Positions 1 through 64,000 of a DNA stretch of 64,000 bases are shown piece after piece. The DNA is from Microbacterium sp. AK031 (GTDB lineage: Bacteria; Actinomycetota; Actinomycetes; Actinomycetales; Microbacteriaceae): contig NZ_JANUCA010000010.1 of the NCBI RefSeq assembly GCF_024807145.1, positions 1 through 64,000 on the forward strand, written 5' to 3'. The notes beneath the pieces are model-generated. The model ran no database searches. It saw only the letters and a program-made list of their open reading frames with translations, and was not told the DNA's origin. Positions within the stretch are counted from its first letter, which is position 1; the number at the start of each line of letters is the position of its first letter. Position numbers and translations under genes: made by a program.

Positions 1-48
1 ACCGGAACCGAGGAGGTGACCGACACCATCCTCGAACTCAGCGCCTAA
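1..48 (+). CDS. C-terminal fragment of an unidentified protein
   Basis: Reading from base 1 gives the last 15 residues of a protein (ending TEEVTDTILELSA) followed by TAA. Twelve of the fifteen codons begin with a purine and almost all end in G or C, which fits this strand better than the other. The fragment is too short to name. It converges on rsmG, the place where most actinobacteria carry parA on the opposite strand. It could be the end of any enzyme, and the rest lies outside the window. Confidence 0.45.
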   Translation, partial: TGTEEVTDTILELSA

Positions 49-129
49 CCTCTCACACCGAAGGACCGCGCTACACCACTACCCGGGACTTGACCACAGG
101 TCGCGTTAGAGTCGCCGCACGAACGACGA

Positions 130-145
130 TGTTTCACGTGAAACA
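130..145. promoter_or_regulatory. parS centromere site (copy 1)
   Basis: The 16-bp palindrome TGTTTCACGTGAAACA matches the canonical ParB-binding parS sequence exactly. Such sites cluster near oriC and load ParB for chromosome segregation. This copy lies in the non-coding gap downstream of rsmG. Confidence 0.93.
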
Positions 146-315
146 TCACTCCCCAAACGCGCCTCCCTGCTGAGGGGTGAATGTCGCACACTCGAACAGG
201 CAAGGGCGTCAGAGATGCCGAGCGAACGAGCATCGTGGTGCCCGCGAAGCGGGCGGCTCCTTGTTCTGCGAGAGAGTCAGCGTACCGGGAGTCGGCAACG
301 CAGACAGTGGACGGG

Positions 316-942
316 CTAGCCCCGAACAGTAGCCCTGACGACCCGAGTCGTCTCATCGAGCACACCTTCACCCAGCACCTCGACGCGCACGTCGCTGAGT
401 CGGTACTTCTTGATCTGCTTGGCTGCAGCTTCGATCTCCGCCGGAGCGTTCACACCCTTGAGCAGAGCAATCTCTCCCCCATCTCGCAGCAAAGGCGCGG
501 TGAACGGGATGAGAGTGCGCAGCGCGCTGACAGCACGAGCTGTGACGAAGTCGAACTTCCCGGTGGCACGCACGTCCTCCGCGCGTGAGCGCAGTACTTC
601 GACATTGCCCAAACCGAGTTCCGTCACCTGTTCGCTGAGCCAGTTGACGCGGCGCTCCATCGGCTCGATCAGCGTCCAAATCACGTCGGGGCGTGCAATG
701 GCGAGCACCAGACCCGGGAGCCCAGCGCCGGATCCGATGTCGGCCGCCGTGCCCTGAAAGATGGGAGCGGCGATCGCACTGTTGAGCACGTGGCGTGTCC
801 ACAGACGAGGGAGCTCGAGAGGACCGATCAGGCCACGCTCTTCACCTTGGTCCGCGAGTGCGGCCGTGAACCGACGAGCGAGATCGATGCGATCACCGAA
901 AATCGATGCCGCAACCGCCGGCTCGATCTCGACCGAAGTCAT
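316..942 (-). CDS. rsmG: 16S rRNA (guanine-N7) methyltransferase RsmG (GidB)
   Basis: 208-residue class I SAM methyltransferase that methylates N7 of a guanine in the 530 loop of 16S rRNA; loss usually gives low-level streptomycin resistance. The SAM-binding glycine loop ADIGSGAGLPGL is near residues 67-78, and FDFVTARAVSALRTL near residue 131 is typical of the family. Length is normal. The ATG start is preceded by GAAGGGA about 10 bases upstream. It is the last gene of the rpmH-rnpA-yidD-yidC-jag-rsmG series, and a parS site sits between it and jag. The expected downstream parA is not there. Confidence 0.95.
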   Translation of the reverse strand: MTSVEIEPAVAASIFGDRIDLARRFTAALADQGEERGLIGPLELPRLWTRHVLNSAIAAPIFQGTAADIGSGAGLPGLVLAIARPDVIWTLIEPMERRVNWLSEQVTELGLGNVEVLRSRAEDVRATGKFDFVTARAVSALRTLIPFTAPLLRDGGEIALLKGVNAPAEIEAAAKQIKKYRLSDVRVEVLGEGVLDETTRVVRATVRG

Positions 943-957
943 ACCCGATCCCTTCGA

Positions 958-973
958 TGTTTCACGTGAAACA
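958..973. promoter_or_regulatory. parS centromere site (copy 2)
   Basis: A second exact TGTTTCACGTGAAACA palindrome fills the jag-rsmG gap. It directly abuts the jag stop codon (bases 974-976) and lies 15 bases before the rsmG start codon, 828 bp from copy 1. Confidence 0.93.
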
Positions 974-1480
974 TCAACGCCGGCGAATCACCGTGTGGCG
1001 ATCAGCCCCGTCGCCGTAGGACTCGGAAACGAGATCCCGATCGGCGACGATGTCATGTACAAGCTTGCGCTCATAGCTCGACATCGAAGGCAGCGACGCC
1101 TGCGAGGCGCCTTCGTCGAGTTTCACGACAGCCGCATCCACGAGCGTCTCGAGCTGACGACGACGCGCATCACGTGATCCACCGACATCCAGAATGAGCC
1201 GCGAGAAAGAACCAGTCTTGCTCTGCACAGCGAGACGAGTGATCTCCTGCAACGCCTGCACGGTGTCAGGATCGGCGAGAACGGAGATGTCCTCTCCCTC
1301 CGCGTCGACCGAGACATAGGCACGGCCCTGACGCACGTCGAGGTTCAGGTCACCGTCGATGTCGGCGATGTCGAGGAGCTCTTCGAGGAAGTCTGCGGCG
1401 ACATCTCCCTCATGCTCGAGCTGCTCAACAGTGGGCTCAGAACGATCCGCAGTGCGCTCGACGACGTTTTCACCGGTCAT
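974..1480 (-). CDS. jag: Jag/KhpB-type RNA-binding protein (KH and R3H domains)
   Basis: 168-residue protein of the Jag (SpoIIIJ-associated, KhpB) family, a cytoplasmic RNA-binding protein tied to cell elongation. An acidic N-terminal segment is followed by a KH-like domain (about residues 35-105) and a C-terminal R3H domain whose motif SSYERKLVHDIVADR is at about residues 132-146, with the conserved R and H. The ATG start overlaps the yidC stop as ATGA, indicating translational coupling. Position between yidC and rsmG is the usual actinobacterial one. The family is clear; RNA partners are unknown. Confidence 0.93.
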   Translation of the reverse strand: MTGENVVERTADRSEPTVEQLEHEGDVAADFLEELLDIADIDGDLNLDVRQGRAYVSVDAEGEDISVLADPDTVQALQEITRLAVQSKTGSFSRLILDVGGSRDARRRQLETLVDAAVVKLDEGASQASLPSMSSYERKLVHDIVADRDLVSESYGDGADRHTVIRRR

Positions 1481-2550
1481 GAGCTGGGGCCCTTCTTCTT
1501 GGCTCGCTTCTTACCCACAGGCTGCTGGCGCTTCGGGGCGTTCTGCTTGGCCTTCTCAGCCTCCTCGAGAAGACGCTGCTGCTGTGCCTCGTACACCGAC
1601 ATCGGCACGACCTTGCCCGAAGAGTCGATCGCCTTGCCCTTGCGTGCCAGACGCTCCTCACGAGCCTTCGCTGCTTCCGAACCAGGAGTCGGCATCTCGC
1701 GGATGACCAGGAACTGCTGCGCCATGGTCCAGAGGTTCGAGATGAACCAGTAGACGACCACACCGAGCGGGAAGAAGACACCCGAGAAGATGAAGCCCAG
1801 CGGAAGCACGTAGAGCATGATCTTCTGCATCTGGTACGCCTGGCCGGTCTTGGCCTCAGGTGACAGGTTCTTCGAGATGATCTGCAGCTGCGTGAAGAAC
1901 TGCGAAACGATCATCAGCACCACGAGGATGACCAACAGGACGATAGCGACCGTGTTCTGCGTCTCGATTGCGTTGCCGAGCGTACCGTGCAGAGACACAT
2001 TGCCGAAGATGGTCGCGTCGTAGAACTGCTGCGTGAGGTCGTTGCTGAGCAGGCCGACACCGCTGAAGTCGGGGTTGTCCCGCACCTTCTGCACGTCGTT
2101 GAGCACACTGAACAAGGCGAAGAAGATCGGCATCTGCACGATCAACGGCAGACAGCTCGACATCGGCGAGGTGCCGTGCTTCTTGTACAGCCCCATCGTC
2201 TCGCGGCTCATCGCCTCACGAGAGAGCTGGTCCTTCTTGCCCTTGTACTTCTCCTGGATCTTCTTCATCTCAGGAGCGATTTCCATCATCTTGCGCTGGC
2301 TCTTGATTTGCCGCACGAACAGGGGAAATACCGATGCGCGAACGACGATGACAAGGCCGACGATCGACAGGATCCAAGTGATTCCGGATGCTTCCGGGAG
2401 CCCGACGCTGGTGAACAGCCAGTGCCACGCGACGAGGATGAGCTCGACGGCCCACTTGAGCGGCCAGAGGATCGTGCCAAGCAGATCGAAACCGCCGCCG
2501 CCGGAGTCCGGGGTGGGTGTCGCAGAGGCGAGCAGAAGGTCAAGACCCAC
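1477..2550 (-). CDS. yidC: Membrane protein insertase YidC/OxaA
   Basis: 357-residue YidC of the short Gram-positive type, without the large periplasmic domain of proteobacteria. It inserts and folds membrane proteins with or without SecYEG. Membrane segments are visible near residues 30-48, 58-78, 135-155, 200-220 and 245-275. The cytoplasmic coiled segment QIKSQRKMMEIAPEMKKIQ precedes a second one ending in SSCLPLIVQMPIFFALF. The C-terminus is a lysine-rich tail, often involved in ribosome contact. The GTG start has AAAGGA upstream. It follows yidD by 3 bases and overlaps jag by 4. Confidence 0.96.
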   Translation of the reverse strand: MGLDLLLASATPTPDSGGGGFDLLGTILWPLKWAVELILVAWHWLFTSVGLPEASGITWILSIVGLVIVVRASVFPLFVRQIKSQRKMMEIAPEMKKIQEKYKGKKDQLSREAMSRETMGLYKKHGTSPMSSCLPLIVQMPIFFALFSVLNDVQKVRDNPDFSGVGLLSNDLTQQFYDATIFGNVSLHGTLGNAIETQNTVAIVLLVILVVLMIVSQFFTQLQIISKNLSPEAKTGQAYQMQKIMLYVLPLGFIFSGVFFPLGVVVYWFISNLWTMAQQFLVIREMPTPGSEAAKAREERLARKGKAIDSSGKVVPMSVYEAQQQRLLEEAEKAKQNAPKRQQPVGKKRAKKKGPSS

Positions 2551-2553
2551 TGT

Positions 2554-2904
2554 TCAGTCCTTTCGAGAAGGTACGACGAAACCTTGAGCGGTCAGGTCGT
2601 ATCGGAAATGGTCGTGAGGGCGGACGTCGTCGACGCCGCCTTTGCTCCAGGGGTTGCAGCGCAGGATGCGCCATGCAGAGAGCACGGCGCCTTTGACTGC
2701 ACCGTGCTGCTGCACTGCACCTACAGCGTAAGCCGAGCACGATGGGTAATACGCGCACACGTCGCCGTAGAGAGGCGAGATCACGGCACGGTACCCGGTG
2801 AGGAAACCTAGGACGAGATTTCGGGGAACCAGCGGGATGCTGCGCACGAGGTCGCTCCCATGAAGATGCCCTTTGCCCATGGCATAGGACGGCAACGCGC
2901 TCAT
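2554..2904 (-). CDS. yidD: Membrane protein insertion efficiency factor YidD
   Basis: Small basic protein of about 116 residues with the three cysteines of the YidD family in CAYYPSCSAYA and RILRCNPWSKGG. YidD is thought to lie at the inner face of the membrane and aid YidC-dependent insertion. I chose the ATG at 2904 because it overlaps the rnpA stop as ATGA, a coupling seen repeatedly in this cluster; an in-frame ATG at 2940 would overlap rnpA by 40 bases and is less likely. The C-terminal tail (HDHFRYDLTAQGFVVPSRKD) is slightly extended. Confidence 0.9.
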   Translation of the reverse strand: MSALPSYAMGKGHLHGSDLVRSIPLVPRNLVLGFLTGYRAVISPLYGDVCAYYPSCSAYAVGAVQQHGAVKGAVLSAWRILRCNPWSKGGVDDVRPHDHFRYDLTAQGFVVPSRKD

Positions 2905-3251
2905 GCCGTCACCCGGCCATGGCTCAGACGCGCGAGACACCTGGTCACATCCGCATCGAGATCAGCGAAGGTGGCGGACGCAGATGCAGGAAGGGCACGG
3001 ATGACGACATCCGTGCCCTCGGGAACATCTGCGATCGCCCCCGCACAGACGGCTTTGAGCCGCCGGCGCACGGTGTTGCGGATCACAGCGTTGCCCACCT
3101 GCTTGCTGATGATGAACCCGAATCTCGGCTCACGTGCCTCACCCGTCGTCAGCATGGAAGTGACGACACGGACGCCCCCGCACCGGACACCGCGACGGAC
3201 TACCGACCTGTAGTCGGTGCCTCGCGTCAGTCGGAACGGACGGGCGAGCAC
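2901..3251 (-). CDS. rnpA: Ribonuclease P protein component
   Basis: 116-residue basic protein subunit of RNase P, which helps the catalytic RNA trim the 5' leaders of tRNA precursors. The family signature lies in NAVIRNTVRRRLKAV (about residues 54-68), with FGFIISKQVG just before it. The start is a GTG only 5 bases after the rpmH stop, so the two are co-transcribed and probably coupled. Length is usual for actinobacteria. Confidence 0.95.
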   Translation of the reverse strand: MLARPFRLTRGTDYRSVVRRGVRCGGVRVVTSMLTTGEAREPRFGFIISKQVGNAVIRNTVRRRLKAVCAGAIADVPEGTDVVIRALPASASATFADLDADVTRCLARLSHGRVTA

Positions 3252-3256
3252 GAGGC

Positions 3257-3394
3257 TTACGCCGAGAGCTCGGTGCGGCCCTTCGCGCGACGAGCCGAGA
3301 GGATTCCACGGCCGGCGCGGGTGCGCATGCGGGCGCGGAAACCGTGCTTCTTGGCGCGGCGGCGGTTGTTGGGCTGGAACGTACGCTTGGTCAT
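3257..3394 (-). CDS. rpmH: 50S ribosomal protein L34
   Basis: 45-residue, strongly basic ribosomal protein. It starts [19 protein letters not shown] and ends GRTELSA, the typical L34 pattern. It opens the leftward operon and its start faces dnaA across a 321-bp gap. TAA is the stop codon. Confidence 0.97.
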
Positions 3395-3715
3395 GGGATC
3401 ACTCCGGGAACGCTGTCACCGGATGTGTACGACCGGAGACATAGGGATCTGCCCGATTTCGGACATAAGTCAACCGATTAAGGGTACGTCTTACCGGCGC
3501 AGAGGGCAAATCTCCGCGCCACGATCGATTCGAGCATCAACACTCCGCACAGCAATTATCCACAACCTCGACACTCGCGGGCTGCGCAACACACCCGCGG
3601 TTTTCCACAGGCAGGTTGCCGTTCACAGCGCGGGTGACTACCGTGGCATCCGAAGTTATCCACAGGGGGGAAGGCCGTTCCGGTCCGCCCTCCGCGAGCC
3701 CTTGCCCGGAGCACC
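3395..3715. promoter_or_regulatory. rpmH-dnaA intergenic region with DnaA boxes
   Basis: No gene is present. It must hold the divergent promoters of the rpmH operon and dnaA. I see two perfect DnaA boxes TTATCCACA at 3556-3564 and 3656-3664 and a close variant TTTTCCACA at 3601-3609, all on the plus strand and spaced by 45 and 55 bases. They suggest DnaA autoregulation of dnaA and may contribute to the bipartite origin. No AT-rich unwinding stretch is evident here. Confidence 0.8.
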
Positions 3716-5107
3716 ATGTCCTCTCCTGCCCAGCCCGACGTTCCGATCTGGGCGCAGGTGGCGGATCTCCTCGATCACGACGACCGTGTGACCCCTCAGC
3801 TGCAGGGGTTCCTGAGTCTCGTGGTTCCCGCGGGAGTCATGGGCGCGACGCTCTATCTCGACGTGCCGAACGACCTCACCGCTGCGCAGATCAACAAGCG
3901 TCTGAGGATGCCGATCATGGAGGCGCTGACGCAGCTCGGTGACGAGGTGACCACGTTCCGCGTCGTCGTGAATCACGAACTCGCCGAGCAGCCGACCGCA
4001 CCGATCGTCGTTGCCGACTTCACGCGCAACGAGGTGCCTCGCAGCGAGTCGCCGATGGAGCAGCCGACACCGCTGCGGCACGAATCGCGCCTCAACCCCA
4101 AGTACACGTTCGACAACTTCGTCATCGGCCAGTCCAACCGCTTCTCCCACGCGGCCGCGGTCGCGGTCGCCGAGGCGCCAGCGAAGGCATACAACCCGCT
4201 GTTCATCTACGGCGATTCCGGACTCGGTAAGACACACCTGCTCCACGCCATCGGCGACTACGCACAGTCTCTGTACACAGGAGTGAAGGTTCGCTACGTC
4301 TCCAGCGAGGAGTTCACGAACGACTTCATCAACTCCATCGCGAACAACCGCGGCTCTGCCTTCCAGGCTCGCTACCGCGACGTCGACATCCTCCTCATCG
4401 ACGACATCCAGTTCCTGCAGGGTCGCGCGGAGACGCAGGAGGCCTTCTTCCACACGTTCAACACGCTGCACGACCACAACAAGCAGGTCGTCATCACGAG
4501 CGATGTGGCACCGAAACACCTCACCGGCTTCGAGGACCGGATGCGAAGCCGCTTCGAGTGGGGTCTCATCACCGACGTGCAGGCGCCCGACCTGGAGACG
4601 CGCATCGCGATCCTGCGCAAGAAGGCGCAGAGCGAAGCACTGCACATTCCCGACGAAGTCCTCGAGTACATCGCCACGGTCGTCTCGTCCAACATCCGCG
4701 AACTCGAAGGCGCCCTGATCCGCGTCTCGGCCTTCGCGAGCCTCAATCGCTCGTCCCTCGACATCTCCCTCGCCCAGACCGTGCTGCGAGACATCATCGA
4801 TACGGCAGAAGACAACATCATCTCGCCGACCGACATCATCACGGCGACCGCGCAGTACTTCAAGCTCACGGTCGACGACCTGTATGGATCGAGCCGTTCG
4901 CAGCAGATCGCGACCTCGCGCCAGATCGCGATGTATTTGTGCCGCGAGCGCACCAACCTGTCTCTCCCCAAGATCGGGCAGTTGTTCGGCAACCGCGACC
5001 ATACGACGGTGATGTACGCGTACAAGAAGATCAGCGAGCTCATGAAAGAGCGTCGCTCCATCTACAACCAGGTGACGGAGATCACCACGCAGCTCGGCCG
5101 ACGCTGA
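3716..5107 (+). CDS. dnaA: Chromosomal replication initiator protein DnaA
   Basis: 463-residue AAA+ initiator that binds DnaA boxes and opens oriC. Domain I is at about residues 1-90 (PIWAQVADLL), followed by a short linker. The AAA+ core begins near residue 125 with Walker A GDSGLGKTHLL at about 166 and Walker B ILLIDDIQFLQ near 225. The C-terminal DNA-binding domain carries the signature GNRDHTTVMYAYKKI near residue 424. The domain II linker is short compared with Streptomyces. The ATG has only weak Shine-Dalgarno character (CCCGGAGCACC). Confidence 0.98.
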   Translation: MSSPAQPDVPIWAQVADLLDHDDRVTPQLQGFLSLVVPAGVMGATLYLDVPNDLTAAQINKRLRMPIMEALTQLGDEVTTFRVVVNHELAEQPTAPIVVADFTRNEVPRSESPMEQPTPLRHESRLNPKYTFDNFVIGQSNRFSHAAAVAVAEAPAKAYNPLFIYGDSGLGKTHLLHAIGDYAQSLYTGVKVRYVSSEEFTNDFINSIANNRGSAFQARYRDVDILLIDDIQFLQGRAETQEAFFHTFNTLHDHNKQVVITSDVAPKHLTGFEDRMRSRFEWGLITDVQAPDLETRIAILRKKAQSEALHIPDEVLEYIATVVSSNIRELEGALIRVSAFASLNRSSLDISLAQTVLRDIIDTAEDNIISPTDIITATAQYFKLTVDDLYGSSRSQQIATSRQIAMYLCRERTNLSLPKIGQLFGNRDHTTVMYAYKKISELMKERRSIYNQVTEITTQLGRR

Positions 5108-5528
5108 CAAACGCCCTTTCGACGGCTTGACAGCTCCCGGGAGCGTCAGATAAATGCCGCTTTGCACATGTGGATAACTTGTGGATGGATTCATGCAGAG
5201 TTCGGGACGAATGTGTGCCGATGACGGCATCCTGTGGATAACTCCGAATCACACCTTTGTTGTTCCGACCCCGTATTGATGCGGATTCCTCAGGGATTCC
5301 ACATCTCACACGTGTGTAGTTCCCTACTCGCGATTGATATCCACCGACTTATCCACAGTTTCCACAGCGGTTAACACTGTTAAGGAGTTAACCCTTTGAG
5401 AGTGCGATCCGATCACCTCAAGGGTGGAGAAGCCGTCGTATGGCGCATCCTTGCTGTGGGGATACGATGGGAACCCCTGACGTGGGTCCACCCCCGACAG
5501 GTCTTGTAATTACGACGAGGGAGCGCCC
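5108..5528. other. oriC: Predicted chromosomal origin of replication oriC (dnaA-dnaN intergenic)
   Basis: The 421-bp gap holds perfect DnaA boxes at 5169-5177 and 5233-5241 (minus strand, TGTGGATAA) and 5349-5357 (plus strand, TTATCCACA), with weaker ones at 5180-5188 and 5358-5366. Box orientation therefore flips within the gap. The stretch 5369-5400 is comparatively AT-rich and contains an inverted repeat GGTTAAC (5369-5375) / GTTAACC (5387-5393), a plausible unwinding site. The dnaN promoter must also lie here. The call rests on dnaA-dnaN context plus boxes; strand skew was not computed. Confidence 0.9.
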
Positions 5529-6671
5529 GTGAGGTTCCAGGTCAACCGCGATGTATTCAGCGAAGCTGTGTCTTTCGTCGTCAAGCTGCTGCCCCAGCGA
5601 AACCCGCAGCCGATCCTCGCCGGAGTCCTGATCGAAGCAGGCGAGCAGGGGCTCACGCTCTCGGCGTTCGACTACGAGGCATCTGCACGTACGACGATCG
5701 AGGCCACGGTCGAAACTCCTGGCACGATCCTCGTGCACGGCCGGCTGCTCTCCGACATCGCCAGCCGCCTCCCGAACGCACCGATCGAGATCGCTGTCGA
5801 GGAAGACGGCGGAATCGCGGTCACCTGCGGCTCTGCTCGATTCACCCTCGCAGCCATGCCCGTCGAGGAATATCCATCGATCCCTGAGGTCTCCGGCTCT
5901 TCCGGTGTCGTACCGGCTGACGATTTCGGAACCGCGATCGCCCAGGTCGGGTTCGCCGCCTCTCGCGACGACGTGACTCCGGTGCTCACCGGTGTGCAGC
6001 TCGAAGTCTCAGGTCACAATCTGAGCCTGGTCGCCACTGACCGTTACCGCGTATCGCTGCGCGATGTGCCGTGGGACGGCGACGCCCCTGAGCAGACGGC
6101 ACTCGTTCCGGCTCGCACGCTGACCGAGGTCGGCAAGACGTTCGGTCACGCAGGTACCATTCAGATCGCCTTCTCCGGTGAGGGCGACCGCGAGATCATC
6201 GCCTTCACGGCGGGCAACAAGACCGTCACGTCGCTTCTGATCAAGGGCAACTTCCCGCCGGTTCGCCGACTGTTCCCCGAGCAGACCGAGCACTACGCGG
6301 TCGTCAGCACCGCAGATTTGATCGAGGCCGTCCGCCGTGTGGCACTCGTGCTCGATCGTGCTGCTCCACTGCGATTCACGTTCACATCCGACAGCGTGAC
6401 GATGGATGCGTCCGGCAGTGAGCACGCCAGAGCATCCGAGTCGGTGGATGCGCACCTCTCGGGCGGCGACGACGTGACACTCGGGCTCAACCCGCAGTAC
6501 CTGACGGAAGCACTCAGCGCGGTCAAGAGCGAGTTCGTGCGCGTGACCTTCACCTCAAGTGACAACGCGAACAAGCTCAGCCCGGTTCTGATCACCAGCC
6601 AGACCTCCGTCGAGCAGGCCGGCAACGACTCGTTCAAGTACCTCCTCCAGCCCAACCTTCTCCTCCGCTGA
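5529..6671 (+). CDS. dnaN: DNA polymerase III subunit beta (sliding clamp)
   Basis: 380-residue ring-forming clamp that tethers DNA polymerase III. It opens MRFQVNRDVFSEAVSFVVKLLPQRNPQPILAGV, which is the standard first clamp fold, and ends with FKYLLQPNLLLR, the usual terminal strand. Three repeated clamp domains fit the length. The start is GTG with GAGGGA about 6 bases upstream. It follows oriC and precedes recF by 51 bases; the gnd gene that some actinobacteria have here is absent. Confidence 0.97.
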   Translation: MRFQVNRDVFSEAVSFVVKLLPQRNPQPILAGVLIEAGEQGLTLSAFDYEASARTTIEATVETPGTILVHGRLLSDIASRLPNAPIEIAVEEDGGIAVTCGSARFTLAAMPVEEYPSIPEVSGSSGVVPADDFGTAIAQVGFAASRDDVTPVLTGVQLEVSGHNLSLVATDRYRVSLRDVPWDGDAPEQTALVPARTLTEVGKTFGHAGTIQIAFSGEGDREIIAFTAGNKTVTSLLIKGNFPPVRRLFPEQTEHYAVVSTADLIEAVRRVALVLDRAAPLRFTFTSDSVTMDASGSEHARASESVDAHLSGGDDVTLGLNPQYLTEALSAVKSEFVRVTFTSSDNANKLSPVLITSQTSVEQAGNDSFKYLLQPNLLLR

Positions 6672-6722
6672 TCTCTCTCCGCGGCCCGGAATCATGTCCG
6701 TGGCAAAAGGTAGGGTGAACCC

Positions 6723-7976
6723 GTGATTGTGGAGCATCTGAGCCTGGTGGACTTTCGCAATTACGCGACCGCCGAACTCGCGCTGCTCCCAGGGCCGAAC
6801 GTGCTGGTCGGCCGAAACGGTCAGGGCAAGACGAATCTCGCGGAAGCAGTGGTCTTCCTTGCGACTCTGGGCTCGCATCGGGTGTCTTCGGATGCGCCGA
6901 TGGTCAAAGACGGGCAGGAATACGCCGTGATCCGTGCGCGACTCTCTGTCGGAGAGCGCAAAGTGCTCGCCGAGGTGCAGATCAACAGGCAGGGTTCGAA
7001 CAAGGCGCGCATCAACGGATCGCCGTCGAAGACGAATGAGCTCCCCAGGTATGCGCACGTCGTGCTGTTCGCACCGGAAGACCTGCAGATCGTCCGCGGC
7101 GATCCGTCGTCGCGGCGGCGTTTCGCGGATCAACTGCTGATCCAGCGAACTCCGCGCATGGCTGCCGTCCTCGGTGACTACGACCGCGTCCTCAAGCAGC
7201 GCACTGCGCTGCTGAAATCTGCTCGTGCCCGCGGCATCCGCGGCGAAGCGCTCGCCACTCTCGATGTCTGGAACGACAAGCTCGTCGCGCTCGGATCCGA
7301 GATCATCGACGCGCGACTGCGCCTCGCGACCGACCTGCAGCAGCCCTTGGCCGCCGCATACACTGCGATCGCCGGCGCAGATCACACTCCCGAGATCGAA
7401 TGGGCGCTCTCGGTGCGGGGCGGCGACCCGGAAGAAGGCGAAGAGGGATCGTCCGAGTCTCGCGGCGAGATCGCCGAGATGTTCCGCGCAGCACTCGACG
7501 CGAAGCGCACGCAAGAACTCGATCGAGGTCTCACCCTCGTCGGCCCGCACCGCGACGACCTGCTGCTGCGCGTGCGCGGACTGCCGGTGAAGGGGTACGC
7601 GTCGCACGGCGAATCCTGGTCGGTCGCGCTGGCGCTGCGACTGGCATCCGCCGAACTGCTCCGGGCGGAATCTCCCGCTGGCGATCCCGTGCTGATCCTC
7701 GACGACGTGTTCGCCGAGCTCGATGCCGATCGACGGCAGCGACTGGCCGGCCTCACCGTCGGTTACGAGCAGGTGGTGGTGACGGCTGCGGTAGAGGAGG
7801 ATATTCCCGAGGAGCTGCACCGTCATGTCGTTCGCATCGACGCAGGCACGATCACGGACGACCGAGCCGTCTCCGCCGCCGCCGACGCCGACGACAGCAC
7901 CGAATCCGAGGCGAGTACTACCGGCAGCGGCCCTGAGACCGACCCCGACAGCACAGCGGAGGAAGACGATGAGTGA
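6723..7976 (+). CDS. recF: DNA replication and repair protein RecF
   Basis: 417-residue SMC-like ATPase that helps load RecA at single-strand gaps. Walker A GRNGQGKTN is at residues 30-38 and the signature and Walker B regions SHGESWSVALALRLAS and VLILDDVFAELDADRR are near 297 and 322. The first 385 residues are typical; the last about 30 are a low-complexity acidic and serine/threonine tail not needed by the family. GTG start with GGTAGGG upstream. It overlaps the next gene by 8 bases. Confidence 0.96.
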   Translation: MIVEHLSLVDFRNYATAELALLPGPNVLVGRNGQGKTNLAEAVVFLATLGSHRVSSDAPMVKDGQEYAVIRARLSVGERKVLAEVQINRQGSNKARINGSPSKTNELPRYAHVVLFAPEDLQIVRGDPSSRRRFADQLLIQRTPRMAAVLGDYDRVLKQRTALLKSARARGIRGEALATLDVWNDKLVALGSEIIDARLRLATDLQQPLAAAYTAIAGADHTPEIEWALSVRGGDPEEGEEGSSESRGEIAEMFRAALDAKRTQELDRGLTLVGPHRDDLLLRVRGLPVKGYASHGESWSVALALRLASAELLRAESPAGDPVLILDDVFAELDADRRQRLAGLTVGYEQVVVTAAVEEDIPEELHRHVVRIDAGTITDDRAVSAAADADDSTESEASTTGSGPETDPDSTAEEDDE

Positions 7977-8460
7977 CGCGGCATCCGACATCCCCGAGAC
8001 CGTTGCGACCTATCTGCGTCTTCGGGGTCTGAAGCCGAGTTCGAAATCATGGAAGCGCAAGCGGCGCATCCGCGACGATGACGACAACGCGCCGTTCACG
8101 CCCGGCCGCGATCCCGGCGCTCTCGGGGCCGTGCTCGACACGCTCAGCCGGGAGTCCGGATGGGAGATCACCCTGGCGCGGGAGGATCTGGTTCGACAGT
8201 GGGCCGACCTCGCCGGGTCCGACACGGCGAAGCACTCCGAACCGGTCTCTCTGGAGAACGGGATGCTGACGGTCAAATGCGACTCGACGGCCTGGGCGAA
8301 GAACCTTCAGTTCATGCGCGCGACCATCCTCACCGAGATCGGCAGACGCTACCCGCAGGCGGGTGTGAACAACCTTCGTTTCATCGGGCCGGACGTTCCC
8401 TCTTGGAAATGGGGGCCGAGAGCCGTCCCAGGGCGCGGTCCACGCGATACCTACGGGTAG
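7969..8460 (+). CDS. DciA-like protein (DUF721)
   Basis: 163-residue protein with the DUF721 domain, found between recF and gyrB in actinobacteria. DciA is known as a loader or partner of the replicative helicase DnaB in bacteria lacking DnaC. The conserved part starts near residue 48 (LDTLSRESGWE) and includes the typical VRQWADLAGSDTAKHSEPVSL segment and the DSTAWAKNLQFM motif. The ATG at 7969 overlaps the end of recF by 8 bases, supporting coupled translation. The N-terminus is basic and probably flexible. Confidence 0.88.
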   Translation: MSDAASDIPETVATYLRLRGLKPSSKSWKRKRRIRDDDDNAPFTPGRDPGALGAVLDTLSRESGWEITLAREDLVRQWADLAGSDTAKHSEPVSLENGMLTVKCDSTAWAKNLQFMRATILTEIGRRYPQAGVNNLRFIGPDVPSWKWGPRAVPGRGPRDTYG

Positions 8461-8537
8461 GGCACCAACGAAGCCATCTCGATCGATCTCAGGGCCACAC
8501 AAGGCCGTATAGCCACATCTTCGCGGTCCGGACACGC

Positions 8538-10652
<2,115 letters not shown>

Positions 10653-10691
10653 CGCTCAGGCATTCACGGCGACCGGAACTGAAAGAAACAC

Positions 10692-13228
<2,537 letters not shown>

Positions 13229-13232
<4 letters not shown>

Positions 13233-13633
13233 GCACAGTAGCCGACAAGTTGGCGAAGAAATCGACGCGTAAGACCGGCGGCAAGCAGGTCCGCCTGCGC
13301 TTGGTCTACGTCGATTTCTGGTCGGCCGTGAAGCTCTCGTTCCTGGCGGCGGTCGCGCTCGCGATCGTGACCATGGTCTCGTTCTTCCTGATCTTCCTCG
13401 TGCTGCAGGCGACGGGGATCATGTCGCAGACAGATGAGTTCGTCGGCAACATCACTGACGGATCGGTGTCACTCGCGTCGCTCATGGGTCTGCCTCAGGT
13501 CATGGCGTTCGCCGCTGTCGTGTCGATCCTGAATCTGATCGTCGTCACCGTGCTGGGTGCCGTCGGCGCCGGGATCTACAACCTGGCCGTCAAAGTCACC
13601 GGCGGGCTGCTCGTCGGCTTCACGTCGAACTGA
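13229..13633 (+). CDS. DUF3566 transmembrane protein downstream of gyrA
   Basis: 134-residue membrane protein of the DUF3566 family that commonly follows gyrA in actinobacteria. A basic N-terminus (residues 1-27) precedes [17 protein letters not shown], then two hydrophobic helices at about residues 38-60 and 88-115 separated by a short loop. Function is unknown; the family position beside gyrase is conserved. The ATG overlaps the gyrA stop by 4 bases, so it is translated from the gyrase transcript, which ends at the hairpin just after it. Confidence 0.88.
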
Positions 13634-13646
13634 TCCTGTTTCCAGA

Positions 13647-13676
13647 AGAGGGCGGATGCTGCGGCATCCGCCCTCT
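13647..13676. terminator. Bidirectional terminator after the gyrase operon
   Basis: A perfect 13-bp stem AGAGGGCGGATGC / GCATCCGCCCTCT with a 4-base loop lies between the DUF3566 gene and the convergent SDR pseudogene. It can serve both strands. Confidence 0.8.
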
Positions 13677-13709
13677 CTGCGTTTCCGGGGGCCCGCCGTC
13701 GCCGACAGC

Positions 13710-14640
13710 TCAGATTCCCAGTTCCATACCGGTGAGCTCCTCGAGCTGCGACCACACCCGCCGTGCCACGTCGTGACCCGGCTGCGCGGTGCGCGGACTC
13801 GGCGGTATGGCGACAGGTGCGCGCCCTTGACCCCGCCCGCGGGCGCGAAGTAGTCGCCGCCCGGCGCTTCCGGATCGATCGCGGCGCGCACCGCGGACCA
13901 TGCCGCGGTGTCCTTTCCCTGCGCCCACGGGGTGTTCGGGTTGCGCTGGTACGGCGTGGTCACATCGCGGATGCCGGCGCGGTGCGGCGTCTTGGCATCG
14001 ACGCCCACACCGGCCGGGTCACGATCGATGCGACCGGCAGACGTGCGGCACGGAGCCGTCGATCCAATTCGAACGCGAAGATCTCCGTCACGGTCTTCGC
14101 CTTGGTGTAGGCGGCGATCCCGATGCGCGGAACGCGGCGGATGTCGCCGACGGGGCGGCCGAATCTCTCGACGTACCCCGTCGACGTGTGCACGATCCGC
14201 GGGGTGGTGCCATGCCGTTCCGCGCTCGCGACGAGTGTGGGAAGCAGCTGTGCGATGAGCACGACGTTGGCGATCACATGGGTTCCGAGCAGCATGGGCA
14301 GTCCGTCTGCAGTGGTGGCGGACGACGAGAATGCCATCGCTCCGCCGTTGAGGACGATGCCGTCGATGCGCGGCAGCGTCGAGAGCTCCTCGGCCGCGCG
14401 CGCGACAGAAGCCAGCGAACTCAGATCCATGAGCGTCGATGCGAGCGATGCCGCAGGATGCTGCTCGCGGATGGATGCCTGCGCGGACTGGGGCTTCGCG
14501 GCGGATCGGGCGGCGATGACCACGTGCGCGCCGGTACCGGCCAGCTGTTCGGAGGCGAAGTAGCCGATTCCGGCCGTCGTACCTGTGACGACGAAGGTGC
14601 GCTCCTGCGCACGAGGGAGGCTCTCAGGGTTCCAGGGCAT
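13710..14640 (-). pseudogene. Short-chain dehydrogenase/reductase, frameshifted twice
   Basis: The N-terminal part is a clear SDR: the NAD(P)-binding motif TGTTAGIGYFA is near residue 19, NGGAM is in the Rossmann core and YTKAK is the catalytic YxxxK. The frame then breaks near 14010-14020, where homology continues in the next frame (VGVDAKTPHRAGIRDVTTPY), and again near 13815-13830, where a third frame continues to ARRVWSQLEELTGMELGI and a stop at 13710. Both breaks are explained by one missing base each. It is transcribed away from the TetR gene, its likely repressor. Either inactivated or a sequencing artefact. Confidence 0.8.
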
Positions 14641-14668
14641 GTCGTACTCCTTCTATTCGGATGATGTG

Positions 14669-14692
14669 TCCACTTAAGCCAACACGAGTGGA
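14669..14692. promoter_or_regulatory. Possible TetR operator between divergent SDR and tetR
   Basis: An interrupted dyad TCCACT (14669-14674) / AGTGGA (14687-14692) lies in the 73-bp gap between the two divergent start codons. Position suits a TetR-family operator; the symmetry is short, so support is modest. Confidence 0.35.
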
Positions 14693-14713
14693 TGACCTAT
14701 CCGGTTGTGTACC

Positions 14714-15277
14714 ATGGACGACATGAATGCCCTCCGTGCAGACGCCGCACGATCGCGAGAGTCGATACTCGAGATCGCGCGCACACGCGATCCGCGTGAT
14801 CTGCGCCTGAACGAGATCGCGCGTGACGCCGGTGTCGGCGTCGGCACCGTATATCGACATTTCCCGACCGTGCATGCACTCGTCGAGGCGCTCAGTCTCG
14901 AAACATTGCAGCGGCTCGACACGCAGGTACGCGAGGCGATCGATCAACCGGATCCCGCACGTTCTCTCGGCGACTTCCTCCGTGCGGCGCTCGAGCTCCA
15001 ACTCGAGGACGGCGGCCTGCAGGAAGTGCTCGTCTCTCCCGATGACGAATCAGGGGCCGTGCGCGAACTGAAGCATCGACTCCTCAGCACGTTCGAAATG
15101 CTGCTCTCGCGGGCGAAGGAGGCCGGTGTCGTCCGTGCCGATCTCACGGTCGCGCAGCTGCAGCACCTCGTCTGCGGAATCGAGCACGCGGTTCGTCTGG
15201 GCGGTTCGGCCGATCAACGACCCTTCGTCGACATCCTCCTCGCCGGCATCGCGCCCGCACCGGCGGCACGGATCTGA
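14714..15277 (+). CDS. TetR-family transcriptional regulator
   Basis: 187-residue one-domain regulator. The N-terminal helix-turn-helix is plain: LRLNEIARDAGVGVGTVYRHFPTVHAL at about residues 30-56. The C-terminal ligand domain is all-helical and uninformative about its ligand. The ATG at 14714 was preferred over an upstream TTG. It is divergent from the SDR gene, a common arrangement in which the TetR protein represses the oxidoreductase. Confidence 0.88.
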   Translation: MDDMNALRADAARSRESILEIARTRDPRDLRLNEIARDAGVGVGTVYRHFPTVHALVEALSLETLQRLDTQVREAIDQPDPARSLGDFLRAALELQLEDGGLQEVLVSPDDESGAVRELKHRLLSTFEMLLSRAKEAGVVRADLTVAQLQHLVCGIEHAVRLGGSADQRPFVDILLAGIAPAPAARI

Positions 15278-15381
15278 AGAGCCGTGCGGGCATCGCCGTG
15301 CGAGCAGGTAGGGAAAACCCGAAGCCAGGTGTCGGGATGACGCGGTGTCGCACGGGTGCGCCCGCGGCCTAGCCTCGAGGT

Positions 15382-16659
15382 ATGACGACACAGACTGCCA
15401 CTTCACCCGCAGAGGCGCCGACCAAAGCGCCACCGCTGCGGCTGTTCTTCACGATCCTGCATCTGGCCGCACTCGGCGTGCTCGGCGGCGGGATCATCGG
15501 GATCCTGGCCGCCACGTTCGGAACCGGCGTGGTTCTGCTGTTCGTCCTCGGGATCGGACTGCTGTTCCTGGTCGGCTTCGTCTACGCGCTGTTCGGGCTC
15601 GGATGGTTCGAGATCGTGCGTGTGAGAGGGCTGTACGCTCTCGACATCGCCGACCTCCAGCCTCGTCGCCGCCAGCGGCCAGGGTTCGGGGGATGGCTCC
15701 GCTCGCTCGGACGTCAGAGCATCGACGGACGCATGTGGCGTGCAGTGGCGAGCTTCGTCATCGCCTGCATCTTCGGTGCGCTGGTGCTCAGGCTCTTCTG
15801 GGCCCTGGTCTTCTCGGCGATCAGCATCTTCGCGCCGCTCGGCGCCGCCGAGACGGTCTCGATTCCACTCGCCTTCGGCGTCGGCCAAGTTGGCGTCGAG
15901 TGGGCTGTGCTTGCAGGTGTCCTCGGTGCTCTCGCCGCAGCGGCGGGCATCATCGGTCTCGCCCTGCTGCATCGCACCATCTCGTGTGCGCTGGTCGTGC
16001 CCAACCGCGAGGCCGAGCTCACCGAGCAGGTGCGCACCACGAGCGCGCAGCGCGAAGGTGCGGTGCGCGCAGCAGACGTCGAGCGCACGCGCATCGAACG
16101 CGATCTGCACGATGGCGTTCAGCCCCGTCTGGTCTCGGTCGGGATGACTCTGGGCCTCGCGCATCAGAAGATCGATGACGACCCCGCGCAGGCGAAGGAT
16201 CTGATCTCGGAGGCGCACACCTCCACGAAGGCGGCGATCACCGAGCTGCGACAGCTCGCCCGCGGCATCCATGCCTCGGTTCTCGATGATCGCGGACTGG
16301 ATGCTGCGCTTTCAGCCCTTGCCAGCAGGTCGCACATCCCGGTGCATCTCGACGTGCGCATGGACGGTCGCTGCAGCCGCGACGCCGAGGCTGCCGTGTA
16401 CTTCTCGATCGCGGAGTCTCTCACCAATGCCGCCAAGCACTCCCGTGCCAGCGAGTGCCGGGTGATCGTACGACTGCGCGAGGGCGGCGTGCTGTGGGCC
16501 CGTGTCGAAGACAACGGCATGGGCGGTGCGCAGGTGCAGCCGGGTGGCGGACTCGACGGCATCTCGAACCGCGTGCTCGCGGCCGGCGGCACGTTCCGTC
16601 TCGACAGTCCGCAGGGCGGGCCGACATCGCTGGAGGTGAGCGTGCCATGCGCATCCTGA
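15382..16659 (+). CDS. Sensor histidine kinase, NarL/DesK class (HisKA_3)
   Basis: 425-residue membrane kinase. Two pairs of hydrophobic helices are visible (about residues 20-75 and 112-200). The phospho-acceptor motif ERDLHDGVQPRLVSVGM is near residue 239, and the ATPase part includes AAKHSRASEC (N box) and DNGMGGAQVQPGGGLDG (G boxes) near residues 352-395. No extracellular sensor of any size is present, suggesting sensing in or near the membrane. It overlaps its response regulator by 13 bases, and a DUF4097-like protein follows. Confidence 0.9.
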   Translation: MTTQTATSPAEAPTKAPPLRLFFTILHLAALGVLGGGIIGILAATFGTGVVLLFVLGIGLLFLVGFVYALFGLGWFEIVRVRGLYALDIADLQPRRRQRPGFGGWLRSLGRQSIDGRMWRAVASFVIACIFGALVLRLFWALVFSAISIFAPLGAAETVSIPLAFGVGQVGVEWAVLAGVLGALAAAAGIIGLALLHRTISCALVVPNREAELTEQVRTTSAQREGAVRAADVERTRIERDLHDGVQPRLVSVGMTLGLAHQKIDDDPAQAKDLISEAHTSTKAAITELRQLARGIHASVLDDRGLDAALSALASRSHIPVHLDVRMDGRCSRDAEAAVYFSIAESLTNAAKHSRASECRVIVRLREGGVLWARVEDNGMGGAQVQPGGGLDGISNRVLAAGGTFRLDSPQGGPTSLEVSVPCAS

Positions 16660-17372
16660 TCTGTGAAGACTCCGTGCTGCTGCGCGAGGGGCTGGTGCGA
16701 CTGCTCGAAGACTCGGGTCACGAGGTCGTCGCAGCTCTTCCCGACACGGATGGACTCACCGACGCCGTGCGGACGACGGATCCTGAGCTGTGCATCCTCG
16801 ATGTGCGCCTTCCTCCGACATTCACCGACGAGGGCATCCGCGCCGCTCTCGGGCTGCGGAAGACGCATCCGTCGCTCCCCCTCCTCGTGCTGTCGCAGTA
16901 TGTCGAGGAGCGCTATGCCAGCGATCTGATCGCCGCGCAGGGTGGCCCGCTGGGCTATCTGCTGAAGGACCGCGTCGCCGATGTCTCCGAGTTCGTCGCA
17001 TCGGTCGAGCGGATCGCTGAAGGAGCTTCCGTTCTCGATCCCGAGGTCGTCGCGCAGCTGCTCACGCGGCGCAATCGGGATGATCGGATGCTGCAGCTCA
17101 CCGAGCGCGAGCGCACCGTGCTCTCGCTCATCGCTGAGGGCAAATCGAATCAGACGATCGCAGGTCTGCTGTTCCTCTCCGAGGGCAGCGTGGAGAAGTA
17201 CATCACGTCCATCTTCCAAAAGCTCGGCCTCGAACCCGAAGCCGGCAACCGCCGAGTGCTCGCAGCGCTCGCCCACATCGAGAACACCGGCAGCGGCACG
17301 GGTCCGCTCGGAACCCCGCCACCCGGAACCCCGCCATTCGGGAATCAGTCACAGACAGGAGCGGCACGATGA
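16647..17372 (+). CDS. LuxR/NarL-family response regulator
   Basis: 241-residue regulator. The receiver starts MRILICEDSVLLREGL with the acidic pair E8-D9, the phosphorylated Asp in LCILDVRLPP near residue 53, and the conserved Lys in YLLKDR. The LuxR-type helix-turn-helix is LTERERTVLSLIAEGKSNQTIAGLLFLSEGSV at about residues 150-181. The final 40 residues are a Gly/Pro-rich tail with a repeated GTPP pattern. The start lies inside the kinase gene, and the stop overlaps the next start as ATGA, so the three genes form one operon. Confidence 0.93.
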   Translation: MRILICEDSVLLREGLVRLLEDSGHEVVAALPDTDGLTDAVRTTDPELCILDVRLPPTFTDEGIRAALGLRKTHPSLPLLVLSQYVEERYASDLIAAQGGPLGYLLKDRVADVSEFVASVERIAEGASVLDPEVVAQLLTRRNRDDRMLQLTERERTVLSLIAEGKSNQTIAGLLFLSEGSVEKYITSIFQKLGLEPEAGNRRVLAALAHIENTGSGTGPLGTPPPGTPPFGNQSQTGAAR

Positions 17373-18316
17373 ACGCCGAATCACAGAACAACCAGGGTGG
17401 GCACGACGTGCCGCTCAGCCCGCCGCCGGCAGCAGACTCGGGGGCTGCGGCTTCGAGTGCTCCAGCTCAGGGTGCGCCGGCCCCGGGTGCAACGGCACCG
17501 GGACCGGCGGGACCGCGCGGGTCGGGTGCGCGTGCGGGTGCCATCGCGATCGCGGTCTTCGGGGGCGTCGCTCTGCTGGCGACCGGCGGCACGGCGGCGA
17601 TCGCCGCCGTCAATGATGTGACCACGTCGGTCGATGAGTCGCGGCAGCAGATCGATGCCTCCGGCGTCACCGGCATGGATCTGGAACTCGGTGGCGTGAA
17701 CATGCGCGTCGAGTTCGGTGACGTGGAGGACGCACAGCTCGATGTCTCGGGAAGCGGCAACAACCGGTGGGTGCTCACTCGCGATGACGACGAACTCGTC
17801 GTGAACAGCCCCGAGATGAAGTTCGGCTGGTGGTTCGGCGACTGGTTCAACGACGAGCAGCGTGTGGTGTTGACTCTGCCGGAGGAGCTGCGCGGCACAG
17901 GACTCGACGCTGACATCTCGCTCGGCGCCGGGAGCCTGGACGTGGAGGGCGACTTCGGTGAGGTTGATGTCGAGATGGGCGCCGGCGCGCTGTTCATCAC
18001 CGGATCGGCCGAGACGATCGATCTGGACCTGGGGGCGGGTCGCGCGGAACTCGACTTGGCGGACGTGTCGGAGGCCGACTTCACCATCTCGGCGGGGCGG
18101 ATGGTCGCGGAGCTCACAGGGACGGCACCGAGTGAGGTGCGGTTCGATGTGAGTGCCGGATCGCTCGAGCTGACGCTGCCGGATGAGGAGTACAACCTGA
18201 ATCAGGATGTGAGTGCCGGATCGCTCGACAACGGGCTGCAGACCTCGTCGAACGCGCGGAATTCGATCGTGGCCGGCGTCTCTGCAGGCAGTGCGATTCT
18301 GCGGCCAGGGGATTGA
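17369..18316 (+). CDS. Membrane-anchored DUF4097-like beta-repeat protein
   Basis: 315-residue protein. A proline/alanine-rich cytosolic stretch (1-50) leads into one membrane helix (about 51-75) and an outward domain of repeating beta strands with motifs such as SLGAGSLDVEGDFGEVDVEMGAGALFITGSA, as in DUF4097/adhesin-like domains. An exact 23-bp repeat (18146-18168 and 18206-18228) encodes DVSAGSL twice. Proteins of this kind often follow envelope-stress two-component pairs; a role as target or modulator of the upstream system is inference. Confidence 0.75.
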   Translation: MNAESQNNQGGHDVPLSPPPAADSGAAASSAPAQGAPAPGATAPGPAGPRGSGARAGAIAIAVFGGVALLATGGTAAIAAVNDVTTSVDESRQQIDASGVTGMDLELGGVNMRVEFGDVEDAQLDVSGSGNNRWVLTRDDDELVVNSPEMKFGWWFGDWFNDEQRVVLTLPEELRGTGLDADISLGAGSLDVEGDFGEVDVEMGAGALFITGSAETIDLDLGAGRAELDLADVSEADFTISAGRMVAELTGTAPSEVRFDVSAGSLELTLPDEEYNLNQDVSAGSLDNGLQTSSNARNSIVAGVSAGSAILRPGD

Positions 18317-18369
18317 CCGGCTCCGATTCGGATTTTCCGTCGATCTCCGGTAAAGTCTTGGAGGTTGAC

Positions 18370-18443
18370 GGGGCTATAGCTCAGTTGGTTAGAGCGCTTC
18401 ACTGATAATGAAGAGGTCCCAGGTTCAAATCCTGGTAGCCCCA
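18370..18443 (+). tRNA. tRNA-Ile (GAT)
   Basis: 74-nt cloverleaf with acceptor GGGGCTA/TAGCCCC, D-loop AGCTCAGTTGGTTAGAGC, anticodon GAT in CTGATAA, and T-loop GGTTCAAATCC. No CCA is encoded. It is followed 27 bases later by tRNA-Ala. Confidence 0.97.
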
Positions 18444-18470
18444 CTTTTCACCTCAACTAAACACCCTCGC

Positions 18471-18543
18471 GGGGCCTTAGCTCAGTTGGTAGAGCGCCTG
18501 CTTTGCAAGCAGGATGTCAGGAGTTCGAATCTCCTAGGCTCCA
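18471..18543 (+). tRNA. tRNA-Ala (TGC)
   Basis: 73-nt cloverleaf with acceptor GGGGCCT/AGGCTCC (one G-U pair), anticodon TGC in TTTGCAA, and T-loop AGTTCGAATCT. CCA is not encoded. The Ile-Ala pair occurs in rRNA spacers of many bacteria, but no rRNA is found here. Confidence 0.97.
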
Positions 18544-18551
18544 CAGAAACA

Positions 18552-18581
18552 AGAAGCGCCGCCCACAAGGGCGGCGCTTCT
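18552..18581 (+). terminator. Terminator of the tRNA-Ile/Ala transcript
   Basis: Perfect 13-bp stem AGAAGCGCCGCCC / GGGCGGCGCTTCT with loop ACAA, 8 bases after tRNA-Ala. It also faces the convergent LysR gene. Confidence 0.85.
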
Positions 18582-18629
18582 CCCGTTGATCAAGCTGACC
18601 AATTCGAGCCGGTCCCGCTCGCCACCGCA

Positions 18630-19553
18630 TCAGCTCGCGTGGAGGTGTGTCTCGGCTGGCGCGCCGAGATCCGAGAGCAACTCGAGCAGGTGCGTCGAGG
18701 GTGCCGCGATGTGATCATGCGCGGCAGAGACGGCCGATACCTTCCATGACAGACCCGCGGTCTGAGGGAGCGCGACCATGCGCAGACCGACCGCCTGCGG
18801 CTTGGCCGCGACGTGGCGGGGCACGATCGCGACGCCCAGGCCGCGGGTGACGAGGTCCAGAAGTGTGTGCACGTCGTTGACGGTGCACCGCACCCGCCGG
18901 TGGATGCCGTGCGCTGCGAGGATATCGTCGTTCAACTCGCGGATGCCCCATGTGCCGGTGAACTCAATGAAATCTTCACCTTCGAGCGCGTGCCAGGCGA
19001 TCTCCGGGCGCAGGTCGGCGCGTGCAGCGATCGGGTGGTCAGGGGCCGCTAGCAGGACGAGCGGCTCCTCGCCTAGGATTCGGTTCGGCAGTGCGCCGAG
19101 GTGCTTGGTCGCCGCCACGAATGCCACGTCGATCTCACCTGCCCGCGTCAGCGCGACGAGCTCCTGCGAGCCGGCTTGCGTGAAGTGAGTCTCGACGCGC
19201 GGGTGGCGCCGGTGGAAGCGCTCAAGGAGATCTGCCACGTCGACGAAGCCCAGGCATTGTTCGGCGCCGATGCGGAGGAAGCCTGTCACCTCCTGGCTCG
19301 CCTTGATCACTGCATCGCGCGCCTGCGTGGCATTTGCCAGCATCTGCCGCGCATAAGGCAGCAGCGCCAAGCCCGCTTCGGTCAGCTCCACGCGGCGCGT
19401 CGTACGATCGAACAGCGGGGTGCCCAGTTCCTGTTCGAGGTTGCGAATCGCTGAGGAGAGGCCGGACTGCGAGATGCCCGCGAGCTCGGCCGCGCGGGTG
19501 AAGTGGCGTTCCTCGGCGACTGCGAGGAGGTACTCCATCTGACGCAGATCCAT
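18630..19553 (-). CDS. LysR-family transcriptional regulator
   Basis: 307-residue LTTR. The winged helix-turn-helix is at residues 1-60 (MDLRQMEYLLAVAEERHFTRAAELAGISQSGLSSAIRNLEQELG), with the usual LFDRTTRRVELTEAG just after. The rest is the periplasmic-binding-like effector domain. It is divergent from two aldo-keto reductase genes, which it probably controls; effector unknown. Confidence 0.93.
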   Translation of the reverse strand: MDLRQMEYLLAVAEERHFTRAAELAGISQSGLSSAIRNLEQELGTPLFDRTTRRVELTEAGLALLPYARQMLANATQARDAVIKASQEVTGFLRIGAEQCLGFVDVADLLERFHRRHPRVETHFTQAGSQELVALTRAGEIDVAFVAATKHLGALPNRILGEEPLVLLAAPDHPIAARADLRPEIAWHALEGEDFIEFTGTWGIRELNDDILAAHGIHRRVRCTVNDVHTLLDLVTRGLGVAIVPRHVAAKPQAVGLRMVALPQTAGLSWKVSAVSAAHDHIAAPSTHLLELLSDLGAPAETHLHAS

Positions 19554-19566
19554 TCACACCTCCTGC

Positions 19567-19581
19567 TTCTGAATTTCAGAA
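19567..19581. promoter_or_regulatory. Probable LysR operator
   Basis: The perfect odd palindrome TTCTGAATTTCAGAA sits 14 bases before the LysR start codon and contains the T-N11-A core expected for LTTR binding. It lies in the shared promoter region of lysR and the aldo-keto reductase genes. Confidence 0.6.
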
Positions 19582-19672
19582 CTATCAACTGTTGGACTTC
19601 TAGATTAGCCAATCCTAGGGTGAAGGAGTGGCGCCGAACGGAGTCACCGCAACTCTACGAAGGAGCTCACGA

Positions 19673-20530
19673 ATGCTGCAGCGCACCATCGGTGACCGAT
19701 CCGTGTCGGCGATCGGCCTCGGCGGCATGCCGATGTCGATCGAGGGGCGACCTGAAGTCGATCGCTCGATCGCCACCATCCACGCCGCCCTCGATGCCGG
19801 CGTCACACTCATCGACACCGCGGACGCGTACCACGTGGGCGCGGACGAGGTCGGCCACAACGAGGAGCTCATCGGTCGCGCCCTGCGCGAGTACGGCTCA
19901 GGCGCGGCCGACGTACTCGTCGCCACCAAGGGAGGTCATTTTCGTCCTGGCGACGGCACCTGGATGCGCAACGGCGACCCGGACTATCTCAAGCGCGCCG
20001 CAAAGGAATCCGCGCGCCGCCTCGGCCTCGACGCCATCGGTCTGTACCAGTTACACCGCCCGGATCCTCAGGTGCCCTATGCGGACTCGGTGGGCGCGAT
20101 CCGGGATCTGCTCGATGAGGGCGTGATCTTGATGGGCGGTATCTCCAACGCCGACGTCGCCCAGATCGACGAGGCCCGCGACGTTCTCGGCGGGCGTCTG
20201 GTGTCCGTCCAGAATCAGTTCTCTCCTGCTTTCCGCTCCAGCCAGGGCGAGCTCGAGCACTGCGCCGAGCTCGGCATCGCGTTTCTGCCGTGGAGTCCGC
20301 TCGGAGGCATAAAGTCGGCGAAGGACCTCGCAGACCGCCACGGCGCGTTCCAGGAGGTGGCGGATGAGTTGGACACGAGCGTCCACCAAGTCGCGCTCGC
20401 GTGGGAACTCGCTCTCGCTCCTATTGTGATTCCTATACCCGGCGCCTCGCGCCCCGAGAGCATCCGTGACTCCGCAGCGGCGACGGATCTGACGCTCACC
20501 ATCGAGCAGGTCGCTCGCTTGTCCGCCTGA
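19673..20530 (+). CDS. Aldo/keto reductase (first of a pair)
   Basis: 285-residue TIM-barrel NADPH-dependent oxidoreductase. The catalytic tetrad is visible as Asp and Tyr in DTADAYHVG, Lys in VATKGGHF and His in YQLHRPD; the cofactor-binding end is IPIPGASRPESIRD near residue 258. The ATG is preceded by AAGGAGC at good spacing; an upstream GTG at 19628 is less likely. Substrate unknown. It lies divergent from lysR and 47 bases before a second family member. Confidence 0.92.
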   Translation: MLQRTIGDRSVSAIGLGGMPMSIEGRPEVDRSIATIHAALDAGVTLIDTADAYHVGADEVGHNEELIGRALREYGSGAADVLVATKGGHFRPGDGTWMRNGDPDYLKRAAKESARRLGLDAIGLYQLHRPDPQVPYADSVGAIRDLLDEGVILMGGISNADVAQIDEARDVLGGRLVSVQNQFSPAFRSSQGELEHCAELGIAFLPWSPLGGIKSAKDLADRHGAFQEVADELDTSVHQVALAWELALAPIVIPIPGASRPESIRDSAAATDLTLTIEQVARLSA

Positions 20531-20577
20531 CCCGTATCCTCGGCTTCATTCACCCCCCGACCTAACGAAAGCGACCC

Positions 20578-21510
20578 ATGAAGACCTTCACCCTTCCCCA
20601 CACCGATCTGGTGGTGCCCAACGTCGTCCTGGGCCTGATGCGCATCCAGGACAAGACCGACGAGGAAGTGCGCACGCTCGTGAGCACCGCGCGTGATGCC
20701 GGTATCACCTTCCTCGACCATGCGGACGTGTACGGTTCAAGCAAGCACGGCTGCGAGCGTCGTTTTTCCGAGGCACTGCGGCTCACGTCCTCCGAGCGCG
20801 AGCAGTTCGTGATCCAGTCGAAAGCCGGTATCGTGCGCGAAGGCCCGTACTTCGACTTCTCGTACGAGCACATCATCGAGTCCGTGGACGGCTCGCTCGA
20901 GGCGCTCGGTACTGACTACCTCGACATCCTGCTCCTGCACCGTCCCGACGCGCTCGTGGAACCGGAAGAGGTGGCCCGGGCGTTCGACGATCTATCGGCC
21001 TCCGGCAAGGTACGTGCCTTCGGCGTCTCGAACCAGACGCCTCGCCAGATCGATCTGCTGCGCAAGTACGTCACGCAACCGATCGTCGCCAACCAGCTTC
21101 AGCTGTCGATCACGCACGCGCCGATGATCGCGCAAGGCGTGTCGGCCAACATGCAGCACCTGGATCAGTCCGTCGTGCGCGACGACGGAATCATCGACTA
21201 CTGCCGTCTGAATGACATCACGATCCAGGCGTGGTCGCCGTTCCAGGCCGGCTTCTTCGACGGACCCTTCGTCGGTTCGGACCGCTACCCCGAGCTGAAC
21301 GCAGTGCTCGACCGCCTCGCCGACGAATACGGCGTCGCGCCAGAGGCCATCGCGGTGGCCTGGATCACCCGGCACCCCGCACGGATGCAGGTCGTGCTCG
21401 GGACCACGACCCCAGAACGCGTCGCGGCAGCGGCCCAGGGCTCGGAGATTTCGCTCACTCGCGCCGAGTGGTACGAACTGTTCCGCGCAGCCGGCTACCT
21501 CGTACCGTGA
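20578..21510 (+). CDS. Aldo/keto reductase, YdhF-like (second of a pair)
   Basis: 310-residue aldo/keto reductase. The tetrad appears as LDHADVYGS, IQSKAGI and LLLHRPD; GVSNQT and the C-terminal VVLGTTTPERV segments are typical. The sequence is closer to the YdhF type of oxidoreductase than to its neighbour, so the pair is not a recent tandem duplication. It shares the LysR-controlled region and probably the transcript with the preceding gene; a terminator follows 100 bases later. Confidence 0.92.
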   Translation: MKTFTLPHTDLVVPNVVLGLMRIQDKTDEEVRTLVSTARDAGITFLDHADVYGSSKHGCERRFSEALRLTSSEREQFVIQSKAGIVREGPYFDFSYEHIIESVDGSLEALGTDYLDILLLHRPDALVEPEEVARAFDDLSASGKVRAFGVSNQTPRQIDLLRKYVTQPIVANQLQLSITHAPMIAQGVSANMQHLDQSVVRDDGIIDYCRLNDITIQAWSPFQAGFFDGPFVGSDRYPELNAVLDRLADEYGVAPEAIAVAWITRHPARMQVVLGTTTPERVAAAAQGSEISLTRAEWYELFRAAGYLVP

Positions 21511-21610
21511 TGTGAGTGCGGAACACGGCTGGCGGCTCTGGAGGCGTACCGCGACTGAGTAGCCGTTGCAGGATTCCGGCCGACGCGGTCGGACGACGCA
21601 CAGGATGCAG

Positions 21611-21646
21611 CACGAGAAGCCCCGGCGTCGACCGGGGCTCTCTCGT
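21611..21646 (+). terminator. Terminator after the aldo/keto reductase pair
   Basis: Hairpin with arms CACGAGAAGCCCCGG and CCGGGGCTCTCTCGTG (one asymmetric base) around a CGTCGA loop. Confidence 0.75.
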
Positions 21647-21667
21647 GTTCCGACGTAGGATCGAAGG

Positions 21668-21943
21668 GTGCTGATCGGTCTGATGCGTCCCGTGGAAACC
21701 CGTTCCGTCGACGTCGAGGCCGCAGACCTTGCCGGCGTCCAGACGCAACTGGCCACGCAACGCCCGGAGGGCTTCGACCTCGTCTCCGCCCCGGTCGTGA
21801 TGATCAAGGGTGCAGCGATCCTCAAGGCCAAAGGAACCTTCCAGAGCCGCGACCGCATCGAGCAGATCGAGGCAGACGACATGGACGCCCTGCACGCCAA
21901 GGTGCCAGAGGGCTGGCAGCTCCTCAGCGTTCGCGCCACCTGA
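21668..21943 (+). CDS. Small conserved-looking protein of unknown function
   Basis: 91 residues from a GTG, or 86 from the in-frame ATG at 21683. The composition is soluble, with no membrane segment or signal peptide. High G/C third-position use supports coding. The repeated alternation of hydrophobic and charged residues (GFDLVSAPVVMIKG, GWQLLSVRAT) suggests an alpha/beta fold. It stands alone between a terminator and the convergent DAHP synthase gene. I do not recognise the family. Confidence 0.65.
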   Translation: MLIGLMRPVETRSVDVEAADLAGVQTQLATQRPEGFDLVSAPVVMIKGAAILKAKGTFQSRDRIEQIEADDMDALHAKVPEGWQLLSVRAT

Positions 21944-22044
21944 CGCGCCCAGCATCCTTCTACTCGAGCTCGATGGGAGATTCTCGCACGCTCACGGCGC
22001 TCGAAACGTGCGAAAACCTCCCGTCGACGCCGCGCTCGGCTCGC

Positions 22045-23115
22045 TCACGCGCGGCGTCGACGCACGCCGTCCGCGAGCTGCGCGAGGGCTGCCTCCGTGG
22101 CATCCCACCCCATGCAGGCATCCGTCACGCTCTGCCCGTAAGTGAGCCGGGTGCGGCCGGCCGAGACATCCAGTTTCTGCGCACCCGCGACGAGGTTGCT
22201 CTCCAGCATCACACCGGCGATCGCCGTACCATCCGTCGCGATCTGCGAACCCAGCTCTGCCGCCACCGCAGCCTGGCGCACGTGATCCTTGCCGCTGTTG
22301 CCGTGGCTCGCGTCGACGACCACGCGTGGCGCGAGCATTGCCGCATCCAGTCGGCGAGCTGCCTCCGCCACGTGAATGGCGTCGTAGTTCGGGCCGTCGG
22401 TGCCGCCGCGCAGGATCACACCCGTGTCGGGATTGCCCGTGGTCGCCACCAGACTCGCGCGACCATCCGACCCGATGCCGAGGAACGCCTGCGGGGCGGA
22501 TGCTGCAGCCGCGGCATCCAGCGCCACCTGAAGCCCGCCGTCCATGCCGTTCTTGAAGCCGATCGGCATCGACAGGCCGGAGGCCAGCTGCCGGTGGATC
22601 TGGCTCTCCGTGGTCCGCGCGCCGATCGCGCCCCACGTGATGAGGTCGGCGGTGTACTGCGGGCTGATCGGCTCGAGGAACTCCGTGGCACACGGCATCC
22701 CGAGCGCGGTGACATCGCGCAGGAAACCGCGTGCGAGGCGCAGCCCTTCTTCGATGTCGTGGCTGCCGTCGAGGTGGGGATCGTTGATCAGACCCTTCCA
22801 GCCGATGGTGGTGCGCGGCTTCTCGAAGTACGTGCGCATCACGATCAGCAGGTCGTCCCGATGCTGCTCGGCCTCCCGCACCAGTCGTCCGGCGTACTCG
22901 AGTCCTGCAGCGGGGTCGTGGATCGAGCAAGGGCCGGCTATGACGAGCAGTCGGTCGTCCTCACCAGACATGATCGCGCGCACCTCGTCGCGCGTGCGCG
23001 AGACCAGCGCCGAGCGCTCCTCTCCGACCGGCAGCTCGGCGGCGATGTCGCCGGGGGCGGGAAGAGTCGTGAACTGCGAGACGTGCAGATCGGCTGTCGC
23101 ATCGAGAGTGTTCAT
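22045..23115 (-). CDS. aroF: 3-deoxy-7-phosphoheptulonate (DAHP) synthase, type I
   Basis: 356-residue enzyme that joins phosphoenolpyruvate and erythrose 4-phosphate, the first step of the shikimate pathway. Type I alpha (AroF/G/H) features are plain: IAGPCSIHD near residue 60, RTYFEKPRTTIGWKGLINDP near 93, GSDGRAS and VDASHGNSGKDH for the metal-binding histidine. The aroF/aroG choice of symbol is by analogy only. It is preceded by a leader peptide rich in aromatic residues and a hairpin, so expression probably responds to charged tRNAs for Trp, Tyr and Phe. Confidence 0.95.
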   Translation of the reverse strand: MNTLDATADLHVSQFTTLPAPGDIAAELPVGEERSALVSRTRDEVRAIMSGEDDRLLVIAGPCSIHDPAAGLEYAGRLVREAEQHRDDLLIVMRTYFEKPRTTIGWKGLINDPHLDGSHDIEEGLRLARGFLRDVTALGMPCATEFLEPISPQYTADLITWGAIGARTTESQIHRQLASGLSMPIGFKNGMDGGLQVALDAAAAASAPQAFLGIGSDGRASLVATTGNPDTGVILRGGTDGPNYDAIHVAEAARRLDAAMLAPRVVVDASHGNSGKDHVRQAAVAAELGSQIATDGTAIAGVMLESNLVAGAQKLDVSAGRTRLTYGQSVTDACMGWDATEAALAQLADGVRRRRA

Positions 23116-23173
23116 TGGTCCTGTCCTGTAGTCAGGCGGACCCGGGATGCAGAGCCCGCCGATGAAACGGCGA

Positions 23174-23270
23174 AAGCCAGAGCAAATGCTCTGGCTTGTC
23201 GGCTCTGAAGGTGTCGGTATGCGCTAGATCAGCGCCGGCCCCTCCAGAGCCGACTCGAAATACGCATACC
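23174..23270 (-). promoter_or_regulatory. Transcription attenuator of the DAHP synthase gene
   Basis: On the transcript a perfect 10-bp hairpin AAGCCAGAGC / GCTCTGGCTT with loop ATTT (23174-23197) lies 27 bases after the leader stop and 58 bases before aroF. Two further pairings compete around the leader: GGTATGCG (23263-23270) with CGCATACC (23216-23223), and GTCGGCTCT (23246-23254 strand-reversed) with AGAGCCGAC (23198-23206). The leader segment GGCTCTGG can also pair with the CCAGAGC arm of the terminator. Mutually exclusive folds are the hallmark of ribosome-mediated attenuation; the exact switch was not modelled. Confidence 0.75.
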
Positions 23271-23283
23271 AACGGGTTGTCAT
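23224..23283 (-). CDS. Aromatic leader peptide of DAHP synthase
   Basis: A 19-residue open frame MTTRWYAYFESALEGPALI ends in TAG and lies 108 bases upstream of aroF. Trp5, Tyr6, Tyr8 and Phe9 place codons for all three aromatic amino acids within five positions, which is hard to explain by chance before a DAHP synthase. A TAGTGT box lies 7 bases before the ATG, so the message may be leaderless. A comparable arrangement is known for aroR-aroF of Corynebacterium glutamicum (phenylalanine attenuation); this peptide reads Trp and Tyr as well. Confidence 0.85.
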   Translation of the reverse strand: MTTRWYAYFESALEGPALI

Positions 23284-23319
23284 GCGAAAGACACTACCCC
23301 ATGTCGGTGCGTGCTCGGT

Positions 23320-23401
23320 CCGAATCCCAGACGATCGACCTCCGCAGCGGCGCGGCGCAGTGGTGACGCACCGTCCGAATGCGTGACCGTCTGGGATTCG
23401 G
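23320..23401. repeat. Perfect 14-bp inverted repeat with 54-base spacer
   Basis: Arms CCGAATCCCAGACG (23320-23333) and CGTCTGGGATTCGG (23388-23401) are exact complements. They flank the presumed promoter region of the leader/aroF transcript, just past the end of ectD. It may be a paired operator or a long-loop terminator for the ectoine operon. Confidence 0.75.
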
Positions 23402-23413
23402 CACCACCGCCGG

Positions 23414-24310
23414 TCAGCCCAGCGGCGTGAAGTCGCGGTTCGCGATGTGCGTCGGACGCGGTGACTTCGCCGCGAACGGATCGACGAGCGCGTTCTCGAC
23501 GCTGTTGAACACCATGAACACGTTCGAGCGGGCGTACGGGGTGATGTTGTTGCCCGATCCGTGCATGATGTTCGAGTCGAACCACAGCGCAGACCCGGCA
23601 GCGCCGGTGAACTGGTCGATGCCGTACTTGTCCGCCAGCGCCGTGATGGCCGCGTGACTCGGCACGCCGGCTTCCTGCGCCTGCAGCGACTGCTCGTGAT
23701 TGTTGTCGGGCGTCTCGCCCACCGCCGGCACAAAAGTGCGGTGCGAGCCCGGCATCACCATGAGTCCGCCGTTGAACGGATAGTTGTCGGTCAGCGCGAT
23801 CGACAGGCTCACCGACCGCGGGATCGGCATACCGTCCTCCGCGTGCCAGGTCTCGAAGTCCGAGTGCCAGTAGAACCCGGTGCCGGTGAAGCTCGGCATG
23901 TAGTTGATCCGCGTCTGGTGAAGGTACACCTCCGACCCGACGATCTGCCGCGCCCGGTCGAGCACCTTCGGGTCGCGGGCGAGGGCGTGGAGCACCGAGC
24001 TCAGCTTCTCGACCTCGAAGACCGAGCGCGCGGTGCCGGTCGTGCGCTCGGTGATGAGCCGATCGTCGCCTTGCAGTGCGGTGTCGGATGCGAGTCGGTC
24101 GAGCTCACCGGAGTACAGCGCGACGTCATCGGCCGAGATGAAGTCCTCGAGGATCGTGAACCCGCGCTGCTCGTGTGCCTGCAGTTCTGCCTCGGAGAAG
24201 GGGCCGTCGTCGGCCGATCCCCACACCGCAGGCTGGGTCCGGGTGATGAAGTCGGAGGGCTGCGTCAGCCGGGTCGGGAACAGGTCCTCTGCGGTGGTCG
24301 TGGTGGTCAT
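23414..24310 (-). CDS. ectD: Ectoine hydroxylase
   Basis: 298-residue Fe(II)/2-oxoglutarate dioxygenase that hydroxylates ectoine to 5-hydroxyectoine. The EctD signature FYWHSDFETWHAEDGMP holds the H-x-D iron ligands; the third ligand is in NIMHGSGNN. Length is normal. The ATG at 24310 opens MTTTTTAEDLFPTRL; the frame continues upstream into the tandem repeat region but that is not coding by composition. It is the last gene of ectABCD, separated from ectC by 85 bases containing short tandem repeats. Confidence 0.96.
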   Translation of the reverse strand: MTTTTTAEDLFPTRLTQPSDFITRTQPAVWGSADDGPFSEAELQAHEQRGFTILEDFISADDVALYSGELDRLASDTALQGDDRLITERTTGTARSVFEVEKLSSVLHALARDPKVLDRARQIVGSEVYLHQTRINYMPSFTGTGFYWHSDFETWHAEDGMPIPRSVSLSIALTDNYPFNGGLMVMPGSHRTFVPAVGETPDNNHEQSLQAQEAGVPSHAAITALADKYGIDQFTGAAGSALWFDSNIMHGSGNNITPYARSNVFMVFNSVENALVDPFAAKSPRPTHIANRDFTPLG

Positions 24311-24329
24311 GCGTCGTTCTCCTGTCTCG

Positions 24330-24384
24330 TGCGGAATTTGCGGAATTTGCGGATGTGCGGATGCTGCGGATGTGCGGATGCTGC
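24330..24384. repeat. Short 8-9 base tandem repeat between ectC and ectD
   Basis: On the plus strand the run reads as units GCGGAATTT twice, then GCGGATGT and GCGGATGCT alternating twice. Such an array is prone to slippage and varies the ectC-ectD distance. Confidence 0.8.
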
Positions 24385-24395
24385 GCACGTACCGG

Positions 24396-24788
24396 TCACG
24401 CGTCTTCGGTGACCAGCGGATAGACGCCGTTCTCGTCATGCACCTCTCGGCCGGTGACGGGCGGGTTGAACACGCACACGACACGCATCTCGGTGCGCGG
24501 CCGCACCTCGTGCTTGTCGTGGTCGTTCAGCAGGTACAGCGAGCCGGGGGAGAGCTGGTGCGTCTCGCCCGTGCCGAGATCGGTGATCTCTCCCTCACCG
24601 GCCACGACGAACACGGCCTCGATGTGGTTCGCGTACCAGAAGCGGCTCACCGTGCCGGCGTAGAGGGTGGTCTCGTGCACCGAGAAGCCCACCTTCTCCT
24701 TCGCGAGCACGATGCGCTTGCTGCGCCAGTTCTCGGTCTTGATGTCGGCGTCGGTGTCGGTGATCTCGTCGAGGGTGCGGACGATCAT
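24396..24788 (-). CDS. ectC: L-ectoine synthase
   Basis: 130-residue cupin enzyme that cyclises N-gamma-acetyl-diaminobutyrate to ectoine. It begins [20 protein letters not shown], a conserved EctC opening, and has the cupin motifs [18 protein letters not shown] and [14 protein letters not shown]. Its start overlaps the ectB stop by 4 bases (ATGA). Length is typical. Confidence 0.97.
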
Positions 24789-26125
24789 GCGGGGGTGTGC
24801 TCCTTGCTCTCTGCGTTGTGGTCGGCGCGACCTGCGTCTTGGTGGACCGTGTGATCCGCAGCGTGCGGGTCCGGCTCGCCGAGCACGGCGCGGATGGACT
24901 CGTCGATGATCCGCAGTCCACGCTCGAGCTCGATGTCGGTGATGGTCAGGGCGGGGAGGATCTTCATGACCTCGCCCTCGGGACCGGACGTCTCCATGAG
25001 CAGGCCGCGTTCGAATGCTGCCTGGCACACGGCATCCGCCAGCTCGCCGGAGGGGAACTGCAGACCGCGTGCGAGTCCGCGGCCCTTGGCGATGAGCTCA
25101 TGCTGCGGATAGCGGGCGACGAACGTGTTGAACCATCCCTCGACCCGTGCGCCCTTCGTGATCGTCGAGTCGCGCAGTTCGTCATCCGACCAGTAGCGAC
25201 GGATGGCCGCTGCGGCCGTCGCGAATGCCGGGCTGATCCCGCGGAACGTGCCGTTGTGCTCCCCCGGCTGCCAGACGTCGAGTTCGGGCTTGATCAGGGT
25301 CAGCGCCATCGGGATGCCGTAGCCGGAGATCGACTTCGACAGGCAGACGATGTCGGGCACGATTCCGGCCTCTTCGAAGCTGAAGAAGTCGCCCGTACGA
25401 CCGCAGCCCATCTGGATGTCGTCGACGATCAGCAGGATCTCGTGCTGCTTGCAGAGGGCCGCGAGCTGACGCAGCCATTCGGCGCGCGCCGCATTGATGC
25501 CGCCCTCGCCCTGAACCGTCTCCACGATCACCGCCGCCGGGATGTTGAGTCCGCTGCCGGAGTCTTCCAGCAACCGCTCGAAGTAGAAGAAGTCGGGGTA
25601 GTCGCCATCGAAGTAGTCGTCGTACGGCATGGGGGTCGCGTGTACGAGCGGAATGCCTGCGCCGCCGCGCTTGAGCGAGTTGCCGGTGACGGAGAGCGCG
25701 CCGAGGGTCATGCCGTGGAAGGCGTTGGTGAAGTTGACCACGGATTCGCGTCCGGTCACCTTGCGCGCCAGCTTCAAGGCCGCCTCTACGGCGTTCGCAC
25801 CGCCGGGGCCGGGGAAGACGACCTTGTAGTCCAGGTCGCGGGGCTTCAGGATCACCTCGTTGAAGGTCTCGAGGAAATCGCGCCTTGCGGAGGTGAACAT
25901 GTCGAGCGAGTGCACGATGCGATCATCGGCCAGGTAGTCGAGCAGCACGCGCTTGAGCTCGGGGTTGTTGTGCCCGTAGTTCAGCGCACCGGCTCCGGTG
26001 AAGAAGTCCAGGTACTCCTTGCCGTCTTCGTCGTACATCGCGCTGCCCACGGCACGATCGAACACGACGGGCCATGCGCGGGAGTAGCTGCGGACTTCGG
26101 ATTCCAGCTGCGTGAAGATATTCAT
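24785..26125 (-). CDS. ectB: Diaminobutyrate--2-oxoglutarate transaminase
   Basis: 446-residue class III PLP aminotransferase that makes L-2,4-diaminobutyrate from aspartate semialdehyde. The PLP-binding lysine is in [10 protein letters not shown] and the aspartate in [36 protein letters not shown] and [15 protein letters not shown] are typical of EctB. The last 25 residues are a histidine- and charge-rich tail, longer than usual. It lies 72 bases after ectA and is coupled to ectC. Confidence 0.97.
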
Positions 26126-26197
26126 TGAGTGGTGGTTCTCCTCCTTGATAGATCACGTGCGGGGAGTGCACGCCGCCCCGGGTGGGCGGATGGACGG

Positions 26198-26820
26198 CTA
26201 CATCGGGGGTCCGATCTCGTACAGCCGTTCGGGTTCGTGGTGCGCGGTATCCGACGAGTGGGTCAGATGCGCGCTCTCGAAGAGCGGGGTGACGACCATG
26301 GGCGCATCGTCCCAGCGACGGGCGAGACTGCGGAAGGTCTGCTGCGAGGCGAGATTGTCGTCGGTGATGGTGGTCTGCAGCGTGTGCACCGGTGGGGCGA
26401 TCGCCTTGTCGTGGAGCAGATCGTCCAGCATCCGGCCGGCGAGACCGAGCCCGCGGAAGCGCTCGTCGACAGCGACCTGCCAGATGAACAGGCAGGACGG
26501 ATCCTCAGGACGCCGGTAGCCGATCACGAAGCCGGCCGGTGAGCCATCGACCAGCGCGATGCGGCAGGTCGAGGCGAAGTCGCGGGCGTAGAGGACGTAC
26601 GCGTACGAGGAGTTCAGATCGAGCGTTCGTGAGTCGCGGGCGATGCGCCACAGCTCGATTCCCTCATCGATGCGAGGCGGCCGAATCAGGCTCGTTCCAC
26701 CCGACCGCGCATCGGTATGCGTGGCCTGTGCTGACGTGCTCGGCCCGTGAGAGCCGGGGGAAGTCAGAGCGTGTCACCGTCCCGGATCGGGGTGTGCAGC
26801 TCGCAAGAATTGGTGTCCAT
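26198..26820 (-). CDS. ectA: Diaminobutyrate acetyltransferase, reading frame broken near the 5' end
   Basis: A GNAT enzyme that acetylates diaminobutyrate. The unbroken frame gives LIRPPRIDEGIELWRIARD, then LDLNSSYAYVLYARDFAST, the CoA-binding VAVDERFRGLGLAGRML and a normal C-terminus at 26198. That frame contains no ATG, GTG or TTG start upstream of a GTG at 26527 (which would delete the N-terminal half) before a stop at 26774-26776. A good start with GGAG upstream lies at 26820 and encodes MDTNSCELHTPIRDGDTL in another frame; one missing base near 26764-26776 would join the two. A CTG start near 26689 is the alternative. Confidence 0.8.
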
Positions 26821-26945
26821 GAGGTGTGATCTCCACTGGTGAAACAGCTTCGGCCCGTCTTCCACTCTGTCATGCACCGTGTGCGACCTCAAATCCGTGT
26901 CGACGTGACCGACCCGGCCAGGATGCCCTGTGGGATGCTGGGCGC

Positions 26946-28070
26946 ATGAGCCTTCCGCACGCCGATGTCGACCCAGATGGCCTCCTGGAATACTCGGTGG
27001 TCTTCACCGATCGATCCCTCAACCACTTGTCTGCGCGCTTCATCTCGGTGCTGCAGCAGACCTTCGAGATCCTCGGCGATGCGTACAACGCGCACACGGT
27101 GGCTATCGTCCCCGGCGGCGGCACCTACGCGATGGAGGCCGTCGCGCGCCAGCTCGCGACCGGTCGCCGCACCCTCGTCGTGCGGAACGGACTGTTCTCC
27201 TACCGGTGGTCGCAGATCCTCGAGACCGGCGGCATCAGTGACGATGTCACGGTGCTCGCCGCCCGACCGGACTCCGACGGCGTGCGGGCGTCCTGGGCGC
27301 CCGCCCCGATCGACGAGGTTGTGGCTGCGATTCGCGCTCGCCGCCCCGAAGTGGTTTTCGCTCCGCACGTCGAGACCGCTGCCGGAATGATCCTCCCCGA
27401 TGATTACGTGCGCGCCTTGGCAGACGCCGTGCACGAGGTCGGCGGGCTGCTCGTGCTGGACTGCATCGCCTCCGGCGCCATGTGGATCGACATGAAGTCC
27501 CTCGGCGTGGACGTGCTGCTCAGCGCACCGCAGAAGGGATGGAGTGGGTCGCCCTGCGCCGGTTTCGTCATGCTCAGCGAGGCGGGCGAGGATGCTGTGC
27601 GCTCCCATGTATCGACGAGCTTCGCCGCCGACCTAGGCAAATGGCTGGCCATCGCCGACGAGTACCGGGTCGGCCGCGCGGCGTATCACGCGACCATGCC
27701 CACCGACTCGCTGACCTACAACCTCGCCGCGATGATCGAGACCCGCGACCGCGGTTTCGAGCCGCTGCGTGCTGCGCAGCTCGAACTGGGTCGGCGGGTG
27801 CGTGAGCTTCTGGCCGAACGCGGATTGCCGTCGGTCGCGGCATCCGCGTATGCCGCTCCCGGAGTCGTCGTCGTGCACACGGATGATCCTGCAATGAAGT
27901 CGGGTGCGGCCTTCAAGGAGCAGGGGCTGCAGATCGCCGCCGGCGTGCCGCTGCACTGCGATGAGCCGGAAGGGTTCTCGACCTTCCGGCTCGGACTGTT
28001 CGGCCTCGACAAGCTCGCCGATATCGATGGAACGGTGTCGCGCCTCGCTGCGGCCCTGGACGCGATCTGA
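26946..28070 (+). CDS. Class V aminotransferase (alanine/serine-glyoxylate type)
   Basis: 374-residue PLP enzyme of the alanine-glyoxylate and serine-glyoxylate aminotransferase group. The PLP-binding lysine is in LLSAPQKGWSGSP near residue 199, with VLDCIASGAMWID providing the aspartate. VPGGGTYAMEAVARQL is typical. It is divergent from ectA. The donor and acceptor cannot be named from sequence alone. ATG chosen; GGGATGCTGGG lies upstream. Confidence 0.85.
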   Translation: MSLPHADVDPDGLLEYSVVFTDRSLNHLSARFISVLQQTFEILGDAYNAHTVAIVPGGGTYAMEAVARQLATGRRTLVVRNGLFSYRWSQILETGGISDDVTVLAARPDSDGVRASWAPAPIDEVVAAIRARRPEVVFAPHVETAAGMILPDDYVRALADAVHEVGGLLVLDCIASGAMWIDMKSLGVDVLLSAPQKGWSGSPCAGFVMLSEAGEDAVRSHVSTSFAADLGKWLAIADEYRVGRAAYHATMPTDSLTYNLAAMIETRDRGFEPLRAAQLELGRRVRELLAERGLPSVAASAYAAPGVVVVHTDDPAMKSGAAFKEQGLQIAAGVPLHCDEPEGFSTFRLGLFGLDKLADIDGTVSRLAAALDAI

Positions 28071-28130
28071 CGCTCGTACGATTGCCCAGGCGACGTGACG
28101 ACGTGGTCACGACTGTAGTCCTCAGGTTTG

Positions 28131-28146
28131 GTTAGGGTATCCTTAT
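28131..28146. promoter_or_regulatory. Candidate iron box (DtxR/IdeR type)
   Basis: GTTAGGGTATCCTTAT, with half-sites TTAGG and CCTTA, is close to the DtxR/IdeR consensus and lies 56 bases before the start of an iron-type ABC transporter operon. Two or three bases deviate from the palindrome. Confidence 0.5.
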
Positions 28147-28201
28147 CCCTTGTGTCTGAAGCCCCGTGACCGCGGGGCGGTGAAGCGACACCAGGAGATC
28201 C

Positions 28202-29251
28202 GTGATCACTTCCATGCGCGCACTGTCGGCGACGGTCGCCACCGCAATCGTCCTCGTGGGTGTCACCGGCTGCGGCGCCTCCGAAGTGATCGCTTCGCAA
28301 CCCGAGGCGGCGAGTGGCGACGGACGCACCGCATATCCGCTGACGGTGGAGAACTGCGGCGTCGAGGTCACAGTCGAGGCCGCACCCGCCCGCGTGGTGT
28401 CGCTGGATCAGAACTCCACCGAGATCCTTCTCTCGCTCGGACTCGAGGATCGCCTCGTCGGCACCGCGTCATGGACGGATCTGGTGCTCGATTCCCTCGC
28501 CGCGGCGAATGAGGACGTACTGCGTCTCGCCGACAACGCACCGAGCTACGAGGTGCTCCTCGGGACGGATCCGGACTTCGTCACCGCGTCATTCGGACGC
28601 CACTACAACGACGGGGGCGTCGTGACCCGCGGCCGGCTGGAGGAGACCGGCGTCGGCTCGTACCTCTCGCCGACGGATTGCGATAACGGCCAGAGTGTCA
28701 ACGGCGGCGGAACCAGGACGACCGCGCTGACTGTCGATGCGCTCTACCAGGAGATCCGCGAACTCGCGGAGATCTTCGATGTTGCCGACCGTGGCGAGCA
28801 GCTGATCGCCGAGCTGCAGACGCGCGCGAAGGCCGCGACGGAGGGTGTCGACTTCGAGGGGCGGAGCGTCATGTTCTGGTTCGCCGATACGAAGACCCCG
28901 TACGTCGCCGGCGGACTGGGCGCGGCATCCCTGCTCGCATCGATGACGGGCATGACGAACGCGTTCGCCGACGCGAGCGACGACTGGCCGGCCGTCGGCT
29001 GGGAGAGCGTGGTCAGCGATTCTCCCGACATCATCGTCCTCGGCGACCTGCAACGTGACCGATTCCCCGGCGACCGACTGGATGAGAAGATCGACTTCCT
29101 CCAGCAGGACGCGCTCGTGAGCAGCCTCGACGCCGTTCAGAACGACCGCTTCATCGCGCTGCACGGTGCCGAGATGAATCCATCCATCCGCTTCGTCGAC
29201 GGTCTGGAGAAGATCCAGGCATGGTGGACCGCGAACAGGGCAGTCCTCTGA
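28202..29251 (+). CDS. ABC transporter substrate-binding lipoprotein (siderophore/heme family)
   Basis: 349-residue FecB/FepB-like binding protein. The signal peptide is about residues 1-23, with lipobox GVTGC placing a lipidated cysteine near residue 24. The class III binding domain starts PARVVSLDQNSTEILLSLGLEDRLVG and ends in GLEKIQAWW. GTG start with CAGGAG. It leads a three-gene operon with a FecCD permease and ATPase and has an iron box upstream. Ferric siderophore is the likeliest ligand; corrinoid or heme cannot be excluded. Confidence 0.88.
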   Translation: MITSMRALSATVATAIVLVGVTGCGASEVIASQPEAASGDGRTAYPLTVENCGVEVTVEAAPARVVSLDQNSTEILLSLGLEDRLVGTASWTDLVLDSLAAANEDVLRLADNAPSYEVLLGTDPDFVTASFGRHYNDGGVVTRGRLEETGVGSYLSPTDCDNGQSVNGGGTRTTALTVDALYQEIRELAEIFDVADRGEQLIAELQTRAKAATEGVDFEGRSVMFWFADTKTPYVAGGLGAASLLASMTGMTNAFADASDDWPAVGWESVVSDSPDIIVLGDLQRDRFPGDRLDEKIDFLQQDALVSSLDAVQNDRFIALHGAEMNPSIRFVDGLEKIQAWWTANRAVL

Positions 29252-30315
29252 TCGCGCTGCCGTCGCTCGCCGCGGTTTCGGACACCCGGCGGCTATGGTC
29301 GCGTCGCACACTGGCGATCGCGCTCGTCCTCGGCGGTCTCGTCGCCGTGGTCCTGTCCGTCGGCGTGGCCGTGACCCTGGGGCCGGCCGATGTGTCCCTC
29401 GTGAACGTCCGGGACATCCTCCTCAATCATCTCGGTCTGGCCGAGATCCCCGTGCGGGTCTCGGATGACGCCATCGTGTGGCAGGAGCGACTGCCTCGCG
29501 CGCTTGTCGCGGCGGCCTGTGGAGCGGGGCTCGGGTTGTGCGGAGCGATCCTGCAGTCACTCCTGCGCAACCCGCTCGCCGATCCGTTCGTGCTCGGTGT
29601 CTCATCCGGAGCATCGACGGGCGCCGTCGCGATCGGTGTGCTGGGCATCGGTGGAAGTGCGGTCGGGCTCTCCGGTGGTGCGTTCATCGGTGCTCTCGTC
29701 GCCTTCGGTCTCGTCCTCCTGCTGGCGCGCTTCACGAGCGCCGGCACCGCCGGCGTCATCCTCGCCGGTGTGGCGAGCACCCAGTTGTTCTCCGCACTCA
29801 CGTCGCTCGTCGTGTTCGCCTTCGCCGACTCCGACGAGACACGTGGAGTGATGTTCTGGCTACTCGGCTCCCTCGAAGGCATGCGGTGGGACGATGTCGG
29901 ACTCAGCACTGTGGTCGTCGGCATCGGCGCCGTCATCTGCCTGGCCTCCGCCCGCGCGCTGGACGCCTTCGCCTTCGGCGAGGATGTCGCGGCGTCTCTC
30001 GGCATCCATGTGGCGCGCACGCGCATCCTGCTGCTGATCCTCACCGCCCTGCTCACGGCCACGCTGGTGAGCATCGCCGGAGCCATCGGGTTCGTGGGTC
30101 TCGTCCTCCCCCATGCGGCACGGCTGCTGTTCGGTCAGCGTCATTCCCGGGTGATCCCGGCGACCATCATCCTCGGTGCGGTCTTCATGGTGTGGGTGGA
30201 TGCCGGCTCACGGGTCGCCTTCGCTCCCACGCCGCTGCCGGTCGGCGTGGGGACGGCTCTCGTTGGCGTTCCGGTCTTCGTGCTGTTGCTGCTGCGCAGA
30301 AGGAGACGCGCATGA
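29221..30315 (+). CDS. FecCD-family ABC transporter permease
   Basis: 364-residue membrane permease of the iron/cobalamin (BtuC/FecCD) family. About nine to ten membrane helices are visible. The motif RLPRALVAAACGAGLGLCGAILQSLLRNPLADPFVLGVSSGA is the family hallmark, and IGFVGLVLPHAARLL is the ATPase-contact region. The start overlaps the binding-protein gene by 31 bases, and the stop overlaps the ATPase as ATGA. Confidence 0.93.
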   Translation: MVDREQGSPLIALPSLAAVSDTRRLWSRRTLAIALVLGGLVAVVLSVGVAVTLGPADVSLVNVRDILLNHLGLAEIPVRVSDDAIVWQERLPRALVAAACGAGLGLCGAILQSLLRNPLADPFVLGVSSGASTGAVAIGVLGIGGSAVGLSGGAFIGALVAFGLVLLLARFTSAGTAGVILAGVASTQLFSALTSLVVFAFADSDETRGVMFWLLGSLEGMRWDDVGLSTVVVGIGAVICLASARALDAFAFGEDVAASLGIHVARTRILLLILTALLTATLVSIAGAIGFVGLVLPHAARLLFGQRHSRVIPATIILGAVFMVWVDAGSRVAFAPTPLPVGVGTALVGVPVFVLLLLRRRRRA

Positions 30316-31112
30316 CTCTTGAGGCTCGCCGTGTCTCCTGGCGGCGCGGGGGCGCCCTGGTCCTCGACGATGTGACGCTCCGACCTGAGCCCGGCTCGAC
30401 GGTCGGACTGCTGGGTCCTAACGGTTCGGGGAAGTCATCCCTTCTGAGGCTGCTGCAGGGAATCGCGAGGCCCGACACCGGCGTGGTCACCCTCGATGAC
30501 ACCGATCTGTCGCGTCTGCGGCGGCGTGAGATCGCTCGGGCAGTGGCCAGCGTCACCCAGCACGCAGACACCGATGCAGAGATCGTGGTGCGCGATGTGG
30601 TGCGGCTGGGCCGTACTCCGCACCGATTGGCATTCGGTGGAGACCTGTCACGGGATGAACGCGTCATCTCCGATGCGCTCGCGCACGTCGGCCTCACCAC
30701 CAAGGCCGACCACCTCTGGCACACGCTCTCCGGCGGGGAACGTCAGCGTGCGCACATCGCCAGGGCTCTGGCGCAGGAACCGAGGGAGCTTCTCCTCGAC
30801 GAGCCGACGAATCATCTCGACATCCGCCACCAGCTCGAAGTGCTGGAACTGGTGGCCGCGCTGCCTGTGACCGCGATCATCGCCCTGCACGACCTCAACC
30901 TGGCGGCGATGTTCTGCGACACGGTCGTCGTCCTCCAGCATGGGCGGGTGATCGCCGCCGGTGCGCCAGACGAGATCCTCACCCCCGAACTCATCGCGGA
31001 CGTCTACGGCGTCAGGGCACGCGTGACGCGCGATGATCTTTCGGGGCGTCCGACGGTGAACTTCCAACCGGGGCCGCCGGTGCTCAGCCGAGTGGGCGTC
31101 GACACGGCGTGA
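30312..31112 (+). CDS. ABC transporter ATP-binding protein (FepC/BtuD type)
   Basis: 266-residue ATPase. Walker A GPNGSGKSS is near residue 36, the Q loop near VTQHAD, the signature LSGGERQR near 139, Walker B ELLLDEPTNHLDIRH near 157, and the switch His in IALHDLNLA. It powers the FecCD permease upstream, to which it is coupled. Confidence 0.95.
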   Translation: MTLEARRVSWRRGGALVLDDVTLRPEPGSTVGLLGPNGSGKSSLLRLLQGIARPDTGVVTLDDTDLSRLRRREIARAVASVTQHADTDAEIVVRDVVRLGRTPHRLAFGGDLSRDERVISDALAHVGLTTKADHLWHTLSGGERQRAHIARALAQEPRELLLDEPTNHLDIRHQLEVLELVAALPVTAIIALHDLNLAAMFCDTVVVLQHGRVIAAGAPDEILTPELIADVYGVRARVTRDDLSGRPTVNFQPGPPVLSRVGVDTA

Positions 31113-31152
31113 GCACATCGACCCCGGCGGTACCGGTGCGATCGACGGGACG

Positions 31153-32274
31153 CTATCCGTCAACCAGGGTCAGCTCGTGCGGAGCGACGTTGAGGCGTTC
31201 GCAGCCATCGGCCGTGACCACCACGATGTCCTCTATGCGGGCTCCCCATTCGCCCGAGAAGTAGATGCCGGGCTCGATGCTGAACGCCATGCCCTCGCGC
31301 AGCACCAGGTCGTTGCCGGGGGCGATGTACGGTTCCTCGTGCACCGAGACTCCGATGCCGTGCCCCGTGCGGTGCAGGAATGCATCGCCCAGGCCGGAGG
31401 CAGCCAGTACGTTTCGGGCGGCAGCATCCACCTCAGATGCCGTCGCGCCCGGTCGCGAGGCATCCACGGCTGCCTGCTGGGCGCGCACGAGCACAGCGAT
31501 GCGCTCCGCCACGGCGGGGTCGGGGTCGCCGACGACGTACGTCCGGGTGCTGTCCGAGTTGTAGCCGCTGGGCACCGCGCCGCCGATGTCGACCACGACG
31601 ATGTCACCGTTGTGGATCATGCGATCTGAAACCTCGTGATGCGGGTCCGCGCCGTTCGGGCCGGAGCCGACGATCACGAACTCCACAGTGCGGTGTCCCT
31701 CGGCCACGATCGCCGACGCGATGTCGGCGGCGACCTCGCGTTCGGTGCGGCCGGCGCGCAGCCACTCCGGAACACGGCGGTGCACGGCGTCGATCGCCTC
31801 GCCGGCACGGCGCAGCTCGGCGATCTCGGTGGCGTCCTTGATCATGCGGCCCTCGCGGAGCACCGGTGTCGCGAGCTCGAGCCGCACGCCGAGTCGTTCG
31901 CCGATCGGGAGGAGGTGCAGAGCCGGGAGCGCATCCGAAACGCCGACACGGGTGGTCGAGGCGAGCGCACCGCTCACCAGCGCGTAGGGGTCTTCACCGT
32001 CCACCCAGTCGAGCACGGCGAGACCGAGCTCGCCCACCGCGGTGGATCGCACCTTCGCGAGCTCCATCCGCGGCACGACGATCGTCGGCGAGAGCGACGG
32101 ACCGATCAGCAGGACGGTCAGCCGTTCGATCGTGTCACCCTCCACGCCGACGAGGTACTGCAGGTCTGGACCCGGTCCGACGACGATCGCATCGAAACCA
32201 CCGTCGGCAGCGAGGGCCGCGGCACGTTCGAGTCGGCTGGCGTACACGGAGGCGGGGAAGGGCAGAGTGCTCAT
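31153..32274 (-). CDS. M24 family metallopeptidase (Xaa-Pro peptidase type)
   Basis: 373-residue protein. An N-terminal creatinase-like domain (residues 1-125) precedes the pita-bread catalytic domain. Metal ligands are visible as Asp in VVVDIGG, Asp in YNSDSTRTY, His in HRTGHGIG, Glu in SIEPGIY and Glu in ARIEDI. It probably removes N-terminal residues before proline; substrate is inferred from the family. It converges with the ABC operon and is divergent from the amidohydrolase gene 95 bases away. Confidence 0.92.
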   Translation of the reverse strand: MSTLPFPASVYASRLERAAALAADGGFDAIVVGPGPDLQYLVGVEGDTIERLTVLLIGPSLSPTIVVPRMELAKVRSTAVGELGLAVLDWVDGEDPYALVSGALASTTRVGVSDALPALHLLPIGERLGVRLELATPVLREGRMIKDATEIAELRRAGEAIDAVHRRVPEWLRAGRTEREVAADIASAIVAEGHRTVEFVIVGSGPNGADPHHEVSDRMIHNGDIVVVDIGGAVPSGYNSDSTRTYVVGDPDPAVAERIAVLVRAQQAAVDASRPGATASEVDAAARNVLAASGLGDAFLHRTGHGIGVSVHEEPYIAPGNDLVLREGMAFSIEPGIYFSGEWGARIEDIVVVTADGCERLNVAPHELTLVDG

Positions 32275-32368
32275 CCCCGACACGCTACTCCGGGCTGCGG
32301 CTCGACTCGTGAACGACTTCATCCGTTCACCTCGACTCTCCGGTTCGCGGCTCTGCCAGACTGACGCC

Positions 32369-33979
32369 ATGACGACGACGCTCTTCACCGGCCGCATCCG
32401 CCCGCTCGGCGGAGACACAGAGGCCGGCATCGAGACCGAGGTCGAGGCGCTCGCCGTCGAGGATGGGCGGATCGTCGCGCTCGGCACTGCCGACGCGCTG
32501 AAGGCGCAGCATCCGGATGCCGACACCGTCGCGCTGGACGGCTGGGTCATGCCCGGCCTCATCGAGCCGCATGGGCATCCCGCGTACTCGTCGATCCTGC
32601 TTTCGGACCTCGTGGTCGACATCCGGCCGGTCACGATCCCGGATGCCGTGGGCGTGCTCGCCGCGCTGAAGCAGGCCGTCGCGGATGCCGACGGGCAGGC
32701 CGTGTTCGCGAACGGGTGGGATGCGCTGCTGCAGCGCGGGCTCCCCGACCCCGACATGCACTGGCTCGACGAGTTCGCCGGCGACGTTCCCCTCGTCGTG
32801 ATCCACAACTCCGGCCACTCGGCGTACTTCAACGCCGCTGCCGCTCGCGCCGCCGGCGTGGACCGCGACACCCCTGATCCCGCAGGCGCCCGCTTCGCTC
32901 GTGACGCGAACGGTGACCTGGCCGGCGTCGCGTTCGAAGAGGCAGCCGTCGAGCAGGTCGTCGCCCCCATGCTCGCTCGTGCGAAGCAGCACCTGCCGGA
33001 ACTGCTCGTCGCGCACCTGCGTGATCTGTCGCGGCGCGGCATAACGACCGTCTCCGACCTGTCGTGGAACCCCGATCTGAACCTGCTCATCCAGGCGCTG
33101 CACGCACATGGTCAACTGCCGGTGCGTCTGCGCTGGTACGAGATGTCACGTCCCGGTGGCGCGGCAGTACCGCGCGGCGGTGACGACCCGATGTTCCGCC
33201 AGACGGGCGTGAAGACCTGGTCGGACGGCTCGCCGTGGATCGGCAACATCGCCACGTCCTTCCCGTATCTCGACACCGAGGCGACGCGAGACCTCGGTCT
33301 CGAACCGCACCACATCGGCACCGCGAACTACACCACCGAGCAGCTGCTCGCGATCGCCGAGCCCTATGCGGCGGGCGGATGGCAGCTCGCCTGTCATGCG
33401 CACGGCGACCGTGCGATCGACTCGACACTCGACGTGTACGAGCAGATCATCACCGCGCACGCGCTCACCGATCACCGGTTCCGTCTTGAGCACTGCGGCG
33501 CGATGACGCCCGCGCAGTTCACGCGCGCAGCATCCCTCGGCGTCACGGTCAGCCTGTTCGTCGACCACATCACCTACTGGGGGGAGGTGCTCGTCGACGC
33601 TCTGTTCGGGCCACAGCACGGCGGTGCATGGGCGGATGCCGGAGCCGCCTTCGCCGCTGGGCACCGCGCCACGTTCCACAACGACGGCTGGGTCACACCG
33701 AACGAGCCGTTCCGCAACATGGCGGTCGCCGAGACGCGCACCACGCGTTCAGGATTCCGGATGCCGGGCGGCACACCCGTCACGCGTGCTCAGGCACTTG
33801 CCGGGCAGACGACGAACGCGGCCTGGCAGCTGTTCAGCGAGCATGAGGTCGGCGCACTCGCCCCCGGCCTGTTCGCCGACTTCATCGTGGTCGACCGTGA
33901 TCCGGTGACGGTCACCGCGGAAGAGATCGCCGAGACGGTGGTGCGGGCGACCTATCTTGGCGGCCTCCGCGTGCATTGA
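32369..33979 (+). CDS. Amidohydrolase, YtcJ-like
   Basis: 536-residue metal-dependent hydrolase of the amidohydrolase_3 (YtcJ) group. Metal-binding sites are MPGLIEPHGHPAYSS near residue 65 and LACHAHGDRAID near residue 345. GLFADFIVVDRDP near the end is typical of the flanking beta domain. Substrate unknown. It stands alone between the peptidase and the convergent tautomerase. Confidence 0.88.
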   Translation: MTTTLFTGRIRPLGGDTEAGIETEVEALAVEDGRIVALGTADALKAQHPDADTVALDGWVMPGLIEPHGHPAYSSILLSDLVVDIRPVTIPDAVGVLAALKQAVADADGQAVFANGWDALLQRGLPDPDMHWLDEFAGDVPLVVIHNSGHSAYFNAAAARAAGVDRDTPDPAGARFARDANGDLAGVAFEEAAVEQVVAPMLARAKQHLPELLVAHLRDLSRRGITTVSDLSWNPDLNLLIQALHAHGQLPVRLRWYEMSRPGGAAVPRGGDDPMFRQTGVKTWSDGSPWIGNIATSFPYLDTEATRDLGLEPHHIGTANYTTEQLLAIAEPYAAGGWQLACHAHGDRAIDSTLDVYEQIITAHALTDHRFRLEHCGAMTPAQFTRAASLGVTVSLFVDHITYWGEVLVDALFGPQHGGAWADAGAAFAAGHRATFHNDGWVTPNEPFRNMAVAETRTTRSGFRMPGGTPVTRAQALAGQTTNAAWQLFSEHEVGALAPGLFADFIVVDRDPVTVTAEEIAETVVRATYLGGLRVH

Positions 33980-33986
33980 TCCTGGG

Positions 33987-34217
33987 TCAGGCGGAGTGAG
34001 ACGCTGCGCGTGCCACGGCAGCGGCGCGGTCGTCGTCTTCACTCGCAAGCACGCCGCCGTTCGCGACCAAGTCGGCCGCCACCTCTTCGAACATGATCCG
34101 CACGTGCTCGCGTTGTGCACCCAAGGCCTCGACCGCAGCAAGAGTGACTGCCTCGGCGAAGGCGCGGCGCTGGTCAACGGTGCGCCCAGGGAGCAGTTCG
34201 ACTCTGATGTTCGGCAT
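33987..34217 (-). CDS. 4-oxalocrotonate tautomerase-like protein
   Basis: 76-residue small tautomerase. After Met removal Pro1 would be the catalytic base (MPNIRVELLPGRT). I chose the ATG two codons inside the longest frame because it places proline second. The motif RVELLPGRTVDQRRAFAEAVT and EHVRIMFEEV are typical. Substrate unknown; convergent with the amidohydrolase. Confidence 0.85.
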   Translation of the reverse strand: MPNIRVELLPGRTVDQRRAFAEAVTLAAVEALGAQREHVRIMFEEVAADLVANGGVLASEDDDRAAAVARAASHSA

Positions 34218-34275
34218 GGCCACAGCCTAGGACACACGGCGGGACGGGCTTCATCACCCCGAGTAGTGTGATGCC

Positions 34276-34698
34276 ATGGATCTGCGTGTCGCAGCATATG
34301 CGGTCGTCACCGATGACGACGACAGGGTGCTGCTGGCGCGATGGACCGAGGGTCGCCGGGTCGCATGGACGATGCCCGGTGGCGGTCTCGAGGCCGGGGA
34401 GGACCCGGAAGACGCCGTTCGCCGTGAAGTTCGCGAGGAGACCGGGTACACGGTGCATGTGAAGGAGCTTCTCGGCATCCATTCCCGCGTGATCCCTGCC
34501 GGCAGGCGAGTGAGGAAGTCGGGGGAACCGCTGCACACCCTGCGAATCGTCTACCGCGCCAAGATCAGCGGCGGAAAGCTGCGTTTCGAGGAGAACGGCT
34601 CCACCGATATGGCGGGGTGGTTCTCACTGCCCGCTCTCGCGGAACTGCAGCGCGTGAAGCTCGTCGACATCGCGCTGCGGATGGCCGAGATCATCTGA
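34276..34698 (+). CDS. NUDIX hydrolase
   Basis: 140-residue hydrolase of nucleoside diphosphate-linked compounds. The Nudix box GGLEAGEDPEDAVRREVREE then TGY fits GX5EX7REUXEEXGU and sits at about residues 36-58. Substrate cannot be told from sequence. The start is 58 bases from the divergent tautomerase. Confidence 0.9.
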   Translation: MDLRVAAYAVVTDDDDRVLLARWTEGRRVAWTMPGGGLEAGEDPEDAVRREVREETGYTVHVKELLGIHSRVIPAGRRVRKSGEPLHTLRIVYRAKISGGKLRFEENGSTDMAGWFSLPALAELQRVKLVDIALRMAEII

Positions 34699-34719
34699 CT
34701 CGCAGAGGTCTGCGGGAGG

Positions 34720-35268
34720 TCAGTCGCGCGGCTGCTCCGGCACGGTGATATCGGCGACCGTCGCACCATAGGCGGCGATCAGGTCATCAGCGTCGACGAA
34801 CAGGCTGTACCCGTGCGCGCCCGCGCCCATCGCGACGCGCTGACCGACGATCGACTCGTCGGCGTAGATCGGCCAGTCGGTGGTGCTGCCGATCGGAACG
34901 ATGGTGCCGCGCTCGTATCCGGTCGCGGCCAGTGCGAGTTCGGCCTCGGGCAGGCGCAGCTTGTTCACGCCGACGATCGCACGCAGCCTCGGCCACGAGA
35001 TCGATCGGCCACCCGGCACGAGCGCGAAGAGATAGCTGTCATCGGTGCGCTTGACGACCAGCGTCTTGACGATGCCCGACGGATCGATCCCGAGCAGCGC
35101 CGCCGCCTCATGCAGGCTGTTCGCGTGAGGGCGCTCACGGATCTCGATGTCCAGACCACGGGCCGCCGCGGCATCCCGCACGCGCGCGTGCTGCTGCTGC
35201 TGCATGACATCGACCCCCGAGCCCGTGGAAGGGTCAGGGGTCGAAGCGGCAGAAGCCGACGGGGTCAC
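34720..35268 (-). CDS. YbaK/EbsC-type aminoacyl-tRNA deacylase
   Basis: 182 residues from a GTG that overlaps the upstream stop as GTGA; the conserved part begins at MQQQQHARVRDAAAARG (residue 22). The YbaK/ProX editing domain shows the catalytic lysine in KTLVVKRTDDSY, VNKLRLPEAE and GYERGTIVPIGS. Relatives hydrolyse mischarged Cys- or Ala-tRNA(Pro). The N-terminal 20 residues (TPDPSTGSG) come from a dispersed repeat and may not be native to the family. Confidence 0.88.
   Translation of the reverse strand: MTPSASAASTPDPSTGSGVDVMQQQQHARVRDAAAARGLDIEIRERPHANSLHEAAALLGIDPSGIVKTLVVKRTDDSYLFALVPGGRSISWPRLRAIVGVNKLRLPEAELALAATGYERGTIVPIGSTTDWPIYADESIVGQRVAMGAGAHGYSLFVDADDLIAAYGATVADITVPEQPRD
35211..35243. 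repeat. Dispersed GAGCC-GT-GAAGGG repeat, copy 1
   Basis: An imperfect dyad (CGACCCC ... GGGGTCG) around the core GAGCCCGTGGAAGGGTCA. Related cores occur at 47800 and 56044. It lies in the 5' coding end of the YbaK gene. Confidence 0.55.
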
Positions 35269-35762
35269 GCGTCAGGGGCGGCGAGCGGGTCGTCTGCGAC
35301 CCAGAGCTCGTCATCCGTGCGCAGTGCCTGCCATGCGGCGTAGAGCACGCCGACGGCCGCAGCCGCGCCGAGAACAATCGCGATGACGGAGCCGATGCCT
35401 GGCCCCTGCTTCTTCTTCACGATGCGTCCCTTGGAGAACTCGAGGCCCTGGCGCTTGGCGTTCGCCACATCCCACGCGGAGAGGGCGGAACCGACGACGC
35501 CGCCAACGAGCGGGACGACCTTGTCGTCCACGACGTGGCGACCGAGCTTCACGCCGCGGTCCACTGTGGGGGCGACCCGGCGGTTGTATGCGTCCTGCAC
35601 GACAGGAAGCACCTGCTCACGTCCGACGCCTGCGAGCTGACGGCTGGCCTCGCGAGCGATCTCGGCGGCGTGGCCGACGACCTCCTGCTGGGATTCCCAG
35701 AGCTCGGTGGCGTTATCGCGCAGACGGCGCAGTTCTTTCTTCCGCTTGCGGGTGAGGCTCAC
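35265..35762 (-). CDS. Conserved hypothetical protein with a C-terminal membrane helix
   Basis: 165 residues. The N-terminus is strongly basic (MSLTRKRKKELRRLRDNA), followed by an amphipathic helical region and one clear membrane helix at about residues 122-142 (IGSVIAIVLGAAAAVGVLYAAW). GTG start with a strong AGGAGAA upstream. It is coupled to the YbaK gene. I do not recognise a functional domain; some homologues carry misleading helicase labels. Confidence 0.8.
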   Translation of the reverse strand: MSLTRKRKKELRRLRDNATELWESQQEVVGHAAEIAREASRQLAGVGREQVLPVVQDAYNRRVAPTVDRGVKLGRHVVDDKVVPLVGGVVGSALSAWDVANAKRQGLEFSKGRIVKKKQGPGIGSVIAIVLGAAAAVGVLYAAWQALRTDDELWVADDPLAAPDA

Positions 35763-35918
35763 GATGTTCTCCTGTCGACTTGGAGTACGGGTTCCCCATC
35801 TTGCCAGACGAGACTGGATGCTGGCAGTGATTGTGCCGACCCTTGTCCTCCGGAGCCGCGCGCGCTACCGTAACGACGCTTCCGGCCGGCACACTGCTGG
35901 CTCTGCGACAATGGAGGC

Positions 35919-36476
35919 ATGGCTCAGCACTCTCACGTCGCAACCCTGCACACCAACCACGGCGATATCGTCGTCAACCTCTTCGGCGACCACGCCCCGA
36001 AGACGGTCAAGAACTTCGTCGGCCTGTCCGACGGCACTCAGGAGTGGACCGACCCCGCAACGGGCAAGCCCGGCGAGGGCGCCCTCTACAAGGACGTCAT
36101 CTTCCACCGCATCATCCCGAACTTCATGATCCAGGGCGGCGACCCGCTCGGCCAGGGCGTGGGCGGCCCCGGCTACAACTTCGATGACGAGATCAACATG
36201 GAGCTCAACTTCAACGAGCCCTACATCCTCGCCATGGCCAACGCGGGCCTGCGTCGCAACGCGATCACCGGCAAGGCCGAGGGCACGAACGGCTCGCAGT
36301 TCTTCATCACGACCGACCCGACCCCGTGGCTGCAGGGCAAGCACACGATCTTCGGCGAGGTCGCGGATGACGCCTCCAAGAAGGTCGTCGACGCCATCGC
36401 CGCGGTCCCCACCGCCGCCGGTGACAAGCCGCTCGAGGACGTCGTCCTGCAGTCGGTCGACATCGCCGCCGTCTGA
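35919..36476 (+). CDS. Peptidyl-prolyl cis-trans isomerase (cyclophilin type)
   Basis: 185-residue cyclophilin without signal peptide, so cytoplasmic. Family residues include VIFHRIIPNFMIQGGDPLGQGVGGPGY (active-site Arg, Phe and Gln), GSQFFITTDPTPWLQGKHTIFGEV. It speeds proline isomerisation in protein folding. GGAGG lies unusually close to the ATG. Positioned just before rhomboid and crgA, as in other actinobacteria. Confidence 0.95.
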   Translation: MAQHSHVATLHTNHGDIVVNLFGDHAPKTVKNFVGLSDGTQEWTDPATGKPGEGALYKDVIFHRIIPNFMIQGGDPLGQGVGGPGYNFDDEINMELNFNEPYILAMANAGLRRNAITGKAEGTNGSQFFITTDPTPWLQGKHTIFGEVADDASKKVVDAIAAVPTAAGDKPLEDVVLQSVDIAAV

Positions 36477-36501
36477 GTTCAGACTTCTCAGGCCGATCCG
36501 G

Positions 36502-37398
36502 ATGACGACACCCGAGTTCACGACCAATCGTGACAACTTCTGCTACCGCCATCCGGATCGGCAGAGCTTCGTGCTCTGTCAGCGCTGCATGCGCACCATC
36601 TGCCCCGAGTGCCAGACGCAGGCCGCCGTCGGCGTCATCTGCCCGGAGTGCATGAAGGCCGAGCGCAGCAACCGCACTCCCGCACAGAAACGCGCACAGC
36701 GGCAGTGGGGTCGTGGCGGCAGCGCCCGCGGCTCACTGACGGCCGTGCAATCGGGCCGTCCGATGATGACCTACGGGATCATCGCGGTGACGGCCTTCGT
36801 CGGTCTTCTGCAGCTGGTGCCGGGCCTGGGTATCACCGGACTCTTCGAGTTCTGGATCGGCTACCTCTTCCCCGAGCTCTCCGGAGCGCCGTTCCAGCCC
36901 TGGCGCCTGCTCACGGCAGCCCTGGTGCACAGCGGCATCTGGCACATCGGTCTCAACATGCTCGCGCTCTGGTTGATCGGCCGGAGCCTCGAGCCCATGC
37001 TCGGGCGCTGGCGCTTCCTCGCGCTCTACGTGCTCGGCGCTCTCGGCGGATCGGTCGCGGTCGGGATCATCTCGCCGACCACGGCGACCGTCGGCGCATC
37101 CGGCGCGGTGTTCTCGCTGTTCGGCGCCCTGCTCGTGATCGGCCTGCACCTGGGGGCCAACATGACCGGTCTGTTCGTGCTGCTCGGCATCAACCTCGTG
37201 ATCGGATTCATCCCCGGCTTCAACATCGCGTGGCAGGCGCACGTGGGCGGTGCGGCCGTCGGCGCCCTGGTCGGTCTGATCGTGCTGCGCACCCGCAAGC
37301 GGCAGCAGCGCGTCTGGCAGATCCTGCTCCTCATCGCGCTCGCCGCACTCCTGCTCGCCGCGGTCTTCATAGTCCCGCCACTCCTCATCGGCGTCTGA
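36502..37398 (+). CDS. Rhomboid family intramembrane serine protease
   Basis: 298 residues. An N-terminal cysteine-rich zinc-binding-like segment (residues 14-50, five CxxC-like cysteines plus a His) leads into seven or so membrane helices. The catalytic dyad is Ser200 in GASGAVFS and His247 in WQAHVGGAAVG; the conserved HxxxN is HIGLNMLALW near residue 151. It cleaves membrane proteins within the bilayer; substrate unknown. Confidence 0.93.
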   Translation: MTTPEFTTNRDNFCYRHPDRQSFVLCQRCMRTICPECQTQAAVGVICPECMKAERSNRTPAQKRAQRQWGRGGSARGSLTAVQSGRPMMTYGIIAVTAFVGLLQLVPGLGITGLFEFWIGYLFPELSGAPFQPWRLLTAALVHSGIWHIGLNMLALWLIGRSLEPMLGRWRFLALYVLGALGGSVAVGIISPTTATVGASGAVFSLFGALLVIGLHLGANMTGLFVLLGINLVIGFIPGFNIAWQAHVGGAAVGALVGLIVLRTRKRQQRVWQILLLIALAALLLAAVFIVPPLLIGV

Positions 37399-37622
37399 GG
37401 TCCTACCCGGACGGACGCCTCCGATCCCGGTCAGCAGTTGTTAACACCGTTCTCCACCCCTGTGAATAACACCGGTGTAATTCTCCCCACCCTGTGCACA
37501 ACCCTGTGGATAACTCCGGGCTGACCTGCCGCGTGAACCGCACTCCCGCAGCATCCCCCGCGGGTACGGCGAAAGGCCCCTCGCGAACGAGGGGCCTTTC
37601 GAAAGACAGCGAATGCGCGGCG
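37399..37622. promoter_or_regulatory. Rhomboid-crgA intergenic region with DnaA-box-like sites
   Basis: A perfect box TGTGGATAA lies at 37505-37513 and a one-mismatch box TGTGAATAA at 37461-37469, with further TCCAC-containing fragments (37452-37458) and a GTTAACACCGTT stretch (37440-37451) like that in oriC. No gene is present. A terminator hairpin follows at 37570-37601. Confidence 0.7.
37570..37601. terminator. Terminator between rhomboid and crgA
   Basis: Perfect 14-bp stem CGAAAGGCCCCTCG / CGAGGGGCCTTTCG with loop CGAA, usable from both converging transcripts. Confidence 0.87.
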
Positions 37623-37862
37623 TCAGCGCCAGCGCGTCGTCATGAGGAATCCGATCATCGCGATGCCGAGACCGATGGCGAGGTTCCACGATCCGATGCC
37701 CGGAACCGGGAACTGCATGCCCGAGATGTAGAAGACCAGGATCCACACGAGGCCCAGCAGCATGAAGCCGAGCATCACCGGCTTGAACCACACGGCGTTC
37801 GGGGCGGCCTCGCCCTCAGCGCGCTCGACAGCGGGTTCTTCGCTCTTACGGTCTCGTGCCAT
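37623..37862 (-). CDS. crgA: Cell division protein CrgA
   Basis: 79-residue membrane protein with two helices (about residues 27-49 and 58-75) separated by GMQFPVPGIGSWN, the standard CrgA pattern. CrgA binds FtsZ, FtsI and other divisome parts and coordinates septation in actinobacteria. The N-terminus is charged and cytosolic. Position beside the envelope kinase cluster is conserved. Confidence 0.95.
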   Translation of the reverse strand: MARDRKSEEPAVERAEGEAAPNAVWFKPVMLGFMLLGLVWILVFYISGMQFPVPGIGSWNLAIGLGIAMIGFLMTTRWR

Positions 37863-37940
37863 GGGGTCAGTCTACCCAAGACAGCGATGCGTGCCTGCTT
37901 CGATCGCAGGCGTACACCCTGGCGAGATAAGATCGCCGCT

Positions 37941-38732
37941 ATGAGTGCACCTGGGGCGTCGATCAACGCGCGCACTCGGCGTCCTCGCCGGCGTTCGCGG
38001 GCGACGTTCACGAGCGTGCTCGGTGAACTGCTGCTGACCGCCGGCGTGCTCGTGATGCTGTTCGTCGCATGGCAGATGTGGATCGGCGACATCATCATCA
38101 GCGCCCAGAGCAACAGTGCGGGCAGCGCGGTCTCCGAGACCTGGGAGCAGCAACCCGCCCCCGTACCACCGCCGATCGTCGAGAACGATGACGGCGACAC
38201 CTGGTTCGAACCACCGGTGCTGCCGCATCCGGCAGGGGGGGAGACCTTCGCGCAGATGCGGATCCCGCGGTTCGGCGACGACTACAACGTCGCGATCGCC
38301 GGGGGGACCTCGCGACCGGTCACCCTCGACAACGGATGGATCGGCGTGTACGCCCAGTCCGTCATGCCAGGAGAAGTGGGCAATTTCTCCGTCGCCGGTC
38401 ACCGCACCACCTGGGGTGCTCCGCTGAACCGGATGGACAAGCTGCGCATCGACGATGCGATCGTCGTCGAGACTCAGGAGGGCTGGTACACCTATCGATT
38501 CCGCACCCTCGAGTACGTGCAGCCGGATCAGGTCGACGTGCTCCTCGACGTGCCGCAGGTGCCGGGTGCCGTCACCGGAGAGCGCTACCTTACGCTGACC
38601 GCCTGTTCCCCGCTGTACTCGCTTGCCGAGCGCATCATCGGCTATGCCGTCTTCGAGGGGTTTCAGCCCCGCGTCGAGGGCGAACCCGAGTCGCTGACCG
38701 CCGTCGCCGACGTCGCACCCCCATCCATCTGA
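37941..38732 (+). CDS. Class E sortase
   Basis: 263-residue membrane-anchored transpeptidase. A basic N-terminus and one membrane helix (about 25-47) precede a proline-rich linker and the sortase beta barrel. The catalytic His is in SVAGHRTTWG, Cys222 in LTLTACSPLY, and the Arg in AERIIGYAVF. Class E sortases attach LAXTG-type proteins to the actinobacterial wall. ATG chosen at 37941; a longer frame upstream overlaps crgA antisense and is not coding. It forms a small operon with the next two genes. Confidence 0.93.
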   Translation: MSAPGASINARTRRPRRRSRATFTSVLGELLLTAGVLVMLFVAWQMWIGDIIISAQSNSAGSAVSETWEQQPAPVPPPIVENDDGDTWFEPPVLPHPAGGETFAQMRIPRFGDDYNVAIAGGTSRPVTLDNGWIGVYAQSVMPGEVGNFSVAGHRTTWGAPLNRMDKLRIDDAIVVETQEGWYTYRFRTLEYVQPDQVDVLLDVPQVPGAVTGERYLTLTACSPLYSLAERIIGYAVFEGFQPRVEGEPESLTAVADVAPPSI

Positions 38733-38742
38733 GGAAGATCTG

Positions 38743-38898
38743 ATGTACGCAGCAATCTGGCGCATCCTGCCCGGGCCGTGGTGGTTGCGGCTGTTCATCC
38801 TGCTGGTCGTCGTCGCGGCGATCCTCTACGGGCTGTTCTTCTACGTGTTCCCCTGGGTGAGCCCGCTCATCACGCCGGGTGAGGTCGATCTGGAGTGA
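38743..38898 (+). CDS. Small single-pass membrane protein
   Basis: 51 residues, starting MYAAIWRILPGPWWLRLF and with one helix through residues 17-36. The short tail PLITPGEVDLE lies outside or inside depending on topology. It is 10 bases after the sortase stop and its own stop overlaps the next start as GTGA, so it is part of the operon. Similar micro-proteins occur between sortase and the glutamine amidotransferase in relatives; function unknown. Confidence 0.8.
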   Translation: MYAAIWRILPGPWWLRLFILLVVVAAILYGLFFYVFPWVSPLITPGEVDLE

Positions 38899-39530
38899 GC
38901 GTGCGAGTGCTGGTCGTCGACAATCACGACAGCTTCGTGCACACGCTCGTCGGGTACCTGCGAGAGCTCGGTGCGGCCTGCGAGATGATCGAGGCGGATG
39001 CTGTGGACGCGGCGGGCTTCGCCCGCCTCCTGCCCGACTTCGACGCCGTGCTGCTCTCGCCGGGCCCCGGCCGGCCGCGGGACGCGGGCGCATCCGTCGA
39101 GATCGTTGCGCTCGCCGCCGAGCGCCGGATGCCGTTGCTCGGTGTCTGTCTCGGGCATCAGGCGATCGGAGCCGCGTTCGGTACCGAGGTCTCCGAGGCG
39201 CCGGAGCTGATGCACGGGATGGTGTCCACGGTCGCGCATGACGGCTCGCCGCTGTTCCACGGCATCCCGTCGCCCTTCGATGTCGGGCGCTACCACTCAC
39301 TTGCGCTCGCCGAGCCGGAGCTGCCGGCAGAACTGCGTGTCACGGCACGCACGGCATCCGGAACCGTGATGGCGATCGCGCACCGCGAGCTGCCGGTCCA
39401 AGGAGTGCAGTTCCACCCGGAGAGCGTGCTCACGTCCTACGGCTACCGCCTGCTGGCGAACTGGTTGGCGCAGCTCGGTGATCCGAACGCCGTCGAGGTG
39501 TCGACGCGGCTCCATCCGTTCGCGCGCTGA
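38895..39530 (+). CDS. Glutamine amidotransferase, PabA/TrpG type
   Basis: 211-residue class I amidotransferase. The catalytic Cys85 is in LLGVCLGHQA, and the His-Glu pair is in VQGVQFHPESV. It supplies ammonia to an aminodeoxychorismate or anthranilate synthase large subunit. None is present nearby, so the choice between folate (pabA) and tryptophan (trpG) use is open; its position in the division cluster matches actinobacterial PabA-like genes. GTG start. Confidence 0.9.
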   Translation: MSVRVLVVDNHDSFVHTLVGYLRELGAACEMIEADAVDAAGFARLLPDFDAVLLSPGPGRPRDAGASVEIVALAAERRMPLLGVCLGHQAIGAAFGTEVSEAPELMHGMVSTVAHDGSPLFHGIPSPFDVGRYHSLALAEPELPAELRVTARTASGTVMAIAHRELPVQGVQFHPESVLTSYGYRLLANWLAQLGDPNAVEVSTRLHPFAR

Positions 39531-39568
39531 CGGCCGCGCAGGATCGAGCACCTATCGGTGGTGCCGCG

Positions 39569-41281
39569 TCATTCTGCGACAGCGGTGCAGTGACGCAACT
39601 GCACTTCGGAGTGCACCGGGACGTCACCAGGGGCGGCGGACATCGAGGCGACGGTCGCCGGGTCGGTGGCAGGGCAATCCGCCATCTCGGTAGGGATCGC
39701 GGTGAGTCCGAGTTCCTCGAGTTTCGCGGTCGCCGCATCCAGCGTCCACCCTGAGACATCGGGCAGCGTGACATGGCCACTGGCGACGACGAGGTTGACG
39801 ACCGTCTTGGGGGCGACCTCGGCACCCGCTTCCACGCTCGACTCCAGCACCGTGTCGGCAGCGCTGTCGGGATCGTTGCGCTGAATGACGTTGCCGAGCT
39901 CGAGGCCCGCCTTGCTCAGCGCCTCCTTCGCCGCTGTCTGCGAGAGCCCGACGAGCGCTGGGGCCTCAACCGTCTCGGTGCCCGAGGAGACGTAGATCGT
40001 CACGCTCTGCCCTGCTTCGACTGACTGTCCAGCCTCAGGGTCTGTGCGGATGACGTTGTTCTCGGTGATCGAAGGACTCGTCTCGTACACGAGCGTGGAT
40101 TGGAGGTCGAGTTCTTCGAGGTCTTGCTGCGCGCGTTCGTACGACACATCGATCAGGTCGGGAACCGTGCGGGACGACGTGGGGATCTGCTCGCCGCGCG
40201 GCATCGTGAGCACCCACACGAGCACCGAGATCAGCAGCACGGCAAGCAGCGCGACGCCCGCCCAGATCCACACCACTGGTGGTCCGGACTGCGTGCGTGT
40301 CATCGTGGTGTCGCTGCTGAGCTGCCGCAGAGACCGCGCGGTCTCCTGCGCCTGGCGAGGGCTCGGGCCGTACAGCTCGCTGGTGAGAGCACTGAGCTGC
40401 TTCTTGCTCGGAGCCTTGCCCGCGACTGCATCGTCGAGCGCGGCGCGGAAGTGCGCAGCATCCGGATACCGCTGATACGGATCCTTCGCGAGCGCGCGCA
40501 GCACGATGGGATCGAGTGCACCGGGGGAATCCTCATTCACCTCGGTCGGAGGCAGCGGGGTCTCGCTCACGTGCTGATAGGCGACCGCGACGGGCGATTC
40601 GCCGCGGAACGGCTGACGCCCGGTGAGCAGCTCGTACAGCACGATGCCGGTCGAGTAGAGATCGGCACGCGCATCGACCGGCTCGCCCTTGGCCTGCTCC
40701 GGCGAGAAGTACGCGGCAGTGCCGATGATCTGCGTGGTCTCGGCGACCGTCGACGACGAGTCCGAAACCGCGCGGGCGATGCCGAAATCCATGACCTTCA
40801 CCTGGCCGGACGGCGTGACCATGACGTTGCCCGGTTTGATGTCGCGATGCACGACGCCGGCGCGGTGGGAGTAGTCCAGCGCCTCGAGGATGCCGTCGAC
40901 GTAGCGCACCGCGTCCTCGACGGGAACCGGACCCTCGGCGATGATCTCCTTCAGCTGGCGGCCCTGAACCAGCTCCATGACGATGTACGGCTCACTGCCC
41001 GCTGTGCCCACAGCGGGAGCGCCCTGCGGCGCCGACGTCGGGTCACCCGCGTCGAAGACGCGCACGATCGACGCGTGCGACATGCGGGACGCCGCCTGCG
41101 CCTCCAGGCGGAAGCGCGTGCGGAACGCCGTGTCGCGTGCGAGCTCGGGGTCGAGGATCTTAATGGCGACCTCGCGCCCGAGGGTGATGTCGTAGCCGCG
41201 ATAGACCTTGGCCATGCCGCCGTGACCGATGAGTTCATCCACGCGGTATCGCTCAGCGATGATGCGCGGCTCTGCGGTCAC
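39569..41281 (-). CDS. pknB: Serine/threonine protein kinase PknB with PASTA domains
   Basis: 570 residues from a GTG with GGGGGAG upstream; an ATG at 41311 is a possible longer start. The kinase has the glycine loop IGHGGMAKV, Lys41, HRD at 145-147 and DFG at 165. A linker and one membrane helix (about 334-356) lead to three PASTA repeats, ending in a cysteine-containing one. PknB senses muropeptides and lipid II and phosphorylates growth and division proteins. It is the last gene of the fhaA-pknB series. Confidence 0.95.
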   Translation of the reverse strand: MTAEPRIIAERYRVDELIGHGGMAKVYRGYDITLGREVAIKILDPELARDTAFRTRFRLEAQAASRMSHASIVRVFDAGDPTSAPQGAPAVGTAGSEPYIVMELVQGRQLKEIIAEGPVPVEDAVRYVDGILEALDYSHRAGVVHRDIKPGNVMVTPSGQVKVMDFGIARAVSDSSSTVAETTQIIGTAAYFSPEQAKGEPVDARADLYSTGIVLYELLTGRQPFRGESPVAVAYQHVSETPLPPTEVNEDSPGALDPIVLRALAKDPYQRYPDAAHFRAALDDAVAGKAPSKKQLSALTSELYGPSPRQAQETARSLRQLSSDTTMTRTQSGPPVVWIWAGVALLAVLLISVLVWVLTMPRGEQIPTSSRTVPDLIDVSYERAQQDLEELDLQSTLVYETSPSITENNVIRTDPEAGQSVEAGQSVTIYVSSGTETVEAPALVGLSQTAAKEALSKAGLELGNVIQRNDPDSAADTVLESSVEAGAEVAPKTVVNLVVASGHVTLPDVSGWTLDAATAKLEELGLTAIPTEMADCPATDPATVASMSAAPGDVPVHSEVQLRHCTAVAE

Positions 41282-41352
41282 TGGTGACTCCCCCTGGTAC
41301 GACAACGGCATGGACTTCCTAAGGTTACCCCTCAGCTCTCCTGAGATGACTC

Positions 41353-43095
41353 TCAGCCTTCGGGGAGTTCGCCTTCATCGCCCGGGAGGATGCTCGCAGG
41401 CTGGATCGTCACGGAGAGCGGCGGGGACGACGGCGTCACGCGCTCGTCGCCACTGGCGCACGTCGCCGTGTAGGTCGCGATCATCTGCTGACCTTCAGCA
41501 TCGGCGACCACGACCTCGGCGCTGCGCTGCGTCGGCGGGAAGTTCGGACCCCCCGACACGAAGGAGCCGTTGGAGAGCTGCACCGTGTAGCGGGTGAGGT
41601 TAGTGCCGCTGGGGCACACGAAGTCGCTGCCCCACGACAGCGTCACGGTTCCGCCGGCAGTGGGCTCGCCGGAGATCGCGGGAGCATCCGTCGGCGCCGG
41701 AAGTGCGGCGCGCTCGCCGTAGGTGGTCAGCGTCATCGCCTGATCGACGGAGACGTTGCCGAGCGGCTCGACCTTGTACACCTTGCCGACTTGATCGTCG
41801 GATCCGGCAGGATCGCCGGTGACGCAGGTGACGTCGGAGAAGCCGTTGTCCGTCAGGGTCGTGGTCGCAGCGGAGCAGTCGAGGCCGACCAGGTTCAGTG
41901 ACGCCACATCGACGCGATCCGGCTCCGGAGGGGGCTCTGGTGTAGGCGTCGTGGGCTTGGGCGTCGGAGTGTTCGCCGCGGAGGTGGTGTTCGTGGGGTC
42001 GGGTTCGGGGTCGCCCTGATTCAACAGCGCGAACACGGTGCCGGCGAGCACGATGGCGATGAGCGCGATCAGTGCGATCAGCGGCCACGTCCACGGGCTG
42101 CGTTTCTTCTTCTTGCCCTCTGCCTCTGCTTCTGCGCCGTCGGCGGGGAGAGCCGCGGTGGTCGGCAGGATGCGCGTCGTACCGTCGTCGCCGCTGGCGG
42201 TGAGGATGCGGGTGGCATCATCGCCGGCGACACCGCCGGTGGCGATGGCGGGCACCGCGATCGCCGCGGAGTTCAGGTCGCCGCGGCGCAGCGCCTGCGC
42301 GGCGCGTGCGACAGTGGCGGATGAAGACGGCCGGTCCGCCGGCTTCTTCGCGATCATCGCCATCACGAGGTTCTGCACCGGGATCGGCACGGTCGGCGGC
42401 AGCGGCGGCGGCTGCTCGTTGATCTGCGCCATTGCGATCGCGACCTGCGACTCACCGGTGAACGGGCGCTTGCCCGCCAGCGACTCGTAGGCGACGATTC
42501 CCAGTGAGTACGTGTCAGTCGCAGGGGATGCCGGGTGACCGGAGGCCTGCTCTGGCGACAGGTACTGCACGGTGCCCATGACCTGGCCGGTCGCGGTCAG
42601 CGGCACCTGGTCGGCGATGCGTGCGATGCCGAAGTCGGTGATCTTGACCCGACCGTCCGGAGTGATCAGCAGGTTTCCCGGCTTGATGTCGCGGTGCACG
42701 AGACCCGCGGCGTGCGCAGCCTGAAGAGCGGATGCCGTCTGGGCGACGATGTCGAGCGTCTTGTCGGCGCTCAGCGCGCCGTCGCGCTCGAGCAACGTGG
42801 ATAGCGCTTCACCGGGGACGAGTTCCATGACGAGGAACGCGCTGCCGTTCTCCTCGCCGTAGTCGAAGACACTGGCGATGCCCTCGTGATTGACGAGTGC
42901 GGCATGACGGGCTTCGGCGCGGAAGCGCTCGAGGAAGCCCGGATCCCCCATGTACTCGTCCTTGAGGATCTTGATGGCGACGGTCCGTCCGATGACGTGG
43001 TCCGTGGCTTCCCAGACCTCGCCCATGCCACCGATCGCAATACGCGACTGAAGCTCGTATCGACCACCGAACGACACACCCTGCGTCGGCCTCAT
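41353..43095 (-). CDS. pknA: Serine/threonine protein kinase PknA-like with extracellular domains
   Basis: 580 residues. The kinase has [12 protein letters not shown], Lys42, HRD with Asp136 and DFG at 154. A threonine/alanine linker and membrane helix (about residues 335-357) lead outside. The ectodomain has a proline/threonine spacer, one PASTA-like module with two cysteines ([13 protein letters not shown] and VTCVTG) and an Ig/FN3-like domain. Mycobacterial PknA lacks such a sensor, so this is an enlarged version. It overlaps pbpA as ATGA. Confidence 0.92.
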
Positions 43096-44549
43096 CTGTT
43101 AAGCACCGCCTCAATGACCTTCTTCGCGATCGGGGCGGCGAGCGTGTCACCGGATCCCGACTGTCCCATTCCGCCGCCGTCTTCGACGACGACCGCCACA
43201 GCTACCTGTGGATTGTCCGCCGGTGCAAAACCGGTGAACCACAACGTGTACGGCTCGTCGCCATCGTTCTCGGCCGTCCCCGTCTTACCGGCAACGTCGA
43301 TGCCGTCTATTCTTGCACCCGTCGCCGCACCGTCTGCGACGCTCGCCGTCATGGCGTCGGTGACGGCGTTCGCGACCTCGGCCTCGGTCGCTCGACCGAA
43401 CTCCGTGTTCTCGTACTGGCGGACCACCGAGAGATCGTTTCCGATCACGGCATCCACGAGCCGAGGATTCATCACGACCCCGTCGTTGGCCAGTCCGGCA
43501 GAGACCATCGCCATCTGCAGCGGGGTGGCCGTGACCTGACCCTGACCGAATCCGGTGAGCGCGGTCTGCGCGTCGTCGAGTCCGCGGGGATAACGGGAAG
43601 CCGTCGACTCCAGCGGCGTGGAGAACCTCTGGTTGAAGCCGAACTTCTCTGCCATCTCGAGGATCTTCGCGTCGCCGAGCTCGACCGCGAGCTCAGCCAT
43701 CGGGATGTTGCAACTGAGACGGACAGCATCCGCGATCGTCACGGTCGCGCCCGAGCCGCACGTGCCGCCCGTCGCGTTCGAGACCTGAGATGAGGAGCCA
43801 GGGAGCGTGTAGCGAGCGGGGTTCGGGAGTGTCGAGTCGGGTGACCACTCCCCTGTCGCATAGGCGGCAGCGGCGACGAGTACCTTGAACGTGGAGCCAG
43901 GGGGGTTCAGATTGCCCGCAATGGCGCGGTTCTGCAGCGGGTTGGGCCTCAGCGCGTCGAGTTCGTCATAAGCGGCTTCGGCCTGTGAACCGCTGTGCAC
44001 GGCGATAGCGTTGGCGTCGTAACCCGGGGTCGAGACCATCGCGAGGATCCGTCCCGTCGACGGCTCGATGGCGACAACGGCGCCCTGCAGATCCCCCATC
44101 GCCTCGTAGGCTGCCTGCTGAGCCGCAGCATCCAGAGTCAGCTCGGCGCTGAACCCGGTCTGCGCCTGGCCCGACACGATCCGTTCGATCTCCGCCAGGA
44201 ACGCACTTGCGCCGGTTCCGGAGAGATCGGCGTTGAGTGCGTTCTCGATGCCGGTCGACGACTGCAATGCCGGATTGAAGAATCCGGTCACGCTCGACCA
44301 CATCGGTGAATCGGCATACACGCGCTGGTACTGGAACTCGTCGTCACTGGCGACGGAGTGCGCGATCTGCACCCCATCGGCGATGATCGATCCGCGCTCG
44401 ATCTCGTAGCTGTCGCGGAGCGAGCGCTGGTTGTTCGGGTTCTGAGCGAGGCTGTCGGCGTCGACGACCTGGATCCAACTCGCCGCCGCGAACAGGGCGA
44501 TGAACATGAACAGCATCACGACGCTGAGCCTGCGGAGTTCCCTGGTCAT
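43092..44549 (-). CDS. pbpA: Penicillin-binding protein PbpA (class B transpeptidase)
   Basis: 485-residue D,D-transpeptidase anchored by one N-terminal helix (about residues 10-28). The active serine is in PPGSTFKVL, followed by SCNIP (SxN) and KTGTAE (KTG). The family's cluster context with rodA and the kinases matches mycobacterial PbpA, which acts in septation and elongation. The length is typical. The start overlaps the rodA stop by 4 bases. Confidence 0.95.
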
Positions 44550-45934
44550 CCGATCACCACCCTTGGCTGGCGGCGCACGCCGTCGGAGATGCGCAGCAGC
44601 AACGCCACGATGAGCCAGTTCGCGACCAGTGACGATCCGCCGGCCGCGAGGAACGGGGTGGTCAGGCCCGTCAGCGGGATGACACGTGTCACACCGCCGA
44701 CCATGATGAACACCTGCAGCGCGATCGTGAACGACAGGCCGGTCGCGAGCAGCTTGCCGAAGTCGTCCTGCCCGGCGATGCCGATCCGCATCCCCCTGCT
44801 GACGAACACCATGTACAGAGCGAGGATCGCGAACAGGCCGATCAGCCCGAGCTCTTCACCGAGGCTGGGGATGATGTAGTCGCTGTGCGCGAGCGGGGTG
44901 ATCGTCGGGCGGCCCTGACCGAGGCCGGTGCCCAGCAGACCACCGTGCGCGAGGCCGAAGATGCCCTGCTGCAACTGGTAGCCCGCACCCTTGGGGTCGA
45001 CGATCTCTGGATCGAATGCGTACAGCCAGTTCGTGAAGCGCCCGTGGACGTAGGCGAGCACCTGCGTGGCGATGAAGACGCCGACGGCCACCATGGTGAG
45101 CCCGATCAGCACCCAACTGGTCTTGCCCGTGGCGACGTAGAGCATCGCGATGAACATGCCGAAGATGAGCATGCCGGTGCCGAGGTCGCGCTGCACCACG
45201 ATGATGCCGAGCGAGATCAGCCACACGACGATCACGGGACCCAGCTCGCGCATCCGAGGCCAGGTGATGCCGAGGAACACCTTGCCGACGGAAGTGAGGC
45301 TCTCTCGTGTGCGCACCAGGTAGCCGGCGAAGAAGATCGCCAGACAGATCTTGGCGAGCTCGCCGGGCTGGAAGGCGAAGATGCCGCCGATGGTGACCCA
45401 CACGTCGGCATTCGCCCCGGATGCACCGAGCCCGGGCACGAACGGCAGCAGCAGCAGCACGATTCCGGCGAGACCGAACATGTACGTGTAGCGGAACAGC
45501 ACCCGGTAGTTGTGCAGGAGGATGACGATCGCGATGGCGCCCGCGAGCGAGATGCCGGTCCAGGCCAACTGCTTGGTGGAGTACGCCTCCCACCCTGTGT
45601 TGTGCAGCGCGATGTCGATCCGGTAGATCATCGCGATGCCGAGGCCGGTGAGCAGCGTCGCGATGGGCAGGACGAACGGGTCGGCATCGGATGCGACGAT
45701 GCGCAGTACGACGTGCAGGGCGAACGCCAGCACGGCGAGTCCGCCGCCGATGAACAGGATGAAGGGGTCGATCAGTCCGAGCGCACCGAGCTGCACGAGG
45801 CACAGGGCGGCGCCGCTGATCGCGCAGGCGAACAGCAGCAGCCAGAACTCTCGGTTTCGCTGCGTCTGCGGCAGCCGCATCCGTTTCAGCGCCTTGATGA
45901 CCGCGGTGTCGGCGGAGACGTCGGTGCTCATCAT
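44546..45934 (-). CDS. rodA: FtsW/RodA/SpoVE-family peptidoglycan polymerase (RodA)
   Basis: 462-residue polytopic SEDS glycosyltransferase with 10-12 membrane helices. The signature segment includes GPVIVVWLISLGIIVVQRDLGTGMLIFGMF and GLGQGRPTITPLAHSDYIIPSLGEELGLIG. It polymerises lipid II with PbpA as its partner transpeptidase. Two adjacent ATGs begin it; the first overlaps the pstP stop. Confidence 0.95.
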   Translation of the reverse strand: MMSTDVSADTAVIKALKRMRLPQTQRNREFWLLLFACAISGAALCLVQLGALGLIDPFILFIGGGLAVLAFALHVVLRIVASDADPFVLPIATLLTGLGIAMIYRIDIALHNTGWEAYSTKQLAWTGISLAGAIAIVILLHNYRVLFRYTYMFGLAGIVLLLLPFVPGLGASGANADVWVTIGGIFAFQPGELAKICLAIFFAGYLVRTRESLTSVGKVFLGITWPRMRELGPVIVVWLISLGIIVVQRDLGTGMLIFGMFIAMLYVATGKTSWVLIGLTMVAVGVFIATQVLAYVHGRFTNWLYAFDPEIVDPKGAGYQLQQGIFGLAHGGLLGTGLGQGRPTITPLAHSDYIIPSLGEELGLIGLFAILALYMVFVSRGMRIGIAGQDDFGKLLATGLSFTIALQVFIMVGGVTRVIPLTGLTTPFLAAGGSSLVANWLIVALLLRISDGVRRQPRVVIG

Positions 45935-47262
45935 CCGGCATCGCCTCCTTCGGTGGCCGTCGGAACGGGAGTCGGAGCGGGAGTCGGCGGCGGAGTGGGC
46001 GTCGGCGTCGGCGCGGGCGTCTCGCCGGTGACGGCCTCGGAGCCGGCCCGCAGGCGATCCACGATCGCCATGGCGTCGGACAGCGACCGGGCGTTGATCG
46101 TGCGCTCCACGGAGGCGCGCTGGTACGGCGGAAGATCGGCGAGCAGGATGCCGGTGTCTTCGATCTCGGTGGACAGCGAGATCGGACCGATGCTCTGCTG
46201 CACGCCCTGGAAGATCACGACGCTGTTATCGTCTGCGCCGATGAAATACCGCGTCTGGGTCCAGTTGTAAGCGAGCATTCCCGCACCGGTGAGGGCGAGC
46301 AGCACGACGAGAAGTGCCGCGATCCATCCGACCCGGCGACGTTTCGCGCGCCGGCGATCCTCCTCGATGAGTTCCTCGAGGTAGTCGGCGGCCGGCTCGA
46401 AGTGCGAGGGTTCGTTCGCGGCCTGGCGCACCGGGTGCAGCCAGTTCGTGCGCCCTGCGCGGGCGGCCGGGATCAGCACACCGGACGGGTTGGATGCGGC
46501 GCCGACGATCGTCGCCGTGCCGGAGGAGACGGGATGCACGCCGCCGACCTCGACGAGTACGACCGTGACGTTGTCGGGCGCACCGCCGTCGAGTGCCTGC
46601 TTGAGCAGGTTGTCGGCGGTGCGTCCCGGCGGAAGGCCGAGTCGCATGGCCTTGAGGATGTGCGGTTCGTCGACGACACCCGAGAGGCCGTCGGAGCAGA
46701 GCAGCCAGCGATCGCCGGGGAGCGTCGGCATGACGAACATGTCCAGCTCGGGGTCGTGGTCCATGTCGCTGAGCACGCGCATCAGCACGGAACGGCGCGG
46801 GTGGTAGCGCGCCTCCTCGGGGGTGATGCGGCCCGAGTCGACCAGTCGCTGTACGAACGTGTGATCGGCGGTGATCTGGGTCAGCTCATCGTCGCGGTAG
46901 AGATAGATGCGCGAGTCGCCGATGTGGCCGATGACGGCGTGATCGTCGACCATAATGATCGCGCTGACGGTCGTGCCGAGTCCGGCGAGCTCCGGACGCT
47001 CCTTCGCGGCACGGATGAGGTCTCCCGCGGCGGTGGTGACGGCTGCCTGCAACGAGGCTTGGGCTTCGTCCACCTCAGGAAACGTCTGGTCCAGTCGCTC
47101 GAGCCGCTGGATCGCGATGCTGGAGGCGACATCGCCGCCTGCGTGACCGCCCATGCCGTCGGCGACGGCGAACAGGTTGGCGCCGGCATACCCGGAGTCC
47201 TGGTTGTTGGAGCGCACCTTCCCGGTATGGGAGATCGCCGCGCTCGACCCTTCGAAGACCAT
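45931..47262 (-). CDS. pstP: PP2C-family serine/threonine phosphatase PstP
   Basis: 443 residues. The PP2C domain (1-235) opens SHTGKVRSNNQDS and has the metal ligands in VADGMGGHAGG, IGDSRIYLY, CSDGLSG and APDNVTVVLVEV. A linker and membrane helix (about 318-338) lead to an extracellular region ending in a threonine/proline-rich tail. It dephosphorylates PknA/PknB and their targets. The ATG at 47262 was chosen because the PP2C fold begins there; upstream sequence belongs to fhaB. Confidence 0.95.
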   Translation of the reverse strand: MVFEGSSAAISHTGKVRSNNQDSGYAGANLFAVADGMGGHAGGDVASSIAIQRLERLDQTFPEVDEAQASLQAAVTTAAGDLIRAAKERPELAGLGTTVSAIIMVDDHAVIGHIGDSRIYLYRDDELTQITADHTFVQRLVDSGRITPEEARYHPRRSVLMRVLSDMDHDPELDMFVMPTLPGDRWLLCSDGLSGVVDEPHILKAMRLGLPPGRTADNLLKQALDGGAPDNVTVVLVEVGGVHPVSSGTATIVGAASNPSGVLIPAARAGRTNWLHPVRQAANEPSHFEPAADYLEELIEEDRRRAKRRRVGWIAALLVVLLALTGAGMLAYNWTQTRYFIGADDNSVVIFQGVQQSIGPISLSTEIEDTGILLADLPPYQRASVERTINARSLSDAMAIVDRLRAGSEAVTGETPAPTPTPTPPPTPAPTPVPTATEGGDAG

Positions 47263-47269
47263 GCCGGCG

Positions 47270-47785
47270 TCAGGCTCGCAGCTCGAAGGTCGTGGCGCCG
47301 ACCTTGACGGCGTCGCCGATGTTGATCGGGACCGGTGCTCCGGAGACGCGCTTCGCGCCGAGGAAGGTGCCGTTGGTGGAATCGAGATCCTGGATCGCCC
47401 AGGTATCGCCGCGCAGCAGCAGGCGCGCGTGGTGGCTGGACGTGTAGTCATCGCGGATGACGAGACCGGACTCGCTGGAGCGGCCGATGGTCATCGGCTC
47501 CGTGCCGAGAGGAAGCTCGAGTCCTGCCTTGGGGCCGGAGGTGATGACGAGCTTGGAGACGCTGTTGATGCGCGCGGCACCCCCTGCGCGCGGTGATGGC
47601 GCGGCCTTCGGCTTGGCTGCCGGAGCAGCGGCGGCGACCGGAGCGCCGGCGGCGGCCTCGGCCGGGAGCTTTCGCACCTTCACGCCGAACAGGTCGGCGC
47701 GCAGCGAGTACACGACTCCGAACACGAAGAACCACAGCAGCACCAGGAAGCCGATGCGCAGCAGGAGGAGGACGAGTTCACTCAT
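47270..47785 (-). CDS. fhaB: FHA domain protein FhaB (FipA)
   Basis: 171 residues. One N-terminal membrane helix (about 5-27) is followed by an alanine/proline linker and a C-terminal FHA domain with GRSSESGLVIRDDYTSSHHARL and STNGTFLG, the phosphothreonine-binding motifs. In mycobacteria FhaB/FipA binds phosphorylated division proteins. It overlaps fhaA as ATGA and lies 7 bases before pstP. Confidence 0.93.
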   Translation of the reverse strand: MSELVLLLLRIGFLVLLWFFVFGVVYSLRADLFGVKVRKLPAEAAAGAPVAAAAPAAKPKAAPSPRAGGAARINSVSKLVITSGPKAGLELPLGTEPMTIGRSSESGLVIRDDYTSSHHARLLLRGDTWAIQDLDSTNGTFLGAKRVSGAPVPINIGDAVKVGATTFELRA

Positions 47786-48492
47786 CGATTCGCCCTCCCG
47801 GTTCCTGAGCCGGTCGAAGGGCGGTCGGCTGCCACGGGAACGACGCGGAAGATCAGGTCGGTGCGCCCGATCGTGATGGTCGTGTCGGTGGGCAGCGGGG
47901 CCTCGCGCACCTTCTCGCCGTTGATCTTGGTGCCGTTCGTGGACCCGAGATCGCGCATCATGGCACGCTCGCCGTCCCAGAGGATCTCGACGTGCTTGCG
48001 GCTGGAACCGGCATCCGCGATCGTGATGTCGGCGTCGCTGCCGCGTCCGATCACGCTGCGTGCCTTGGTGATCGAGTGACGGTGCCCGTCGACGTCGACG
48101 ACGGCCTGCCAGCTGACGCGTCCTTCGACCGTGCCCGAGTTCACGCGCACCGTGCCGGTGGCGACTCTTTCGTCGGCTTCGAGGGCGATCGAGAGCGGGC
48201 CGGCGAAACTGTAGCCCTGCGCCTTGGCGTGCGTGTTCATCAGTGCGTGCAGCTCGTCGGTGAGTGCGCCGCCGAGTCCCTGCATCCGCTCGAGGTCGTC
48301 GGCGCTGAGACGCACGACGTAACTGTTCGGCGCGATGATGCGGTCGCGGCTGACGACGGCGGCCTTGATGTCGGCCTCGCGGCGGATCGCCGATGCGATC
48401 TCCACCGGCTGAATGCCGCTGCGGAAGGTCTTGGCGAACGCACCGTTGACGGCGCGCTCAAGACCCTTCTCAAAGCTGTCAAGTAGTCCCAC
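47782..48492 (-). CDS. fhaA: FHA domain protein FhaA with DUF3662 domain
   Basis: 236 residues from a GTG with AGAGGAG upstream. The N-terminal DUF3662 domain (1-115, VGLLDSFEKGLERAVNGAF) precedes an FHA domain with GRGSDADITIADAGSSRKHVEI and STNGTKING. FhaA binds phosphorylated MviN/FhaA targets and slows peptidoglycan export in mycobacteria. The usual linker between the domains is short. The last residues (DRPSTGSGTGRANR) come from a dispersed repeat. First gene of the cluster. Confidence 0.93.
   Translation of the reverse strand: MGLLDSFEKGLERAVNGAFAKTFRSGIQPVEIASAIRREADIKAAVVSRDRIIAPNSYVVRLSADDLERMQGLGGALTDELHALMNTHAKAQGYSFAGPLSIALEADERVATGTVRVNSGTVEGRVSWQAVVDVDGHRHSITKARSVIGRGSDADITIADAGSSRKHVEILWDGERAMMRDLGSTNGTKINGEKVREAPLPTDTTITIGRTDLIFRVVPVAADRPSTGSGTGRANR
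47800..47826. repeat. Dispersed GAGCC-GT-GAAGGG repeat, copy 2
   Basis: Core TGAGCCGGTCGAAGGG with flanking GGTTCC ... GGTCGG, lying inside the 3' coding end of fhaA. Confidence 0.55.
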
Positions 48493-48689
48493 TGGGCTCC
48501 TCTGGCATGGCGGCGGTAGCAACATCGTAGCCACGTGAACTGTATATGTGCCTCCCGGGCGTCATCTCCGGGGGTGGCCTCGGCTCGTTTCGCTGTACTG
48601 CAGCGCGGATGCGAAGTCCGGCACGGGTTCGGCGCACGCGAAAGTGCGTGATATCCTCGGGAAGTTGAGTTCTTCGGAACGAGACGCTC

Positions 48690-48772
48690 GCGCGAGTGGC
48701 GGAATGGTAGACGCGCTGGCTTCAGGTGCCAGTGTCCTTACGGGCGTGGGGGTTCAAGTCCCCCCTCGCGCA
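48690..48772 (+). tRNA. tRNA-Leu (CAG)
   Basis: 83-nt tRNA with acceptor GCGCGAG/CTCGCGC, a long variable arm and anticodon CAG in TTCAGGT. T-arm GGGGGTTCAAGTCCCCC. CCA is not encoded. Confidence 0.96.
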
Positions 48773-48787
48773 CAGCGAGTCAGAACA

Positions 48788-48821
48788 GGCCCTCACCAGG
48801 CATTCATTGCCGGTGAGGGCC
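48788..48821 (+). terminator. Terminator after tRNA-Leu
   Basis: Stem GGCCCTCACC / GGTGAGGGCC with a 14-base loop, followed by a T-rich run. Confidence 0.8.
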
Positions 48822-48844
48822 CTTCTCTTTTCTCAGAGTCTTTC

Positions 48845-49735
48845 TCAGAGCCCGAGCCGGTCGAACGGGATGCCCCGCACCACGCGCCGCCATGGGTGCT
48901 CGCCCAGCGACCACAGCATCCGCCCCTCGGGGTCGAGCGCGAGATCCTCGCAGCCGATCGGCAGTGGCACGTCGCTGCGTTGGGGCGTGGCGCCATCGCC
49001 ATCCCATAGCGCCCCCGGCTGCAGCCCCCGCGACTGCGAGATGAATCGGCGGTCACCCCACTGCACGGCACCCTGCATGCGGGCGATCTGCGGAGAGCTC
49101 TGGTCGACAGAGACGAACGAGCCCTCGACATGGCCGGGAATCGTGAACTCGCCGATGCGCCCGAGCTTGTCGCCGCGGTACTCGCCGATGAGCACACGAG
49201 GCAGCGAGGTGCCGTGCGTGTCGAACATCCGACCCAGGAACGAGCACCTCAACGGCACAGGATGCACCCGCGTGCGCACCACCGCGAGCGCCACCGCACC
49301 GAATCCTCGTCCTCGCGCTCCGACCATGCGCCGCGCCGCCGCTCCCCGTATCCGCCGCGACTCGCTCATGTCGAACTCCCATATCCCCTGCCCCGTGGCG
49401 GCGACGAAGAGCCGATCGCCGAACCAGGCGAGGCCGCCGGCATGGATCTGGGCGGGGGCGAGCTCGCCGTCGTCTCCCTCGATCGTGAGGGCGACATCCA
49501 GGTGCCGTGAACGCTCCAGATCGATGAACGTCACGCGCGATGCGAGGTGCTGACCCGTCTTGTCTCTGCGGAACCAGCTCACCGCGAGCGTTCGCCGCCC
49601 CTGCCACGTGCCGAAGTCGATGCCCTGCGGGTACCACTTCGTCGTGTACGTGCGGGCACTGAGCCATTTCAGTTCGACGACACCGCGACGTCGGTGACGC
49701 AACGGGCGCCACATCGATCCGAAGAGCCCGAACAC
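48845..49735 (-). CDS. Hypothetical protein, possibly beta-propeller-like
   Basis: 296 residues from a GTG. The sequence has repeated W/F-G-D-R-x-F patterns (LAWFGDRLFVAATGQGIWEFD, AVQWGDRRFISQSRGLQPGALW) and C-terminal ALDPEGRMLWSLGEHP, suggesting a beta-propeller-like fold, but no family is certain. There is no obvious signal peptide. It is 5 bases upstream... of the racemase stop on the same strand and so may be co-transcribed after it. Confidence 0.7.
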   Translation of the reverse strand: MFGLFGSMWRPLRHRRRGVVELKWLSARTYTTKWYPQGIDFGTWQGRRTLAVSWFRRDKTGQHLASRVTFIDLERSRHLDVALTIEGDDGELAPAQIHAGGLAWFGDRLFVAATGQGIWEFDMSESRRIRGAAARRMVGARGRGFGAVALAVVRTRVHPVPLRCSFLGRMFDTHGTSLPRVLIGEYRGDKLGRIGEFTIPGHVEGSFVSVDQSSPQIARMQGAVQWGDRRFISQSRGLQPGALWDGDGATPQRSDVPLPIGCEDLALDPEGRMLWSLGEHPWRRVVRGIPFDRLGL

Positions 49736-49740
49736 CGCGG

Positions 49741-50433
49741 TCAGTCTCCCATCGCAGCAGCGAGCGCGGCGTCGACGTGAAGCGAGGTCGTGGGATAGAT
49801 CGGTACAGCGGCATCGCCCTCACCGATGAGCAGTTCGATCTCGGTGCATCCCAGGATGATGCCTTCCGCACCGCGATCGACGAGACCGTCCATGATGCGC
49901 TGGTAGCGCTGCCGCGACTCCTCGCTCACCACGCCGTGGACGAGCTCGTCGTAGATCACTTCGTGCACCACCCGTCGCTCTTCTGCGTCGGGAACGATCG
50001 TATGGATGCCGTGCGCCGCCAGGCGTTCGGCGTAGAACGGGCGCTCCATGGTGAAGGCCGTACCCAGCAGCCCGACCGTGCGCACCCGGGAGGGGCGGAT
50101 GGCCTCGGCCGTGACGTCGACGATGTGCAGGAATGGGATGCTGACGGCATCCTGTATCTGCTCGGCGACCAGATGCATCGTGTTGGTGCACAGCACCAGC
50201 AGTTCGGCTCCGGCCCTTTCGAGCGCGAGCGCGCGTCCGGCGAGCAGGTTGCCGGCGGCATCCCAGTCGTCTTGTGCCTGCATCGCCTCGATCTCGGCGA
50301 AGTCGAGCGAATCCAGCAGGATGCGTGCCGAATGGTGGCCACCCAGGCGATCCCTGACGCGCTCGTTGGCGAGGCGGTACCACTCGAGTGATGATTCCCA
50401 GCTCATCCCGCCGAGTACCCCGATCGTCTTCAT
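49741..50433 (-). CDS. Aspartate/glutamate racemase family protein
   Basis: 230 residues. The two catalytic cysteines are in LLVLCTNTMH and IILGCTEIELL; MKTIGVLGGMSWESSLEWYR is the usual opening of the YgeA/aspartate racemase group. It makes D-amino acids, most likely D-aspartate or D-homoserine-related. It may be in one transcript with the two-component genes upstream (50450-52269), 16 bases away. Confidence 0.92.
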   Translation of the reverse strand: MKTIGVLGGMSWESSLEWYRLANERVRDRLGGHHSARILLDSLDFAEIEAMQAQDDWDAAGNLLAGRALALERAGAELLVLCTNTMHLVAEQIQDAVSIPFLHIVDVTAEAIRPSRVRTVGLLGTAFTMERPFYAERLAAHGIHTIVPDAEERRVVHEVIYDELVHGVVSEESRQRYQRIMDGLVDRGAEGIILGCTEIELLIGEGDAAVPIYPTTSLHVDAALAAAMGD

Positions 50434-50449
50434 GGCATCACCTTTCACG

Positions 50450-51052
50450 TCAGATCCAGCCGCGTTCCTCCGCGACCAGCACCGCCTGCTGCCGGGTGGT
50501 GACATGGAGTTTTCCGAGGACGGTCGAGACGTGGTTGCGCACGGTTCCCGGCGCCAGAGCCAGCGTCCGCGCGATCTGCCCTGTGGTCTCTCCGCGCCGC
50601 CCCGCTCGCAGCACGTCGAGTTCGCGATCGGTCAGCGGACTGCGCTCGTCGCTCAGGGCGTCGGCCGCGATCTCGGGATCGACGTAGCGCGCACCGGCCG
50701 CGACGCGCCTGATGACCTCCGCGACCTCGTTCGCCCCGCGGGACTTGGGCAGGAAGCCGGCCACTCCCGATGCCAGCGCTCGCCGCAGCACACCGGGCCG
50801 CGCGTGCCGCGTCACGACCACACAGCGGATCGTGGTGCTGCGACGCAGCCGCTCGGCGACCTCGACGCCGTCGAGCCCCGGCATCTCCAGATCGAGTAGG
50901 CAGACGTCCGGCGTCAGCCGGATGGCCTCGGCGAGGGCTTCCGCTCCGTCGGCGCACTCCGCAACGACGTCGATGTCGTCCTCCAGTCGCAGCAGGGCGG
51001 CCAGCGCCGAGCGGATCATCGCCTCGTCGTCGGCGAGCAGTACCCGGATCAT
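50450..51052 (-). CDS. NarL/DesR-family response regulator
   Basis: 200 residues. Receiver MIRVLLADDEAMIRSAL with acidic pocket and phospho-Asp in VCLLDLEMPGLDG, Lys in FLPKSRG. The C-terminal LuxR HTH is LTDRELDVLRAGRRGETTGQIARTLALAPGTVRNHVSTVLGKL. It is coupled to its kinase by an ATGA overlap. Confidence 0.94.
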   Translation of the reverse strand: MIRVLLADDEAMIRSALAALLRLEDDIDVVAECADGAEALAEAIRLTPDVCLLDLEMPGLDGVEVAERLRRSTTIRCVVVTRHARPGVLRRALASGVAGFLPKSRGANEVAEVIRRVAAGARYVDPEIAADALSDERSPLTDRELDVLRAGRRGETTGQIARTLALAPGTVRNHVSTVLGKLHVTTRQQAVLVAEERGWI

Positions 51053-52269
51053 CGCGCTTCCTCCCCCGGCACACCGGCCGGAACGGTCACAACGACCGCG
51101 AACTCCTGTTTCCCCCGTCGCACTTCCAGGGTTCCTCCCGCTTCCGAGGCGCGGCGGGCGACGCCCTCGAGCCCTGAGCCGTCATCTGACGCCGTCTGGC
51201 CTGCGGCCCCGTCATTCACGATCTCGTACCGCCAGGACGCCCCCGCCCTTTTCAATGAGAGATGTGCCCACTTGCCCCCACCGTGTCGCAGCACGTTCGT
51301 CGTCGTCTCGCGGATGACGGGACCCAGAACGGATGCCGGAGCACGATCCGCGCCTGCATCGACGGTCGCCTCCGCCGATGTTCCGGCCGCGCGCAGCAGA
51401 TCGACAGCGTTGGCGATCTCGTCGCTCAACGGCACCGAGCGGAATCGCAGCGCGAGGTCGCGGGTGCCCTGTTGTGCTTCGGCCACACTTCCTCGTGCCG
51501 CACGCAGCTGATCGAGCGCAGCATCCGGATCCTTCGTGATGAGGCGCTCGGCGAGCTCGAGCTGGAGAGCGATGACCTGCAGATGGTGGCCCTGCAGATC
51601 GTGCACGTCGGTCGCGACCCTGAGGCGCTCCTGCGTTGCGGCCAGGCGACTCTCCGACGCGCGTGCCCGATCGAGCCGCACCAATACGTCCCACCACCAC
51701 AACGACACCACTGTCATGCCCGGGAGGATCATGGAGAAGGAGGACACGACCCCCCAGACCCTGAGCGCCTCTGCGTCTCCGGTGCGCTGAGCGTCGATCG
51801 CGACGAGTCCCACCAGCACCACGGTCGCAGCGAGCACAACTCTCAGACGTACCCCTGACTGCCAGTTGAGCAGCATGAGCGACTGCAGCAGCGGTAGGGC
51901 GCCGACGACCCACAGGCCGGAGATGGCTCCGGCAGTGAGTCCGTACGCAACGGTGACCAGCACCGGCAGTAGCTGCCTTCGCCACTGGATCAGCGGAGTG
52001 GCATCCGTGCGGTGTCGATAGTCGATCAGCAGGGCGATCGTCGACGCCACCCACAGCATGCCTCCGAGGCCGACGGCGATCACCGTCGCGGGAAGCCCGC
52101 TTCCGCCCTGAAGCACGGCCTGGACCGTGGTGAGGACGATGACGACCTCGAAGACGACCACCGCCGCGACCGTGTACCACCACGTGGCCGTGACGCCTCG
52201 CGCCAGTCTCCTCGCCCCGCGCTCGGCGGTCGCGGCGCCGTCTGGCTCGAGGGCGGACGCAGTGCTCAT
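51049..52269 (-). CDS. Sensor histidine kinase, DesK-like
   Basis: 406 residues with six membrane helices in the first 200. The phospho-acceptor segment is RVATDVHDLQGHHLQVIAL near residue 218, as in DesK-like kinases. The ATPase includes ETTTNVLRHGGGKW (N box) and DDGSGLEGVARRASEAGG (G box). A lipid or envelope signal is plausible. The palindrome TGACACATGTCA lies 20 bases before its start, and a small efflux-type gene is divergent. Confidence 0.9.
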   Translation of the reverse strand: MSTASALEPDGAATAERGARRLARGVTATWWYTVAAVVVFEVVIVLTTVQAVLQGGSGLPATVIAVGLGGMLWVASTIALLIDYRHRTDATPLIQWRRQLLPVLVTVAYGLTAGAISGLWVVGALPLLQSLMLLNWQSGVRLRVVLAATVVLVGLVAIDAQRTGDAEALRVWGVVSSFSMILPGMTVVSLWWWDVLVRLDRARASESRLAATQERLRVATDVHDLQGHHLQVIALQLELAERLITKDPDAALDQLRAARGSVAEAQQGTRDLALRFRSVPLSDEIANAVDLLRAAGTSAEATVDAGADRAPASVLGPVIRETTTNVLRHGGGKWAHLSLKRAGASWRYEIVNDGAAGQTASDDGSGLEGVARRASEAGGTLEVRRGKQEFAVVVTVPAGVPGEEAR

Positions 52270-52288
52270 GTCGTCCACATTACGGCCA

Positions 52289-52300
52289 TGACACATGTCA
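52289..52300. promoter_or_regulatory. Candidate operator TGACACATGTCA
   Basis: A perfect 12-bp palindrome, followed by CATGTGGCATGTG variants, lies between the kinase gene and the divergent efflux-type gene. It may bind the adjacent response regulator. Confidence 0.5.
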
Positions 52301-52426
52301 CCCATGTGGCATGTGAACAGCCCGAAAGCCAGTGACAGCGCGGCACTTCTGCGCGACGGGCCGAACCGATGGACTGGAGTCACCGCCGGGGAGATTCCCA
52401 GGCCGTCGCAAGGACAGGAACATCCC

Positions 52427-52978
52427 ATGAACCTCATCGAGACCTTCCAGAACCTGGTCGCCCAGGTGCCGGAGCTGGTGCAGCCGCTCATCGTCGCCCT
52501 GGCCGGCGCCGTGCCCTTCATCGAGGGTGAGGGTGCGGCCAGTATCGGCATCATCGGCGGCATCCATCCGGTGATCGCTGCGATCGCGGGGATCACCGGC
52601 AACTTCCTCTGCGTGCTGGTGCTCGTGCTGCTCAGCTCGGGCGCGCGCAACGCGGTGGTCACCCGCAATCAGGAGCGCAAGGCGCGACTGGCAGCGGCCG
52701 ACGGTGCGAGCGTCACCGTGGTCGAGGCGGAGACCGACTCCGAGAGCGGCCGCAGCGCGGCCCGCAAGGCGAAGTTCCGCCGGGCACTCGACCGCTACGG
52801 CGTGCCGGGAGTCAGCCTGCTCGGCCCGCTCCTGCTGCCCACGCAGTTCACCGCGACCATGCTCGCAGCGACCGGTGTCAGCAAGGCGCGCGTCCTGCTC
52901 TGGCAGGCCGTCGCGATCATCGGCTGGACCACGATCCTCTCGGTCTTCGTCGGCAGTGTCGTCCACGCCGTGAGCTGA
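52427..52978 (+). CDS. Small multidrug export-family membrane protein
   Basis: 183 residues with helices near 14-36, 42-68, 125-145 and 155-180; ALAGAVPFIEGEGAASIGIIGG is the DedA/small multidrug export-like loop. A charged cytosolic stretch (75-115) is in the middle. Relatives are named small multidrug efflux proteins on weak evidence. Divergent from the DesK-like kinase and probably controlled by that system. ATG with AAGGACAGGAA upstream. Confidence 0.8.
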   Translation: MNLIETFQNLVAQVPELVQPLIVALAGAVPFIEGEGAASIGIIGGIHPVIAAIAGITGNFLCVLVLVLLSSGARNAVVTRNQERKARLAAADGASVTVVEAETDSESGRSAARKAKFRRALDRYGVPGVSLLGPLLLPTQFTATMLAATGVSKARVLLWQAVAIIGWTTILSVFVGSVVHAVS

Positions 52979-53035
52979 GCGGAAGGTCCTCTTCGTGAGG
53001 CTCACTGAGGGTGGTCGTGGGGGCGGAATGGCCGC

Positions 53036-54127
53036 TCACGCGGCCGCCGGCTGCGGGGTGCTGACGAGTGCACGAAGCCCGGCGATGCCGGAATCGCGAT
53101 GTGCGGCACGCTGGCGCTCTGCGCCGTTCCCATCGCGGAGCACTCGTGCGAGGTGCTCGTTCACGAGCGCCAGATCGCCGCTCTCCTCGAGCGCCGGTGC
53201 GGTCGTTCGACGTAGCAGGTCGATCGCCGATCGGGCCGGGATCGGTTCGCCGGACACGGGGTGCATGAGCGTCGCGTCCATCCCCCACCGCGCCGCCGCC
53301 CACAGCGAGGTCTGAACGGCATCCGTCTCGTGCACGCTGCCCTCAGCCGGCGCCGTGAACACCAGGGCTCTGCAGAGCGCCGCCAGCAGCAGAGTGTCAT
53401 CTGCGCAGAGCTGGGCGTCGAAGACCCGCAACTCGAGAGTCGGGTAGCGGGCAGAGATGCGGGCCGCCCATGACACGGATGCCGCATCCGGGATCACATG
53501 TGCGCGAACGAGTCGATCCACGGTGGCGTGGTAATGATCCACGTCGATGAATCGTGGCGGCGACCCGAACAGGGGCAGGCGGCGCATGATGATGCTGCGC
53601 CAACTGGCGTGGCCGGTGTCGCGGGCGTCAGCGAAGGCCGAATTGGCCGAGAGCGCGAGCAGTAGCGGAAGCCAGGGACGAACCGCGTTCAGCGCGCGGA
53701 CCCTCGCCTCGGCATCCGGGATCTCGACGTGCACATGAAGGCCGTTCACGTGATGGGTGTCGCTGATCAGACCCAGCCATCGCGCGATCTTGCCATAGCG
53801 GTCGGATGCCGTCACCGTTCCCGCCGGGCCGACGCCGAACGGAGTGCCCATCCCGACCGCCACGGCGCGGTGCGCGCGTGCGAAGTCGGTGAGGGCGCTG
53901 CGGCACATCCGCAACTGCGATTCCGCCTCGGCGAGCGCCTGCACGGGAGAGGTAGCGAACTCGACCTGCGAGGTCAGGAACTCCTTCTTGACCGTGCCGG
54001 CGCCACCGGGGGGAAACGTACCCGTGCCACCGGTCAGCGCATCGATAGCTGCGCCACCCAGCGGCACGGGTACGAGCGTCTCCTCGTCGAGGAGGGCGAA
54101 CTCCTCTTCGATGCCGAAACGCGTCAT
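53036..54127 (-). CDS. YbdK-type carboxylate-amine ligase (glutamate-cysteine ligase 2 family)
   Basis: 363 residues of the GCS2/YbdK family. MTRFGIEEEFALLDEETL is the family opening, and TSQVEFATSPV and VNGLHVHVEIPD hold metal and substrate contacts. Members ligate glutamate to cysteine or another amine, sometimes weakly. No glutathione synthetase is nearby, and actinobacteria generally make mycothiol, so the product is uncertain. Confidence 0.88.
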   Translation of the reverse strand: MTRFGIEEEFALLDEETLVPVPLGGAAIDALTGGTGTFPPGGAGTVKKEFLTSQVEFATSPVQALAEAESQLRMCRSALTDFARAHRAVAVGMGTPFGVGPAGTVTASDRYGKIARWLGLISDTHHVNGLHVHVEIPDAEARVRALNAVRPWLPLLLALSANSAFADARDTGHASWRSIIMRRLPLFGSPPRFIDVDHYHATVDRLVRAHVIPDAASVSWAARISARYPTLELRVFDAQLCADDTLLLAALCRALVFTAPAEGSVHETDAVQTSLWAAARWGMDATLMHPVSGEPIPARSAIDLLRRTTAPALEESGDLALVNEHLARVLRDGNGAERQRAAHRDSGIAGLRALVSTPQPAAA

Positions 54128-54160
54128 GTCAGTGGCTTCGGAAGAGGGAGAAGGGCCGCC

Positions 54161-54334
54161 TCAGTTCTCGAAGGCGTCCTTCGTCTTGTCGCCGGCCTTC
54201 TTCAGATCGGCCTTCACCTGGTCGGCCTTGCCTTCGGCTTCGAGCTCCTCGTTGTCCGTGGCCTTGCCGACACCTTCCTTGAAGTGACCGGCGACGTCTT
54301 CAGCGGTGTGCTTAGCCTTGTCTCCAATGCCCAT
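54161..54334 (-). CDS. CsbD-family stress protein
   Basis: 57-residue small hydrophilic protein with the CsbD pattern GIGDKAKHTAEDVAGHFKEGVGKATDNEELEAEGKADQ. Members rise under general stress and desiccation; the function is unknown. ATG at 54334; a longer frame upstream lacks support. Confidence 0.92.
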   Translation of the reverse strand: MGIGDKAKHTAEDVAGHFKEGVGKATDNEELEAEGKADQVKADLKKAGDKTKDAFEN

Positions 54335-54720
54335 TGATCCATTCCTTTCGTCGGGGATCGGGTGATCCGTGTGAACGACTCTCACACCGACATGGAGATT
54401 CGGCGACGGGGTTGACGAGCGCGGCGACGGCGGTTAGGGGCCGGCGCACGTGGCAGCCACCGCGGCGCGACCCCGCGGTTTCGGGAGGATGAGATGCCGG
54501 AGCGAACTCCGTGCTGTGCATCCCATCTCGTCCCGAAACCTGCGATCCACGCGGGATCATTTTCCCCGAACCTTCACCGGCCTCTTGTCCCGGTTCCTCC
54601 TGGACGAGGTCGTTCTTCGTCCCCTAATGTGAAGGTGCATGCGCACGGGGTTTCATCGCCACCGTCGTCCCCAACAGACGGAAAGTGGCTTCCCCAGAGC
54701 CGGCGATCCGCGCATGCTAT

Positions 54721-54769
54721 GGGCCCTCTCGAGTAGTTCAGTCCCCCAATGAACTATTCGAGGGGGCCC
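54721..54769. repeat. 20-bp near-perfect inverted repeat
   Basis: The arms GGGCCCTCTCGAGTAGTTCA (54721-54740) and TGAACTATTCGAGGGGGCCC (54750-54769) pair at 18 of 20 positions with a 9-base loop. It lies in the long gene-free gap between csbD and the cold-shock gene. Confidence 0.8.
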
Positions 54770-54905
54770 TATAGGCCGATCATCGCACGTTTTTTAAGAT
54801 TTGTCCCCCAAATGGGGGACAAGATCGTGGGTTTGGGGTTAGGGTGTTTCATGACGCACCCTCCGGTCGTCTTTGGCCCTCACCGCTCCCCCCGCGGTGA
54901 GGGCC
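54770..54905 (+). promoter_or_regulatory. Hairpin-rich region before the cold-shock gene, ending in a terminator-like stem
   Basis: Four structures run in series: GTCCCCC/GGGGGAC at 54802-54819, AGGGTG/CACCCT at 54841-54862, and GGCCCTCACCG/CGGTGAGGGCC at 54875-54905 followed by CTTTT. The final one looks like an intrinsic terminator. This leaves about 160 bases to the cold-shock start. Together they could be a short ncRNA or a regulated leader. Confidence 0.5.
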
Positions 54906-55067
54906 GCACTCTTTTCCGGCTGATTCGGTCTGTCGGTGGCCGGTGTGACGCTCGTGCAACATTTGGATTACCTTCTGCTCCGGGCTATTCCGCTCCAGCG
55001 CTGCACAGATATTGTGGGCTTCGTCGGGGCACCCTGCGTCGACGACATTCCAGCAGAACGGCAGTAC

Positions 55068-55274
55068 ATGAGTACCCAAGGCACGGTCAAGTGGTTCAAC
55101 TCGGAGAAGGGCTTCGGCTTCATCTCCCCCGATGACGGCGGCGCTGACGTCTTCGCGCACTACTCCGCCATTGAAGCAAGCGGCTACCGCTCACTCGACG
55201 AGAACCAGCGCGTCGAGTTCGAGGTTGCACAGGGCCCCAAGGGCCTGCAGGCCGAGAACATCCGCCCCATCTGA
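55068..55274 (+). CDS. Cold-shock protein (CspA family)
   Basis: 68-residue single cold-shock domain with RNP1 [10 protein letters not shown] and RNP2 VFAHYSAI. It binds single-stranded RNA and acts as an RNA chaperone. ATG at 55068 begins [19 protein letters not shown] long leader region lies upstream, typical for temperature-controlled csp genes, and a strong terminator follows. Confidence 0.96.
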
Positions 55275-55287
55275 GGCGATAACACCG

Positions 55288-55334
55288 CACTCCCCGCGCC
55301 GGCGCGCATCAACAGCGTGCGCCGGCGGGGAGTG
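55288..55334 (+). terminator. Terminator after the cold-shock gene
   Basis: A stem of roughly 20 bp, CACTCCCCGCGCCGGCGCGC against GCGTGCGCCGGCGGGGAGTG with minor mismatch, also faces the convergent HAD gene. Confidence 0.85.
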
Positions 55335-55343
55335 TTGTGCTTT

Positions 55344-56012
55344 CTACGGCAGAAGCAGCGCTCGCAGCGCGTCGGCATCGGCGACGCGGTATGCGGCGGC
55401 ATCGCCCTCCGAGGGATCGCCGAAACCCCATTCCGCGAAGATGACCGGGATGCCGTGCTCCGCTGCGCCTTCGACATCATGATGGCGATCGCCGATGAGT
55501 ACGGGCTTGGACGTGTCGACGCCCGCCGCGGTCAGCCGCTCCATCGCCCAGCCGACCACGTCGTACTTGCTGTCGCTGCGCCCGATCATGCCGCTGCGCG
55601 CACCCGAGACGGCGGCGAAGAGCCCGAGCAGGTCGTTGTGTTCGAGGATCGCGGTGACCTGGTTCTCGGGTTTCGTGCTCGCGGTCGCCTGGGGAATGCC
55701 GGCTGCCGCGACCGCACGGATGAGCTCCGGGACGCCGGGATAGACGTCGACCGAGGCCGCATAGCCGTCGCGGGCGGCGAGAGTGCGGTAGCGGACGAGC
55801 GCGTCCTCGGCCTGGGTCGCGCTCAACCCAGCAAGGCTCTGGAACGATTCGTACATCGGCGGCCCGACCCAGCGCGGCAGTGATGCGGGGTCAGGTGCCG
55901 GCTGGCCGAAGGATGCGAGCACTTCCATGAGACGAGGGAAGATGCCGGGAGTCGCGTCGGCGATGGTGCCGTCGACATCCCAGAGAATGCAGGAGAAGGG
56001 GGAGCGAGGCAT
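55344..56012 (-). CDS. HAD-superfamily hydrolase, phosphoglycolate phosphatase-like
   Basis: 222 residues. Motif I is ILWDVDGTIAD near residue 9, motif II is ATASTKPE near residue 110, and motifs III/IV are KYDVV and VLIGDRHHDVEGAAEHG. It has the helical cap of the Gph subgroup. The substrate is probably a small sugar phosphate or phosphoglycolate. Confidence 0.9.
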   Translation of the reverse strand: MPRSPFSCILWDVDGTIADATPGIFPRLMEVLASFGQPAPDPASLPRWVGPPMYESFQSLAGLSATQAEDALVRYRTLAARDGYAASVDVYPGVPELIRAVAAAGIPQATASTKPENQVTAILEHNDLLGLFAAVSGARSGMIGRSDSKYDVVGWAMERLTAAGVDTSKPVLIGDRHHDVEGAAEHGIPVIFAEWGFGDPSEGDAAAYRVADADALRALLLP

Positions 56013-56043
56013 TCCTCCAGCCTATGCGGACGGTGTCGCCCCA

Positions 56044-56070
56044 CGGTCCCTGAGCCTGTCGAAGGGTCAG
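56044..56070. repeat. Dispersed GAGCC-GT-GAAGGG repeat, copy 3
   Basis: Core CTGAGCCTGTCGAAGGGTCAG, lying between the HAD gene and nucS, and touching the end of nucS. Confidence 0.6.
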
Positions 56071-56762
56071 AACAGGCGCGGAACTCCGGACTCGATGCCC
56101 TTCATGTCGTCGTAGTCGAGCACGAGGCAGCGGATGCCGCGGTCCTCGGCCAGCACACGGGCCTGCGGCTTGATCTCCTGGGCGGCGAACACGCCCTGCA
56201 CCGGGGCGAGATGCGGGTCGCGTCCGAGCAGTTCGAGGTAACGGGTGAGCTGCTCGACGCCGTCTATGTCGCCGCGGCGCTTGATCTCCACCGCGATGGC
56301 TGCACCCGCAGCATCGCGCACCATGAGATCGACCGGACCGATCGCCGTCGGATACTCGCGGCGCACGAGCGTCGCCCCTTCGCTGATGCGCTCGACCTGC
56401 TCGGCGAGCAGACGCTGCAGGTCGGCCTCGACGCCGTCCTTCTGCAGACCGGGGTCGATGCCCAGTTCGTGTGCGGAGTCGTGCAGCACCTCGTAGATCT
56501 GCACGCGCAGGGCGTCGCCGGTCTTCTTGTGCGTCACGCGCCACACGTCGATGACGCCGGCGCTCGCTTCTTCTTCACCAGGAATCTCTGTGACGAGGGT
56601 GCAGGGCGGACTCATCCAGTTCAGCGGCTTGTAACTGCCGCCGTCGGAGTGCACGAGCAGACTGCCGTCGCCCTTGTGCACGAGCAGACGTGTGGCGAGG
56701 GGGAGGTGGGCGTTGAGCCGACCCGTGTAGTCGACGGAGCAGCGGGCAATGACGAGGCGCAC
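56067..56762 (-). CDS. nucS: Endonuclease NucS (EndoMS), mismatch-specific
   Basis: 231-residue NucS/EndoMS. The C-terminal nuclease domain has PVDLMVRD and [24 protein letters not shown], giving the catalytic Asp-Glu-Lys. The N-terminal dimerisation domain opens [20 protein letters not shown]. It replaces MutS/MutL mismatch repair in many actinobacteria. GTG start. It is usually stimulated by the sliding clamp; the last residues VPRLF resemble the clamp-binding end. Confidence 0.95.
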
Positions 56763-56771
56763 CCGACGAGC

Positions 56772-58001
56772 CTACTTCGTCGTCGTCTCGGCATTCGCCT
56801 TCTTGAGAGGTCGGGCGGCGCCGGATGCCAGACCGGATGCCGCGACGAGCGCGACCAGGATGAAGAGGGTGTTCAGCAGGCCGATGTGTTCGCTGATGAG
56901 ACCGAGCACGGGTGGACCGCCGAGGAAGGCGACGTAGCCGATGGTGGCCGCCGCGCTCACGCGCGCTGCGGCCTTCGCAGGGTCGTCCGCCGCCGCCGAC
57001 ATGCCGAGAGGGAAGCCGAGTGAGGCCCCGACACCCCATAGCGCAGCGCCGACGAAGACGAGGGGGAGTGACGGAGCGAGGATGAACAGCAGGATGCCGC
57101 CGGTCGCCGCCACTGCGAGGATGCGCAGCACCAGCACGCGGCCGAAGCGGTCGACGAGCGGCCCGCCGAAGATGCGCACCGTCGTCATCGCCACCGAGAA
57201 CACGGTCAGCGCCGCGGCACCCATGGCAGCGCCGCCGCCGTGGTCCTCGCTCGTGCCGAGGGCGAGCCAGTCATTGGCGCCGCCCTCGGCGAAGGCCATA
57301 CCGAGCATCACGACGCCGAGCGCATACGTGCGCGGTTCGCGCCATGCGGACATCGCGACGTGCATGCGCTCGCGCCAGTGAGGCTTCTCGCCAGGCCCTT
57401 CCGGATCGAGCGTCGCTTCACGGTTCGGCACGTTCGCGATGCAGACGAACGCGCCGACGAAGATGAGGATGGCGACGACGATCGCGTGCATCGCCACATT
57501 GATGTGCCAGTTGGTCGCCGCCCAGCCGAGGCCGGCGCCGATGACAGTGCCGAAGCTGAAGAACGCGTGGAACAGCGGCAGGATCGTCTTGCCCGCCTCC
57601 TGCTCGATCGCGGTCGCCTCGACGTTCATCATCACGTCGAGACATCCGTTGCCGTAGCCGAACAGCGCGAGACCGATGACGACGACGGGGAACGACGCGA
57701 GCATCGTGGTGCCGACGCCGACCAGCACGAGGCCGATCGAGAGCATGATCATCAGCGACAGCATCCCTCGGCGCGCACCGGTGCGGGCCATGACCGCCGG
57801 ACTCGTCGAGATGCCGAGGATCGATGCGATGCCCATACCGAGCAGCAGCAGGCCGATCTGCGCATTGTCGATGCCGAGCGCGATCTTGATGTCGGGCACG
57901 CGGGACGCCCAGGTCGCGATCGAGACGCCGCTGGCGAGGAAGATCGCGAAGATTGCGCCCCGCCAGCGCACGTACTGCGAACGAGTGAGGGCGTAGTCCA
58001 T
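56772..58001 (-). CDS. Major facilitator superfamily transporter
   Basis: 409 residues with about 12 membrane helices. The N-terminal half holds GASVSIATWASRVPDIK-like and GYGNGCLDVMMNVEATAIEQ motifs, seen in the YbjJ-like MFS group. The substrate is unknown; a sugar or drug is possible. It is divergent from a LacI regulator, which probably represses it through the palindrome between them. Confidence 0.88.
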   Translation of the reverse strand: MDYALTRSQYVRWRGAIFAIFLASGVSIATWASRVPDIKIALGIDNAQIGLLLLGMGIASILGISTSPAVMARTGARRGMLSLMIMLSIGLVLVGVGTTMLASFPVVVIGLALFGYGNGCLDVMMNVEATAIEQEAGKTILPLFHAFFSFGTVIGAGLGWAATNWHINVAMHAIVVAILIFVGAFVCIANVPNREATLDPEGPGEKPHWRERMHVAMSAWREPRTYALGVVMLGMAFAEGGANDWLALGTSEDHGGGAAMGAAALTVFSVAMTTVRIFGGPLVDRFGRVLVLRILAVAATGGILLFILAPSLPLVFVGAALWGVGASLGFPLGMSAAADDPAKAAARVSAAATIGYVAFLGGPPVLGLISEHIGLLNTLFILVALVAASGLASGAARPLKKANAETTTK

Positions 58002-58013
58002 GGGAGATAGCGT

Positions 58014-58029
58014 ATCGAATCGATTCGAT
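58014..58029. promoter_or_regulatory. Operator palindrome between MFS and LacI genes
   Basis: The perfect 16-bp palindrome ATCGAATCGATTCGAT with its central CG lies 12 bases from the MFS start and 31 from lacI. It fits a LacI-family operator. Confidence 0.7.
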
Positions 58030-58060
58030 CTTCGGAATCGGTCGGGGCTATCCTCGGAGG

Positions 58061-59137
58061 ATGACACCGTCTGCTGCCTCGTCCTCCACGCCGCGTCGTG
58101 CGACGCTCGCGGACGTCGCCAGCGCGGCGGGCGTGTCCACATCCACAGCATCCGTCGTCTTCAGCGGCGCCACGAAGGTCTCAGACTCGACGCGCGAGCG
58201 TGTGCTCGCCGCGGCGGCCGATCTCGGATACGCGGGACCCGATCCGCGTGCGGCGTCGCTGCGGCGCGGCCGAAGCGGGATAGTCGCCGTCGTGCTCGAG
58301 GGTCAGCTGCGCACCGCGTTCCTCGACCCTGTGACGATTCCGATGATGGACGGGCTCACCGACGGTCTCGCCTCACTCGGCGCGGGAGTGCTGCTGCTGC
58401 GCGACGAGCCGGGGGAGGGCGAGGTATCGGCGTTGACGACGGCACCTGTCGATGCCGTCGTGCTGATCGGATGCTCTGGACGAGCCCGAGCGTCGCTGGA
58501 GATCGCGCGCGTCAGAGGACTCCCGGTCGTCGTGATCGAAGGCGACGCGGGGGAGGGGATCCCGCAGATCACACTCGATAACCGCGAGGCGGCCGCCGAA
58601 GTCGCCAGGCACGTCAGGGATCTCGGGCATGAGCGCGTCGCCGCCGTGACGCTGCCGCTCGACAGCGATCGCGTCCGCGGTCGCATCACCGAAGAGCGGC
58701 TGGAGCGCGCGACGATCGACGTCACACTGGAGCGGCTGGCCGGCCTTCGGGATGTCTACCCCGAAGTGATCGCGGTCTCGGCCGGCAGCAGTTCGATCGA
58801 CGACGGCGTGATCGCCGGGCGCGCGCTGCTCAGCGATCCTGCCACTCGTCCGACGGCGATCCTCGCGCAGAGCGACCTTCTCGCCGCCGGTGTGATCCGC
58901 GCGGCCGAAGACCTCGGCCTGCGGGTGCCGGATGACCTCAGCGTCGCCGGTTTCGACGGGATCAGAGTCGACGGCATCGGACCTCACATGCTCACGACGA
59001 TGGTGCAACCTGCTTTCGAGAAGGGCAGAGCGGCGGGGGAGCAGGTCGCGCGGATGCTGCGCGGCGAGCTCGCATCGTCGTTGCACTTCACCTGCCGCTT
59101 CCGTGCGGGGACGACGACGGCAGCGCCGCTCGGCTGA
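58061..59137 (+). CDS. LacI-family transcriptional regulator
   Basis: 358 residues. The HTH is ATLADVASAAGVSTSTASVVFSG at about residues 14-36, with the hinge helix near LRRGRSG. The ligand domain resembles ribose-binding proteins. A TATCCT box lies 6 bases before the ATG and no spaced Shine-Dalgarno exists, so the message may be leaderless. It likely controls the divergent MFS gene and itself. Confidence 0.92.
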   Translation: MTPSAASSSTPRRATLADVASAAGVSTSTASVVFSGATKVSDSTRERVLAAAADLGYAGPDPRAASLRRGRSGIVAVVLEGQLRTAFLDPVTIPMMDGLTDGLASLGAGVLLLRDEPGEGEVSALTTAPVDAVVLIGCSGRARASLEIARVRGLPVVVIEGDAGEGIPQITLDNREAAAEVARHVRDLGHERVAAVTLPLDSDRVRGRITEERLERATIDVTLERLAGLRDVYPEVIAVSAGSSSIDDGVIAGRALLSDPATRPTAILAQSDLLAAGVIRAAEDLGLRVPDDLSVAGFDGIRVDGIGPHMLTTMVQPAFEKGRAAGEQVARMLRGELASSLHFTCRFRAGTTTAAPLG

Positions 59138-59158
59138 GCTCTTCCAGGGTGGGCCCGT

Positions 59159-60670
59159 TCAGGAGCGCGCGGGTCCGAGGGGCAGTGCGACGGGCGAGAA
59201 GTCGTAGATCGTGTACTGACCGCACGTGATCACCTCAGAAGGCATGGCATCGGTACCCAGTGCCCACGGCGTGCTCTGCGAATCTTCGATGAGGAAGGTG
59301 ACCTCGGCCACGTCGAAGTCCGCGCGATTGACGAGCCACGCGTAGGCATTCAGCTGGTGGTCGACTTGAACGAGCTGCGAAGGATCGTCCAGGTGCAGCT
59401 TCGGCAGGCGCACGGTCCAGAACTGCCCGGCTCCGGGCTGACCCGACGCTGTCACCCAATCGTTCACGCACGTGAGGTCCGCATTCGGATGCTGCGCCGC
59501 AGCAGCCGCGCGGGGAACACTGAGGCCGGCGCCGACGACGAGCAGCACACCGATGCCTGCGGTCATCCCGGTCAGTGCGCGGCGCGGTATCCGCAGAGCC
59601 TGAGGCGACGCGACCAGCCCGAGAATCGGAGCGAACACCACAGGCTCGAGGTATCGAGCGGCGTGTGTGCCGAGTGCGATCGCGCCGATCGTCACGAGCA
59701 GCGGCAGCAGCCACGCGGTCGTCGCGACGAAGCGAGCTCCCGGCGACTGTGCGCGGAGGGACTGGCGAATCGCGAGCAGAAGCAGCGCCACCAGCAGCAC
59801 TGCGCCGATCACGCCGAGCGGAGTCGACAGCCGCTCGGCCACGAGGTCGCCGTAGTACCGGACCGACTGCGGCCAGAGTGTCGGCTGCGCATACGCGGAG
59901 CCGTCGTTCGCGATCCATTCCGAAAGCGGAATGCGCGCGATGAATCCGATCGCCGTGCCGCCGATGAGCCAGGCGAGCAGCGGCAGCGCGTGAGCGCGCG
60001 AGCGCTGATACACGGCGGCGACGCCCAGCAGCAGACTCAGCGGCACCGTCGCCCATGCCGCGTAGAGCGGGTTGGAGAGCGTGGATACGGCGGCGGCGAC
60101 GCCGAGCAGCACAGGCAGCAGCCGCGGTGCTCGAGCGGCGTTGTCGAACACTCGTCGCACGACGCCGATGCTAAGCACGACGGCGATCACCGTCGCCGAA
60201 TAGTACGTCGTGGTCACAAGCAGCGACGCCAGCTCGAACGAGTCACGGGAGGCGGAGGTCTCGGTCACTGCGAGAATGCAGAACCCGCTGAGCGCGAGAA
60301 GCGACCACGCGACCGGGGCCGCTCCGGCGCGCCGACGGCCTGCGACCAGGCGCACCGCTCCGAACAGCGCCATCAGGTTGAGGACGGCGTTGATCACGAG
60401 GACGGCATTCACGTCGAGAGCGAACGCCTGCCCCAGCATCCAGAGCAATCCGAACACCACGATCTCGGGTAGGAACAGAACGCTCGACATGATCCAGCCG
60501 AAAGATTCCCCATCCGCCATCGAACGCACCAGGAGCGCGACGACCAGTGAGTCACTGTCACGGAAGATCAGATCCGCCCGTGCGGTCGCGGCGATCTGGG
60601 CCACGGTGACGACGGCGATCAACGCGGCGAACAGCCAGCCGCACAGCTCTCGGATCCACGTCTGTCGCAT
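59159..60670 (-). CDS. Polytopic membrane protein, possibly glycosyltransferase-like
   Basis: 503 residues with about 11-12 membrane helices and a C-terminal soluble domain (about 400-503) containing two cysteines (DLTCVNDW and VITCGQY). The RDSDSLVV early loop resembles the catalytic acid region of GT-C transferases, but the match is weak. It lies between the LacI gene and the Mrp operon, divergent from the latter. No family was firmly recognised. Confidence 0.65.
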   Translation of the reverse strand: MRQTWIRELCGWLFAALIAVVTVAQIAATARADLIFRDSDSLVVALLVRSMADGESFGWIMSSVLFLPEIVVFGLLWMLGQAFALDVNAVLVINAVLNLMALFGAVRLVAGRRRAGAAPVAWSLLALSGFCILAVTETSASRDSFELASLLVTTTYYSATVIAVVLSIGVVRRVFDNAARAPRLLPVLLGVAAAVSTLSNPLYAAWATVPLSLLLGVAAVYQRSRAHALPLLAWLIGGTAIGFIARIPLSEWIANDGSAYAQPTLWPQSVRYYGDLVAERLSTPLGVIGAVLLVALLLLAIRQSLRAQSPGARFVATTAWLLPLLVTIGAIALGTHAARYLEPVVFAPILGLVASPQALRIPRRALTGMTAGIGVLLVVGAGLSVPRAAAAAQHPNADLTCVNDWVTASGQPGAGQFWTVRLPKLHLDDPSQLVQVDHQLNAYAWLVNRADFDVAEVTFLIEDSQSTPWALGTDAMPSEVITCGQYTIYDFSPVALPLGPARS

Positions 60671-60799
60671 GTCCACCACTCTCGCACGCCTGATTCTGTG
60701 CGGAACGCGGAGTGGTGGGGGTTCATCGACCGGTAAACTTGCAGAAAATGCCCGCCCGCCTGTGCCGCAAGGCCTCGACGAGCCATTGAGGAGCCGCTT

Positions 60800-63745
60800 A
60801 TGCTGTTGCTCCTCGCCGTGTTCCTTCTCGGGGCTCTTCTTCTCCCTGCGTTGGTACGTTGGCTCGGGGCACGGGCGTTCGCGATCGGGGCTCTCATTCC
60901 CGCCGCGGCATTCGTTCACGCGCTCGTCCTGACGCCACAGGTGCTCGCCGGCGATCCGACGCCGTTCGAAACCGTGGAGTGGATTCCGCAGCTCGGTCTG
61001 AGCCTCTCGATGCGCATGGACGTGCTGGGCTGGGTGATGACTCTCATCGTCACCGGGGTCGGCGCTCTGGTGCTGCTCTACTGCCGTTGGTACTTCCACG
61101 ATGAGGCCGCGGATCTCAGACAGTTCGCCGGTGTTCTGCTGGGCTTCGCCGGAGCCATGTACGGACTCGTCCTCACTGACGACCTGGTCATGCTCGTGAT
61201 GTTCTGGGAAGTCACCAGCATCCTGTCCTACCTGCTCATCGGCCACTATCGGCGCCGTGCCGCCAGCCGCCGTGCCGCACTCCAGGCGCTGCTGGTCACG
61301 ACCATGGGCGGACTCGTTATGTTCGTCGGTGTTGTGCTGCTCGTGGTCGAGGCCGGAACCTCGAGCATCGCCGAGATGCTCGAGCTCGCTCCGACCGGAC
61401 CGCTCGTGAATGCCGCGGTGGTGATGCTCCTGATCGGGGCGCTCAGCAAGTCGGCGATCTTCCCCTTCCACTTCTGGCTCCCCGGCGCGATGGCGGCACC
61501 GACACCGGTCAGCGCATACCTCCACGCCGCCGCCATGGTGAAGGCGGGGATCTACCTCATCGCCCGGTTCGCGCCGATCTTCGCACTGGCTGAGCCGTGG
61601 CGTCCGATCGTGATCTCCTTCGGGGTCTTCACGATGCTGCTCGGCGGCATCCAGGCGCTGCGTGAGACCGACCTGAAGCGCATCCTGGCATTCGGCACGG
61701 TCAGTCAACTCGGCTTCTTCACGGTCCTGGTCGGCTACGGCACGCAGGCGACTGCACTCGCGGGTCTCGCACTGGTGCTCGGGCATGCACTGTTCAAATC
61801 GGCCCTGTTCCTCGTCGTCGGCGTCATCGACCGCCAGCTCTCCACCCGCGACATCGATGAGCTCTCCGGCGTGGGCAGACAGGCGCCGGTCATGGCCGCC
61901 GCCTCATTCATCTCAATCGCGTCGATGGCGGGCATCGCGCCGACCGTCGGTTTCGTCGCGAAGGAATCCGCTCTCACCGGCCTCCTCGACGACGCGCTCG
62001 GCGGATCGACGTGGGGGCTCGTCGCTCTGATCGGCGTCATCCTCGGATCCATGCTGACTGCGGCATACGGTGTTCGTTTCCTGTGGGGTGCCTTCTGGAA
62101 GAAGCGTGACGAACGCGACGAAAGGATGCCGGACACCGCCTGGCCCGATCCTCCGGTGGGCTTCCTCTCCGCACCGATCATCCTGGCCGGTGCGACGATC
62201 GCCCTGGGCATCGGAGCGCCGGCGGTCGACATCGCGCTGCACGGATACGCCATCACCGCGGTGCCCGGTCTGGATGCCCATGGCCTGGCGGTCGAGGGAC
62301 CCGGACATCTGGCGCTCTGGCACGGCTTCGAGCCGGCGCTGGGGATCTCCGTGCTGTCCGTGGTTCTGGGAATCGGCCTGTTCCTGCTCAGCAGACGCAC
62401 GGGCTGGGACCGCAGGGCGCGAATGCTGAAGTTCACGGCGGCCGACGTGTACTACCTGGTGATGCGCGGTATCGACCGGCTCTCGGTGATCACCACGACG
62501 TTCACGCAGCGAGGCTCGCTGCCGGTCTACGTCGGCACCATCTTCGTCGTGTTCGTCGCCGCGGAGACCACCGCGCTTCTCGCGAGTGACATCGATCGGC
62601 TGAATCTCTCCGCCTGGCACACGCCGACCCAGATCGCCGTGGCACCGATCATGGCCATCGCCGCCGTCGTCGCCGTGCAGGCGCGCAAACGCTACACCGG
62701 TGTCGTGCTGGTCTCGATGACGGGTCTCGGCATGGTCGCGCTGTTCGCGACGAGTGGTGCCCCTGACCTCGCTCTCACCCAGATCCTGATCGAGACGGTC
62801 ACGATGGTCACCTTCGCCCTGGTCCTGAGACGCCTGCCGTCGCGGATGGGCGAGCACAACGCCTCGGTCTCCCGCATCCCGCGTGCGGTCCTGGCGATCG
62901 CCGTCGGGGTGACGATGGCCTTCATCGCCGTGGTCGCGACTCAGGCACGCATCGCCGATCCGATCTCGGTCAACTTCCCCGAGCTCGCCTACGAGATCGG
63001 ACACGGCAAGAACGTCGTCAACGTCGCACTCGTCGACCTCCGAGGCTGGGACACGATGGGCGAGCTCTCCGTGCTCGTGCTCGCCGCCACCGGCGTGGCA
63101 TCCCTCGTGTTCGTCACCCATCGCGCCGACATGCTGTCCCAGCGGCCGTCGCTGCCCAAGCGGATACGACGCAAGGCACGGATCGCGCCGCTCGTCGAGA
63201 CGACGGACGGCATCCGCTTCCAGACCACCGAGAACCGCAGCAGCCCACGCGCATGGCTCGTCGGCGGTCAGCAGATGAAGCCGGAGAACCGATCGATCCT
63301 GCTCGAGGTGATCGTCCGCATCCTGTTCCACACGATCATCGTGGTCTCCATCTATCTGCTCTTCGCCGGTCACAACGGACCGGGTGGCGGCTTCGCCGGC
63401 GGACTCGTCGCCGGAATGGCGCTCGTCATGCGCTACATCGCCGGCGGACGCTGGGAGCTCGGCGCCGCCGCTCCGGCAGATGCCGGACGCCTGCTGGGCG
63501 CCGGGCTCATCCTCGCCGTCGGCACCGCAGTGTTCCCGCTGTTCTTCGGCCTAGCGCCGCTGACCAGCTCGTTCTGGGAGTGGGAGATCCCCGGCCTCGG
63601 TCACATGGAGTTCGTCACCTCGACGGTCTTCGACATCGGCGTGTACCTCGTCGTCATCGGGCTCGTCCTCGATGTGCTGCGCAGCCTCGGCGCCGAGGTC
63701 GACAGGCAGGCGCAGCAGATGCGGTCGCGGGGGGTGAGAATCTGA
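60800..63745 (+). CDS. mnhA: Na+/H+ antiporter subunit A (MrpA/MnhA, with fused MrpB-like part)
   Basis: 981-residue subunit with more than 20 membrane helices. The NuoL-like proton channel covers the first 500 residues (FWEVTSILSYLLIGHYRRRAASRRAALQALL, AMAAPTPVSAYLHAAAMVKAGIYL). The last part, with GHNGPGGGFAGGLVAGMALV, matches MnhB, so A and B are fused as in other actinobacteria. It drives Na+ export and pH and salt tolerance. ATG with GAGGAG upstream. Confidence 0.95.
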   Translation: MLLLLAVFLLGALLLPALVRWLGARAFAIGALIPAAAFVHALVLTPQVLAGDPTPFETVEWIPQLGLSLSMRMDVLGWVMTLIVTGVGALVLLYCRWYFHDEAADLRQFAGVLLGFAGAMYGLVLTDDLVMLVMFWEVTSILSYLLIGHYRRRAASRRAALQALLVTTMGGLVMFVGVVLLVVEAGTSSIAEMLELAPTGPLVNAAVVMLLIGALSKSAIFPFHFWLPGAMAAPTPVSAYLHAAAMVKAGIYLIARFAPIFALAEPWRPIVISFGVFTMLLGGIQALRETDLKRILAFGTVSQLGFFTVLVGYGTQATALAGLALVLGHALFKSALFLVVGVIDRQLSTRDIDELSGVGRQAPVMAAASFISIASMAGIAPTVGFVAKESALTGLLDDALGGSTWGLVALIGVILGSMLTAAYGVRFLWGAFWKKRDERDERMPDTAWPDPPVGFLSAPIILAGATIALGIGAPAVDIALHGYAITAVPGLDAHGLAVEGPGHLALWHGFEPALGISVLSVVLGIGLFLLSRRTGWDRRARMLKFTAADVYYLVMRGIDRLSVITTTFTQRGSLPVYVGTIFVVFVAAETTALLASDIDRLNLSAWHTPTQIAVAPIMAIAAVVAVQARKRYTGVVLVSMTGLGMVALFATSGAPDLALTQILIETVTMVTFALVLRRLPSRMGEHNASVSRIPRAVLAIAVGVTMAFIAVVATQARIADPISVNFPELAYEIGHGKNVVNVALVDLRGWDTMGELSVLVLAATGVASLVFVTHRADMLSQRPSLPKRIRRKARIAPLVETTDGIRFQTTENRSSPRAWLVGGQQMKPENRSILLEVIVRILFHTIIVVSIYLLFAGHNGPGGGFAGGLVAGMALVMRYIAGGRWELGAAAPADAGRLLGAGLILAVGTAVFPLFFGLAPLTSSFWEWEIPGLGHMEFVTSTVFDIGVYLVVIGLVLDVLRSLGAEVDRQAQQMRSRGVRI

Positions 63746-64000
63746 TGGATGTTTCGCTGACCCTCATCATCGTGATGGCGATACTCTTCGCCTGCGGCGT
63801 GTACGCCATGCTCGAGCGCAGCCTCACACGTGTGCTCATCGGATTCCTGCTGCTGGGCAACGCGACGAACCTGCTGCTCCTGATCGTCATGGGCGTGCCG
63901 GCCGGCGCGCCGTTCTTCGGAGCAGCGGGCGACGTGAGCGATCCTCTTCCGCAGGCGCTCACCCTGACGGCGATCGTCATCACGTTCGCCGTCTCCGCCT
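63745..64000 (+). CDS. mnhC: Na+/H+ antiporter subunit C (MrpC/MnhC), partial
   Basis: The first 85 codons before the window edge. NuoK-like: MDVSLTLIIVMAILFACGVYAMLERSLTRVLIGFLLLGNATNLLLL, with the conserved Glu in the first helix pair. The start overlaps the mnhA stop as TGATG. It ends at the window boundary. Confidence 0.92.
   Translation, partial: MDVSLTLIIVMAILFACGVYAMLERSLTRVLIGFLLLGNATNLLLLIVMGVPAGAPFFGAAGDVSDPLPQALTLTAIVITFAVSA

Follow-up and report, generated by a model that had tools for sequence, protein, structure and literature searches.

A leaderless-type peptide reading Trp, Tyr and Phe as a putative attenuator of the DAHP synthase gene aroF in Microbacterium and other actinobacteria

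The synthesis of all aromatic amino acids begins with DAHP synthase. The locus described here, from Microbacterium sp. AK031, raises the question of how a gene for this enzyme may follow the supply of three end products at once. An earlier note on this DNA, made from its letters alone, had proposed that one short leader peptide does so by attenuation. We followed up this proposal in the window (the whole stretch of 64,000 nucleotides that was analysed, contig NZ_JANUCA010000010.1) and in related genomes, and we consider it likely that the leader is an attenuator of aroF that senses the charged tRNAs for all three aromatic amino acids. Within the literature that we searched, leader control of DAHP synthase in actinobacteria is in print for Corynebacterium glutamicum only. 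A leader for three amino acids, spread over many families and lacking a match in Rfam, would account for three end products sharing one point of feedback. With the element one could also readily test whether tRNA sensing is tuned by rare codons ending in U, and it would be a control point to remove or exploit in strains that produce aromatics.

The leader frame and its promoter box

The aroF gene (22045-23115, ATG at 23115) lies on the minus strand, like all of the leader features described below. Its ORF encodes 356 residues and matches TIGR00034 with 461 bits, against a cut-off of 173, i.e., it is a type I DAHP synthase. The 19-codon frame announced 5' of aroF is present on the minus strand, which the earlier note had not given: MTTRWYAYFESALEGPALI runs from the ATG at 23283 to a TAG (23224-23283) and is kept in relatives. 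It contains the putative regulatory codons UGG UAU GCG UAU UUC (W-Y-A-Y-F, 23257-23271), recognised by sequence and codon counts. That this is a chance ORF was rejected, the leader being conserved across relatives. The same genome encodes a type II DAHP synthase on another contig. The region upstream of that gene has no such leader; the sole boxed ORF there is an unrelated 33-residue frame with two nearby Tyr. An ectoine cluster is encoded directly 5' of aroF on the same strand (23414-26527, minus), with Pfam matches to PhyH (EctD-like), Ectoine_synth (EctC), Aminotran_3 (EctB-like) and GNAT (EctA-like). An EctD homologue was also seen in L002, L014, L023 and L026, and many other loci had short flanks.

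A TAGTGT sequence (23291-23296), the -10-type box of a putative leaderless promoter, stands precisely 7 nt 5' of the leader ATG, as had been described. The leaderless-type start proposed on this basis is consistent with the relatives, where a TANNNT box occurs at a similar distance. It was found 6-8 nt 5' of the start in 97 of 97 leaders, versus 3 of the 1315 remaining start codons of these regions, a count that is partly circular because alternative leader starts were picked with the box as a bonus, and that was made after 17 chance ORFs had been taken out by hand with the box visible (in three of these, L050, L056 and L057, a box preceded the start by 4, 9 and 6 nt). A less circular set is given by the leaders found via the RNA model (see below), in which the box stood at 6-7 nt in 19 of 19 cases.

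Distribution and codon content of the leader

We found type I aroF in 21 of the 119 Microbacterium genomes by protein search, including the genome of the window. A covariance model of the leader RNA, built from 32 leaders, gave matches with E < 1e-12 in exactly these 21 genomes; the other matches listed in them fall at the same site (opposite strand or fragments). Seven Microbacterium genomes without aroF had one weak match each (E 0.0018 to 0.084). The leader was present at all 22 aroF loci of the 21 genomes. The gene is therefore patchy in the genus and the leader always accompanies it, which suggests that gene and leader are gained or lost as one unit. Among 299 genomes of the family, the model matched the window's own genome, one genome of the same genus and 19 further sites on the sense strand (E up to 7e-4). 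All of these 19 stand 5' of aroF, with a leader reading RWYAY or a close variant (FWYVY, FWYAY, RWYTY, RWYAN). Five weaker family matches (L202-L206, E 0.0017 to 0.086) had no aroF in the locus and were treated as chance.

The class sample contained type I aroF in 78 of 394 genomes, and a related leader was recognised by rule before the gene in 52 of these 78. Most of the 26 genomes without it (23) belong to a single family, f24, of which they make up all 23, and one of the three others has masked sequence. Several f24 loci (e.g., L111, L128, L143, L147) carry just 5' of aroF an ORF ending in [FY]WEED[LF]PGLK, which presumably resembles the C-terminal end of an acyl-CoA ligase. The leader peptides of the class sample vary (AYWRFIEAPGGA, RRYPYFAQAPGGA, RWYWRFTQAPGGA, YFWFSRPAPGGS, QYWFTAPARDGSA, YRWFRQPA), and each consists of an aromatic cluster followed by a small GC-rich stretch. 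In family f11 we found the leader at all 23 loci read, which were hand-picked, at about one per genus, from 211 aroF-bearing genomes. Four of them (L222-L225), which we take for Corynebacterium from their peptide type, carry WRFYF, WRFYF, RQYYP and RFYF. A named collection (80 loci kept of 209 found) had the leader at 38 loci, all actinobacterial. The 42 loci without it come from other phyla, except for L038, the sole actinobacterial one, which has only 101 nt of upstream sequence. The leader is more general than first claimed. Loss of the W-Y-x-Y-F codons or hairpins in close relatives had been named as an observation that would speak against attenuation; both are kept in relatives.

This comparison bears out the suggestion that one peptide may read all three aromatic amino acids, since W, Y and F codons all occur within 15 residues in 113 of 139 leaders. 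Counted over 97 non-identical leaders, W, Y and F occur in the first 15 residues in 75, while 18 lack W and 4 lack F, the count of F being slightly generous since the sole F of L019, L194, L196 and L198 precedes W. The leaders without Trp, 14 of which are of the RRYPYF type of family f27, and those without Phe count against the sensing of three amino acids. All three residues were also present in 17 of the 19 family matches (hand count) and in 21 of the 23 f11 loci. The Tyr and Phe codons of the 97 leaders (UAU 142, UAC 8, UUU 73, UUC 29) are the reverse of those in the aroF stretches of the same loci (UAU 4, UAC 299, UUU 6, UUC 458), although the leader counts are not independent because of shared descent. 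The window leader itself uses UAU, UAU and UUC. We read the bias towards UAU and UUU as selection for slow decoding; pairing of the aromatic codons with a downstream segment (1a:1b, see below) may contribute to it.

Helices between the leader and aroF

The leader RNA folds 7.2 standard deviations below dinucleotide shuffles (z -7.2). Rfam gave no match to the leader at the gathering score, nor at E up to 1 in 23050-23400. The perfect 10-bp hairpin described between the leader ORF and aroF was found at 23174-23197 with the loop AUUU (helix 3:4), followed by the tail UCGCCGUUUC (23164-23173). The two extra complementary pairs also exist. In helix 1:2 (14 bp), segment 1 (23241-23254), within the leader ORF and 3' of the aromatic codons, pairs with segment 2 (23198-23211). 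The other pair, 1a:1b, joins segment 1a (23263-23273), which contains the Arg-Trp-Tyr-Ala codons, and segment 1b (23213-23223), right after the stop codon.

We studied covariation in an alignment of 32 Microbacterium-type sequences (A3) and in one of 69 sequences aligned to the model (A5), which left out 13 of 82 sources with weak or no matches. In A5, 97.9% of cells pair and both partners change in 24 of 30 pairs, compared with 11.4 in shuffles; this signal vanishes when the partners are slid, and A5, being aligned to the model's own structure, favours 1:2, 3:4 and the downstream helix 6:7. Changes on both sides were found in 8 of the 14 pairs of 1:2, in all nine modelled pairs of 3:4 and in all seven of 6:7. 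The check for covarying stems in relatives suggested by the earlier note was thus positive for these three helices. A3 alone had such changes in one pair of 1:2 and in none of 6:7 or of a further helix, 2:6. One part of 1:2 is coding sequence, so that changes in the leader go along with changes in the untranslated segment 2. When partners were swapped between loci, the own partner in 1:2 beat 95% of the others in 42 of 97 loci. The 23 f11 loci had a 1:2 on average just 1.28 standard deviations better than shuffles, which counts against the attenuator reading. The four Corynebacterium-like loci have 1:2 and 3:4 recognisable by eye, with duplex z-scores of only -0.4 to -2.5. The pair 1a:1b was supported across clades, where 88 of 97 loci had an own partner above the average of the swapped ones (and 25 had one above 95% of them), but it is weakly conserved in the Microbacterium set, with 88.7% of A3 cells paired against 88.0% in shuffles, i.e., not clearly above. 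The RNA model also scored the opposite strand of 1:2 at many loci (23198-23254, plus strand in the window; E ~6e-6 to 0.01), because this helix is so palindromic.

Helix 3:4 looks like an intrinsic terminator. The fraction of U was 0.48 in the 10 nt after its stem and 0.12 further on, and was higher after the stem in 103 of the 103 loci examined, a count that covers the loci with a 3:4 hairpin and whose fraction is raised somewhat by passing back over any U at the end of the stem. Ten loci have no 3:4 (Pseudonocardia, YFWF type, L172). A simple terminator scan of 15000-34000 gave four matches, the window's 3:4 not among them. The sole long-stemmed match of that scan is a 14-pair terminator-like hairpin with a U-containing tail (18551-18582, minus), close to a tRNA-Ile/tRNA-Ala pair at 18370-18544.

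Further helices connect this region to the aroF start. Segment 6 (GGCGGGCUCUG, 23150-23160) is common to a small hairpin 5:6 (CGCCG...CGGCG, 23157-23172; 97.5% of A3 cells paired, four of five pairs invariant), to helix 2:6, formed with the part 23207-23201 of segment 2, and to helix 6:7. Segment 7 (GGUCCGCC, 23135-23142) can pair with segment 6 or with the aroF ribosome-binding region, where GGACC (23117-23121), adjoining the aroF start, is complementary to it according to segment energies. Helices 6:7 and 7:8 are about equally strong over 33 loci of the Microbacterium clade (-15.6 and -13.9 kcal/mol). By eye, the complement of segment 7 near the aroF start is broken in L029, L041, L042, L063, L103 and L104. 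In L016 and L021 the leader is interrupted between 3:4 and segment 6 by an insertion that carries a GGGGCGAAGCCCCG hairpin and repeats the GCCGUUU element.

Helix 2:6 is mutually exclusive with 1:2 and encloses hairpin 3:4; in the ten loci without 3:4 it is a direct hairpin. First tests of 2:6 had badly bounded segments (L163 was absent from them and from the derived counts) and were replaced by a test on 113 loci, without L192 and L199. In this test 2:6 surpassed 95% of its shuffled versions at 81 of the 113 loci, whereas a control region in aroF did so at 4. Partners taken from other clades gave a mean below the own partner in 103 loci, but the own partner ranked above 95% of them in no more than 25. 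The duplex joins, e.g., CCUUCAGaGCC to GGCcCUGAAGG in Paeniglutamicibacter (L044) and GAGCCAAC to GUUGGCUC in L183. Support is uneven: the shuffles were beaten in 7 of 20 loci of the RRYPYF/RWYWRF peptide group and in 2 of 8 of a mixed group, and two of the four Corynebacterium-like loci (L222, L224) seem by eye to have no segment 6. Helix 2:6 cannot covary within the 32 Microbacterium-type sequences because it is nearly invariant there, and its individual pairs could not be counted on A5, where segment 6 is not alignable. The earlier note had spoken of overlapping attenuator hairpins. In the classical sense this is not supported, since 1:2 directly adjoins 3:4 but shares no arm with it and no antiterminator segment was found; the actual overlap, absent from that note, is between 1:2 and the downstream 2:6.

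From ribosome position to aroF

We found no upstream antiterminator against 3:4 in 86 loci, with a test that worked on E. coli trpL. It followed the pairing of arm 3 before arm 4 exists. In the Microbacterium clade this pairing reached 0.38 when the ribosome stalled at the first aromatic codon, 0.52 when none was present, and 0.53 and 0.38 in two versions of one placed at the stop codon. The corresponding values for E. coli trpL were 0.69 on stalling versus 0.46 without a ribosome and 0.46 and 0.27 at the stop codon. A classical antiterminator was rejected, as stalling brings no capture of the arm. We had set aside an earlier readout, the probability of 3:4 at the point of termination, to which E. 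coli trpL responded no better.

The reading that we prefer starts with a leaderless mRNA that, judging from the -10 box, would begin at the leader ATG. The ribosome would read W-Y-A-Y-F, where Tyr and Phe are mainly encoded by triplets that such genes seldom use. When a charged tRNA is short, it would stall just 5' of segment 1 and helix 1:2 would form; when all are plentiful, it would reach the stop codon, between segments 1 and 2, and hinder 1:2. Segment 2 would then be free, and 2:6 would close around 3:4. We assign 1:2 to the ON state and 2:6 to the OFF state because synthesis should rise on shortage. Hairpin 3:4 would terminate part of the transcripts, and the choice between 1:2 and 2:6 would act at least partly on the translation of aroF. 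With the usual ribosome footprint, a ribosome halted at W5 would end ~5 nt short of segment 1 and one at Y6 ~2 nt short, whereas at Y8 and F9 it would cover ~5 and ~8 nt of the segment. Helix 1:2 could then form beside a ribosome that waits for Trp or the first Tyr, if not for the others. At Phe, which comes last, the ribosome would hide roughly half of segment 1, which counts against the attenuator reading.

We compared the access to the aroF ribosome-binding region in models of the two states (without L021, where no aroF start was found). Of 112 loci, 69 had an opening cost for this region that was >1 kcal/mol higher in the OFF than in the ON model, and 14 had a lower one; where 3:4 is missing (ten loci), OFF was costlier rather than cheaper by 8 to 1. 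The mean difference was 1.85 kcal/mol, with the same sign in all six clades, and became -0.38 when the downstream part was shuffled and 0.89 when segment 1 was. In the Microbacterium clade the gain was not lost by shuffling segment 1 (1.27 versus 1.12 in the real sequences). In the clade without 3:4, helix 2:6 mostly stays formed in the ON model (7.4 bp on average), therefore the gain there does not come from an exchange of 1:2 and 2:6. The mean unpairedness of the region hardly differs (ON 0.44 versus OFF 0.43) and has no consistent sign. A home-made co-transcriptional folding of four loci was dropped; the difference in unpairedness was 0.06 in three of them and there was none in L044, where 1:2 did not form. 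The opening energies lend weak support to a translational readout. Translational control of aroF is plausible from these models, and so is termination at 3:4 from its hairpin and tail.

A purely transcriptional attenuation of the trp type, in which 3:4 is the terminator, stalling prevents it, and 2:6 and 6:7 are incidental, is a serious candidate, if still short of probable. It is in line with 3:4 and its U-enriched tail in all 103 loci examined, among which a Corynebacterium-like one (L224) has an openly U-rich tail, UUUUUCUUUUG, and with the description of C. glutamicum aroR-aroF as transcription attenuation in the excerpted text of PMC11802643. Yet no segment captures the terminator arm on stalling, unlike in E. 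coli trpL, and ten loci have no 3:4 altogether. The cost of opening in the OFF model, in these ten loci as well, speaks for a purely translational attenuation, where the ribosome would set 1:2 or 2:6, the choice would be relayed via 6:7 to the aroF ribosome-binding region, and 3:4 would be a pause or spacer hairpin. The conservation of 2:6 and 6:7 and the similar strength of 6:7 and 7:8 in the Microbacterium clade also speak for it, but the unchanged mean unpairedness, the complements broken in several relatives and the U-rich tails, which argue for termination at 3:4, make it rather unlikely in this pure form. The preferred reading combines elements of both. In the most far-reaching reading, a leaderless ORF spread over many actinobacterial families would sense the shortage of any of three aminoacyl-tRNAs via rare codons, and the position of the ribosome would select exclusive helices (1:2 or 2:6, then 6:7) rather than a classical antiterminator. 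This chain would enclose the terminator and reach the aroF ribosome-binding region, so that entry into the shikimate pathway would be set by the combined charging of aromatic tRNAs, at translation or at both levels, and the AroR leader of C. glutamicum would be a branch that lost the Trp input. Taken as a whole, this account is possible, if less than probable.

Two further explanations can be considered. The peptide or the attenuated RNA might act in trans, like peTrpL of Sinorhizobium, a reported precedent, and the peptide is indeed conserved beyond its aromatic codons (SALEGPA, APGGA). However, the part 3' of these codons is segment 1, which changes with segment 2, and the helix persists despite other residues and another frame in L019, L146 and L196 (RWYAY and then GSGGA-type ends), which makes such an action very unlikely. 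A metabolite riboswitch or T-box would fit with a strong conserved structure 5' of a biosynthetic gene, but given the conservation of ORF, start, box and codons and the lack of an Rfam match, we find a leader that is not translated barely credible.

Comparison with known leaders

The attenuator that we propose resembles enterobacterial trpL and pheL in having codons for the end product in the leader and in that the position of the ribosome would choose between RNA helices. It differs by its three amino acids, its leaderless-type start and, in place of an antiterminator sharing the terminator arm, an alternative helix that encloses the terminator. Compared with trp-type attenuators, it has the leader ORF with end-product codons and, as far as its sequence tells, an intrinsic terminator before the gene, and no antiterminator was found in it. 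It appears to work like a leader-peptide attenuator that departs from the trp type in this element, as tested here.

Other leaders are related in part. The uORFC-13-1 motif 5' of Acholeplasma aroF is likewise an upstream ORF before aroF with a terminator; the excerpted description (PMC8632094) gives it at least one Phe codon and its own ribosome-binding site, and sets it apart from the window leader, as does its other phylum. Leaderless leaders of Streptomyces and Corynebacterium (leuL, trpL, ilvL) have a TAnnnT box, the -10 box in S. lividans, and some of them have no typical terminator (PMC8079986, PMC5784534). In the excerpted lists, none of the eight leader peptides of S. lividans (PMC8079986) or the three of C. 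diphtheriae (trp, ilvB and leu; PMC5784534) precedes a DAHP synthase gene. A comparison of actinobacterial amino-acid leaders from 2005 reported, as excerpted, that conserved RNA structures were not seen at Phe and Tyr operons (PMC1262725). Six peptide fragments of the leaders had no match in the literature searched, which also contained no report of an aroF leader outside corynebacteria; Neshat 2014 and Wolf 2017 might list one.

The closest system is AroR of C. glutamicum, which in the excerpted accounts precedes aroF and contains Phe-Tyr-Phe codons (PMC11802643; also PMC7356990, PMC4046766). Transcription of aroF there rises on Phe limitation, and Tyr is without effect (PMC11802643, excerpt). 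Both are short leaders with adjacent aromatic codons 5' of aroF, linked to attenuation, and the window leader stands directly 5' of a type I aroF. They differ in that AroR, as excerpted, has Phe-Tyr-Phe where the window leader has W-Y-A-Y-F, and in that the latter and most of its relatives add Trp. Since Corynebacterium-like relatives carry WRFYF and RFYF, AroR looks like one branch of this group, and the leader of the window is probably related to it.
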